Assembly (NCBI GenBank): GCA_963422465.1
Contig: OY730174.1
Span: 2,108,001-2,172,000 of the forward strand
Reading direction: 5' to 3'
Length of the DNA: 64,000 bases
Source of the DNA: Lichina pygmaea
Lineage: Eukaryota > Ascomycota > Lichinomycetes > Lichinales > Lichinaceae
Shown: piece by piece, positions 1-64,000 of the stretch
Layout of the letters: every line of letters starts with the position of its first letter
Numbering within the stretch: position 1 is the first letter of the stretch
Notes under the pieces: model-generated
What the model was told of the DNA's origin: nothing
Databases searched by the model: none
The model's input: the letters and a program-made list of their open reading frames with translations, nothing else
Program-made: the position numbers and the translations under genes

Positions 1-535
1 CAAGCCAGCACTTTGGCTATCACACAGCCCTTAGGCACTGGAGCGGCGACATCTCCTCGTACGACCACTCTCCTTCTTTAACAGGTGGTCCGCGTTCGAT
101 TAACAACACCGTGGTGCCAAGGCCACTCCCCCCCTAGCAGATCCTCACGCGTTAGCTGGAGACTCTGCTAGGAGGGTGACGTGACGAGAACTCCTCTCGA
201 CTACTCCAGAGGTGCCCTATCAGACGCCTAGACTTCACATCCACCAGCTGTGGGGCTGGCTTCGGGCTGTAGCGTACACGGTAGTTGTCTGTCAGGTGGT
301 TTTCATCTCCCAAGCTTGGTCGCAGTCCTCTGTTCTGCTGTAGCTGTTTCACAGGGGCGTCCAGGGTGCCTGCGCAACACCTCCGGTGGCCCGTCGCTCC
401 GCAACACCAGCAGCTCGACCGGTGACTCGATTAGCTCTCGGTGCAGCGACTACAAGCAGCCTGGGAAGCCGCCCGCCATCGACTGCCCCGAGGTTCCCAG
501 CCTGCACCACGTGGAGGTTCGAGTCGTTGCAGGCC
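1..535 (-). mobile_element. WEIRD-like 1.1-kb module, copy 1 (cut by window edge)
   Basis: Read on the minus strand, this is the first ~535 bp of a module that occurs complete at 12939-14061 and 28355-29480. Its 5' end is the same as in those copies (GGCCTGCRA...), directly against Gypsy gag sequence at 536. In the two complete copies the module is the 5' part of a composite whose 3' part is a truncated LINE, so a LINE tail is expected to the left of the window; that is inference. The copy keeps more CpG than the other two and has a 66-codon open stretch at 152-352 (minus) that is recognisable in the same frame in the other copies. No known domain is visible. Confidence 0.75.
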
Positions 536-2216
536 TGAAGATAGGTATACTGAAAAGGTATAATAGATCACAAGAGGGGATTGGAGCTATTCTTCTCTCA
601 GCTTGAGCTTTACTACAGATTCAACACTGTGCAATTTCTGACAGAATAGAAGAAGATACTATTCACAGTCTTCTACCTGGACAGACTGATATTTGCCTAG
701 TTCAACATCTACTTACAAGACTTCCTTAACAACAAGGAAAATCCTGTAAGTATAGAGACTATAACACAGCAGATCATCAGAAGTTTCTCAACCTTCAAAA
801 CCCAGATAAAGAAAATCTTCAGAGTTATTAACAAAGAGCAAGACACAGAACAAAAGCTCCAAGTACTATGGCAGACAGAGTCAGTATCAGACTTTGTGGT
901 GAAGTTCCAACAGCTGTCAGTAAGAACACAGTGGGGGGACAGTGTCTTGACTGCACTATTCTACTAAGTCCTCAAGGAACAAGTCAAGGATAACATCACA
1001 TAAGAAGACCAACCTACTGATCTTGAAGACATAATCAACACAGCAGTATACATCAACAACCAACAGTTCAAACAAGAACTTGAGAAGTGAGCCAAGTATA
1101 CAAAGCTATAGAGTAAGAAGATAACACCAGCACAGGACAAGTACAGCTTGATACCTATGGAAATTAACATAACAACACCACAGGCAACAAAGAAGAAAAA
1201 AACACAGAAGTGTTACAATTGCCAGAAGGTAGAACACCTCACAGCTAACTGCTGAAGCAAGAGAAAAGAAGAAGGCAAGAGTAAGCAGTTGAATACCACT
1301 GGTGCCTGGAAAAGCAAGGATATTCAGAAGCTACCAAGGACTCCCAGAGGTATGCTACCCATGAACCAGTCAGAAGTGACACTCCTCAGACAGAAGGACA
1401 ATCTCAAACAGCACATCAAAAAACTAGAGAACAATCTGCAGAAATCATTAGAGAACCTGCACATAGTCTAAGACCAGATTGACAAGGTTTACTAGGAGAA
1501 CAACCTGATCTCCAAATTTGACACAACAGACTACAAGATTGACATAACCAGTATACCACCAGTTCCCAAGACACTGATACTCTGATAACAGAACACAACC
1601 TTGTTGGAGACTGGTGAAACAAGAGTGATGTGATGGGTTTTTTTTGATTTGATTCTTACACTGTTTGTAGCTTTACAGCCATGCAGATCTTCCAGCTAAT
1701 AGTGAACTTCTTCAGAAAACTTTTAAAGGAATAAAAACTGAAGACAGCGAGGTGACTAGAAAGTGTAGCAAAAGGAAATCTTGTAGTGACTGGTAGGAAA
1801 AGCTTCTAGATGTTGGAGTGTGAATAGTGAAGTTTGAAAGCCAGATTAAATTGGTTTAGTCTTTTCAAAGACATAAACCAGTACAGAAACTTCTGTAGAA
1901 GCTCTGGGTTTGAAATAATAGTAGTGAAATCTTGGGGGTTAAAGAGAGCATGTTGTCTTTGACTTGAGTAGAGAGAGCATGAAGAGGTAATATGCTTTAC
2001 TGTCTCTTCTGCTTGACCACATATGCATAGGGGGGTAGGAAAGTCAGGGACTCCAGCTCTGAAAAGAAAACTTGCTAGACCAATTCTCCCAGTTCTGGTT
2101 TACAGTAGTAGACTTGCCTCAGCTTTCTGTAGCTCTTTGTAGAGCTTTAGGTTGTTGTAGTGAGGTTTTTGGCAAAACACCTGCCATCCAGTATAGCTTT
2201 TTCTTTTCTTCTCCTC

Positions 2217-4643
2217 CTATTGGTTTTCCCACTCTTTAGTAAAGAGTATTTGTAGTTCTTTCTTTGAACTAGCCTGGTTAGTAGTTATTTGACTTAACCA
2301 AGTGAGCTTCCAATTAGGAGAGATAGTTGAGGATTTCTTTAAAGGTTTCCTCAGTGAAGAAGTATAGAAAGAAATAGTAGAAAAGGTACTGTCAAGAAAG
2401 TCTTTCAGAGAGGAGGTTTGGATAGAAGATAGAAAACAAGCTGTGTGAAATTTAAAATAGAGATCTAGAGGTAAAAGAAAAAGCTCACTCTCTAATAGAA
2501 AAGAAGGAGTGGCTTTGAAAGCACCCCCAATAAGTCTCAGACATTTATTTTGGAATATGATAAGAGAGGAAATATTAGAGGATTTTCTGAGTGGGTTGAA
2601 CCAAATTCCCACTGCATAGCTCAGTACAGATCTGAGTATTGCAGTGTACACAAGGTGTGCTGTGAGAACTGGAAAGCCCCAGGTGGAGTAAGAGATTCTA
2701 GAAAGAGAAGATAGTGCTTTTTGTACTTTTTGAAGAATAATCCTCTGGTGTTTGTGCCAGTGGAGTTTGGCATCCAGGTACACTCCCAATACTCGCACTT
2801 CTTCTTTTGGTTTTAGAATCACATTCCCAAGTCTAAGCTTGAGCTGAAGATTGTCTGATCTTCTTCTGGAAAAATGAAGTATTTTATATTTCTCAGGAGA
2901 GAAGACTATTCCATGTCTTGCAGCCCAAGATAGACATTTAAGATGTGTATTCTTCAACTTCAGAACGTTGCTTTTAAGAGAGTGTCCAAATGCAAGCAGA
3001 TTTGTATCATCTGCAAATCCCAGAGTAGAAACACCAGTAGTAGGAGAATGTACAGTCTCATGAAGTTCAGAAATATAGAATAGAAAAAGAATAGGAGACA
3101 AAGAGGAACCTTGGGAAACTCCACAGTGAATAGGAATAGAAGAGGACTCAGAGTCATCAAAAACTAGGGTGGTGGTACGTCTGGTACAGAAAGAGAAGAT
3201 CCAAGAAGTTAACCAGAGAGGGATTCCTTTTCTCTCCAGAATCTTTTGAAGAATCTCTGGAAGAACTCTGTCATATGCTCCTGAGATGTCCAGAGAAAGT
3301 AGAGATGCAACCATGCCTTCTTTCCAGGCTTTTTCCACTTGGGAAGTTAGAAGGAAAAGTGCTGATTCAGTTGATCTGCCTTTCCTGAACTCCATCTGGA
3401 TTTCTGGCAAGAGTTTAGCCTCTTCTGCTACCTTGCTTAGTCTGGCTGCTGTAATAGCTTCCATCAGCTTACCAGTTGTGTTTAGTAGAGCTATAGGGCG
3501 CCAGGCTTTAGCTTGGTTATAGATTCCCTTGCCAGGTTTTCTTAGACAGACTGTTTTTGCATTCTTGAATTTCTCTGGAAAGTATTCCAGTCTCCAGCAT
3601 GTTGATGTGAGAACAGCTATAGCTTGGCAGAACTTGGGACCCAGAGCTTTCAGAAATCCATTTGGCAGCTTGTCTTTTCCTCCTGCTGTAAAAGGTTTCT
3701 TCTTGTTCAGAATTTGCTCTACTTCTTCAGTGGTAACCTTCTGAGAAAGCTGGATCTCTGGGGTACTCTGGTGACTTTCTGTACTTGGTTCTGGAACACG
3801 TGCTTCTGGAAAGAATTGAGCTGAGAAAGATTTTGTCTTCTCCTCAAAGCTTTTGGCTAGTCCTTCTTGAGTCTCCAGATCAGAGACCAGAGGAAGATCA
3901 GGGGTCTTGTTAGCTTTTGATTTTCCCCACTTTGCAAGCTTCCAGAATTTTGAGGAACTAGCTAGCTCATGAACTTGTTTTCTGAAGGTGTTCTGTTTGC
4001 CTTCTCTGACAGCTTTCTTCTTAAGCTTAGTTGCTTCTTCTAGCTCTTCTTGGCTTGCCTGTCCTCTGAGCACTTGTCTTCTTATTCTTCTTTCCTGCTT
4101 AACTTTAGTTTGGATCTCTTGGTTCCACCAGGGGACTGAGTGGCTAGATTGCTTCTGGAGTTCTGTGCATCTGTCTGCTATTCCTTGGAGAAAGTGGTTA
4201 AGATATTCCAAGTACTCATCCACTTCATGTTTATCTTGAAAGTGGAAGAGCAGCTGCAAATTATTACACTCTTGTTTTGCCAGGTTTGTGTCCAGTGTTT
4301 TCCAGTTCCTTTCTGGCTTCCAGGTTTTTCTTGGTGAGTCCAGGTCCAGGCTAGTTAGCACAGGTCTGTGGTCAGACCCATGAAAGAACTGCAAAGCAAT
4401 TTTAGAAAAGATTAGAGAGTTAGAAAGAGAAGAAGATATAGAGGAAAGATCAATAGGTGAACAGGGTTTGTGGGAAAGAGATCTAGCTCTTGTGGATGTA
4501 AAAGGTGCAATAGCTAACTCCAGATTTGAGTTTTTCATTAGAGTTTGGAACTTGTATGCAGTGTCAGAATATAGTCTTCTTTTCTTTGACCAGTCAGGGT
4601 GGTGAAGATTTGAGTCTGTAAGAAGAATATGCTGCCCTTTTGC
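2217..4643 (-). CDS. LINE-A ORF2, distal endonuclease plus reverse transcriptase (about 800 codons open)
   Basis: The frame is open without a stop for about 800 codons. In reading order there are the end of the endonuclease (TDSNLHHPDW and, further on, GSDHRPVL motifs), a charged linker, and the RT with the fingers motif RPIALLNTTGKL, the LDISGAYDRV motif, the GVSQGSSLSPILF motif and the catalytic GFADDTN near 3.0 kb. A C-terminal region follows that in other copies carries a CGQAEETVKH...C knuckle. The methionine near 4667 belongs to the inserted LINE fragment, so it is not the real start; the true frame enters from the endonuclease part at 5027-5431. Few CpG dinucleotides remain. Its openness may reflect youth or chance survival; I cannot tell whether it is active. 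Confidence 0.85.
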   Translation of the reverse strand, partial: AKGQHILLTDSNLHHPDWSKKRRLYSDTAYKFQTLMKNSNLELAIAPFTSTRARSLSHKPCSPIDLSSISSSLSNSLIFSKIALQFFHGSDHRPVLTSLDLDSPRKTWKPERNWKTLDTNLAKQECNNLQLLFHFQDKHEVDEYLEYLNHFLQGIADRCTELQKQSSHSVPWWNQEIQTKVKQERRIRRQVLRGQASQEELEEATKLKKKAVREGKQNTFRKQVHELASSSKFWKLAKWGKSKANKTPDLPLVSDLETQEGLAKSFEEKTKSFSAQFFPEARVPEPSTESHQSTPEIQLSQKVTTEEVEQILNKKKPFTAGGKDKLPNGFLKALGPKFCQAIAVLTSTCWRLEYFPEKFKNAKTVCLRKPGKGIYNQAKAWRPIALLNTTGKLMEAITAARLSKVAEEAKLLPEIQMEFRKGRSTESALFLLTSQVEKAWKEGMVASLLSLDISGAYDRVLPEILQKILERKGIPLWLTSWIFSFCTRRTTTLVFDDSESSSIPIHCGVSQGSSLSPILFLFYISELHETVHSPTTGVSTLGFADDTNLLAFGHSLKSNVLKLKNTHLKCLSWAARHGIVFSPEKYKILHFSRRRSDNLQLKLRLGNVILKPKEEVRVLGVYLDAKLHWHKHQRIILQKVQKALSSLSRISYSTWGFPVLTAHLVYTAILRSVLSYAVGIWFNPLRKSSNISSLIIFQNKCLRLIGGAFKATPSFLLESELFLLPLDLYFKFHTACFLSSIQTSSLKDFLDSTFSTISFYTSSLRKPLKKSSTISPNWKLTWLSQITTNQASSKKELQILFTKEWENQ

Positions 4644-5011
4644 AAAACATATCATCTCTTCATGCACTCTTTATTCAAGACAAAGACATCAAGTCTCTTT
4701 TAATCCCCAAGACTTCACCACTATTATTTCAAACCCAGAGCTACTACAGAAGTTCTTGTACTGGTTTATGTCTTTGAAAAGACTAAACCAGTTTAATCTA
4801 GCTTTCAAACTCCACTATTCCCAATCCAATACCTAGACTCTCTTCTCTTACCAGAAACTTCAAGATTCCTTTCGTTACATTCCCTAGTCACACCCTGCCT
4901 TCAGTTTTTATCCCTTCAAAGGTTTTCTGAAGGAGTTCACTATTAGCTAGAAGATCTGCATGGCTGTAAAGCTACTACCAGTGTAAGAATCAAATAAATA
5001 AAATAAAAAAA
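4644..5011 (+). mobile_element. 5'-truncated LINE fragment nested in LINE-A
   Basis: 368 bp on the plus strand, flanked by the 15-bp duplication ATGCTGCCCTTTTGC (4629-4643 and 5012-5026). It is the last part of a LINE: the end of the C-terminal knuckle region, the 3' UTR with the GCATGGCTGTAAAGC block, and an AAATAAA-rich tail. It is almost the same as the 3' end of the LINE at 30.75-31.13 kb, so both belong to one subfamily. It is the youngest LINE event in this stack. Confidence 0.9.
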
Positions 5012-5026
5012 ATGCTGCCCTTTTGC

Positions 5027-5431
5027 TTGTAAAGTATTTTGGAGTAGACAGAGAAGAGCTTCTGATGCTTGTAGGTAGTTCTCTTGACTTGAGGGAGTGA
5101 AGTATAGATTATGCACCCACAGAGAAGTAGAGGTGTTTTCCAGATGAATTTCAAGAGAAACAAAGTCTTTACTCCAGAAAGTAGAGTGGAGAGATGACAG
5201 TTTCAGGTTTTTGTTAATAAGAAAAAGAGTTCTACCAATCTCTGGAGAATATAAAGGAAGAAAAGAAGAAAAAACAGTTGAGGTGCTAGTTTGAAGATGA
5301 GGATTCTTCCAGAGTTCTTGAAGTGCAATAATATCTACTTCTTGAAGAGTTGGGGTGGCTAGAAGTAGCTCTTGGACTGATTGGCTTTTCTGCACATTGT
5401 ATTGAAGAAGTGTGAACTTTGTATTCTTCAT
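5027..5431 (-). CDS. LINE-A ORF2 N-terminal endonuclease, interrupted
   Basis: Start of ORF2: apurinic/apyrimidinic-type endonuclease. The N-terminal LLQYNVQKS motif and the ALQELWKNP motif correspond to the metal-binding Asn and Glu of the exonuclease-endonuclease-phosphatase fold. The frame is cut after the KGQHF motif by the LINE fragment at 4644-5011 (with its 15-bp duplication), after which the protein resumes as KGQHILLTDSN. The ORF1 end overlaps or abuts this start near 5430, as is usual in Tad-like LINEs. Function by family: nicks target DNA to prime reverse transcription. Confidence 0.8.
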
Positions 5432-6661
5432 GTAGACATTTCATCTTCAAAGATCTTGAAGGGGTTGACTGACTGCTTTCCCCCTGTGTTTGTTGATCTT
5501 GTAGACAGAATTTGCACTTCTGGAGACTCTCCTCTGAGTCTCTCTGAGCTTCTAGTTGGCTCTGTGGTTTTCTGTCTTTTTCCCTCTGGAAGAATCTGTG
5601 TGAAGTGGAAAGTAACTGGAGACTGTGTGACTGGGACAGTGGTAGCAGTGGAGATCTCATACTTCCCTGGGCAGGAAATCCATACCTCTCTTGGCTTCTT
5701 GACTGCTTCTTGGCGTACTGGGCATGTGCTAGCCCAAGCTGGGTGAGCTCCTTTGCAGTTGCTGCATTTTGGCTTTAGCAGTTGCTCAGGGATTTGGTAG
5801 GTTCTTCTTTCATGCTGGCCTCCACAGGCACCACATACAGCTTGATTCCTGCACAGGCAAGCTTGGTGTCCATACTCAAAGCACTTGAAGCATTGTGCCA
5901 CCACTGTGTTAGCCAGAAAAGGCTCTGCCTCATGCAATCTGTGGCCCAGCACTACTCCACTCTCAATTAGAAGATTAGCCTGTTCCGGGGTGGCCAGATC
6001 CAGGTGGAGTGAAGTAACTGGTTTCTTTTGAGCTATAGCCTTCTTTGACCAGTAGGCTCTTAGAATAGTGATTTGCTTGCTCAGGGATGGGTTGCTGTTG
6101 TGACGAGGCAATAGCAGAGCAGAACTCGAGCCTAACTGATTCAGTAACCTTGACCTGACTTGGCTTGAGACTTGAGACTTGGATTGATGTACAAGACGAA
6201 AGACAAGGAAGGAAGAAAAAGAGAAAAGAAGAGAAGAAGCTGGGGGAGCAGGAGAAGTTCTTATAGGCAGGGGATCAGGCAACAGCAGAGCAAACAGGCA
6301 ACAGTGCAGATGGAACTTCCCGGCAAGGTGTGTGACTTGTGCCAGATATGCAACTGGGCCAGAACTGTGACAGCTGTTCTGGATAGTCTGGCAAGTTTTT
6401 TCCAGGTTTTCTGGCTGGATTTCTGTGGTTCTGACTCCATGAATCAACACTGGGAATCTCTTGGGTTGGATAGTTGCTTCCTTGGTAAAAATAGCTGATA
6501 TCCAGGCAGAGTCTTTCTCCAGAAAACTCTTAGTCTCTTGGGTTTCAGTGTTAATAAGAATGTCCTCTGAGGGAAGTTTTCTCACTGCTCTGACTTGTTT
6601 ATTATAGGGACTGGGGAGTCTGTCTTGGAGAGCTTGAAAAAGCTGGATGTGGGTCCTGTTG
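5432..6661 (-). CDS. LINE-A ORF1, nucleic-acid-binding gag-like protein with an in-frame solo LTR
   Basis: ORF1 remnant on the minus strand, truncated at its 5' end by the incomplete insertion. It has the motif CFKCFEYGHQACLC, a second CGACGGQHERRTY and a third CSNCKGAHPAWASTC, i.e. tandem CCHC-like knuckles in the C-terminal half, the hallmark of Tad/I/Jockey ORF1 proteins that bind the LINE RNA. A 274-bp solo LTR plus its 5-bp duplication (279 bp, 93 codons) lies inside, and the frame stays open across it. Upstream of 6661 the frame runs on by chance into Gypsy sequence. Confidence 0.75.
6099..6372 (-). repeat. Solo LTR (274 bp) of the 21-kb Gypsy family, inside LINE-A ORF1
   Basis: On the minus strand it begins TGTCACAGTTCTGG and ends CCTCGTCACA, as do the LTRs of the element at 20987-26310. 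The 5-bp duplication GCTGT is at 6094-6098 and 6373-6377. No internal element sequence is attached, so it is a solo LTR. Confidence 0.95.
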
Positions 6662-8074
6662 GTGATGTGATGGGTAGACAACACTATCAGTATCTCACAG
6701 CCCCAAGATGTCACAACACAAGTGGACTTTCATCAGACTACAACACCAGTCTGCAGACACCCCTACTGGAAAAAGTGTGAAGACCACCACTGCAAGGAGT
6801 ATCTTCTGGAAAAAAGAAGAAAAAGACACTTCCCTGGCTCAGGATACCATGAAAAGACCTGGAGTATCAAACACCAGCTAAGCCAGCAGGGAAAGAAACA
6901 TAACAACTGTGGAGAAGACACATGGGAGCTATACTTCACTGAGGAATGTGGAAGATATATAGCAGAACACCAGGCCCAGAGTCTTGGTTGTTCAAAAAAC
7001 TAGCAGTGCTCTTCAAATCTGGAGTAGGAAGAGCAGGCAAGACAACACTCCAGAGAGAAGAGGTTGAGCAGAGTCTTGATGTAACAGTCTGCAGCCTGTA
7101 TTTTCACATTAAGATAAGAGTCAACAGGTGCCTGACAAACACCATGATTGACTCTGGAGCTACGGGCAACTTGATGTTAGAAAGTTTTGCTAGAAAGCAC
7201 AAGATTCTGACTCAGAAAAAAAGAAATCTATACCAACTAACAGTAGTGGACAGAACACTATTTTCCAACAATCAAGAACAAGTGACAAAGGAGACCAAGA
7301 ACCTACAACTGTGTGTTGATGGTACAACAATCAGATCAGAAGAATTCAACTTGGTCCAGATACCACACAAAGTTATATTGAGTTTTCTGTGGTTGGAGAA
7401 GCAAAACCCAAGGATTGACTGGAAAAGAAGGCATCTAGTTTTTTCAAGGAAGAGTCTGGTAACCCAAGCAGAGCCAGAGAAAGTGAGAATCAAAGAGATC
7501 TTATATACAGAGTGGAGGAAGTACTACTGGTAAGGGCAAGCCTATATAGCTTGGATGAAGCTCCAAAACCACCAACTTTGCACCACACATGATGCTGTGG
7601 GTGAGACTCAGGTATCACAGCTGCCAAGTGAGTATAAAGACTACCAGGAGATGTTTGGTAAGGAAGTGGTTGTGACACTACCAGAACACCAAGACTGGGA
7701 TCACAAAATTCTACTGGAAGACAGAAAGAAGCCCACACACAGCTCCATCTACACTCTATCAGCAAAAGAGCTTGAGGCTCTAAGAAACTACCTGGACAAG
7801 AACCTAGTAAAAAAGTTCATAAGACTTTCAACATCACCAGCTAGATACCCAATATTATTTATACTGAAAAAGAACAGCAAGCTTTGACTGTGTGTTGACT
7901 ACTGGCAGCTCAACATGATTATGATTAAGAATCACTACCCACTACCACTAATATCAGAAATCCAGAACTGAATCCAAGAAGCCAAGTGGTTCACCAAGTT
8001 CAATATTCAAGACACTTTCAACCTGGTTAGAATAAAAGATAGTAAAGAATAGAAGACAGTTTTTTGTACAAGGT

Positions 8075-10405
8075 TTTTTTTTGATTCTTACACTGATAGT
8101 AGCTTTTCAGCCATGCAGATCTTCTAGCTAAGAGTGAGTCTCTTCAGAAAACTTTTAAAGAAATAAAAACTGAAGACTGGGAGTGACTAGGGAATGTAGT
8201 AAAAGAAAATCTTGTAGTGACTGGTAGAAAGGAAACTTCTAGATACTAGAGTGTGAATAGTGGAGTTTGAAAGCCAGATTAAACTGGTTCAGTCTTTTCA
8301 AAAACATAAACCAGTATAGAAACTTCTGTAGAAGTTCTGGGTTTGAAATAATAGAAGTGAAATCTTGAGAATTAAAAAGGGCTTGCTATCTTTAACTTGA
8401 GTAAAGAGAGCATGAAGAGGTGATATGTTTCACTGTCTCTTCTGCTTGACCACAAATGCATAAAGGAGTAGGAAAATCTGGAACTCCAGCTCTGAATAGA
8501 AAACTTGCCAGGCCAATTCTCCCAGTTCTGGTTTGTAGTAGTAGACTTGCCTCAGCTTTCTGTAACTCTTTGTAGAGCTTCAGATTGTTGTGGTGAGGCT
8601 TTTGGTAAAACACCTGCCACCCAGAGTAGCTTCTTCTTTTCTTCTTCTCCTATTAGTCTTTCCACTCTTTAACAAAGAGCTTCTGTAGTTCTTTCTTTGA
8701 ACTAGTCTGGTTAGTAGTTATTTAGTTTAACCAAGTGAACTTCCAGTAGAGAGAGATAGTTGGAGATTGCTTTAAAGGTTTCTTCAGGGAAGAGGCATAG
8801 TGGGAGATATTAGAAAAAATATTATCCAGAAGTGATTTCAGAGAGGAGGTTTGAATAGAAGAGAGGAAACAGGCTGTGCAAAATTGGATAGAGATCTAGA
8901 GGTAAAAGAAAAAGCTCACTCTCTAATAAGAAAGATGGAGTGGCTTTAAAGGCACCTCCAATAAGTCTTAGATATTTGTTCTGGAATGTGATAAGAGAGG
9001 AAATATTAGAAGATTTTCTTAGAGGATTGAACCAGATCCCCACTGCATAGCTTAGTAAGGATCTGAGTATTGCAGTATACACAAGACATAATGTGAGAAC
9101 TGGGAAACCCCAAGTAGAGTATGAAGTTCTGGAGAGAGAGAAGAGTACTTTCTAGACTTTTTGAAGAATAATTCTCTGGTGCTTATACTAGTGGAGTTTT
9201 ACATCCAGGTACACTTCTAATACTCACACTTCTTCTTTTAGTCTTAGAATCACATTCCCCAGTCTGAGCTTAAGCTGAAGATTGTCTGATCTTCTTCTGG
9301 AAAAATAAAGTATTTTATATTTCTCAGAAGAGAAAACTATTCTATGTCTTGCAGCCCATGATAGATATTTGAGATGTGTGTTCTTCAACTTCAGAAGGTT
9401 GCTTTTTAGAGAGTGTCCAAATACAAGTAGATTTGTATTATCTGCAAATCCCAGAGCAGAAACACCAGTGGAAGAAGAATATACAGTTTCACGTAGTTCA
9501 GAAATATAAAATAGAAAAAGAATAGGAGATAAAGGGGAACCTTGGGGAACTCCACAGTGAATAGGAATAGAGGAAGACTCAGAGTCATCAAACACAAGAG
9601 TGGTAGAGTGACTAGTGCAGAAAGAGAAAATCCAGGAAGATAGCCAGAGAGGAATTCCTTTTCTCTCTAGGATTTGTTGGAGGATCTTAGGTAGAACTCT
9701 ATCATAGACTTCTGAGATATCCAGAGAGAGTAGAGATGCAACCATGCCTTCCTTCCAGACTTTTTTCACTTGGGAGGTCATTAGGAAGAGTGCTGATTCA
9801 GTTGATCTTTCTTTTCTGAAGTCTATCTGGATTTCTGGCAAAAGTTTAGCTTCTTCTGCTACCTTGCTTAGTCTGGCTGCTGTAATAGTTTCTATCAGCT
9901 TGCCAGTTGTGTTAAGCAAAGCTATAGGGTGCCAGACTTTAGCTTGGTTATAGCTTTCTTTGCCAGGTTTTCTTAGACAGACTGTCTTTGTATTCTTGAA
10001 TCTCTCAGGAAAGTATTCCAGTCTCCAGTATGTTGATGTGAGAATAGCTATAGCTTGGCAGAACTTGAGACTCAGAGCTTTCAGAAATCTATTTGGCAGC
10101 TTATCTTTTCCCCCTGCTGTAAAACATTTCTTCTTGTTTAGGATTTGCTCCACTTCTTCAGCTGTAACCTTCTGGGAGAGCTGGATCTCTGCAGTACTCT
10201 GGGATCTCTCTGTACTTGATTCTGGGGTGAGTGCTTTGGGAAAGAACTGGGCTGAGAATGCTTTTGTCTTCTCCTCAAAGGTTTTAGCTAGTCCTTCTTG
10301 AGTTTCCAAGTCTGGGACCAGAGGAAGATCAGGAGTTCTGTTGGCTTTTGTCTTTCCCCACTTTGCAAGCTTCCAGAATTTTGAGGAACTGGCTAGCTCA
10401 TGGAC
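8075..10405 (-). mobile_element. 5'-truncated LINE (LINE-B)
   Basis: Minus-strand LINE flanked by the 13-bp duplication TTTTGTACAAGGT (8062-8074 and 10406-10418), inserted in the RT region of the oldest Gypsy element. It begins just after the endonuclease. An open frame of about 400 codons (9224-10405) holds the linker and most of the RT including the GVPQGSPLSPILF motif. The catalytic motif reads FADNTN here instead of FADDTN, so the second catalytic Asp is lost. Distal parts (8.39-9.08 kb) are in other frames. The 3' tail has the GCATGGCTGAAAAGC variant of the shared block. Dead copy. Confidence 0.9.
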
Positions 10406-11859
10406 TTTTGTACAAGGTACAGGCACTACAAGTATACTGTTATACTATTCAGTCTTACAAATACACTGGTAATATTCTAATCACTTATTAACACTATCTT
10501 CTGACAAATTTTTTTTAATTTGATTCTTACACTGTTTGTAGCTTTACAGCCATGCAGATCTTCCAGCTAATAGTGAACTTCTTCAGAAAACCTTTAAAGA
10601 AATAAAAACTGAAGACAGAGAGGTGACTAGAAAGTGTAGCAAAAGGAAATCTTGTAGTGTCTGGTAGGAAAAGCTTCTAGATGTTGGAGTGTGAATAGTG
10701 AAGTTTAAAAGCTAGATTAAATTAGTTTAGTTTTTTCAAAAACATAAACCAGTACAGAAACTTATGTAGAAGCTCTGGGTTTGAAATAATAGTAGTGAAA
10801 TCTTGAGGGTTAAAAAGAGTATGTTGTTTTTAACTTGAGTAGAGAGAGTATGAAAAGGTAATATACTTTACTGTCTTTTCTGCTTGACCACACATGTATA
10901 GAGGGGTAGGAAAGTCAGAGACTCCAGCTCTGAAAAGAAAACTTGCTAGACTAATTCTCTCAGTTCTGGTTTGCAGTAGTAGACTTGCCTCAGCTTTCTG
11001 TAGCTTTTTGTAGAACTTCAGATTGTTGTAGTGAGATTTTTGGCAAAACACCGGCCATCCAGTATAGCTTCTTCTTTTCTTCTTCTTCTATTGGTTTTCC
11101 CACTCTTTAGTAAAAAGTATTTGTAGTCCTTTCTTTGAACTAGCCTGGTTAGTAGTTATTTGACTTAACCAAGTGAACTTCCAATTAGGAGAGATAGTTG
11201 AGGATTTCTTTAAAGATTTCCTCGGTGAAGAAGTATAGAAGGAAATAGTAGAAAAGGTACTGTCAAGAAAGTCTTTCAGAGAGGAGGTTTGGATAGAAGA
11301 TAGAAAACAAGCTATACAAAATTTAAAATAGAGATCTAGGGGTAAAAGAAAAAGCTCACTCTCTAATAGAAAAAAAGGAGTGGCTTTGAAAGCACCCTCA
11401 ATAAGTCTCAGACATTTGTTTTGGAATATGATGAGAGAGGAAATATTAGAGAATTTTCTGAGTGGGTTAAACCAAATTCCCACTGCATAGCTCAGTACAG
11501 ATCTGAGTATTGCAGTGTACACAAGATATACTGTGAGAACTGGAAAGCCCCAGGTGGAGTAAGAGATTCTAGAAAAAGAAGATAGTGCTTTTTGTACTTT
11601 TTGAAGAATAATTCTCTGGTGTTTGTGCTAGTGGAGTTTGGCATCCAGGTACACTCCCAATACTCACACTTCTTCTTTTGGTTTTAGAATCACATTCCCA
11701 AGTCTAAGCTTGAGCTGCAGATTGTCTGATCTTCTTCTAGAAAAATGAAGTATTTTATATTTCTCAGGAGAGAAGACTATTCCATGTCTTGCAGCTTAAG
11801 ATAGATATTTAAGATGTGTATTCTTCAACTTCAGAAGGTTGCTTTTAAGAGAATATCCA

Positions 11860-12453
11860 TGTTACGACCCAGGAGGAACACAGTCTTTATATACTCACAG
11901 AAAGCAGCAGACAGGATACTGGACAGAAGTACCAGACAGCGTGACACGGGAACCGGTCACGTGACCGGTGAGACAAACCAAGGGGTGCTTGCCGCAGCAT
12001 GCATATGCACGAACAAGTGAGCAAAGTGAGCAGAGCTCACCCAGCTCGCCGCAGCGTGCATGAAAAGTGAGCAAAGTGAGCAGAGCTCACCCAGCTCGCC
12101 GCAGCGTGCATGAAAAGTGAGCAAAGTGAGCAGAGCTCACCCAGCTCACTGCAGCGTGCATGAAAAGTGAGCAAAGTGAGCAGAGCTCACTCTGCTCACG
12201 AACTGGGCACTATATAGTCCGGCGATAGTTCCCCTATGGAACGATCGTCTTCAACTCATGTTGTGATCCAGACAACTAGATCTACTTCAATACAATCCTT
12301 TTGTACGAAGCCGTTGATCAGGTGTCACCACCACCACATTCCACCAAACCCCTTCGCGCTCCTTGACACTCCTCTCCTGCGAGAACCAACCCGCCTTCCG
12401 CCTCTCACCCTAATCCTATACTCGGATAGGACGGTACGGTACGGACCGCAACA
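11860..12453 (+). repeat. Solo LTR (594 bp) of the 34-kb Gypsy family, variant U3
   Basis: It starts TGTTACGACCC and ends CCGCAACA, with the 5-bp duplication ATCCA at 11855-11859 and 12454-12458. From the TATA region (ACTATATAGTCC, near 12.21 kb) to the end it matches the LTRs at 34070 and 40012 closely. The U3 part differs: it holds a 50-bp tandem repeat built on GTGAGCA and GAGCTC words in place of the GAGAC words of the other LTRs. It keeps many CpG sites, so it is young compared with the LINE it interrupts. Confidence 0.93.
12017..12199 (+). repeat. 50-bp tandem repeat in LTR U3 (about 3.6 copies)
   Basis: Units start at 12017, 12067, 12117 and 12167. Each contains GTGAGCAAAGTGAGCAGAGC, then CTCACCCAGCTC and GCAGCGTGCATGAAAA. 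The words GAGC and GCTC make short inverted repeats. The array lies directly upstream of the TATA box, where an LTR enhancer would sit. Confidence 0.95.
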
Positions 12454-12938
12454 ATCCAAATGCAAGCAGATTTGTATCATCTGCAATCTTCTGACAATAC
12501 CTGGATATATTTGTTACTGCTTATATTGACAATATCTTAGTCTACACCAATAGAACCTTGGAGAAGTATAAAGAGTATGTCAAGAAGATCCTACATACAC
12601 TCCAAGAAGTAGGAATAAGGTTATACCTTAATAAAAGTGTTTTCCACACGAAGGAAGTGGAGTACTTAGAATCAATTCTAACAACAGAAGGAATCTGTAT
12701 AGATAACTTGAAGACAGTAGTGGTACAAGAATAGCCAACACCCAAGAACCTCAAGAAAGTCTAATCCTTCCTAGAATTTATGAACTTCTACTGATGATTT
12801 ATCAAGGAGTACTCAAGGACAGTAGCACTCTTGACTAAACTAACAAAGAAAAAGGAAACTTTTACATAGGGGAACAGCCAGGAAAGAGTGTTCTAGAAGT
12901 TGAAAGAGAAGTTTACCTCTACACCTATACTGGCATCA

Positions 12939-14061
12939 GGCCTGCGACGACTCAAACCTCCACGTGGTGCAGGCTGGGAACCTCAGGGCAGCGATGGCAG
13001 ACAGTCTCCCAAGCTGCTTGTAGTCGCTGCACCGAGAGCTAATTGAGTCACCAGTCAAGCTGCTGGTGCCCACGGAGTGACAGGCCACCAGAGGTGTTGC
13101 GCAGGCACCCTGGACACCCCTGTGAAGTGACATCAGCAGAACAGAGGACTTCGACCAAACTGGTTATGAAAACCACCTGATAGATGTCTACTGTGTACGC
13201 TACAGCCTGAAGCCAGCCTTGCAACTGGTGGATGTGAAGTCTAGACACCTGACAGGGCACCTCTGGAGTAAACAAGAGGAGTTCCTATCGCACACCCCCC
13301 TTCTAGCAGAGTCTCCAGCAGCTGATGCATCAAGGATCTTGTTCTAGGAGAGGAGTGATGTCTGTACTGCAGTGTTGTTAATCAAACAGAGACTACATGT
13401 TAAAGAACGCAAGCAGGTGGCACGAAGAGTTTCCACCACTCCAGTACCTAAGAGCTGTGTGATAGTCAAAGTGCTGGCTTGATGGTTTTGCCTAAGGTCT
13501 TGCCACAGATTCTCTTCAGGCCACCTACAGACTGGGGCCAGGGCACTGGATCTCCAGTGGGCCACCACGTACAACCGGGGCCCCACAGACAACAGCGGGC
13601 AGATGGAGACTTCTCCCTACTTGGTTAGTGGACTGGAAAGGCAGTCCTGCAGGTGCTGGCATGGTCTGCAGGGTCTGTAGAGCCTGCGAGGCATGGTCGG
13701 TCTCTGTACAAGAGATCTACAGAGGTAACGCGAAACAGTGAGAGCTGTGGGGTGTGGTATATAATAGCAGTGACAGCAGTAGGGTCTGGGCCTACTACAA
13801 GACTGTCTATATGGCCCGAGAGGACAGAAGCGCATGCCGGTCTGTACAGAGTGCAGGCTCAGGCTGCAAATAACAGGCTCAAGGAGCAAACTGCAGTTGG
13901 AGTGTGGGCTCTGGGCTGGCAACCCAGCGCTCCGAAGCAGGACCTAGGGGTGAGCGTACACGGCAGAGCGCAAAAGGCCTCAGGACTGCGGGGAAGTGTG
14001 GCAGAGACCCTGCAAGGGATAGTGACTCTGCGCTATACTTCGGCATAGCTCAACTGTGGCC
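12939..14061 (+). repeat. WEIRD-like module, copy 2 (complete, 1123 bp)
   Basis: Complete copy from GGCCTGCGACG to CAACTGTGGCC. Both ends are the same as in copy 3, although the adjoining LINE sequences differ, which defines the module's true borders. No TIR or LTR is present beyond the GGCC letters at both ends. A coding-like stretch around 13.13-13.35 kb contains the motif LVDVKSRHLTGHLWS, shared in frame by all copies, and a second around 13.35-13.48 kb, but no domain is recognised and stops break both. Confidence 0.85.
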
Positions 14062-16212
14062 AGCCAGCCAACCACCAACAACACCAGCTATCTCAGGAAA
14101 TCTCCAAAGAAGATATACACAATATTTTGAAAAAGAAAAAACCTTTTACAGCTCCTGGGAAAGACACTCTACCCAACAGATTTCTAAAGGTATTAGGAGA
14201 CTCTTTCAATGAAAAGATAGCCAAAGTTCTGGAAGCCTGCTGGAAGCTAGAATATTTCCCTGACAGATACAAAGCAGCCAGAACAATATGCTTGAGAAAG
14301 TCTAGCAAAGGATCCTATTGCTATGCCAAAGCTTGGAGGCCAATAGCACTTCTCAACACAATTGGGAAGCTGATGGAAGCTCTGGCAGCCACAAAGCTAA
14401 GTGAACTGGCTGAGAAAGAAAACCTGCTACCAGAAATCCAGATGGGCTTCAGAAAAGGAAGATCAACTGAGTCTGCACTATTTCTACTCACTTCCCAAGT
14501 TGAAAAAGTCTGGAAGGAAGGAGTGGTAGCCAGTCTTCTTTCTCTGGATATCTCAGGAGCTTATAACAGAGTTCTGCCAGAAATTCTCAAGAAAATCCTG
14601 GAGAGAAAAGAAATCCCCAGCTGGTTTGTTAACTGGATCTTTTCTTTCACTAGCCAAAGAAAAACCTCTCTTGTTTTTGATGATTCAGAGTCTTCTTTGT
14701 TTCCAGTACACTGTGGAGTCTCTCAAGGTTCACCTCTCTCTCCTATTTTATTTCTTTTCTATATTTCAGATCTTCATTATATTGTTCATACACCAGAGAA
14801 AGGAGTATCAGCTCTGGGCTTTGCAGATGACACAAACCTTCTGGCATTTTCCTCTTCTCTTAAAAGCAATCTCCTGAAGCTAAAGTCTACTCACTCCAAG
14901 TGTTTAGACTGGGCAAGAAAACATGGAATGAAGTTTGCACCTGAAAAGTATGAACTTCTCTATTTTTCTAGAAGAAAAACACATAATCTTCAGCTCAGTC
15001 TAAGACTTGGAGAAGTGGTACTAGAGTCTAAGGAAGAAGTGTGTATTCTGGGACTACACTATGATTCCAAGCTTCTCTGGAAAAAACACCAGAAAATCAT
15101 GTTACAGAAAGCTTCCAAGTTTTTCTCAGCACTTTCCAGAACTACTTTTTCTACATGAGGTCTACCTGTTCTCTCTACTAGACTTGTCTACACTGCAATA
15201 CTGAGATCACTTCTCAGCTATGCAGTAGGAGTCTGGTTCAATCCCCACAAAAAACCTTCTAATATTTCTTCTCTAAATCTTTTCCAGACTAAATGTCTAA
15301 AAACTATAGGAGGTGTCTTCAAAGCTACTCCTACATTTCTTATTGAAGGAGAAATATTCCTACCACCTCTTGATCTTTATTTCAAATTCAGAACAGCAAC
15401 TTTCCTACAATCTTTCTATTTTTCTAATACTTCTTCTAATCCTCTCTCCTCAATTCTCTATAAGCTCTTTTCCCAGATCACTGTTTTTGTTTCTACTCTG
15501 AGAACACCTCCAAAGTCTCTGTCTACTGTCACACCTAACTGGAAAGCAAGATAGCTAGAAGAACTAATCACTAACCAAGATTACTCTAAGAAACAATTTC
15601 AAGAAGTGTTTCAGAAAGAGTGGGAAGCCAGATGGCAGGCAAACAGACAGAAGTGTTCTCCAGTCTGGGAGCTATTTTGCAGACTACCCCAAAGGAAAAA
15701 TCTCAAAGTTTTCAAAGACTTGAGAAAAGCTGAAGCTAGTCTTTACTTGCAGATTCTATCAGCAAGGATAGGACTAGCCAGCTTTCTTTTCAGAGCAAAT
15801 GTTCCAGCCTTCCAATCCCCTCTATGTTCCTGTAGTTTTGGAGAAAAGACTGCTCAACATATCACTTTCTCTTGTAACAAGCTTCTTACTCAAAGACAGC
15901 AAGCCACTTTTCTTTCCTACAATTTCTCTACCTTACTTCAAAAACCTAAAGTGCTTAAAGAATTTCTTCTCTGGTTTATGTCTTTGAAAAGACTAGACCA
16001 GTTTAACTTAGCACACCAGCTCTTACTAGAAAACCTATCATCTCTGTGATTTTATTTTCTCCAGACACTGCATATTCTCCCAGATAATTCCCTAGTCTTA
16101 CCCAAGTCTCAGTTTTCATTCCTCCAAAGGTTTTCTGGGAAAAAAAAGTATGTATCTAGAAGTTCTGCATGGCTCACCAGCCAAATCAGAGTAAGAATAA
16201 AATAAAATAAAA
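14062..16212 (+). mobile_element. LINE portion of chimera 1 (LINE-D subfamily)
   Basis: LINE 3' part on the plus strand. The RT is open from 14127 to 15158 (343 codons), with RPIALLNTIGKL, LDISGAYNRV, GVSQGSPLSPILF and the intact GFADDTN. The thumb region follows in other frames, and then a 147-codon stretch (15606-16049) with the knuckle CSFGEKTAQHITFSC. The 3' UTR ends CTGCATGGCTCACCAGCC and an AATAAAATAAAA tail. This subfamily is distinct from LINE-A/B/C/E: its protein is clearly divergent, and its tail is the one closest to that of the SINE at 18.2 kb. Confidence 0.9.
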
Positions 16213-17362
16213 TATACTGGCATCATTCAATCCCAGACAACAGATTATCATGGAGACAGATGCCTCAGACTAAGCACTTAGATCTTGCTTGTGTCAACCA
16301 GATACTGACAACTGCGTATACTCTGTCACATACTGATCAAGAAAGTTCTCTGGCCTAGAACTCAGGTATAATGTTTATAACAAGAAGTTGTTAGTAATTG
16401 TCAACATATTCCAGAAATGCAGACCTTACCTGGAAGAAGTAAAGTACATAATAGATGTGCACTCAGACCACAAGAATCTGGCTTACTTCACAACAACAAA
16501 GAAGCTAAACAGACAACAAGTCTAATAGGTGAAGCTATTAGCTTTATACAACTTCCAGATCTTCTATCAAAAAGGATCAGAAAACACACAAGTGGATATG
16601 CTTAGTAGGTGACCCGATATAATAACAGACAGTACAACTGAAGAACACCCAATCCTTGCAATAAAAAAACAAACTCTAGTCTATACTCAACCTCAGTTAG
16701 TGGAAACTGAAGAAACAGGTGCATTCCTGACTCTAGACCATAACTCTATGACCACAAACAAGGAAGAAGTGCTAGAGAGTGCACAAGAAAACATGATTTG
16801 ACAATATTATAATAGACTTCTACACAGACATCCTGGGTGAGACAAGACCCTGGAGAAAATCTGGAGATGTTACCACTTTAACAGAATAAAGTGGAAAATA
16901 ATAGAATTTATTTACAACTGTGAAGAGTGTGTGAAGAACAAACTATCACACCACAAACTTTATAGAGAGAGTCAACAAATAGACCTCCCAGAAGTAGCTT
17001 GGGATACTATCATAATAGATTTTGTGGTGAAATTACTGAAGTCTGAGAACAAGGTAACAAAAGTGAGATACAACAGTATCTTGGTGGTTGTGGACAAACT
17101 CACCAAATACACTCACCTGATTCTGTGGCAAGAGATAGGAACAGCAAGTAAACTCACCAACATCCTACTCAAAGAATTAGTTAACTAGTGAGGGCTACCA
17201 ACAAAGATTATCTCAGATCAAGACAAACTCTTTACTTTGAAATTCTAGAACATGTGGACAAGACAGCTAGAGATAGACATAAGGATATCTACCACCTACC
17301 ATCCACAGACAGACAGACAAACTGAGAGGACAAACTAAACAATAGAATAGTACCTACACTAC

Positions 17363-17635
17363 TGTGACAAGGCAATAGCAGAGCAGAACTCAAGTCTAAC
17401 TGATTCAGTAACCTTGACCTGACTTGGCTTGAGACTTGAGACTTGGATTGATGTACAAGACAAAAAACAAGGAAGAAAAAGAGAAAAGAAGAAGAGAAGA
17501 AGCTGGGGAAGCAGGAGAAGTTCTTATAGGCAGAGGATCAGGCAACAGCAGAGCAAACAGGCAACAGTGCAGATGGAACTTCCCGGCAAGGTGTGTGACT
17601 TGTGCCAGATATGCAACTGGACCAGAACTATGACA
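17363..17635 (-). repeat. Solo LTR (273 bp) of the 21-kb Gypsy family, inside integrase of the oldest Gypsy
   Basis: Minus-strand LTR with ends TGTCATAGTTCTGG and CCTTGTCACA. The 5-bp duplication ACTAC is at 17358-17362 and 17636-17640. Confidence 0.93.
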
Positions 17636-18204
17636 ACTACTACATCAATCATCAACAGGACAACTAGGTGGAGCTGTTACTGATAGCTCAGTTTGTGTAC
17701 AACAATCAGTAACATAGTATAATAGGTATAACACTGTTCTTTGCAAACTACAGCAAGAACACCTGCTGGGAAGTGACAGCAGCTGGAAGTGGCACTTCAA
17801 TAAATGTCAAGAAACTCACTGCTATACATGAGGAAATAAAAACTATGATTGAATCTGCACAACAAGCAACAAGCCACCACCTAAACAGTAAAAGGTTGAA
17901 GAGACCAACCCTGGAGAGGGGGGATAAGGTCTATTTGTCAACAAAAAACCTGTGCTTGAAACAACCAAGCAAAAAGCTGGATCATGTACAAATCAGACTG
18001 TTTAAGATTGAGAAGCACACTGGAGAAGTTAACTACTGACTGAGACTACCAAAGAAAGTATAGATACACTGAGTATTCTATGTCTCACTACTCAAGCCAG
18101 CACTCAGCAACACAGAAATCAAAACAGAATAGTACTTCAAGAATAACAAAGAAGAGTATGACATCAAAAGGATTCTGGACAGCTGAAAGAACAGATGGAA
18201 GATT

Positions 18205-18640
18205 TGATTTGATTTGATTTGATTCTTACACTGATTCGGCTGTTAAGCCATGCAGAACTTCTTGAAGGATTTTTGTCTCTGGTAGACTTGACTCGGAGAC
18301 CTCACGTATTTACCGTACACCCCGTGGTTTGTAGTGTACGTACTGTGGGAAAACCCCAAACCCTGTAGGGGAAATAGGAAAACCACAGTAATAAGGGTTT
18401 TGTGGATCTTGACAGATATTGGGTGAGCTATTTCTTGGGGGTTTTCATACATCTTGCGAGGAGTACATCTTAGACAAGTTCTATGAATCTCGGGGGTTTT
18501 TGTGGCAGAATGTGGGGTGGGTCAGATTCGAACTGACAACTAGTTTAGTCAGGTTCTCCAGGCCTGACACCACTAGTTCCGGGTCATAGGTGCCACGTAG
18601 TGGGAAACTCTCACCAGCTTCCCGCTACACCATGCCGCCC
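18205..18640 (-). mobile_element. tRNA-headed SINE with LINE-like 3' tail
   Basis: A 436-bp unit on the minus strand flanked by the 13-bp duplication CAGATGGAAGATT (18192-18204 and 18641-18653). The 5' end is a tRNA-like head: A box TGGTGTAGCGG (18622-18632), B box GTTCGAATC (18525-18533), a perfect T-arm stem GTCAG/CTGAC, and near-complementary ends GGGCGG...CCACCC. A unique body of about 250 bp follows. The last ~50 bp (AAGTTCTGCATGGCT..ACAGCC..AATCAGTGTAAGAATC) match the 3' ends of the resident LINEs, and the tail is (AAATC)n. It has no coding capacity. By family logic it is transcribed by RNA polymerase III and mobilised by a LINE reverse transcriptase. It is the only copy in the window. 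Confidence 0.88.
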
Positions 18641-18852
18641 CAGATGGAAGATTAAGTACCTGGTCAAATAGTTAGAGTACAATAATAAGGAAAACTTATA
18701 GAAACCCACTGAAAACTTCAGCTCTGTGACAAGCAAGAAACTGCAGAGTTTTCACCAAGAAAACTCACAGAAGCCAGGACTGACAGAGACAAAGACCTAA
18801 TGGAAGCCAAAGCCTCTAAGAAGAAAAGATCATCTAAAGATAGTGGAGACAC

Positions 18853-19126
18853 TGTCACAGTTCTGGCCCAGTTGTATATCTGGCACAAGTCACACACCTT
18901 GCTGGGAAGTTCCATCTGCACTGTTGCCTGTTTGCTCTGCTGTTGCCTGATCCCCTGCCTATAAGAACCTCTCCTGCTTCCCCAGCTTCTTCTCTTCTTT
19001 TCTCTTTTTCTTCCTTCCTTGTCTTTTGTCTTATACATCAATCCAAGTCTCAAGTCTCAAGCCAAGTCAGGTCAAGGTTACTGAATCAGTTACACTTGAG
19101 TTCTGCTCTGCCATTGCCTTATCACA
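18853..19126 (+). repeat. 5' LTR of the old Gypsy element
   Basis: Begins TGTCACAGTTCTGG, ends CTTATCACA, followed by CTACGAAAGAC, the same primer-site position as in the young copy. Confidence 0.93.
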
Positions 19127-20986
19127 CTACGAAAGACCTACCCAACCATAACACACTTCACCAAGCCATGTTCACATCCTTGTCATGTCTCAACAACCAG
19201 ACCAAGCCATGCCAGTTGCTGGAAATAACAAGTTCCTTCACAACATGTTTGCAGAGTTCATGCAAATTCAAGCTACTAACACTACTCCCAAGTCCAAGTC
19301 TGAACACACTGCTGACCCAGAGATCTTCAGTGGTGATAGCAGAAACACGGAAATCACATATGAGAAGCTTGAGAGCTTCATCACATCACTGTCACTCAAG
19401 ATGACACTCAACACTGACTGGTACCCCACAGAAACATTGTGGATTGTGTATGTTTTTTCACACACAACTGGCACTGCACAGTCCTACATCTCAGCTAAGA
19501 TCACGGCTGGCCAGTATATTGACTGGCACAACATTGTCCAAGATCTCCGGAATGCCTTCTCTGACCCAGACCCAGAGTTCCTAGCTCAGAGAAAGCTCAT
19601 CGTCTTGCGTCAGACTAACTGTTCCTTTGCTGAGTTCTTCACAGAGTTCAATCAGTATACTCCACACACAGACTTCAACAACAAGGCCTTGAAGTGCTAT
19701 CTTTGATACACTATCTCTGAAGAGCTTGCCAAGCAGCTTGTCAGCATCAACCTCAAGGACATCAGCTATCAGAAGCTTGTTGAGAAATGCCAGCTGCAGG
19801 ACAACCAGTTGTGTGCCACTTCTGCCAACTCTCACTGTCCACATCAAGCACCTCCCACCCAAGCCTTAGTTCCAGTCAGGAGCTTCAGTTCTGTGTCCAG
19901 AGTTTATCAAGCCAGTCTTCATGCCACAGCCACCAAGTCCTACCATGGATCTCAGCCACTCTAAGCTGACACCAGAAGAGCAAGAACATCACTGAAGCAA
20001 AGGCCTCTGCTTCTACTGTGGAAACCAAGGTCACATCTCAACCTTCTGTCCAGTGAAAAGTATGCTTGTTGTTGCCACCACTACAACCACCACCAAATCT
20101 GCCACTGTTGAGACTACTCCAGAGTCAGAAAACAAGTAGTCCTTGATTATTGTTGTGCCCAAGGACATGAAAAGGATCTCCATGTTGGCTATCTGTCTCC
20201 AGACCAGCAATTGGACAGTAAGTGCTTGTTTCTTCCTTGTATCCTAGATAGGAAATTCAAGTGTAATACTCTTATTGACTCTGGCTGTTCAGCATTTGGC
20301 TGCATTGGTGCTTCCTTTGCGCAATCTCTTCACCAAGAACCTCTCCCCTACCCACGCACATTGTGATTGTTTGATAGCAAAACATCACAAACCACATATC
20401 TTGCCAAGACAATCATGACCACAGCACATAGTGTGCACCAGGAAGAAGTCTCTCTCTTTGTGTCTCCTGGGCTTCACTACAATATGATTCTGGGGATGCC
20501 ATAGCTCCAGAAGCACAGGCCACACATTGATTGGACAAACATCTTAATCATGTTCAAGTCAGATCACTACTGATCTGCATGCCTCAAGTCAAACAATAGC
20601 TATCCAATGTCTTTGGATCTTGAAGCCAAGATGTCTGCTGGAAAGTCTCAGGATCCCAAGCTTCTTTCTGCCACACCAATCCCCATCAATACTGCTGTAT
20701 TTTCTCTCCTTGCTGCCAAGCCAGATCACCAGGTGTTCAGTGTTTCTCTGAGAGACATTGAGCAGGTGTTGAAGCCAAAGAAGTTTGTGGATCCTGCCAC
20801 ACTTCTCCCTGCTCAGTACCACAAGTTCCTGGACATCTTCAGCAAGGATGACACTGACAAGCTTCCTCCTCTACACTCAGGAGTTGACCACAAGATCAAG
20901 ATGGAACCAGGAACCCAGGCACCCTCTGGACCTCTGTACAGCATGAGCAGAGAAGAACTTGAAGTTCTCAAGAAGTACCTGACAGA

Positions 20987-21260
20987 TGTCACGGTTCTGG
21001 CCCAGTTGCATATCTGGCACAAGTCACGCACCTTGCCGGGAAGTTCCATCTGCACTGTTGCCTGTTTGCTCCACCGTTGCCTGATCCCCTGCCTATAAGA
21101 ACTTCTCCTGCTCCCCCAGCTTCTTCTCTTCTTTTCTCTTTTTCTTCCTTCCTCGTCTTTCGTCTTGTACATCAATCCAAGTCTCAAGTCTCAAGCCAAG
21201 TCAGGTCAAGGTTACCGAATCAGTTAGGCTTGAGTTCTGCTCTGCCATTGCCTCGTCACA
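20987..21260 (+). repeat. 5' LTR of the young Gypsy element
   Basis: 274 bp, TGTCACGG...CTCGTCACA. A TATAAG box starts at 21094. The word GTCTTTCGT (21155-21163) is complementary to the primer site just after the LTR. Confidence 0.95.
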
Positions 21261-21262
21261 CT

Positions 21263-21271
21263 ACGAAAGAC
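21263..21271 (+). promoter_or_regulatory. Candidate self-primer binding site
   Basis: ACGAAAGAC, two bases (CT) after the end of the LTR, is a perfect 9-nt complement of GTCTTTCGT inside the LTR (21155-21163), about 61 nt downstream of the TATA box. No tRNA-type primer site (TGG..) is present. This is the Tf1/sushi geometry, where the 5' end of the element RNA folds back to prime minus-strand synthesis. Inferred from sequence only. Confidence 0.6.
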
Positions 21272-24200
21272 CTACCCAACCATAACACACTTCACCAAGC
21301 CACGTTCACGTCCTTGTCATGTCTCAACAACCAGACCAAGCCATGCCAGTTGCTGGAAATGACGAGTTCCTTCGCAACATGTTTGCAGAGTTCATGCGAA
21401 TTCAAGCTACCAACACCACTCCCAAGTCCAAGTCCGAACGCACTGCTGACCCAGAGATCTTCAGTGGCGATAGCGGAAACACGGAAATCACGCATGAGAA
21501 GCTTGAGAGCTTCATCATGTCACTGTCACTCAAGATGACGCTCAACGCTGACCGGTACCCCACAGAAACATCACGGATTGCATACGTCTTTTCACGCACG
21601 ACTGGCACTGCGCAGTCCTACATCTCAGCTAAGATCACGGCTGGCCAGTACATTGACTGGCACAACATTGTCCAAGATCTCCAGAACACCTTCTCCGACC
21701 CAGACCCAGAGTTCCTAGCTCAGAGGAAGCTCATCAACTTGCGTCAGGCCAACCGTTCCTTTGCTGAGTTCTTCACAGAGTTCAATCAGTATGCTCCACG
21801 CACAGGCTTCAACAACAAGGCCTTGAAGTGCCATCTTCGATGCGCTGTCTCTGAAGAGCTTGCCAAGCAGCTTGTCAGCATCAACCTCAAGGACATCAGC
21901 TATCAGAAGCTTGTTGAGGAATGCCAGCTGCAGGACAACCAGTTGCGTGCCACTTCTGCCAACTCTCGCCGTCCACGTCAAACACCTCCCACCCAAGCCT
22001 CAGTTCCACAGTCAGGAGCTTCAGTTCTGCGTCCAGGGTTCATCAAGCCAGCCTTCACGCCACAGCCACCAAGTCCTACCATGGATCTCAGCTGCTCTAA
22101 GCTGACGCCAGAAGAGCGAGAACGTCGCCGAAGCAAAGGCCTCTGCTTCTACTGTGGGAACCAGGGTCACGTCTCAACCTTCTGTCCAGTGAAAAGCATG
22201 CCTGTTGTTGCCACCACCATGACCACCACCAAGTCTGCCACTGTTGAGACTACTCCAGAGTCGGAAAACAAGTAGTCCTTGGTCATCGTCGCGCCCAAGG
22301 ACATGAAAAGGATCTCCATGTTGGCTATCTGTCTCCAGACCAGCGATTGGACAGCAAGTGCTTGTTTCTTCCTTGTATCCTAGATGGGAAATTCAAGTGC
22401 AATGCTCTTATTGACTCTGGCTGTTCAGCATTTGGCTGCATTGGTGCTTCCTTTGCGCAATCTCTTCACCAAGAACCTCTCCCCTACCCACGCACATTGC
22501 GATCGTTCGATGGCAAGACATCACAAACCACGCATCTCGCCAAGACAATCATGACCACAGCACATGGCGTGCACCAGGAGGAAGCCTCTCTCTTTGTGTC
22601 TCCTGGTCTTCACTATGATGTGATTCTGGGGATGCCATGGCTCCAGAAGCACGGGCCACACATTGATTGGACAAACACCTCAATCATGTTCAAGTCAGAT
22701 CACTGCCGATCCGTATGCCTCAAGTCAAACAATGGCTATCCAATCTCTTTGGATCTTGAAGCCAAGATGTCTGCTGGAAAGTCTCAGGATCCCAAGCCCC
22801 TTTCTGCCACGCCAATCCCCATCAATGCTGCCGCATTTTCTCTCCTTGCTGCCAAGCCAGATCACCAGGTGTTCAGTGTTTCTCTGAGAGACATTGAGCA
22901 GGCGTTGAAGCCAAAGAAGCGTGTGGATCCTGCCACACTTCTCCCTGCTCAGTACCACAAGTTCCTGGACGTCTTCAGCAAGGATGACGCTGACAAGCTT
23001 CCTCCTCTACGCCCAGGAGTTGACCACAAGATCAAGATGGAACCAGGAACCCAGGCACCCTCTGGACCTCTGTACAGCATGAGCAGAGAAGAACTTGAAG
23101 TTCTCAAGAAGTACCTGACAGAGAACCTGAACAAGAGCTTCATTCGAGCATCTTCATCACCTGCTGCTGCACCAGTCCTCTTTGTCAAGAAGCCAGGAGG
23201 TGGATTGCGTTTCTGTGTAGACTACAGAGCACTCAACACCATCACCATCAAGAACTGTTACCCCCTACCACTGATCCGGGAGACGTTGGACCAGCTTTGC
23301 AAAGCTGTGTGGTACACCAAGCTTGACATTGTTGGTGCCTTCAACCGTATCCGGATGAAGGAAGGTGAAGAATGGAAGACTGCGTTCCGCACACGCTCAG
23401 GCCTCTACGAATACCTTGTCATGCTCTTTGGTCTTGCCAATACTCCAAGCATGTTCCAGAACTACATCAATGATGTTTTGGGACCTGACATCCTTGACGT
23501 CTTTGGCACTGCCTATGTGGATGACATCCTTGTCTACAGTCAGACACTCAAGGAACACCGGAAGCACGTCAAGCTTGTTCTCAGTCAACTACGAGACGCA
23601 AGCCTGCAAGTTGACATCTCCAAGTGTGACTTTGAAGTCTATCAAGTCAAGTACCTTGGCCTCATCATTCAGTCTGCCACTGAAGATGGCCGACCCGGAT
23701 CTGTGAGCATGGACCCAGCCAAGACCAACACCATCAAGGAGTGGAATCCTCCTGCCAGTCTCAAGGAAGTGCAGAGCTTTATTGCCTTTGCAAACTTCTA
23801 CCGCCGGTTCATCAAAGACTTTGCCAAGCTTGCATCCCCGCTCACAGCTCTGACCAAGAAGAATGTTGCCTTCAAGTGGGAAACCCCAGAGCAGTGCTTG
23901 TTCGAAAGCATCAAGAAGGCGTTCAGCACTGCACCTATCCTGCAGCACTTTGATCCAGAGAAGGAGTGTGTTGTTGAGACTGACACTTCTGACTACGTCT
24001 CTGGTGCTGTCCTGTCACAGCCAGATCATGAAGCAGTTCTACGCCCTGTTGCCTTCTTGTCACGCCGCCACCTGCCGGCAGAATGCAACTACGAGATCTA
24101 CGACAAAGAGTTGCTGGCAATTGTCTGTGCCTTTGAAGAATGGCGAGCAGAGCTTGAAGGATCTCCAGAACCTGTCAAAGTGATCTCTGATCACAAGAAC

Positions 24201-26036
24201 TTGGAGTACTTCATGTCGTCAAAGTGCCTTTCCTGCTGTCAAGCCCGTTGGAGCGAGTTCTTGTCACGCTTCAATTTCAAGATCAGCTACCGTCCAGGCA
24301 GTCAGTGCAAGGCTGACACCCTCACTCGATGTTCCCAAGACCTCCCGTCAGACAGTGATCCCTGTCAAGACTTCAGGGAGCAAGTCGTCCTCAAGCCCAA
24401 GAATCTTGCACATTCAGAGGTTCAAGTCAAGCCCATCCAGATCCTGAGATGTTCAGAAGCTGCACCAGTTGACACTGAACCTGATGCTACACCTCTTTCA
24501 GACATCATCCAAGCTGCCTATAACAACCTTGCTGAAGGTGATCCAGTGGCAACAGTGTCACAGATGCTAAGGGATGGTGTCAGGCACAGTCGAGAAGTGT
24601 CTCTCTCAGACTGCAGCTTGGAAAATGACTATCTCTTCTACAAGAACTGACTCTGGATCCCTGAGAACGATGAGCTACGCCTACGCCTGTTCCAAGAAGC
24701 CCATGACCAAGCAATGGCTGGCCACACTGGGATTGCCAAGACCCACAATCTTCTGTCTTGTTGGTACTATTGGCCAAAGATGGTGAACATCATACGGCAG
24801 TATATCAGGAATTGTCATGTCTGCTCTCGAGCAAAGCCTGCCCGTGATCGCCAAGGAGAGCTGCTGTCTCTTCCCGTGCCTCAGCAACATTGGCAGGATC
24901 TGGCTATAGATTTCATTACTGACTTGCCCAAGTCAAGAGATACCTGCTTCCCTGGTGCCAAGCACATCTGGGTCATCACTGACTGTCTCACCAAAGAACA
25001 CCACTTTGTGCCATGTGCTGAGATGACAACCTCGCATCTTGTCTGGATGTTCATCCAGTTTGTTGTCTGTACCCATGGCTTGCCCAGGAGCATTGTCTCA
25101 GACAGAGGAGGTCAGTTTGTCAGCTCATTCTGGAAAGCACTCTGTGCCCATCTCGATGTCATGCTACGACTATCCTCAGGACACCACCCAGAGACAGATG
25201 GTCAGACAGAACGAGAGAATCAGGAGCTTGAACGCTACCTGAGATCCTATGTCAACTATCTCCAAGATGACTGGGTCCAATGGCTTCCTCTGGCAGAGTT
25301 CACGCAGAACAACTCCCAGTCTGATTCCTCTGGCATGTCACTGTTCTTTGCCAACAAAGGGTTCCATCCACAGCTCAGCATCACACCCACAAGTGAAGCC
25401 TGCAACCAAGATGCTATGGAAATCTCTGGAGAAATGACGCAGATTCTGGAACAGTTGCAAGCGGAACTCCGACTATCCCAGGAAGCTCAAGCTCACGCCG
25501 CCAATTTGCATCAAGTCCTGTCACCGTCCTATCAAACTGGAGATCTTGTTTGGCTGAATACCAAGAACATCAGGACACGCCGCCCATGCAAAAAGCTTGA
25601 CGACAAGTGGATTGGACTATTCAAGGTGTTGAAGACAGTCAGAAGCCGTGCCTGCCATCTGGAGCTTCCACACACTCTCAAGATCCACCCTGTCTTTCAC
25701 GTTTCCCTTCTACGTCTGACACCTGCTAATCCTATCCCTGGCCAATCAAATGAACACCCTGGCCCTGTCATTGGTCAAGACACAGATGAAGAGTTCCAGG
25801 TTGAAGAAATCCTTGACTCCAAGCCAGCAACGTCTTGACAGAAGTTCAAGTACCTGGTCAAATAGTCCGGATGGCCAATTGAAGATGCCACTGAAGAGCC
25901 TATTGAGCATCTTGACAACGCCAAAGACGCCATCTACAACTTCCATGAGAAATACCCAAGGAAACCACAGCCACAGAACTACGCCCACGAGCGGCCTGAG
26001 GCTCACAGGAGTTCGCGATGTGAAGGAGGGGGGTAA

Positions 26037-26310
26037 TGTCACGGTTCTGGCCCAGTTGCATATCTGGCACAAGTCACGCACCTTGCCGGGAAGTTCCATC
26101 TGCACTGTTGCCTGTTTGCTCCGCTGTTGCCTGATCCCCTGCCTATAAGAACTTCTCCTGCTCCCCCAGCTTCTTCTCTTCTTTTCTCTTTTTCTTCCTT
26201 CCTTGTCTTTCGTCTTGTACATCAATCCAAGTCTCAAGTCTCAAGCCAAGTCAGGTCAAGGTTACCGAATCAGTTAGGCTCGAGTTCTGCTCTGCTATTG
26301 CCTCGTCACA
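26037..26310 (+). repeat. 3' LTR of the young Gypsy element
   Basis: 274 bp, preceded by the purine tract GAAGGAGGGGGGTAA and followed by the target duplication ACAGA. Confidence 0.95.
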
Positions 26311-28354
26311 ACAGAGAACCTGAACAAGAGCTTTATTTAAGCATCTTCATCATCTGCTGCTACACCAGTCCTTTTTGTCAAGAAGCCAGAAGGTGGATTG
26401 TGTTTCTGTGTAGACTACAGAGCACTCAACACCATCACTATCAAGAACTGTTACCCCCTACCACTGATCTGGGAGATATTGGACTAGCTTTGCAAAGCTG
26501 TGTGGTACACCAAGCTTGATATTGTTGGTGCCTTCAACTGTATCTGGATGAAGGAAGGTGAAGAATGGAAGACTGCATTCCGCACACGCTCAGGTCTCTA
26601 CAAATACCTTGTCATGTCCTTTGGTCTTGCCAATACTCCAAGCACATTCCAGAACTACATCAATGATGTTTTGCGACCTGATATTCTTGACGTCTTTGGC
26701 ACTACCTATGTGGATGACATCCTTGTCTACAGTCAGACACTCAAGGAATACTAGAAGCATGTCAAGCTTGTTCTCAGTTGACTACAAGATGCAAGCCTGC
26801 AAGTTGACATCTCCAAGTGTGACTTTGAAGTCTATCAAGTCAAGTACCTTGGCCTCATCATTCAGTCTGCCACTGAAGATGGCTGACCCAGATCTGTGAG
26901 CATAGACCAGCCAAGACTGACACCATCAAGAAGTGGAATCCTCCTGCCAGTCTCAAGGAAGTGCAGAGCTTTATTGCCTTTGCAAACTTCTACTGCCAGT
27001 TCATCAAAGACTTTGCCAAGCTTGCATCCCTACTCACAGCTCTGACCAAGAAGAATGTTGCCTTCAAGTGGGAAACCCCAGAGCAGTGCTTGTTTGAAAG
27101 TATCAAGAAGGTGTTCAGCACTGCACTCATCCTGCAGCACTTTGATCTGGAGAAGGAGTGTGTTGTTGAGACTGACACTTCTGACTACATCTCTGGTGCT
27201 GTCCTGTCACAGCCAGATCATGAAGGAGTTTTACACCCTGTTGCCTTCTTGTCACACTGCCACCTGCCAGCAGAATACAACTACAAGATCTACAACAAAA
27301 AGTTGCTGGCAATTGTTCATGCCTTTGAAGAATAGTGAGCAGAGCTTGAAGGATCTCCAGAACCTGTCAAAGTGATCTCTGAGCACAAGAACTTGGAGTA
27401 CTTCGTGTTGTCAAAGTGCTTTTCCTGCTGTCAAGCCTGTTGGAGTGAGTTCTTATCACACTTCAATTTCAAGATCAGCTACTGTCCAGGCAGTCAGTGC
27501 AAGACCAACACCCTCACTTGATGTTCCTAAGACCTCCTGTCAGACAGTGATCTCTGTCAAGACTTCATGGAGTAAGTTGTCCTCAAGCCCAAGAATCTTG
27601 CACATTCAGAGGTTCAAGTCAAGTCTATCCAGATCCTGAGATGTTCAGAAGCTGCACCAGTTGACACTGAACCTGATGCTGCACCTCTTTCAGACATCAT
27701 CCAAGCTATCTATAACAACCTTACTGAAGGTGATCCAGTGGCAACAGTATCACAGATACTAAGAGATAGTGTCAGGCACAGTCAAGAAGTGTCTCTCTCA
27801 GACTGCAGCTTGGAAAATAACTGTCTCTTCTACAAGAACTGACTCTGGATCTCTGAGAACAATAAGCTACACCTACACCTGTTCCAAGAAGTCCATGACC
27901 AAGCAATGGCTGGCCACACTGGGATTGCCAAGACTTATAATCTTCTGTCTTGTTAGTACTATTAGCCAAAGATGGTGAATATTATACAGCAGTACATCAG
28001 GAATTGTCATGTCTGCTCTTAAGCAAAGCCTGCCCGTGATTGCCAAGGAGAGCTACTGTCTCTTCCTGTACCTCAGCAATGTTGGCAGGATCTGGCTATA
28101 GATTTCATTACTGACTTGCCCAAGTCAAGAGATACCTACTTCCCTGGTGCCAAGCACATCTGGGTCATCACTGACTGTCTCACCAAAGAACACCACTTTG
28201 TGCCATGTGCTGAGATAACAACCTCACATCTTGTCCAGATGTTCATCCAGTTTGTTGTCTGTACCCATGGCTTACTCAGGAGTATTGTCTCAGACAGAGA
28301 AGGTTAGTTTGTTAGCTTATTCTGGAAAGCACTCTGTGTCTATCTTGACATCAT

Positions 28355-29480
28355 GGCCTGCGAAGACTCAAACCTCCACGTGGTGCAGGCTGGGAACCTC
28401 GGGGCAGTGATGGCAGGCAGTCTCCCAAGCTGCTTGTAGTCGCTGCACCGAGAGCTAATTGAGTCACCAGTCGAGCTGCTAGTGCCCGTGGAGCGACGGG
28501 CCACCGGAGGTGTTGTGCAGGCACCCTGGACGCCCCTGTGAAGCAACATCAGCAGAACAGAGGACTTCAACCAAACTGGTTATGAAAACCACCCAACAGA
28601 TGTCTACCGTGTACGCTACAGCCTGAAGCCAGCCTTGCAACTGGTGGATGTGAAGTCTAGACACCTGACAGGGCACCTCTGGAGTAGATGAGAGGAGTTC
28701 CTATCGCACACCCCCCTTCTGGCAGAGTCTCCAGCAGCTGATGCATCAAGGATCTTGTTCTAGAAGGGGAGTGATGTCTGTACCACAGTGTTGTTAATCG
28801 AACAGGGACTACGTGTTAAAGAAGGTGAGCAGGTGGCACGAAGGGTTTCTGCCACTCCAGTACCTAAGGGCTGTGTGATAGTCAAAGTGCTGGCTTGATG
28901 GTTTTGCCTAAGGTCTTGCCACAGATTCTCTTCAGGCCACCTACAGACTGGGGCTAGGGCACTGGAGGTTCTCCAGTGGGCCACCACGTACATCCGGGGT
29001 CCCACAGGCAACAGCGGGCAGACGGAGACTTCTCCCTACTTGGTTAGTGGGCTGGAAAGATGGTTCTGCAGGTGCTGGCATAGCCTGCAGAGTCCGTAGA
29101 GCCTGCGAGGCATGGTCGGCCTCTGTACAAGAGATCTACAGAGATAACGTGAAACAGCGAGAGCTGCGGGGTGTGGTATATAATAGCAGTGACAGCAGTA
29201 GGGTCTGGGCCTACTACAAGACTGTCTATATGGCCTGAGAGGACGGAAGCGCATGCCGGTCTGTACAGAGTGCAGGCTCAGGCTGCAAATAACAGACTCA
29301 AGGAGCAAACTGCAGTTGGAGCGTGGGCTCCGGGCTGGCAACCCGGCGCTCTGAAGCAGGACCTAGGGGTGAGTGTACACGGCAGAGCGCAAAAGACCTC
29401 AGGACTGCGGGGAAGCGTGGCAGAGACCCTGCACGGGATGTCGACTCTGCGCTATGCCTCGGCATAGCTCAACTGTGGCC
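28355..29480 (+). repeat. WEIRD-like module, copy 3 (complete, 1126 bp)
   Basis: Same borders as copy 2 (GGCCTGCGAAG to CAACTGTGGCC). Close to copy 2 along its whole length, with differences mostly C/T and G/A. It contains the same coding-like stretch with LVDVKSRHLTGHLWS near 28.6-28.7 kb. Confidence 0.85.
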
Positions 29481-31134
29481 TATGACAGAGTTCTCCCCAA
29501 GATACTACAGCAAATTCTGAAAAGAAAAGGAATACCTGCCTGGCTAGCTTCCTGGATCTACTCCTTCTGTGATAAGTGCTCTACCACTCTTGTCTTTGAT
29601 GATTCTGAGTCTTGTTCAATTCCTATTCATTGTGGAGTTTCTCAAGGTTCTCCATTATCCCCTATTCTTTTTCTATTCTACATTTCTGAATTGCATAAGA
29701 CTGTGCATACTCCCTCTTCTGGTGTATCTGCCCTGGGGTTTGCAGATGATACAAATCTGCTTGCTTTTGGTCACTCCTTGAAAAGTAACCTTCTGAAGTT
29801 AAAGAACACACACCTCAAATGTCTATCATGGGCTGCAAGACATGGAATAGTCTTCTCTCCTGAGAAATATAAAATACTTCATTTTTCCAGAAGAAGATCA
29901 GACAATCTTCAGCTCAAGCTCAGACTGGGGAATGTGATTCTCAAACCAAAAGAAGAAGTGTGAGTACTTGGAGTGTACCTAGATCCAAAGCTCCACTGGC
30001 ACAAACACCAGAGGATTATTCTTCAAAAAGCACAGAAAGCACTCTCTTCTCTTTCTAGAACTTCCTATTCTACTTGAGGCTTTCCAGTTCACACATCATG
30101 TCTGGTGTACACTGCTATACTGAGATCTCTACTGAGCTATACAGTGGGGATCTGGTTTAACTCTCTAAGAAAATCCTCCAATATCTCTTCTCTTGTTTCA
30201 TTTCAAAACAGATGCCTAAGACTTATTGGGGGTGCCTTCAAAGCCACTCCTTCTTTTCTATTAGAGAGTGAGCTTTTTCTTCTACCTCTAGACCTATACT
30301 TTAAATTTCGCACTGCCTGTTTTCTTTCTTCTATTCAAAACTCCCCTCTCAAATACTTTCTTGACAGTATCTTTTCCACTATTTCCAGCTATGCCTCTCT
30401 CTTGAAGAAACTTTTAAAGGAATCCTCAACTATCTCTCCTAAGTGGAAATTCACTTGGTTAAGTCAAATAAGTACTAACCAGGCTAGTTCAAAGAAAGAA
30501 CTACAAAAGCTCTTTACTAAAGAGTGGGAAGACCAATAGGAAGAGAAGAAAAGAAGAAGCTATCCAGGCTGGCAGACTTTCTGTCAAAAGCCACACAAAA
30601 ACAATCTGAAGCTCTACAAAGAGTTACAGAAAGCTGAGGCAAGTCTGCTACTGCAAATCAGGACTGGAAGAATTGGTCTGGCAAGTTTTCTTTTCAGAGC
30701 TGGAGTTCCTGACTTCCCTACCCCACTATGTGTGTGTGGCCAAGCAGAAGAAACTGCAAAACATATCACCTCTTCATGCTCTCTTTATTCAAGACAAAGA
30801 CAACAAGTCTCTTTTAATCCCCAAGACTTCACCACTATTATTTCAAACCCAGAGCTACTACAGAAGTTCTTGTACTGGTTTATGTCTTTGAAAAGACTAA
30901 ACCAGTTTAATCTAGCTTTCAAACTCCACTATTCCCAATCCAATACCTAGATTCTCTTCTCTTACCAGAAACTTCAAGATTCCTTTTGTTACATTCCCTA
31001 GTCACACCCTGCCTTCAGTTTTTATCTCTTCAAAGGTTTTCTGGAGGAGTTCACTATTAGCTAGAAGATCTGCATGGCTGTAAAGCTACTACCAGTGTAA
31101 GAATCAAATAAAAATAAAAAAAAAATCTTGACAT
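29481..31134 (+). mobile_element. LINE portion of chimera 2 (LINE-E)
   Basis: Plus-strand LINE 3' part. RT from the palm domain on (29481-29963, GVSQGSPLSPILF and GFADDTN intact), thumb region 30105-30539, and C-terminal region to 30950 with the CGQAEETAKHITSSC knuckle in a shifted frame. The 3' UTR has the GCATGGCTGTAAAGC block and the AAATAAAAATAAAAAA tail. The terminal 370 bp are nearly the same as the nested fragment at 4644-5011. Confidence 0.9.
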
Positions 31135-32011
31135 CATGCTATGACTATCCTCAGGACACCACCCAGAGATAGATAGTCAGACAGAATAAGAGAACCAGGA
31201 GCTTGAACACTACCTGAGATTCTATGTCAACTATCTCCAAGATAACTAGGTCTAATAGCTTCCTCTGGCAGAGTTCACGCAGAACAACTCCCAGTCTGAT
31301 TCCTCTGGTATATCACTGTTCTTTGCCAACAAAGGGTTCCATCCACAGTTCAGTATCACACCCACGAGTGAAGCCTGCAACCAAGATGCTATGGAAATCT
31401 CTGGAGAAATAACACAGATTCTGGAACAGTTGCAAGCTGAACTCCAACTATCCCAGGAAGCTCAAGCTCACACCACTAATTTACATCAAGTCCTGTCACT
31501 ATCCTATCAAACTGGAGACCTTGTTTGGCTGAATACCAAGAACATCAGGACACACCACCTATACAAAAAGCTTGACAACAAGTGGATTGGACTATTCAAG
31601 CTGTTGAAGACAGTCGGAAGCTGTGCCTGCCATCTGGAGCTTCCACACACTCTCAAGATCCATCCTGTCTTTCATGTTTCCCTTCTATGTCTGACACCTG
31701 CTAATCCTATCCCTGGCTAATCAAATGAACACCCTGGCCCTGTTATTGGTCAAGACACAGATGAAGAGTTCCAGGTTGAAGAAATCCTTGACTCCAAGCC
31801 AGCAATGTCTTGACAGAAGTTCAAGTACCTGGTCAAATAGTCCAGATGGCCAATTGAAGATGCCACTGAAAAGTCTATTGAGCATCTTGACAACACCAAA
31901 GACACTATCTATAACTTCCATAAGAAATACCCAAGGAAACTACAGCCACAGAACTACACCCACAAGTGGCCTGAGGCTCACAGGAGTTCGCCATGTGAAG
32001 GAGAGGGGTAA

Positions 32012-32357
32012 TGTCACAGTTCTGGCCCAGTTGCATATCTGGCACAAGTCACACACCTTGCTGGGAAGTTCCATCTGCACTGTTACCTGTTTGCTCTACT
32101 ATTGCCTTGTTGTATATCTGGCACAAGTCACACAACTTGCCGGGAAGTTCTATCTGCACTGTTACCTGTTTGCTCCACTGTATCCCCTGTCTATAAGAAC
32201 TTCTCCTGCTCCCCCAGCTTCTTCTCTTCTTCTTTTCTCTTTTCCTTCCTTGTCTTTCGTCTTGTACATCAATCCAAGTCTCAAGTCTCAAGCCAAGTCA
32301 GGTCAAGGTTACTGAATCAGTTAGGCTTGAGTTCTGCTCTGCTATTGCCTTGTCACA
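32012..32357 (+). repeat. 3' LTR of the old Gypsy element with internal duplication
   Basis: 346 bp instead of 274. The segment from GCATATCTGGCACAAGTCAC to the GTTTGCTC/CTATTGCC region is present twice in tandem (about 72 extra bp), the two halves differing by a few transitions. Confidence 0.9.
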
Positions 32358-34069
32358 CTCAGTCTTTTCCAGGCACTGCACAAACTTCAAGACTTTTTTA
32401 TACAGTTTTTGAGCCAGGTTCTTCCACTTCTTGTAGACTTTGACTACCTGTACAGCAGCCAGATTGATCACATTGACCAGTATTTCTCAAAAGCTGTCCT
32501 ACATCATGTCCACCTGAGGTGTCTTGTCCTCCCACCAGCTTCACACACACTGTGTGTTATCTTGCAGGTGGGATACAGTAAAGAAGATCTTCAACAAGTC
32601 TGTAGTGTAGCTTTTCAAGTGGATCTCAAACACCAAATTATATTGGTGAATAAACTTCTCAAGCTTGGGCAACAAAGTCTCACTGTATTTGTCTGGTGGG
32701 ATAATGTAAAGACAGTTCTCTGGGGTACCTTTGTGGAGGTGTTTAGTCTCTGGCAAGACACCTTCAAAGATACTGTCAGAGCAGCCCCTGATCAGGGCTA
32801 CACCTCTGCCAGCTTCCACCTTGGCTACAAATTACTGAAGGCAGTTGATCTTCTTGTCTATTTGAAGAACCTCAAGTCTAGCCTTGAGCTTGCAAAGCTA
32901 CTCACACTTGAGTTACACTTTTTCCTCTAAGTGAGGTATTACAGGTGACTGCAGCTCAGTAGCTCAGTCTTTGCTCTTATCTACCTGACCCACACAGCCA
33001 CTTGTAGCAGCCTGTACAGAGATGTCAAAAATAACACCTAAAGTGCCTGAAAGCCCAGCAACCTTATCTTGTGATGGTCAGATTGCCAGGCAACCTGTGG
33101 GTCTTCCTGCAGAAGCTGTGTTATTATTATCTGACAACTTGTCTGCAGAGTTTCTATCATCTGGTGATAGACTTCCATTATAATCACACAATAGACTTCA
33201 AGCAGTAGCTATGTCAGTGCTCTGGTGGGCAGCTGCACAGCAGGTTTTTACACTCTGTTGCTGGTTGGTCATAATCACAAGAATTTTCATGATTGAAATC
33301 ACCACTCTGGACTGCTTCCTTGAAGGAAAGAGTTGTCAGAACTGTAAGAGTGCTAAGGTCTTAGCAGGACAGAGTCATAATAGAGGCCTGTTCTCTAGGT
33401 GGCTACTGAAAGGTGTCTGGAAGGTGTTGTCAAGTAAGTCTGTAGAGTATTATTTAATAGATAGAAACTGACAACTAGTCTCTCAACCAGTGTCAGGAAG
33501 AAGACCTGCTTATATAAATCTTACTTAATGATCATGTGACTTGGTATGTACACATCACATGACTGCTAAGTAAGATGACATGCAGCCAAACCCAGTCAGG
33601 CACTTGTGCAAGCTGCACAGCTTCTGACAACAAGAGTGGTGTTGCTGTTGCTGAACATGTAATACAGCAAATTTTGCTGTTGGTTGATGTTGTGGGAGAA
33701 GTGAATTTGGAGCTTCAGAGCTCTGTGATGTTCTTTTAAAAAAGGGTAGCTCACACTAAACCCAATTGGGAAACTCTGCAAACAACACACATCACTGCAC
33801 ACAGTGATGGAATGTTCCTACAGTACTGAGCCTGCAATAGACTACAGATTATACTGTGGTAGACCTGTAATAGACCTACAAGAGAGACTACATTCTGTCA
33901 TGCAGTGCTGTACAGAGTAGGCTAAAGCAGAACTGAGCCAAAAAACTACTATGTCTGGGCTTAGTGCCTGACATCTCTGTACTAGCAATAGATAAGTGTG
34001 GCTGCACCCACCTGCCTAGTCAGGATCTAACTGACTAAGTGCCTGGTCAGGCAACTAGCTCCTGACACA
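32358..34069. other. Unassigned decayed sequence between two Gypsy elements
   Basis: 1.7 kb, AT-rich and CpG-poor, probably old transposon remains. It includes a 92-codon open stretch on the minus strand (32541-32819), a plus-strand stretch near 33.03 kb beginning MSKITPKVPES, and the LTR-like repeat at 33343-33580. I recognise no domain. The right edge (ACACA, 34065-34069) is the target duplication of the 34-kb Gypsy. Confidence 0.6.
33343..33580 (-). repeat. LTR-like repeat, left inverted copy
   Basis: About 238 bp, similar on the reverse strand to 40783-41012. On the minus strand it begins TGTCATCTTACTTAGCAG, has a TATATAAG-type box, and ends GCACTCTTACA. TG...CA ends and a TATA box suggest an LTR. 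No matching 5-bp flanks are seen and no coding part is attached. Confidence 0.6.
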
Positions 34070-34669
34070 TGTTACGACCCAGGGATGGGAGCCACTCATT
34101 TATAGGCAATCAGGCCGCGGGCCAGGCAAGAGGACACCATGGAAGTCAAGTGACCAACCAACAAGGGGTCACGTGACTGTCGAGACACACACGGGAGTCT
34201 TGACGCATGATGCATGAAGCATCGAGACAATCTCACCAGTCTCGACGCAGGGTGCATGAAGTGTCGAGACAATCTCACCCATCTTGACGCAGGATGCATG
34301 AAGCATCGAGACAATCTCACCCATCTCGACGCAGGGTGCATAACATGGTGGGACTGTCGAGACAATCTCACCCGTCTTGACGTCGAGACTGTCAAGACAA
34401 TCTTGATCATCTTGACAGGCCAGCACTATATAGTCCGACGATAGTTCCCTTATGGAACGATTGTCTTCAACTCATGTTGTAATCCAGACAACTAGATCTA
34501 CTTCAATACAATCCTTTTGTACGAAGCTGTTGATCAGGTGTCACCACCACCACGTTCCACCAAACCCCTTCGCGCTCCTTGACACTCCTCTCCTACGAGA
34601 ACCAACCCGCCTTCCACCTCTCGCCCTAATCCTATACTCGGATAGGACAGTACGGTATGGACCGCAACA
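34070..34669 (+). repeat. 5' LTR of the 34-kb Gypsy
   Basis: 600 bp, TGTTACGACCC...CCGCAACA. TATATA at 34427-34432. A 42-bp tandem array lies in U3 (34202-34378). The word GTCTTCAA (34463-34470), 36 nt after the TATA box, is complementary to the site just after the LTR. Confidence 0.95.
34202..34378 (+). repeat. 42-bp tandem repeat in LTR U3 (four copies)
   Basis: Units contain GACGCAGGRTGCATGAAG, TCGAGACAATCTCACCC and RTCTYG. GAGAC and GTCTC form short inverted repeats in each unit; the fourth unit carries a short extension. The 3' LTR has the same 177-bp array at 40144-40320. Confidence 0.95.
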
Positions 34670-34671
34670 CT

Positions 34672-34679
34672 TTGAAGAC
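34672..34679 (+). promoter_or_regulatory. Candidate self-primer binding site
   Basis: TTGAAGAC, two bases (CT) after the LTR end, is a perfect 8-nt complement of GTCTTCAA at 34463-34470, where the RNA should begin relative to the TATA box. No tRNA-type primer site is present. The same geometry occurs in the 21-kb family. Confidence 0.6.
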
Positions 34680-37600
34680 CCTCAAGGATGAGTACCTCAG
34701 GAGCAACCAACCCCAACTTCCCAGATGGAAAGATTAGCGTCGCCAAGCCAGACCTGTTCTACGGTGAAAGAAACAAGGTCGACGACTGGCTCATGCAACT
34801 CCAAGTCTACTTTCAATTCCAACCAGAGATGAAGCTGCCTAAGGAAAAGTGGCCACTCTTTGCAACCACTTACATGAGAGGCAATGCTTATCGATGGATC
34901 AAACCCTACGTCAACAAACATCTCTCAGGAAACGGAGACCACGACAGCACATCGGAATGGATGACGAAATGGACGCAATTCAAGGACAAGATCAAAAGGA
35001 TCCTTGGACCATCTAACGAAGACAAAGTGGCTATACGAATGATCCAGCACATCAAGCAACAACGCTCAGCCGCAGAGTACACCACGCAGTTCAAACAATA
35101 CTCAGTACTGACTGATTGGGACGACGACGCCCTGATGGTCATGTACTGACGTGGACTCAAGGAAAACGTGAAGGATGAAATTACCTTCGACGGACGAGCA
35201 GTCAACACACTGGACAAGCTCATCGCACAAGCAATCGACATCGATGACAAACTATTCGAGCGAGCGATGGAGAAACACCATGACAGAGGATACAGCCACC
35301 CCGCATGGCATGTGAGCAACCACTACAAGCCGCCTAACAAGGCACCACCACATGACCCATATGGCTATGCACCCATGGAACTGGATGCAGTCCACCACAA
35401 GGGAAGGTTCACGAAGGGAAGGAACAACAAAAAGGGGAAAGCACTGAAGTGCTATGCCTGTGGCAAGCTAGGCCACATGGCGAAAGACTGTCGTTCAAAG
35501 AACAAGGTGCACCGACAGCAACTTAATACACTCGACAGAGACTGGAATGTCATCGAGCCAGAGGACCCACCAGGAGAGGCTCAGCTATCCCTCGAACAAT
35601 GGGACGACTACGATCAGATATTGGAAGCAGCCCACCAACTGGCAACATCAGGAGGCAAGGACCTACCAGAACTAATAGGTCAGGACAAGGGACAGGAGCC
35701 CTTAACCACCTCTGATGGAGACTGAGACGAACCCGCGTCTATCAAAGAAGAAATACCACGAGGAAGCTATGCTTACAGCATGGACCCACGAAATCTACGG
35801 CACGGTGAACTACAGTGGAGGTTTTGCACGAGGCACTACTGCACCTACCACGAACAACTACGAAGGTACGGAGGACATTCACCCTACCACACCACCTGCC
35901 ACAAGCATTGGGTCAATTGCGAGAAGGATGCGTGTGAGATCCATCTTTGGGACAAACACCAACACACCGCATTCCCCGGGCACACACATGATTGGCACGA
36001 ACACCTCATGTTCCTACAGCAAGGCAACAACTACAACTGCTACGTCGACAATTGGCAGTACTGCCTCAAGCCTGGATGTGACAAGCATCAGCAAGACAAA
36101 TTCATGAACGGATTCCTCAGGACTGATGGGAATGGCTGGACCTATTGCCCAGTCAGTGGAAAGACACTTCAATCAGGAAAAGACTGAACTCCCTTGTCAA
36201 GGGGTGACATCGGGAGCTCAACAACATGACCCCTAGCAACGCAAAGCACCTGCGATTGCCTGTGTCACTATACGCCAACACGCCGATACGGACATACGCA
36301 CTTGTTGACTCTGGAGCCAGTGGGAACTACATTTCAAGACAACTTTACAACACCCTCAGCACTGGAAGGAGACGCAAGCAGCAGCCCTATCAGCTCGCGA
36401 TGGCAAATGGACAGACAGAGCTAGTCTGCCATGAGACGCAGCCAATGGAAATGGTTACCGGACACCATGCTGAAAGGATCCACCTTGATATTGTCGAGTT
36501 GGCCACTCAGGATATCTATTTGGGGATGCCTTGGCTAAAGAAGCACAACCCAGTTGTTAACTGGAAGACAGGAGTACTCACGTTTAGGAACTGCACTAAC
36601 AACGCAGCTCGGACCTGTTACCAGCCGCAGAAGGCGTGGACAGATGAGGGAAGGAGTCCTCAGTGGAACCTCACCAACAGAAAGGATGACTCTCAAAAGA
36701 AGAGGTCCGCCTCGACAGGCACACCCCAGAACCAGGTGGCCAAACAGTCAGAGATAAAGAGAGAGGAAGTTGTTAACCCTCTGGAGATCCCTGAAGAGTA
36801 CTGACCTGGGTATGATAACCTCTTTCAGGAAGAGACAACGACAGCAGCGTTGCCTAAGCACCAACCTTGGGATCATGAGATCAAGTTGCAACCAGGGACG
36901 GAGCCAGGATTTGGACCAATTTACCAGTTATCAGAGAAAGAGCTCCAAGTACTTCGTGAGTACCTGGAGGAAAACCTGAAAAAGGGTTTCATTCGAGAAT
37001 CTCAATCACCAGCAGGATACCCGATACTATTTGCACCAAAGAAAGACGGAAGTCTTCGACTTTGTGTGGATTACAGGAAACTCAACAACATTACCATCAA
37101 GAATCGATATCCGCTGCCAAATGCGAACGAATTGCGAGACAGGATCAGCCAAGCTACAATCTTTACCAAGCTGGACTTGAAAGGAGCATACAACCTGATA
37201 CGCATGAAAGAAGGAGAAGAATGGAAGACAGCCTTCAGAACCTGATACAGACACTACAAGTATCTGGTTATACCATTCAGACTCACGAACGCACCAGCAA
37301 CATGTCAAGCATTGATCAACAACGTCATCAGAGCACACCTGGACCAAACAGCTATCGCCTACCTGGACGACATTCTTGTCTACTCGAACACGCAACAGGA
37401 ACATACCAAACATGTGAAGGATGTTCTACGATGCCTACAAGAGGCAGGGCTCAAGCTCAACCCGAAGAAATGCGAGTTCAACAAACCGGAAGTTGAATTC
37501 CTCGGATACATCATAGGGATTGAAGGGATCAAGATTGACCCTGAGAAAATCAAAGTGATTCAGCAATGGCCAACACCGACATCAGTTAAGGAAGTACAAG

Positions 37601-39466
37601 CCTTCCTAGGATTTGCCAACTTCAACCGACAGTTCATCAAGAACTACTCACAGATGGCAACTCCACTGACAGAACTCACGAAGAAGGACGTGGAGTACCG
37701 GTGGACAGAGAGACAACAAAAAGCATTCCAACAGCTCAAGGACGCTTGCGCCAAGGAACCAGTTCTCCTCAACTTCAAGACAGGCCAGCCGACACGAATC
37801 GAGACAGATGCTTCAGATCAAGCAGTGGGAGCATGTCTATGCCAACAGGCAGACGGCAAGTGGCACCCAGTTGCCTACTACTCACGCAAAATGTCACAAG
37901 TGGAACGAAACTATGATATCCACGACAAAGAGCTACTGGCAGTTGTCAACGCACTCGAACACTGGAGAGTGTACGTGGAAAGCAGTTCTGAACTCACCAT
38001 TCTCACAGACCACAAGAATCTGACAACGTTCACGACAACCAAGAAGCTGAACAGACGGCAAGTCAGATGGGCTGAACTCCTAGGGCAACACAAGTTCAAG
38101 ATCTTGTACACCCCTGGACAAGACAATGGGAGAGCAGACGCACTAAGCCGACGAAAAGACCACATGGAAGATGATGAACGCCAAGGAACGATCTTACAGC
38201 AGGACCAACAAGGAAACCTGGTGCCTCAACCACAGATCAACAAGCTCACGGCAGAAGACACTGAAGAACTAATAAGGAACTACCACGATAACCCAGCACA
38301 TGGTCACCCAGGAATCACCAAAACCACAGACCTGATCCAACGGGCAGGGAACAATGTCATCAATCTCTGACAACACGTCACAAGCTACATCAACAAATGT
38401 CTACTATGCCAGAAAAACAAGCATGGAAGACACAAGCCATATGGAGAAGGACACCTGAACACGATACCGAGAGGCCTGTGGGAAGATGTGTCAATGGACT
38501 TCATCACAAAGCTACCCAAGTCCAAAGACCCAGTCACAGGAATCACCTACGACTCAATTATGGTGATTGTGGACAGATTCACAAAATACCTAATAGCGGT
38601 ACCATTCAAGGAAACCCACACAGCAGAGCAGTTGGGACACCTCCTACTGGACAGATTGGTCAGGGACCACGGAGTTCCAATCACGGTCATTACTGACAGA
38701 GACAAACTCTTCACATCCAACTACTAGAAAACAATCAGTGCAGCCATGGGAACAAAACCCAAGATGTCTACAGCCTACCACCCACGAACTGACGGCCAGA
38801 CAGAGTGAGCAAACCAAGTCCTAGAGACTTATTTGTGGCATTACATCAACCAGACCCACAGCAATTGGGTACAATTATTACCAGTGGCACAGCTGGCAAT
38901 CAACCAGCACAGATCAGACTCAACAAAGGAATCGCCATTCTTTGCCAATTTTGGACGACACGCAAACATCGGAATGCCAAGCAGAGCTTCACCAAACACG
39001 GAGAAAGCACTCCAACATGACAAGCTCCTACGACAAACGCACACGATGATGAGGCATTACCTTCAAGAGACCTCAGAAAAGATGCAACGCCAAATGGACA
39101 AAAAATCGAAAATGGCACCTCAGCTGAAGAAGGGGGATAAAGTCTACCTCCTCACAAAAAATTGGAAAGTCAAGAAACCAAGAACAAAGAAACTGGACCA
39201 TGTCAAGGTCAGACCATTTTCAGTCGAAGAAAGAACCGGACCAGTCAACGTCAGACTGCGACTACCGAGAGACGCTTGGGTACACCCAAACTTTCACATC
39301 TCAATGATCAAATTAGCCGACCAGAGCACACCCTTGCAGGAAACATTTCATTACCAACCAGAGGAAGAACAGGAATTTGAGGCCGAACAGATCCTGAAGA
39401 GAAAAGGTCAGCGATACCTTGTCAAGTGGAAAGACTACCCAGACTCGGAAAATACCTGGGAGCCAC

Positions 39467-39967
39467 TCAGGAACCTCGCGAACTGCCAGCTCCTCCTGCA
39501 GCAGTTCCGGCAGGAGCAGGACTGAACAGCTCGGCCTGCAGCGCGGACGCATCAATGACCGTCACCGACAAGTCTTCACCATCCACCTCCATTTCAGCAA
39601 CAAGGCACTGGAGCTTCTTCTTTGCTCGACCCTCAGCACCCTCAAGAACCTTTCGCTTTCGGGACACACGAGCCTGCAGCTCGGCAAGCTGCTTGACAAG
39701 AGCATCCCGCTTGGCCTCATCAACAGCCAAATCCTCGCAAAGGTTATCCCGAGTCATGTTCAGCGACTCCCAAGAAAGTGACACACAGGACTTTCCCCGA
39801 CGAGTGCACTCAGCGCACTTCAACTTATCGTTGTCGTCAGACATTCGGAAGCAGGGCTTGTGGTTCAAAACACAGAAGTCACACGGAGCAAGTGACACGA
39901 AGTTATGATCACGGATCTGGGCTGCCAGTTGGTTTCGGTAAGCAGAGGCACGTGATTTTGCAGACAT
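39467..39967 (-). CDS. Antisense Zn2Cys6 and coiled-coil protein inside the 34-kb Gypsy
   Basis: Open frame of 166 codons on the strand opposite to pol, between the chromodomain end and the polypurine tract/3' LTR; its last ~20 codons overlap the pol end antisense. ATG at 39965-39967. Residues about 29-61 hold six cysteines with spacing C-x2-C-x6-C-x11-C-x2-C-x6-C (CDFC, then C, then CAEC, then C), the pattern of a Gal4-type binuclear zinc cluster. Residues about 75-115 (LCEDLAVDEAKRDALVKQL and on) are charged with heptad-like leucines, a likely coiled coil, followed by a short Ala/Gly-rich end. The frame looks whole. Gal4-type clusters bind CGG-type DNA sites, so a regulator of the element or host is possible; this is inference. 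I have an impression that similar antisense cysteine-rich frames accompany other fungal Gypsy elements but cannot verify it. Confidence 0.6.
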   Translation of the reverse strand: MSAKSRASAYRNQLAAQIRDHNFVSLAPCDFCVLNHKPCFRMSDDNDKLKCAECTRRGKSCVSLSWESLNMTRDNLCEDLAVDEAKRDALVKQLAELQARVSRKRKVLEGAEGRAKKKLQCLVAEMEVDGEDLSVTVIDASALQAELFSPAPAGTAAGGAGSSRGS

Positions 39968-40011
39968 ACTCAAGAATTCATCAGGACGATGAATGAAGGA
40001 GAGGAGGGTAG

Positions 40012-40611
40012 TGTTACAACCCAGGGATGGGAGCCACTCATTTATAGGCAATCAGGCTGCGGGCCAGGTAAGAGGACACCATGGAAGTCAAGTGACCAAC
40101 CAACAAGGGGTCACGTGACTGTCAAGACACACACGGGAGTCTCGACGCATGATGCATGAAGCATCGAGACAATCTCACCAGTCTCAACGCAGGGTGCATG
40201 AAGCGTCAAGACAATCTCACCTGTCTCGACGCAGGATGCATGAAGCATCGAGACAATCTCACCCGTCTCGACGCAGGGTGCATAACATGGTGGGACTGTC
40301 GAGACAATCTCACCCATCTCGACGTCGAGACTGTCAAGACAATCTTGATCGTCTCGACAGGCCAGCACTATATAGTCCGACAATAGTTCCCTTATGGAAC
40401 AATCATCTTCAACTCATGTTGTGATCCAGACAACTAGATCTACTTCAATACAATCCTTTTGTACGAAGCCGTTGATCAGGTGTCACCACCACCACGTTCC
40501 ACCAAACCCCTTCGCACTCCTTGACACTCCTCTCCTGCAAGAACCAACCTGCCTTCCGCCTCTCGCCCTAATCCTATACTCGGATAGGACGGTACGGTAC
40601 GGACCGCAACA
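40012..40611 (+). repeat. 3' LTR of the 34-kb Gypsy
   Basis: 600 bp, TGTTACAACCC...CCGCAACA, followed by ACACA. In this copy the self-primer word has decayed compared with the 5' LTR. Confidence 0.95.
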
Positions 40612-40782
40612 ACACATTCCACACTGCAGGTGTCTTGCTAGAGTGTACACCTGACAGTAACCTATAGACAGCACATCTATGATGTGAAGAGCAGTAGGGC
40701 TAGCCCTACTGGCAGAGCCTGGGTGGAGAAGTACAGAAAAGCATGTAGTGCTCTATGATAGTCTATATGCCTAGTATAGTTA

Positions 40783-41012
40783 TGAGAGATCACTTAGCAG
40801 TCATGTGACATGTATGTACCAAGTCACATGATCATTAAGTGAGATTCATATAAGCAGGCCTCCCCTCCAACACTGGTTGAGTGTCAGTTTCTATCTATTG
40901 AGTGATACTCTACAGGCTTACTTGACAACACCTTCCAGGCACCTTTCAGTAGCTGCCTAGGGAACAGGCCTTTATCACAACTCTGTCCTGCTAAGACTCT
41001 AGCACCCTTACA
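40783..41012 (+). repeat. LTR-like repeat, right inverted copy
   Basis: About 230 bp, TGAGAGATCACTTAGCAG...AGCACCCTTACA, with a TATAAG box at 40849-40854. It is the inverted counterpart of 33343-33580. CATGTGAC and GTCACATG words make a short palindromic region at its start. Confidence 0.6.
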
Positions 41013-41566
41013 AATAAGCACCTCTCCAAGACAGCACTGGCTAGAGAACTCAAAGACTTAGCACACCTCAAGATCTGTCTATCAGTGACACAGAGTGCTC
41101 AGAGAGCAGGAGTGTGGGGTAATCTTATAACTTTTGATACACATATAGAAGAATGTCTGAATATATTTGGCACAGGCTTCCGTACATATGGGACTGCCAT
41201 ACAGCTCGAATCACATGATCAAAAGCTACGACACGTGACAGTATCTGAGGACGTTGGCCTGACAACGGATTATTGACGCCAGAGGCCATGTGCATGCGAT
41301 CTGCAGGCAATGCGCAACGTGTTTGACCAACTCAACTGTCTCCAGTATATTGATAGGACCTCGTATGCTCCGGCTCAACAGCGCGGTGCATATTGCTAGA
41401 TTTCGCTTTTGGGCCTGTGTGCCCAATTTTTCTGAAGGCATGCCTCTCAACTGAATCTGGCCACAAAGTCGCAGCGCATCTTGTGTTGTGATACTGCTGA
41501 CCCGCGGTTGCCCCGCTCTGGGCTGCCCCGCCGGCCGCCATCTAGGCCCGTCGACGTCGTCGCGGG
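41013..41566. other. Border of transposon block and kelch-gene 5' region
   Basis: The first ~100 bp are still AT-rich and transposon-like; from about 41.2 kb the composition turns GC- and CpG-rich. No gene or repeat is recognised. The promoter of the kelch gene must lie here. Confidence 0.6.
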
Positions 41567-44500
41567 ATGATGGCCCGTCGTTCATGGAAAGAATACCTCG
41601 CCTACCTCGCCGCCCTGGTATCGCTCGGCCGAGCTCAGCTGCCGTACCATCCGGCACGGGTATTACGATCGACCGCCGACGATGATGCCGACTTGATCTA
41701 CTTCTTCTTGCCCTCGACGTCGGGGTCTGGTTTCCGACTGGTCAGTCTCAATGTGTCGACGACCCTCGAGGCGTCCAACATACAGTATACGACTCTCTCG
41801 CCGACCCTGCCATTTCTCGATAACGACAGCGACGTTGCCTTTACGCCCGTCCTGGACGCGAGCGGCGCGATCCGCGTCTACGCCGGGACATGCGCCGCTG
41901 GGGCCGCGCAAGCCAGCGTCTGGCAGTTCGCGTCCAGCATCGACGCCGGCGAAACGGGAGGAGAATGGCAACGAGTCGAGGTCCGAGAAGACGATGGCGT
42001 CACCGACAAGACCAGGCTGGGACCGCACCATCTCGCTTCCGGCATATCGTTCTCGAGCGATGTCGACGACGGTGCCGAGCCGGATATCTACGTCTTCGGG
42101 GGGATGTGCCCGACCGAGGCGGCGTCTACAGACACCTGGGTATCGGCTGCGGACTACTCGGAGACGATGCTCGTGCTATCACCGAATCCACAGGCCGGCG
42201 ACTCGTCGCCATCCACAGAACCCGCGAACTACGATGTCGCCGTCGCCAGAAGCAAAGCGGCGCCGGTGGCCGAGGCCGGTTACAGCATGACGGCGTTACG
42301 GCCATCGTACCTCAAATCGTCCGGAGCGCCGGAGACTCGCCATCAGAGCTTCGTCCTCCTCGGCGGCCACACCGGAGAGGCATTCATCAACATGTCGCAG
42401 CTGGCCCTCTTCTCCCTGCCGCAAGAGACCTGGAGCTTCCCCGCCATCGATCTGCCGCCAACGCCGTCCGTCACAGATCTTGCCGTGCGCCAGGATCCGT
42501 CGATGGTGGACTCGCGGTCGGGCCACACCGCCGTCATGACCGATGATGGCAAGCGCGTCGTCGTCCTGGGTGGCTGGGTCGGCAATATCAGTACCCCGGC
42601 CCTCCCCCAGGTGGTCGTCCTGGAGCTTGGCGAGGGGTACGGCGGGACTGGCAATTGGAAGTGGGCTATTCCAACAACTGGGGACACCGGCCTGCCAGAC
42701 GCTGCCGCCATATATGGTCACGGATCGGTGATGCTGCCGGGCGACGTCGTCATGGCCGTCGGTGGCTATGCCATTCCCAACGGCGACACGCCTGCTCCAG
42801 AGATCAACTCGAGAACGTACTTTCTCAACGTCACGTCCGGCTCATGGACGAGCACCTACGAGGCTCCGGCGAGAGTGCCTGGAAGGGGTGCTTCCAGTGC
42901 TCAGGCTTCAGGCGGCCCTTCGAGCTCAGCGAAGAAGGCGGCTCTTGGATTGGGGATCGCCCTCGGCCTCTGCGCCATCATGGGCGCGATCTTCGTGTGG
43001 CTGTGGTACTCTCGTCGCGTGAAGAGACGACGCGAGGCGAGGGAGAAGGAGCTGCAGCAACTGGGCCACACCGCTCAGCACCACCATCCGTTTGATCGCG
43101 AATCCGGAAGATACGACGTCGTCGAAAGCGAGAAGATGGCATACGGCGGATCGGGACGTCAAGGCCAGTATCAGACCGACAATCCGTATTCGTGGGCTCC
43201 GGAGGATCCTCGCGGCCGTGGCGGAGGCACGGAGGCCGAGAGGACAGGCTTGCTCGTCGAGATTCCCAGCCCCACGCGAGGGCTCAGGCGGAGCCTCCAG
43301 ACGAGAGGTCGAGGTGGCGACAGGCTGCTTTCGTACCAGCTCGCTCCGGGCAGGGAGGACGTCAGACGCAGCTTCACCGGGGACATTCATCCCATCGACG
43401 AGCGGGACGAGCTCGAGGCGTCTGTCCAGCCGGACGCCGAGCTCGCGACGTCCGACGCGGCCGAGCCCGGCCTGGTCTCGCTGACGCCGGCGCAGGCGCT
43501 TGACCCTTTCCGCGACCCGGGCCCGCTCGGTCGTGCCTCGGCCGACGGCGACGCACGCAATACCTCACCGGCCCGCGACCGCGAGCTCGAGGTCCAGGAA
43601 TGGACGCGAGACTGGGCCGGTGCGGACGCCTACATGCGCGGCATGACCGGTGGGCGATCCCCCGACCGCAGCTCTCCGGAGAAGGAGCCTCGGACGTCTT
43701 CGAATCTGAGCGAAAGATCGCTGCACTCGGCCGTCTCGTCTCACTCGCAGCAGTACTCTGTCGAGAGGCTATCGCGGACCATATCGCAGCGGTCGGCCGC
43801 GCGTCTGAGCGGTGGCGGCGACGGTGGTGTCGCCGGCATGCTACGATCGTCGAGCTTGTCCTCGGCGCTGGGGCAACGCAGCGGAAGCGTCTCGCCCGAG
43901 CATGCGGCGCCCTCGGGCCGTTCTCGCAGTCTTCGACTGTTCGGACGACGTAGCTCTGACGGTCGAGTGCCGTCGACGAGGCCGAATTCGATGGACTTTA
44001 CGCAGCTGCAGATCGAAGGCGAGGCGCTGCTGCCACGGCCACCACAGATGGGGGGTAGCCTGCGCGAGGACGGGATGCGAGGGAAATCACGAACGGCCGG
44101 GTGGCTGGGATCGGTGCGACGTGCGCTTCCTTTCGGGGTAGCAGGTAGCAGCGCGAGCAACGACGGCGATCAGAAAAACGCCAACCACAGCAGCAGCAGC
44201 AGCCCCGAGTACCAGAGCGCGTCTTCGTCGCCCATCAAGTCCCGCCTTCACGACGGACGACCCGACGCCGACTGGGACGACGTCGTGCTCCGCCGGGCCG
44301 CCTCCGCGGGAGCGGCTTACTGGCGCACGAAACAAGGCGCGGCCGACTGGGACGCCCCGACGCTCAGAGATCGCGCAGGCACGATGACGGGGCCGAGCGG
44401 CAGCGGCAACGGCAGCGGCAGCGGCAAGCACGACACAAGCAGCGCCATCGACGACGACGACGAGTGGGACGTCGAAGCCGCGGTCGAGCGACGCGTCGTG

Positions 44501-44860
44501 CAGGTGATGTTCACTGTCCCGAAGGAGAGACTGCGTGTCGTCAACGCCGGCGAAGAGATGTCTCTTCTCTCGGAGAACGACAACGACGACGACGACGGCG
44601 CCGGTGTTGGTATTGGTGTTGCGGGGGCCGGGCCTGCGACGGTACCTGCTGCTGGTGCTACCACTGTTGCTGCTGGTGCCGGTGCTAGGCCAACCGCACA
44701 CGCCAGTTCAACGAGCACTACGATGAAGACCAAGGACGTGTTGGTCGAGAGTGCCGATCTGAAGCCTGCAGCGGATGCGAAGGGAAAGGGAAAGCGACGA
44801 GCTGATGTCGACGACGGTGATGATATTGTCGTTGGGCATAAGTCCGGCGTCGGTCATTGA
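41567..44860 (+). CDS. Kelch/galactose-oxidase-like single-pass membrane protein (1097 aa)
   Basis: Single exon. Two ATGs in tandem (41567, 41570). Residues about 1-23 form a signal peptide (charged start, AYLAALVSLG core, cut near RAQ). Residues ~25-440 form an extracellular region with repeated beta-propeller blades: IYVFGGMC, SFVLLGGHTG, RVVVLGGWVGN, VVMAVGGYA, each the GG of a kelch blade. N-glycosylation sequons (NVS, NMS, NIS, NVT) occur only in this half. A transmembrane helix spans ~459-481 (ALGLGIALGLCAIMGAIFVW), followed by a basic stop-transfer RRVKRRRE. The ~600-residue cytoplasmic tail is Ser/Arg/Asp-rich and mostly disordered, with a conserved-looking patch VVQVMFTVPKERLRVV near ~985. 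A role in wall sensing or polarity is possible but not shown. No catalytic oxidase residues can be claimed. Confidence 0.85.
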   Translation: MMARRSWKEYLAYLAALVSLGRAQLPYHPARVLRSTADDDADLIYFFLPSTSGSGFRLVSLNVSTTLEASNIQYTTLSPTLPFLDNDSDVAFTPVLDASGAIRVYAGTCAAGAAQASVWQFASSIDAGETGGEWQRVEVREDDGVTDKTRLGPHHLASGISFSSDVDDGAEPDIYVFGGMCPTEAASTDTWVSAADYSETMLVLSPNPQAGDSSPSTEPANYDVAVARSKAAPVAEAGYSMTALRPSYLKSSGAPETRHQSFVLLGGHTGEAFINMSQLALFSLPQETWSFPAIDLPPTPSVTDLAVRQDPSMVDSRSGHTAVMTDDGKRVVVLGGWVGNISTPALPQVVVLELGEGYGGTGNWKWAIPTTGDTGLPDAAAIYGHGSVMLPGDVVMAVGGYAIPNGDTPAPEINSRTYFLNVTSGSWTSTYEAPARVPGRGASSAQASGGPSSSAKKAALGLGIALGLCAIMGAIFVWLWYSRRVKRRREAREKELQQLGHTAQHHHPFDRESGRYDVVESEKMAYGGSGRQGQYQTDNPYSWAPEDPRGRGGGTEAERTGLLVEIPSPTRGLRRSLQTRGRGGDRLLSYQLAPGREDVRRSFTGDIHPIDERDELEASVQPDAELATSDAAEPGLVSLTPAQALDPFRDPGPLGRASADGDARNTSPARDRELEVQEWTRDWAGADAYMRGMTGGRSPDRSSPEKEPRTSSNLSERSLHSAVSSHSQQYSVERLSRTISQRSAARLSGGGDGGVAGMLRSSSLSSALGQRSGSVSPEHAAPSGRSRSLRLFGRRSSDGRVPSTRPNSMDFTQLQIEGEALLPRPPQMGGSLREDGMRGKSRTAGWLGSVRRALPFGVAGSSASNDGDQKNANHSSSSSPEYQSASSSPIKSRLHDGRPDADWDDVVLRRAASAGAAYWRTKQGAADWDAPTLRDRAGTMTGPSGSGNGSGSGKHDTSSAIDDDDEWDVEAAVERRVVQVMFTVPKERLRVVNAGEEMSLLSENDNDDDDGAGVGIGVAGAGPATVPAAGATTVAAGAGARPTAHASSTSTTMKTKDVLVESADLKPAADAKGKGKRRADVDDGDDIVVGHKSGVGH

Positions 44861-46160
44861 TGATGAGGATCGAGGAGGTGCTGGAAATGTTGGAGGTACT
44901 GGGGGCGCTGGAGGTATCGGAGGCGAGCGATGTCCGTGAACCGCCATAACCATGATCAGCGCAGGGCATATCATCAACGGATTTACGTAGGATGGAGTTG
45001 ACTTGGATGTTTCAACGGAGGATCGTTACCGGTTGTATCTCCTCTTCTGTCTTCTCTCGTCCCTGTTCTCTCTCCTCTGTCCCAGTCTGCCACTCTCCCA
45101 CAGCCTCAGTCTCTCAGTCCCTCAATCCCTCATTCTCTCACTGTCTTACTCCCTCCCGCAAACCCACAATACCCTCTCTCTCTTACTCTCTCTTTTCGCT
45201 CCACTTTCATTCCCTTCCTTCTTCCACCGGGTGCCAGGCGTTCACGAGCGCATCAGGCGCCACAGCGGGATGACCCTGGAACAACAGCTGGGACTGGAGT
45301 TTCAACTGGAGCTAGAAACGGAAATAAGTATAAACGGCAACTCGCCAGAGACATAGGAACAGTGCGAATGGCAGATATGGGTCCAAGGCCGCTTGAGCTC
45401 CTCCTTACGGAAATCATTTGCCACAACGTGTCGTGGTGTGTTTTGAGAGTGGTTGCTGGATGGGTGGCACAGGTGGGTGGTTCAGCCAGGGTGAGGGGGG
45501 GGAGAGAACAGCGAGGAGAAGGAGAGAAGAGGAAGAAGGAGAGATGGAAGGATATGTCTAAGACTAAAGCACACCAAGAAGGATTGCCATGCTCGGGTTC
45601 GGATTCGGATTCGGATCTGGATTTGAACTCAAGCCCTAACATGCTTCTTGGGCAGGCAGGCAGGCAAGCCAGGCAGTCAGACAGACAGGCAGGTAGGTAG
45701 TGCAAAGCCCCAAGGCTAAAAGCTAGTAGGTAAATTATGCACCTCGGATCATATTCCAGATCATGATCGAGACTTAGATGTCGAGCATTGAACGTCGAAC
45801 ATGAATTGTCGAATGTCGAATGTCGAATGTAGAGCGTCAAATACCCGGCATCGAGCATCATCTACCAACAGTCAACGATCATCTATCGACAATAATCTAT
45901 CGACAGTTGACAACGAATGAGCCACCCATCTACAGTAAGAACGACGCACCGTCGACTAGAAACTCACGGTAAAAAAAAGAACCGACAATTGACTTTTACA
46001 CAGAACATGAGATAGGAAGAGAGAGAAACAGAAACAGGAGAAGCAGCAGAAGCAGCAGGAGCACGAGTGGGAGCGGGAGCTGCAGCAGCAAAAGAAAGAA
46101 AATAGACAAGTATCCAGCATATGCCCGCCAAAAAGAGACAAGAGACAAGAGACGAACAGA
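44861..46160. other. 1.3-kb gap between kelch gene and LYS12, low-complexity
   Basis: No convincing gene. It holds a long pyrimidine-rich tract (about 45040-45230, repeated CTCTC and TCCCTC words), a GGATTC microsatellite near 45.6 kb, GGCAGGCA repeats near 45.65 kb, and short ATGTCGA/ATCTATCG repeats near 45.8-45.9 kb. Both 3' UTRs should lie here, since the flanking genes converge. Confidence 0.6.
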
Positions 46161-47508
<1,348 letters not shown>

Positions 47509-48446
47509 ACTGATGCTAGACAGTGGGGGGATCTGATACAATGGTGCCTGCCGTGCCTGCCAACCGACGTTGTCATTACGGGAGGGCTCAGAACTTAGGT
47601 AAGCTTCAGCCCTACAGCCCTACAGCCTTGCGAAATACCGGTATAGCCTCCAAATGAGATATGGTTTGGCGACTTGGTCGTTGTAGAGACGGGTGACATT
47701 CCCGACTGAATATTCAGAGCGATGACAAGTAACACTCAACCCTCATGTTGCAATGTTCTTCAGGAGGCATGGCACGTGGCAGCGATGCTGTACGGTAGAT
47801 GACGATCGCGAATGTGCACCTGCTGTAGCTGCAGCTCCCTCCTCAGGGTGTTAGTTCAGTAGCCCAAATACAAGAGGACCAGTCACTAATTCAGAGTGAC
47901 ATGCTTCCAGCCACCGGGCAGATAACACTGCTCCCAGCTCCACTATAGCCATAAATATTCTCCCACCTCAACTCCCCTCAAGTCGTGTTGATAGTACCCT
48001 GGCGTAGTGGTATAGTGGGGAACAACATAATGACGAACTCTCAGACGCCAGGGAGGGAGTCCGCTTGGTGCCGCGCCACCATATGCCCCACGGATATGGT
48101 GGCGGTCAGGCCAAACCTGGAGAATCGGAAGAGGCCATACAGTATTACTGTATGAAAATCGGGTTGCTTAATGGCGACGGTGCCTTGGAGGATTCAACAA
48201 GCAGGTTTGAGCACGTGGAGGCGATCTGATCAATCCCCAACGAAGCGTGTACTTTTTGCCAATTTTGGAAACTGGTATGATTGTCACGACGCAGGTCATA
48301 GATTCGAACCACGCCGAGTCCCATCTACCATAACATTTTTAAAATCATAGGTGGACTAAGAACGACATGGTATTGTTAAATATACACAGATACTCATCAG
48401 GGCTGCACAATCGGGGAATTGTGACGACAGGCGTCGACGTGCTGCC
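47509..48446. other. Gap between LYS12 and COX18 with a tRNA-like/hairpin cluster
   Basis: No open frame of note. It contains the structured segment 47997-48160. The remainder holds the LYS12 promoter (right of 47508) and the COX18 3' UTR. Confidence 0.6.
47997..48160 (+). ncRNA. Candidate structured RNA: tRNA-like stem plus two hairpins
   Basis: An 8-bp perfect inverted repeat, CCCTGGCG (47997-48004) and CGCCAGGG (48046-48053), encloses an A-box-like TGGTATAGTGG (48008-48018), like a shortened tRNA. A perfect 10-bp hairpin GCCACCATAT/ATATGGTGGC (48075-48103, 9-nt loop) and a palindrome CATACAGTA-T-TACTGTATG (48136-48154) follow. A B-box-like ATTCGAACC lies near 48.30 kb, too far for a normal tRNA. 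It could be a tRNA-derived SINE, a tRNA pseudogene or an unknown RNA. Confidence 0.3.
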
Positions 48447-49427
48447 TCATCTTCCGGTCCTGGGTCTCTTTGGAAGCGGCACCGCAGGCTTCATAGGCAT
48501 GAACCTATCGAGAAGAACGTTCTGACCAGCGGCAAAGGCGGAGCTCGATATCCAGTAAACCAGGACCGCAGAGGGTACCTGAAGAGTCAAAGGCCCGATG
48601 AGAAGCGCGCTGAGCTTCAAGCCGTTCGAGAGCCTTCGATAGAACGCCGAAGGCGGTGCTCCAGTTGACTTTCTCCGTGATCCTAACCAGATATTGCCAA
48701 ATATGACGCCAGATAGCACGAACGGAAGAACAAGCCCCGGATCCGGGGCGAGCAGGTCGGGAAACCACAGGCCTCCCTCGTGCGCGAGGCTCTCCTCGAG
48801 ACCAACCGGAGACTCGTTGATTTCCTTCAAGCGCACCAAAACCTCGTCCCTTGGGGCATCGTCTGGAAGAGGATCTCGTCGGGCCAGCAGCCCAAAGAGA
48901 CCGCCTGATTGCCCGCACATGCATCGGAGCGCTCCGATCACCGCCAGAAACACCGGTAGCTGGCCAAAGGCCGGTAGGCTTCTCCATGTTTGACATCTCC
49001 AGCGCTTGTAAAGCTCCCGTTCCTTCATCTTCATGGCCTGCTTGAAGCCCTTCTCCAATTGCGCAGGCAACAGCATCTGGCCCTTGAACTGTTCAAACGA
49101 TTGGTGTCGAAATCGATGAACCCATGCCAGCAACAGAGGCTGCAGATCCAACCGCCGTTGGGCCACACGCCTCGAGTAGATCATCAGTGGAGTCACGACA
49201 ACTCCTCGGATGACGAACGCCGCCAAGGGAATCGTGACGATCCATGGCAGTCCGGTAGCGGCATGGAGGCCGTCCAGGAGGGAATGAGCAGCGATCAATG
49301 CAGTCTCTGTGAATGGCTTCACCGAGAATGGGCGTGGCCTGCGTATATCGCCATGTCTGAACCGTAATCGAGAAGACCTGTTGAATAGTCGGGCGCAATG
49401 TAAAGGGGGTTTTCCGACTGGAAGCAT
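48447..49427 (-). CDS. COX18: Mitochondrial Oxa1/YidC-family insertase Cox18
   Basis: Inserts the C-terminal domain of Cox2 across the inner mitochondrial membrane. Single exon, 326 aa; the start at 49427 is the first ATG in frame and opens an Arg-rich, acid-free presequence (MLPVGKPPLHCARLFNRSSR). Membrane segments in order: ~55-80 (LPWIVTIPLAAFVIRGVVVT), ~155-175 (FGQLPVFLAVIGALRCM), ~230-250 (LVLPFVLSGVIFGNIWLG), ~275-310 (ALLIGPLTLQVPSAVLVYW). A basic matrix loop with KMKERELYKRW sits between the first two, as in the Oxa1 family. The short basic C-terminus lacks the long ribosome-binding tail of Oxa1, which favours Cox18. Length matches yeast Cox18. It is divergent from ALG11, with 201 bp between the two start codons. 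Confidence 0.82.
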   Translation of the reverse strand: MLPVGKPPLHCARLFNRSSRLRFRHGDIRRPRPFSVKPFTETALIAAHSLLDGLHAATGLPWIVTIPLAAFVIRGVVVTPLMIYSRRVAQRRLDLQPLLLAWVHRFRHQSFEQFKGQMLLPAQLEKGFKQAMKMKERELYKRWRCQTWRSLPAFGQLPVFLAVIGALRCMCGQSGGLFGLLARRDPLPDDAPRDEVLVRLKEINESPVGLEESLAHEGGLWFPDLLAPDPGLVLPFVLSGVIFGNIWLGSRRKSTGAPPSAFYRRLSNGLKLSALLIGPLTLQVPSAVLVYWISSSAFAAGQNVLLDRFMPMKPAVPLPKRPRTGR

Positions 49428-49628
49428 CGTGACTTCGCAGTCGGGATGAGACGGCGCCGCTGAGAGTGCAGATCTTGACAGCGGGTGAAAAAGCAAAGGT
49501 ATCTCTTCCGCCGGGACGCCACTGACGGAGCTCGGAACGTGACCCCACCGGGTGAGGTGACAGTGACTGTAAAAACCCACCGGACCCTCTGCAACACGAT
49601 CAGATCGCTAACCTCGGCTCAGGTGAGA
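49428..49628. promoter_or_regulatory. Divergent promoter COX18/ALG11
   Basis: 201 bp separate the two start codons. No TATA box is evident. A GTGACCCCAC..GTGAGGTGACAG stretch has repeated GTGA words. Co-regulation is possible but not shown. Confidence 0.5.
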
Positions 49629-51456
49629 ATGTCCAGCCCGGTCGTTCTCGTTTCGGCAATCCTGGTCATCGCCTCCACCTTTTTCCTCTTCCCGCTAGCC
49701 GTCCGTTCTCTTGGCCGTGTCGTGGGATGGCACCTCAGACGGACCAGCCAGAGTCGACGCGAGGCGATCTACGAACGCGTCCGCCAGGAGCAGAGGGTAT
49801 TTCTGGGACAGCAGCCCCAAGGGACCGCGAAGGAGGAGTCTGAGCCGACTGAGGATGACGGGTGGGAGAGGATCGAAAAGTCCACGGCGGGATTCGCTCG
49901 CAACGGCGATGTCGCGGATGTCGAATGGGGTGGGGTAATCGGGTTCTTTCATCCGTTCTGGTGCGTGTACGAACGTAGATCCCGTTGACAGCGAGGTCCA
50001 AGTCTGACGAGTTTGATCTACAGCAATGCTGGTGGTGGAGGGGAGAGGGTCCTTTGGGCCGCGATCAAGGCTGTGCAGCAGCGCTGGCCAAACGCCGTCT
50101 GTATCGTCTACACCGGAGACCAGGGCGTTGACAAGACCTCTATGCTGTCACGCGTCGAGGTGAGATCCCTCTCTATCCGTGGCCGAGCGAGTCTCACCGG
50201 CAGTGCATAGACCCGCTTCGACATCCGCCTCTATCCGCCAACTCTTGTCTTCGTCTATCTGACAGCACGGCATTACGTTCTCAGCAGCACTTATACTCGC
50301 TTCACGCTGTTGGGTCAGTCCCTCGGCTCGTTGATTCTGGCGTACGAAGCCTTTGGGCTTCTGTGCCCTGACGTATTCATCGATACGATGGGTTACGCTT
50401 TTGCCATTGCCCTCTCGAAGCACGTCTTGCCCGATGTGCCCACTGCGGCGTACGTGCACTATCCTACCATCTCCACCGACATGCTCGACTCTCTGGAAGC
50501 GGGCGGGCACGGGCTTAACGCCGGCGCCGGAAAGGGCGTCAGGGGGTTTCTCAAGAAGACCTACTGGCAACTGTTTGCAAGAATGTACGGCTGGGTTGGC
50601 GGCCATGCGAACGTTGTCATGGTCAACTCGTCGTGGACCCAAGCACACATCCGGTCGCTGTGGGGAGCCAGCCGGGCAAAACGGGGTATACACGGGGATG
50701 TGGATGTCGTCTTTCCTCCGGTGGCCGTGGAGCAGGTGGAGGAGCAGATCGAGGTGTCGGCCGAGAGCGAGAAGGAGCGGGAAAGAATACTATTGTACAT
50801 TGCCCAGTTCCGGTCCGAGAAGAACCATAACATGATTCTGGAAGCGTTCGCGTCGCTCGTTCACGGACGCTCAAAGCCAGCAGCATCGTCGGACGAGACA
50901 CCTCCACGGCTGGTGCTCGTGGGCTCTATTCGCCATCGCGACGATGCCACGCGGGTGTACGAGCTGCGCCTGCTAGCGCACGAACTCAAGATCAAGGAGC
51001 TCGTGGAGTTTGTGTGCGATGCGTCCTGGCCGGAGATTCTGGACTGGCTGCGGCGGAGCTGGGTCGGTGTCAACGGCATGTGGAACGAGCACTTTGGGAT
51101 TGGCATCGTGGAGTACCAAGCCGCCGGGTTGATCAGCGTCGTACACGACTCTGGTGGGCCGAAGAGCGATATCGTCGTCGACCACGAGGGGGGGCCTACA
51201 GGTGCGTCATCTCCGCTCTGTCACCGATCGATTTGAACGAGCCAGCTGACGACGGCTGATCGGCTACGTGGGAACAGGCTTTCACGCAACGTCATCCGCG
51301 GCCTTTGCTCAAGCGTTCGAAAAAGCGCTGTCCATGTCACCCGATGAGACCTTGGCGATGCGTCGACGAGCCAGAGCATCGGCCCAGAGATTCACCGAGC
51401 AGGAGTTTACTCGACGGTGGTTAGCCCACGTTGAAGGACTGGTCGATCTCTGTTGA
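49629..51456 (+). CDS. ALG11: Alpha-1,2-mannosyltransferase Alg11 (ER, N-glycan precursor)
   Basis: Adds the fourth and fifth mannoses to the dolichol-linked oligosaccharide on the cytosolic ER face. Exons 49629-49960, 50024-50159, 50211-51201 and 51278-51456 give 545 aa; introns of 63, 50 and 76 bp, all GT..AG, the last with a CTGAC branch site. N-terminal membrane anchor at residues ~5-27. Joining exons 1 and 2 restores [17 protein letters not shown], a signature of Alg11. Further motifs are [37 protein letters not shown], and near the C-terminus the GT4 EX7E-type region [18 protein letters not shown], then [12 protein letters not shown]. Family GT4. Length matches the family. ATX1 lies 1 kb downstream on the same strand. 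Confidence 0.95.
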
Positions 51457-52458
51457 TCGGGCGGAGATGAAGTGGTTGATATCTACTATATCCTCGAGGT
51501 TCCACTCTTCTGCCTGTTGATGTCATTCTATGTTCGGGGGTTCTACCAAGGGCCGTGCACACGACTGCCGTATGATCAAGATGATGAAACGAAGTTGACG
51601 CGAGATGTACGAACATGAATATCCATATATGCTGTCATGTGTTCTATAGCATGATCTTGAGGGCTAAAGTTGCTTTGCATCTTACATACTACAATGGAAA
51701 CATACTGGCCATGGCTAGGTATAGTAGTGTAGAGGGCCCGAGAGATTTCTAAGCCGGGCCTTGATAATATGACGTCGTTGTCTCCCTAGGAGCACCTGTG
51801 GAGCTGAAATCTATCGCTTCCCGGTGCCGAAACCTTGATCAGGCATGTTACGTTCGTACAGCAGATGGTGCAAGGGGAGGGGTACGTACACTAGATATGT
51901 GCCCCACTACTACCCCACCTCACCACTGCCCACCCTATCACCGTATTACACCCCCTTGCACCCCGCCATTGCTAGTATCATGTAACTTAAGCCCAGACCT
52001 ACAAGGTCCTATCGTCCAGTAACCACTGTAAGTGGCCCAGCCGTACCGTACAGTAAGCCCAGCAGTCAGAAAACCCCTCATGCGCATGTTGTCTCACCGG
52101 CTGGATCACACCGAGATCACGCCGAGATCAATCTGAGATCGTGCCTACAGCAGATCACACCGTCAACAGAGAAGCTCTTATACCTGCCTCGACCACAGCA
52201 TCCTCTTGCCACCTGTCAACCAGCCCCTGTGAACGCTGTCCAAAGCTCTACACATTACCGATAAGTAGGAGCTCTCCAGGGTTCACAAGCACGGTAAGAT
52301 CAACGTGCTTCTGTATCAAGCTGCTTCATACCGCAAGAACTGCCGGTTGGTCTTTGTGACGCTTGTTCGTGATCTGTTCTGTTCGGATAGTTCACGCTCT
52401 CGCTCTACAGCGTACCTGACGTACACCGGTGGTGTCTGGCCAGGTCTCATCGTCGACA
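51457..52458. other. 1-kb gap between ALG11 and ATX1
   Basis: No gene supported. It contains C-rich runs (CCCCACTACTACCCCACC near 51.9 kb) and GATCACACC/GAGATCA words near 52.1 kb. The ATX1 promoter lies in the right part. Confidence 0.55.
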
Positions 52459-52855
52459 ATGTCTGAGCATCACTACAAGTTCAACATCGCGATGAGCTGC
52501 GGGGGGTGCTCTGGCGCGGTGGAAAAGGCGCTGAAGAAGCTCGACGGTAAGTCTGACGGCGTCCGCTCTCGTATCTGCCCCCACCGGTGTGGTCTACACT
52601 TCAAGGCTCCAGCCTACGGGAAAGCACAGCGTTTCTACTCAGAGATACCCATCGTACCCGTCATACCCGTCATATGAGCACTCATGTCTCAACCCAGGCG
52701 TCAAATCCTACAAAGTCTCGCTCGAGAAGCAGACGGCGGACGTGGTCACGAAGGACGACACGCTGGACTACGACACGGTGCTGCAGACCATCAAGAAGAC
52801 CGACAAAGCCATCAAGACGGGCGAGGCCGATGGCGAGGCTCGCAGCGTTGCTTAG
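52459..52855 (+). CDS. ATX1: Cytosolic copper metallochaperone Atx1
   Basis: Carries Cu(I) to the Ccc2-type P-type ATPase of the Golgi. Two exons, 52459-52546 and 52698-52855, with a 151-bp GT..AG intron (GTAAGT donor), give 81 aa, the normal size. The metal site MSCGGCSGAV (residues ~12-21) has the MxCxxC pattern; after splicing the frame reads LDGVKSYKVSLEKQ as expected for the ferredoxin-like HMA fold, and the Lys-rich loop KKTDKA that stabilises bound Cu(I) follows near residue 70. A few extra residues (GEADGEARSVA) end the protein. Confidence 0.93.
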
Positions 52856-54376
52856 AGGGACGACGGAGCTTGGGAGGGCATACTTTGCAGGAGGAGAACG
52901 TCTCTTCGTTAGACTTTGATAGGCCGGGAAGATGTGGGAGGGTGCTTACAGAGATGTCCGACCGATGAGTAGAGGATGTTCTGAATCAATACGGAAGGGA
53001 ACATTGTGCAGGGAGAGCCAGATCCTCTGGACCCAGGTAGCCAGTCTCATCACAAGCAACGTACGTCCATCCGTCATCAGTAACTTCCGTAGCCAGCCAC
53101 GCGTACGGCATATCCAATCAATGAACAATCCAATCGAGCATCCCATTATCCAACTCGCCCACGAACAACCAACCCGTCACGCAGCCATCCAAATAAAACG
53201 TCAAGGCATTCCAAGCCGTTCCAAGACCTCAAGAGTTTCTATGATAGACGACACGACGGTCCTGCGAAGCCAAGCCAACACGAGAGACTAAAAAACAGGC
53301 CGACCAAATCGACCAATCGAACGAGGCACACGGGCTGAACAAACATTCAAATGATATGCCAAGAAACAGCTCGATCAGATACCGACATACACATAAGTCG
53401 AGCATGACAGTCACGTCTGATCCACCATGAAGGTGGTGAATCAAGAACTTGTATGACATTGGAGAACAAGCGCGCCGCAGAGGAAATAGATGGGTAACTT
53501 GGTTGTCCCTGGGTCGACGGAGTCATGGTCATGGATATGAAGATGGATAGGTCGGGAACGGAAAGAGCCAGGCACCGAAGGAGCAGGACACCGAAGGGGG
53601 CAGGAAAAGGAACGAGCAAGGGGGGGGGGATATAAGCAAGGGAAAGAAACCCCGAGCAAACCAGACTGAAGATGGCTAAGAAACTCACTCCATCGGGCGG
53701 ACCATTGGCCGCGACAGAGAAAAGAAACAGAGAAAATACACGCGACAAGATTATTATGGACGAGAAGTAGTGGTTGAATAGTCGTCCGCCGAAAGAAGTC
53801 TCTGTGCTGTAGTCTGGATATATGGGATGGACATGAAAGAGATGTGAAATATGTAGAGAAGGCGCTCTTGAAGAGGAAAGAGAAGAAGAGGGAGAAGAGG
53901 GAGAAGAGGGAAAGGGAGAGGAAGAGAAGAAGATGAAGGGGAAGGAAATGGAGAAGGAGAAGAGAACAAGGAGGTGAGACAAGGTGCATCGCCAAACCGA
54001 CCTAAGAAAGTCCCTGTCTAGCCACGCGATGAGATGGCTTCGAAATAGAGAAGGCGTTCCGAAGGGGAAGTGAGATATTGTCGTCGAGATATGAAGCCCC
54101 CATGTGACCCCTATTTTTTTTTTCTTACACTTCCACCTCGTTATCCAATCCTCGTCGGCATCAAAATCGAATGTTCATCGGTATCAGCATCGAGTCGATA
54201 TCGGTATCAACATCAATATCGCCATCGAATCTTCATCAACATCAAGATTGACAATGGAAGCTGTTCTCGGAATCGATAGTGACGATGATATCGACATCGG
54301 CGTTGGCGTATTCGTCGTCGTCCTCGGTACGTATCGCAATCGACGTCATGGACCCTCGTCATCGTCATCGTCATCG
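52856..54376. other. 1.5-kb gap between ATX1 and CRZ1
   Basis: Both genes converge here, so this is 3' UTR and spacer. It contains a purine-rich tract (about 53865-53980, AGAAGAGGGAGAAG words), a G run near 53.62 kb, and an ATCGGTATC-type microsatellite near 54.2 kb. The long frames opposite these tracts are low-complexity and not genes. Confidence 0.6.
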
Positions 54377-56919
54377 TCATCGTCCCGCACCGCCAAAGTC
54401 GCTCAAGTACCCGTCGTTCGGCCAGGGTTCGTGCGGACCAGAGGGTACACTGCCAAAGTCTGCGCCAGGACCGCTGACGTAGCCGCTCGCGTCCGGGTCG
54501 TCGTCGTAGTACTCGCCGCCGGAGGAGGCGTCAAAGCTGGAGCGCCCGCTGACGTCTGCTTCGTCGGCGCCGGCTGGTCCGAGCTGGTCCCACTGCAGCG
54601 TCGCGAGCACGGGGTACTGCGCGAGCAGAGCCTGAGGCAGCGTGAATGCGAGACTGCCGCTTGCTCCGCTGCTGCCGCCGTTGAGGTCCGCGAGCCCCGT
54701 CATGCTGTTGCTGCCACTGCTGCTGCTGCGCAGGAGATCGGCCGTTGCTTGGTGGTGCAACGATAGACCGGACGGATCGGACTGCGAGAGGAGATGACTC
54801 TGCTCGTTGACGTGGCCGTGCGGAGGGTGTTGTTCTTGTTGTTGTTGTTGTTGTTGTTCTTGCCGTCGTTGCTGCTGCCGCTGTTGCTGCTGTTGCTTCC
54901 GCTGCCGCTGCGTCGCTTCCTCGTCCAGCAGAGGCTTGATGCACGCGCGGCCGGCCTCGCTGCGGAAATGACGACCGAGGGCGTCGGCGCGGGCGAACCG
55001 ACGTCCGCAGCCCCACGGCTTGCCCGACTTGAGCTCGCCACGGCACACAAACTTCTTCTCGCCCGAGTGCAGACCCTCGTGGCGCTTGCGGTCGTGCTGG
55101 CGCGCAAAGGCCTTGCCGCAGACCGTGCACACAAACGGCCGCTCGTCCGTGTGGGTACGCAGGTGCGATCGCAGGTTGTAGGCCCTGGTGAACCGCTTCG
55201 GACACCGGGAGCACTCGAACGTCGCCGGATGCTTCTGAACCCGCTTCGAGTCTGTCGCTCCGGGCCCCGATCGGCCCGGATCCGCCAGCCCGAGCATGTA
55301 GTCCCGATTCGGGATCGACGACGTCGACGACCGTCGACTTGACTTGGTCGAGCTGGACGGGCTGCCGCTGGCCACCGAAGAGTGGGGCGACAGCGACCGC
55401 CTCGGATGGAAGGCCGACGACGAGTGGGCCGAGGGGGACCGCGGCAACGGTGAGCCGCCGACGTAGGGATCGGAAACGGCACGAATGCGTCCCTTCCGGC
55501 CTGTGAAGGTGGGTTAGCCCAGTCAGAGCAAGGCCCAAATCCACACCACGCAGAGCAGCGTCTCTCACCACCTCGCTCCGGAAGACTGAGGGCATTCCCA
55601 TCGCCAGCGGTCTGTGGCGGCTCGAGGGTGGGCTGCTTCGACGGCGCGGCGTACTCGATGTTGATCTCCGGCGGAGCCATGGCGCCGTTGGAACCCAGCT
55701 CGCCCGAGCCGTTGTTCAGCTGCAAGCTCGGTACTCGTTCCGACTTGATGGCCGGGTAGACCTCCGGCGGCCCGAGCGCCTGGAACTGGTTGTGAGCGAC
55801 GCTCGGCGGCAACACAAAGGCTGCGTCCTGGCCGAGGTTGAGGTCGACGTGCGGGTTCAGACGCGGCGACACGCCTGGGCTCGGGCCGGGACTCAGGCCG
55901 TGATTGTGGACGTCCTCCGAGATGGTGAACTGTTCGATTCCCAGGGCGTCCTGGTAGGTGGCGTCCGGCTGCGACTGCAGCAGCGGTGAGCGCTGCTGGT
56001 CGGCCGGGTCGAACGAGTCCGTGTTAGCCAGAAAGGGCGAAGGCGCGGACGACACGTCCGAGTGCTCTGACGGTGTCCGTCGGTGTCCCTGGAAGGCGGT
56101 GCCCTGGTGGCTTGCGCTGCGGAGCATGGCGGTCCAGTCTTGCAAGGGCTGGCCCTGCGGGAAGGCGGCGCTTGCCGGGGCGAGCGAGTCGCCAGGGGAC
56201 TGCTGCGCCGAAGGATAGCCATATTGCTCCAGGGAAGCGTTGGTGTAAGAATGCGAAGACGTATCACGCTCCATCTCAGGGGCCTTCGACGACGCGACGG
56301 CGGCCTGGAACGGAGATGCCGCCTGACCGAGCAGGTCCGTCGGGTTCACCGACTGAGCCGTGACCTGGCCGTCGGCCTGCAGGGCGGATTCGACGAGGAA
56401 CGAGTTGAGGGCATGCTGCTGCTGCGAGACATCCGGCAGACCGGACGCCGCCGGGGGAAAGTTGTAGTCGCTCGGCGCGCTTTGGAACGCACCGCGCTGG
56501 TCCACCTCGTTCACGGGGAAGCTCATCTCGAGCGGATTCCGGGTCCCGGGCGAGATCGAGCCGTGGGTCGGGCTGATGTGTCCGTGCGGCGACGACGGGC
56601 TCATCTGCTGCTCTCGGAAGCCGGGGTGCTGGGTCGCATTCGCTGCTTGCATGTACTGCTGCTGCATCGACGCCGAGAGCGACGTCAGGGTCGTCGAGAT
56701 GGCGTACGGGATCGGCCCGGAGCTATGACGAGCTGCGACGCCGATGCTCACGTTAGCATCGTATGGAGCATGCTGTACGTCGTACGAGCGGTAACGCCGA
56801 GTCTGACCTAAACCGGGGCCAGCGGCGGGCCCTTGAAACGGATACGCAGACGCCGCCGCGCCCATCACCTGACCTCTCGGGCCACCCGACGGAGACCTGC
56901 CACGCTGCTGGCTCGCCAT
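54377..56919 (-). CDS. CRZ1: Calcineurin-responsive zinc-finger transcription factor Crz1/CrzA
   Basis: Calcium/calcineurin effector that moves to the nucleus when dephosphorylated. Two exons (56919-55572 and 55500-54377) with a 71-bp GT..AG intron give 823 aa; the border restores [18 protein letters not shown]. The long N-terminal half is Gln/Ser/Pro-rich. [10 protein letters not shown], near residue 425, fits the calcineurin-docking PxIxIT-type element found in this position in CrzA proteins. Three C2H2 fingers at residues ~545-640: [42 protein letters not shown], and a third with the extended loop [17 protein letters not shown] typical of filamentous ascomycetes. A poly-Gln/Arg stretch follows at ~650-680, then an acidic C-terminus. 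Poly-Gln length may vary between strains. Confidence 0.96.
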
Positions 56920-57859
56920 CACGAACGTGGTCGGGTGGGAAACGAGACGGACGGCGGAAAGGTGCAGATGACGTGTGTTTTCAGCACATCAAACCGGGCC
57001 GGATCCGAGCTCAGTGCGCGCGGGAGAGGCCAGGAGTCGGGCAGAAGGCGAAGTCGAGACTTTATGAAAGCACAACGAAGGAGAAGCCTCTGCTGCGCTG
57101 AAGGTTGCTGCGAAAGCCCGAGCCGTTGCTTCGCACGTTCGACACCGCGCCGTGGCCGCCTCCTGTGGCGCACGTAAACCGATTGAGCTCAGACGGGAGA
57201 AGGCGCAATGCTGATGATAGGTTGACCGATAGCCGGCATATAGGATCGCAACCCGACCTTGCGTGGCAGAAGCGCAACAGACGTCTCGGCGATCAGATGG
57301 CTGAAGCTATGTGGGTGGGTGCAACGGTGGAGCCGGGTCGACTCTCCACGGAGAGGGCTCGATGATTCCGCCCTGTTTCTGGAGCCGCTCCGGAACGCCT
57401 TGCCGCAGCAGCCACAGCGGAAGTCAGCCCGCTCAACCGCGCCTCGAGGCTGTGCTCTCGCGCTGAGGTGATCGTTCGGAGGAGGGTCTCGCGTTACACC
57501 GCCCACGCTGGCCTCGGTCGTCGAGGTACCAGGCCAAGGCCGGTCCTCGGGTCGAGATAGCTCGAGTTGGGTCGGGGGATGTGCGATCGCGATAAACTTT
57601 CTTATCGACCGTCGCGGGGAGACGGATTCTGGGTGGAACGGGCCGGCGCAGGGCCAATGCCTAGAGTGCGCAGATGTTTCAGCGGCGGGTCTCTCTTTCA
57701 TGGCACCGTCGAGCTTGGCGTGCCTGGGTAGATCCCAGTCTGCGATTGCCTATTTCCGTTCGCCGTCGCACTCGCGCATCCCGGCGTGCCCGTCTACCGC
57801 CAGCGGCGTGGGAGTCTGTCGTTCCTCCGCGACGAGCTTATTCCAACGAGATGTACCTA

Positions 57860-57902
57860 TACGTACGTACGTACGTACGTATGTACATACTCGTACGTAC
57901 TG
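57860..57902. repeat. GTAC microsatellite
   Basis: ACGTACGTACGTACGTATGT followed by more GTAC units; fully self-complementary, so it can form a cruciform. Confidence 0.85.
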
Positions 57903-59223
57903 GAACGCCTGAGGACTTTGACGTAGGCTGTACTCCGTACGTATCGTACGAAGCGCAGTATCAATCAGCGACTCGCCAGAAGTGCATTGGATGGGGATCC
58001 CGGGTCGGGCTGTACCGAGGGGAGCAACCGCTGTACGTACGATACGTACCGTGGGCGAATGCTGCAGAGACGAGCATGCGCAGGCTGAGTTCTGTTGGGA
58101 ACGTAACGTATACGGAGGTACGAAGTATACATGTCGGAGTGGCATGGGTGGTTGTCACGGTTGTGTGGACTCGGTTCATTGCACTGCCCCATCGATAAAT
58201 TGCGCCCGTCGAAAATGACTTTTGATACTGAACGCGTCGACAGTGCTAGTAGGAACAGAAATAGTGCATCAGGAGCCTCCCCGCTCGCCTCGGGGACGAG
58301 GTCGATGGCGGGGTTGAAGCGCAGCGACGACCCCTTCTCCCGCATCAGTCAGCCCTGTCCTGCCCCTGCAGTTTTGTACGACCTGTGATGGAATCATGAT
58401 CTCGATCCTCCGTGGTGAAGACATATACTCTGAAGATATGGCCGACCGATACTGTGAGGTGCTCTATCCGGTCTCCCGAACGTCCTGTCGTGTCTGTGTC
58501 GGGCCTTCGTCGAGGTGGATATATTGTAGACGTATCTCGTGATAGAGAATCGCCAGTGCTAGGCTGAGTTTCAGTTGAGAGTAGGAGTACACGAGTAATA
58601 GCGACCCATCGTCAGCATGAATGCCGCGATGGTCGATCTCGTCACATTGGTCTACGTCCTGTACGTAGTCGATATAGAAAGGAGGCGCAAAGTATAGAAG
58701 AGGCTATCCGGATGCAGAATCGTGTCTCGGAGATATTTGACTCGGTGACGTCGGCGTTGCCGATAATAGAGTGAATGCTGCCTAGTCCCCTTCTCCTGCT
58801 CTCCCCTTCGGCATTCATCATGCCGCCGCTGAACACTGCTTGAGATGTGGGCGATGCTGGTCAAGCAAAGTCCTCCCAATGTCTGCCGACACTTGGCCTT
58901 CGCACTACGATAAAACGGCTTCCACATCGTGCAAGACGGTGGTGCTGATTGTCGTTGTGGTGGCGACGACCTTGAGACTGATATACTCCGTTCGATGCGC
59001 TTCCATGTCGCTAGCCATCCACGAGAGGGCGATGATGTAAGTAGAACCCGAGGGATTTGGACAGGCCAAGGCAGTACCGTACCCGACGGCTTAATTCAGC
59101 CTACGATAGTGCCATTACGCTGTCACTAGCGAATTGGTATCTCTGCCTGTTCGTCGTCTATGCCATGAGATTCGAGGTGGGCAGGGCACGGACATCTAGC
59201 CTGCATAGTCACGTTCGGGAGCG

Positions 59224-59320
59224 GGCATCGACCGGGATCGAACCGAACAAAACGTGGATTCGATCCTTCGACACACGAGGGAAGACACGGCACCTCGTGA
59301 CAACCACACCACGCGATGTC
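59224..59320 (-). tRNA. tRNA-like sequence, probably a pseudogene
   Basis: Read on the minus strand: acceptor-like GACATCG...CGATGCC (6 of 7 pairs), a D-arm-like TGGTGTGGTTGTCACG, a perfect stem CACGAGG/CCTCGTG with a 12-nt loop, and a canonical B box GGTTCGATCCC. The D arm is short and there are about 25 extra bases between anticodon arm and T arm, so it does not fold as a normal tRNA unless an intron is present. Anticodon not assignable. Confidence 0.3.
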
Positions 59321-59685
59321 GAGATGTTTCTGCTATATATAGTGGGTCGGTAGGCATTCCGATGGCATTCGAGCAGATGAGCCACTCACCAGTCGAGCCT
59401 CTTGATAATGCTTCTAGAAGACGGATGGTCAGCAGAAGCTTCTCCGTCGTTGCCGGTATGCAGGTCTTGCTTACCGAGCAAGATGCCCCTGGGTAGAGTA
59501 AGGCTGCAGAGCGGAGACAAACTCAGCAACGGAGACGATCCCAAAAGGTACTCTTCTGCAAGACGAGCCAAGGAAGGGTCAAGAACCACCGCAGCTAGAC
59601 GAGGCACCGCGTACTTTGTCGCCAGTGAAGAACGTCATTGAGCATCTTGACCTTCAGTCTCCATGTGTATAATCGCCAGAGCGAT

Positions 59686-59707
59686 CTCCCCCCCCCCCCC
59701 CCCCCCA
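59686..59707 (+). repeat. Poly-C tract
   Basis: An uninterrupted run of about 20 C, followed by AAAAA. Length is prone to sequencing error. Confidence 0.9.
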
Positions 59708-59907
59708 AAAATGCACGATGGCCATGATCAAAAGTCCCCACGCTCATTGGTATGAGTATAGCCAGCCGGATACCACCTTCACCGGGTAGCTAATCTTGTC
59801 GGAGACACGGTTCTTGTCGACAACAAGAGGCATATTCTCTTGAGCCTTGGGGATGCAGATTCCAGAGGAGCCGGTGCTGGCGTCAGCTCCTTGAAATCGA
59901 ACAGCGC

Positions 59908-62003
59908 TTATGCTTGGTCGTCCTCATCGTCTTCTGCACTATCGTCGTCATCCTCATCATCTTCCTCCACCATTGGCGCAGGCTCGGACTCGCGTAGGCG
60001 TTGGATCATCTCGGGCAAGAGCTGTTGCATGTCGCCTCCTAGCGCCTCAATGCCCCGTTCGATGTCGTCGAACGATTCCGGTTCGTCGGGTAAAGACGCG
60101 CCTAGCTGAGGGAAGAACCTTCGGAGCGTCTGCGCCACGGTAGAGAGCCAGGTCCTTGTCTCCGCCGGCGTCGTAGGCTGCGAGCTGGACAGGTATACGA
60201 CGTACGACGCCATATTATCCGGCGGCGGGAGCGGATCCGACGTCGACGTGAGTTGCGAGGAGAGACGCTGTGGGACCAAGGCGACGAGACGGCGATCGTC
60301 CGAGAGCAGGACCTGTCGAGCCTCGTCGAGGGTGATGACGCTGCTGTCCGCCTCTCCCGGTGCGAGCATCTTCTCCGAGATGCCTGCCACCTCGACGAGC
60401 AGGCTCGCGGCCTCGGGGGCCTTCCAGAGATCCGCGGCGCGGATAAAGTACAGCTCGGACAATAGTCGCTCGTGCTCCGTACGAGGCTCGCTGCCCCAGA
60501 CGGATGGCGGAATGCGGTCCATGCCCAGCTCCTGGAAGAGCCCGTTGAAGAGCCATGGGAAGTTCTTGATCGAGGAGAATAGCGTTCGTCGACAAGTCTC
60601 CGTTTGACCCAGTTGCAGTTGCGCCAGCGCGAGTGACGTTGAGATGTTGGGAAGCCTGCTCCATCGTGGGGACAGATAGGAGGCTGACGCGAGATCCACG
60701 AAATGCTTGGCCTGATGGCTGCGTAGGGCCAACTGATCGATGATCAGGCCGATGCAGTAATGATCTCCCTCGGGGTCCAGACTCAGCAGGAGTTTCGCCC
60801 ATTCGTACGCGGTCCTCCAAGTGGCCCTCATCCCGAGGCTGCCGATGTATCTCCAACCGGCGAGCCAAAACTCTCGATTTTCCGGCCGACAGAAGTTGAG
60901 CCGCGCCTTGCCTCGGGAAAGACGGTCAGCAAAGGTAGGATGGATCGCTCTCCCGAACGAGAATAACGCCCGCTCCAAGAGGTCGCCTGCAGTAGCGTGG
61001 TCGCGCTGATGCTTGGCTATCTCTGATACCTGGAGTAGCGTCGAGATATGGTACGCTGACTCAATCCGTCAGCCAAGCCCGTCCTTAGCCTGGCTCCAGA
61101 TAGACACCTACGATGATGTTGCAGGTGATGCACAATCCACTCCGCTTGCATTGATTCCACCGCCACCAAAAACTGTCTCTGGACGTCTTGGTAGAACGTA
61201 TTGTGCACGAACCTGTATACTGTGATACCGTCTCGGCATTCGTGCTCAACTTCCATTCCGAGGCCGCCTCCGGGTGCACGTGGCCACTCTTCCTTGCCGC
61301 GGATGAAGATATTTCGCCTCAAAGCTAGGCTCACCAGGCCCGTGCCCCCCGGGCCACGATGACCGGCCACGGCGTTGGCCAGACCCTGCGCACCGGCATC
61401 CCTGCCCCGTCTTCTTCCTTCTCGACCATCGTTGCGGTCGTCAGGGTCGGTCTCTAACGCCGCTCTTCCGAAAAGCTGGCGCATTTCATTCTCAGCGTTC
61501 AATCGTACCTGGTCAATAGCCAGCAAGCTGCAGAGCGCCTCGAAATCGTGGTCCACCGTCTCCTGCTGTGGATGCCTGAATGTGGAAGCCTTGCTTTGGG
61601 ATATCGCCAGAGCCTTCAGCGCAAGGTCGATCTCATCCGGTCCAATTTTGATTTCATGGTCAGCTGATGCCGTTGGAGCAGCGGTACGCTTATTCTGTCC
61701 GAGATCTTGTCGTCGTGAGGACTTCCCTCTGCTCTTACGCTTCTTTTTCTTCTTCTTCTTGTCTGCTGCAACCTTGGGTCCTCTATCGGCCTTTGCATCA
61801 TGGCATGATTCTGCATTCCGACTTGATAGGTCATCCTCTTCGGCCTCCTCTGAGTCCTCATCCAGAAGAGCAAAGGGGTTGGGCTTGGCTGCTGGAGGGG
61901 TGATATATCCTCGCTCGTCTTCCGATGAGTGATCCTCGTCTGGAGTAGCCTGTGATAGCCGCTCCTCTTGGGGTTGAATTCTTTTTATCGCTCTAGAAGA
62001 CAT
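59908..62003 (-). CDS. RQC1: Rqc1/TCF25-family ribosome quality control protein
   Basis: Subunit of the RQC complex (with Ltn1, Rqc2 and Cdc48) acting on stalled nascent chains on 60S ribosomes; the animal relative is TCF25/NULP1. Two exons (62003-61112 and 61055-59908), 679 aa; the 56-bp intron has a GTAGGT donor and a CTGAC branch site, and splicing restores HHLQHHPYHISTLLQVSEIA, a well-conserved block. The start is the ATG of MSSRAIKRIQ. Order: acidic N-terminus with PNPFALLDEDSEE, a Lys-rich stretch (near residue 90), a mid-region, then the helical TCF25 domain (~290-600) with FWLAGWRYIGSLGMRATWRT-type motifs, and a strongly acidic end (EEDDEDDDDSAEDDEDDQA). Divergent from SAR1. Confidence 0.9.
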
Positions 62004-63833
<1,830 letters not shown>

Positions 63834-64000
63834 ACTCACCGGTTGTCCTCCTCTCCTCCGACCTCTGACACCAGGTCAAAGACAACGTTCCGCTAGACCC
63901 CGTCATTTCATTTCTTTGCCCCCGGCCCAATCCTCTTGTCCCACGACACCCACAGAACCAACCACATTCGCAAAGACAATGTTTCCATTCCAGCCAATCC
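63834..64000 (+). other. SAR1 3' region and possible start of the next gene
   Basis: The last 22 bases hold an ATG (63979) in a good fungal context (CAAAGACAATG) that opens MFPFQPI to the window edge, after a C/T-rich leader. It may be the first codons of the next plus-strand gene; too short to judge. Confidence 0.25.

Follow-up and report, generated by a model that had tools for sequence, protein, structure and literature searches.

A non-coding module headed by a predicted HDV-like ribozyme is joined to two lineages of truncated LINEs

In the 64-kb stretch of Lichina pygmaea DNA analysed here (the window), a module of about 1.12 kb is joined to the 5′ side of truncated LINEs. What is new is that the module starts with a predicted HDV-like ribozyme, the predicted cleavage site of which lies at the insertion border. 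There are two complete copies of this arrangement, each with the structure of a single insertion; the two have the same module ends, different LINE partners, and a 5′ fold that is compatible with a ribozyme. We infer template switching, self-cleavage and a free module RNA with that 3′ end, and we regard it as probable that a ribozyme-processed non-coding RNA (about 1.12 kb) was taken up by LINE template switching.

The first chimera lies on the plus strand. Its module (copy 1, 1123 bp) occupies positions 12939–14061, has the same 5′ and 3′ limits as module copy 2 and is 93% identical to it. The module is followed by a 5′-truncated LINE (family 1, 14062–16212), which comprises a reverse transcriptase (RT) domain (RVT_1, E 2.5e-31) in an open reading frame broken by stops, and an A-rich tail. 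The target-site duplication, TATACTGGCATCA, is found at 12926–12938 and again, as an exact 13-mer, at 16213–16225 (both plus strand), and the pair directly adjoins base 1 of the module and the A-rich tail of the LINE. The original prediction had placed the 13-bp repeat outside the module and the LINE, with none between them, and this was borne out: inspection of the sequence at the module–LINE border (14061/14062) revealed neither a duplication nor a tail, which were the features that had been named as speaking against it. Exact or near-exact 11–13-mers recur by chance near this chimera, but at arbitrary positions; the chance of an exact 13-mer at two preset borders is about 4^-13 (our own arithmetic). 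With one duplication retained, the degenerate frame of the flanking Gypsy element across the site is FTSTPILASFNPRQQIIMETDASD, with stops farther out on both sides. Because the duplication hugs the module start and the LINE tail, the border is clean and the Gypsy frame is continuous, chimera 1 was inserted as one piece, and the single 13-bp duplication around the module and the truncated LINE upholds the earlier claim that both parts entered as one unit. RVT_1 matches amino acids 60–308 of the translation from 14136, i.e., about 14313–15059; thus, the LINE part of the chimera (from 14062) begins about 250 bp upstream of the RT domain, in agreement with the claim that it begins just upstream of the RT. 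LINE-1 ORF2p and R2 were among the PDB matches of this RT (solved reverse transcriptase structures).

A BLAST comparison of the module with the window revealed two more copies, at 28355–29480 (plus strand) and at 535..1 (minus strand). Copy 2 (1126 bp), with a predicted HDV-like ribozyme at 28355–28465, is followed on the plus strand by a 5′-truncated LINE of a second family (29481–31125; RVT_1 E 2.4e-13), which is 67% identical to family 1 and 86% identical to the LINE at 1639–6661. The target-site duplication of chimera 2, TCTTGACATCAT, lies at 28343–28354 and is repeated at 31126–31137 (both plus strand); its length is 12–14 bp, as the edge bases are ambiguous. Of copy 3 (1..535, minus strand; 81% identical to copy 1) only the 5′ part is present before it leaves the window, with a predicted HDV-like ribozyme at 535..424. 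Thus, one short direct repeat encloses each complete chimera (13 bp for chimera 1, 12–14 bp for chimera 2), and both complete chimeras sit in Gypsy-like elements. For chimera 2, self-BLAST overlap and the sequences themselves show an empty target site in a paralogous Gypsy copy (25150–25163, plus strand): the target is single there and double around the chimera, with 11 of 14 bases identical, and the alignment of the Gypsy paralogues ends at 25163 on one flank and resumes at 25150 on the other, which gives a 14-bp overlap at the duplicated target.

Copy 2 ends at the same module base as copy 1 (...CTCAACTGTGGCC; the module sequence at this 3′ limit is CTGTGGCC) and then continues into a different LINE at a different LINE position. 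The 5′ end of the module is identical in all three copies and both ends are identical in the two complete ones, the 3′ end being fixed by these two copies. As the same module end joins two LINE lineages, each inside its own duplication, the module behaves, as judged from these sequences, like an RNA in its own right, the ends of which are fixed. Copy 2 has a perfect hairpin, GCUAUGC-CUCG-GCAUAGC, at its 3′ end (29451–29480), followed by a 12-base tail; copy 1 has one mismatch there (pairing by eye). This 3′-terminal hairpin might mark the position at which the RNA ends. Between copies 1 and 2 there are 68 transitions, 5 transversions and 6 gap columns. Of the transitions, 28 of 68 fall in CpG, 13 are G/A preceded by G, and few have the classical CpA context, unlike the outcome of CpA-directed RIP, which had been considered as the source of these differences.

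The module–LINE borders have GCC before A in copy 1 and GCC before T in copy 2 (2/2), and in both the module itself ends in GCC. Instead of GCC, three LINE sequences that align with the LINE of chimera 2 have GCA, GTC and GCT before the border. Because these relatives differ there, the GCC switch motif may be module sequence, of which two or three bases may be shared with the LINE. In Magnaporthe MINE, 28 chimerization sites gave the consensus GCC*A/U, in which GCC is LINE sequence; rows ending in GCC make up 11 of 18 in the junction table as printed, and the authors state that there is no microhomology at the chimerization sites (PMC2104539). The junction motif may partly reflect, we infer, pairing of the 3′ end of the module RNA with the cDNA. 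The borders also bear on the alternative that module and LINE entered separately, or were joined later by DNA recombination or splicing. This is scarcely credible, since the border is without duplication or tail and, in both chimeras, module and LINE lie together inside a duplication; splicing would require an AG ahead of the acceptor in the LINE of chimera 2, and was rejected as the source of the chimera because there is no AG at that border or in the three relatives.

Six LINE insertions in the window have both ends in view, and the module is carried by two of them. The other four, which have duplications identified at both ends, are plain 5′-truncated LINEs without the module: 1639–6661 (−), 8075–10405 (−), 4644–5011 (+) and 10508–12485 (−). 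The LINE domains seen are RVT_1, an endonuclease and a CCHC-like ORF1 (by eye), and the LINEs may belong to the Tad clade. When LINE RT was sought in viral contigs, three stretches fitted the pattern and none was confirmed. The insertion at 4644–5011 is a short LINE 3′ fragment, 97% identical to the LINE of chimera 2, with a 15-bp duplication, and lies inside the opposite-strand LINE 1639–6661; the latter also contains a repeat (6099–6375) with five further occurrences in the window. All six insertions appear 5′-truncated (for 1639–6661, this is judged from an ORF1 frame that is open through the 5′ border), so that a true LINE 5′ end is visible in none of them.

This leaves some room for a second alternative, in which a full-length LINE, belonging to a third or related family, would begin with a ribozyme and have the module as its 5′ untranslated region, and the chimeras would be internally shortened or LINE–LINE recombinant copies, like R2 SIDEs. 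HDV-like ribozymes are indeed known at the exact 5′ ends of elements in several non-LTR clades (PMC3774820, PMC3414825), namely R2, R4, L1 and RTE clade elements (PMC3774820), and the LINEs in the window never have their own 5′ end in view. However, modules that are 93% identical sit on LINE lineages that are 67% identical; both lineages lose the module at the same base, whereas the LINE break points differ; and LINE 1639–6661 extends into ORF1, yet is without module sequence. Such an origin had been named as evidence against the original prediction and is judged unlikely, because copy 2 joins another LINE lineage, at another position, at the same module end. The one module end with two LINE positions also makes template switching by the LINE reverse transcriptase, as originally proposed, the best-supported mechanism.

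The uptake of a ribozyme-processed RNA can be set out as follows. Each chimera would be the product of one LINE-driven insertion, in which target-primed reverse transcription would start at the 3′ tail of the LINE RNA. The reverse transcriptase would quit the LINE RNA within the RT region or a little upstream of it, and would restart at the 3′ end of another RNA, which is non-coding and about 1.12 kb long, copying it to its first base before integration. An HDV-like ribozyme heading the module RNA would remove upstream sequence by self-cleavage, and it is proposed that this trimming is the reason for the exact 5′ end in all three copies.

A predicted HDV-like ribozyme is present at the module start in 3/3 copies, with the predicted cleavage site at the insertion border. 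In copy 1 (12939–13049, plus strand), where the assignment draws on an RF00094 match of 31.8 bits at 12937–13011, a descriptor match and pair counts, cleavage is predicted between 12938 and 12939. The fold was built by hand, using sequence downstream of the Rfam match. In module numbering, the predicted stems of copy 1 are P1 (1–7/31–37), P2 (11–17/105–111), P3 (18–20/28–30), P1.1 (22–23/38–39) and P4 (44–48 plus 50–56/86–92 plus 94–98). P1 has 7 bp with a G-U first pair, P3 is ACC/GGU, P2 has 7 bp and abuts P3 (17/18), and P4 has 12 bp with one internal G-A mismatch, to which copy 1 adds an A-C mismatch and copy 3 one inserted base. The candidate catalytic C in J4/2 is module base 101, i.e., window position 13039 (102 in copy 3), and lies in GCUAA just 5′ of P2′ in all three copies. 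The nested double pseudoknot of P1, P2, P3, P1.1 and P4 fits 3/3 copies, with standard pairs in 98.9% of 93 pair cells; the figure falls to 29–38% when the partner is shifted by 1–3 columns, the structure having been derived from the same three sequences. One P2 pair covaries, from A-U in copies 1 and 2 to G-C in copy 3, and 166 of 500 shuffles reach this, which is not significant with three sequences.

At gathering scores, Rfam gave nothing in the 64-kb window (the gathering score of RF00094 is 50). The lax Rfam match to HDV_ribozyme at 12937–13011 has 31.8 bits, below that score, and an E value of 0.019 for 1.2 kb and of 0.0026 for 161 bases. A lax search of positions 1–33000, both strands, placed RF00094 in full length at the three module 5′ ends, with 31.8, 31.7 and 28.8 bits for copies 1, 2 and 3 (all below 50) and E values over 33 kb of 0.53, 0.57 and 2, respectively. 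In all three copies, the matches begin 2 bases ahead of module base 1. The Rfam alignment puts P4 and J4/2 elsewhere than the hand-built fold does; the fold that it implies has poor P2 and P4 and was rejected, as a better fold is obtained with sequence about 30 bases further on. A topology descriptor, which was written after the fold was seen, has three matches on both strands of the window, all at module base 1, compared with 14 matches in 120 shuffled windows (0.12 per window) and 1 in 300 module shuffles; given their homology, the three copies amount to a single instance. In the ribozyme core, copy 3 has 94–95% identity to copies 1 and 2, compared with 80–83% in the module downstream of base 111 (Fisher p 0.0004 and 0.005). 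Core conservation lends weak support to a ribozyme, because it is absent between copies 1 and 2 (no extra core conservation, p 0.24) and because high conservation spans about the first 180–200 module bases.

Fungal HDV ribozyme variants have been described (230 in 26 species), and the two variant constructs that were tested cleaved, with the site at the base of P1 (PMC5640933). Typical features of those variants are C-G at the cleavage site, an additional base separating P2 from P3, and loop E in P4 (PMC5640933), whereas the ribozyme predicted here has a G-U first pair and a P2 that abuts P3. The main text of that paper has 0 matches for retrotransposon, transposable or retroelement (PMC5640933).

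Several other identities were considered for the module. As a protein-coding sequence it was rejected, as no Pfam domain was found at the curated cut-off in the four ORF stretches scanned of the 19 ORFs listed. As a known RNA other than HDV it was likewise rejected, as the lax Rfam search gave two other names only, with E values of 2 and 2.7. Core words of the module had 0 exact matches in the viral and prokaryote collections, and no solo module gene was seen in the 64-kb window. A rod-like fold of the viroid or retrozyme kind was not supported, the folding z scores being -0.6 to -1.7 for either strand of copies 1 and 2 (25 shuffles for each), and no minus-strand ribozyme was present among the lax Rfam matches of the module or the HDV descriptor matches on the modules. 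We regard as quite improbable the suggestion that WEIRD-type modules (WEIRD being the corresponding part of MINE) are unit-length RNAs, released from a tandem or circular RNA by one HDV-like ribozyme that cuts both ends, i.e., a retrozyme-like parasite without a protein of its own, which would enter the genome only via the LINE reverse transcriptase. If true, it would account for the precision of both ends, for the absence of coding capacity and for the lack of a solo WEIRD gene in Magnaporthe.

The surroundings contain further repeats. A SINE of 440 bp (18201–18640, minus strand), which by eye is tRNA-like with a B-box-like stretch, has a 9-bp duplication, TTCCATCTG; its 59-bp 3′ end is 86% identical to the tail of the LINE of chimera 1, a SINE/LINE pair like Mg-SINE and MGL. 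ARAGORN found no tRNA in the 64-kb window. A 50-bp unit forms an array (3.8 copies) at 12006–12197, next to a 247-bp stretch that is repeated at 34423 and 40365. A 600-bp direct repeat (34070–34669 and 40012–40611, 95% identical, with 42-bp tandem units) flanks a Gypsy RT/RNase H ORF, and these repeats are possibly LTRs with internal tandem repeats. Genes at 41–62 kb include those for a Kelch protein, an isocitrate dehydrogenase-like protein, a 60KD_IMP-type membrane protein, ALG11, a C2H2 zinc finger protein and TCF25, a set that is suggestive of a filamentous ascomycete.

The closest known counterpart is MINE (WEIRD-MGL) of Magnaporthe, in which a non-coding module of about 1.1 kb likewise lies 5′ of a variably truncated LINE in the same orientation, by direct fusion, within one target-site duplication, and with GCC before A/T at the junctions (PMC2104539), although here the GCC may be module sequence. 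The occurrence, twice, of the module and a truncated LINE within one duplication supports the MINE-like architecture that had been proposed. The 5′ part of MINE is a full-length copy of a cellular RNA (PMC2104539); here, both ends of the module DNA are constant in 2/2 complete copies, and the 5′ end in 3/3 copies. Unlike MINE (PMC2104539), the module here is joined to two diverged LINE lineages and has a predicted HDV-like ribozyme at its 5′ end, the word ribozyme occurring 0 times in the text of PMC2104539. WEIRD itself, a 1.1-kb RNA, is expressed; in the Magnaporthe genome it occurs exclusively in fusion with retroelements, and its nature was left open in 2007 (PMC2104539).

Descent from a common ancestor with WEIRD, such that the module would be its local counterpart, diverged beyond the two primers compared, is compatible with uptake of a ribozyme-processed RNA by template switching, and is possible, if doubtful. 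The lengths are close (1123 versus 1113 nt; PMC2104539), no coding capacity was found, the module is full-length and 5′ of truncated LINEs with GCC before A or T at the junctions, and a SINE has its tail in common with the LINE. However, the two 20-base WEIRD primers match the module in at best 11–12 of 20 bases, in a comparison limited to two primer sites, and the authors found no significant WEIRD similarity in the other genomes then available (PMC2104539).

The R2/R1 hybrid SIDEs of Drosophila resemble the arrangement predicted here, in that they begin with an HDV-like ribozyme, which is followed by the 3′ part of a different kind of LINE, and have the target-site duplication of that LINE (PMC3414825). 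There, the ribozyme is immediately upstream of the R1 3′ end, at the rDNA site (PMC3414825), whereas here there is a 1.1-kb body, Gypsy sites and two LINE partners. In mammalian LINE chimeras with U6, 7SL and other RNAs, a cellular RNA copy is likewise found 5′ of a truncated LINE via template switching (PMC2104539); those RNAs are known cellular ones, unlike the putative 1.1-kb RNA here with its predicted ribozyme head. The efficiency of R2-based insertion is raised when the template has a stable ribozyme fold at its 5′ end (PMC11331408). Among the matches listed from the open-licence literature, there was no link of WEIRD or fungal LINE chimeras to a ribozyme.

The two insertions, with different LINEs, suggest that the predicted ribozyme sets the start of an RNA that has been repeatedly captured by LINEs. 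A ribozyme heading a WEIRD-like module would give it a function that is testable in vitro and would provide a reason for the exact 5′ end, and such a head is a possible reason for the repeated capture of the module by LINE enzymes. It would place a fungal HDV-like ribozyme in the context of a mobile element, and would show one module to be common to two LINE lineages.
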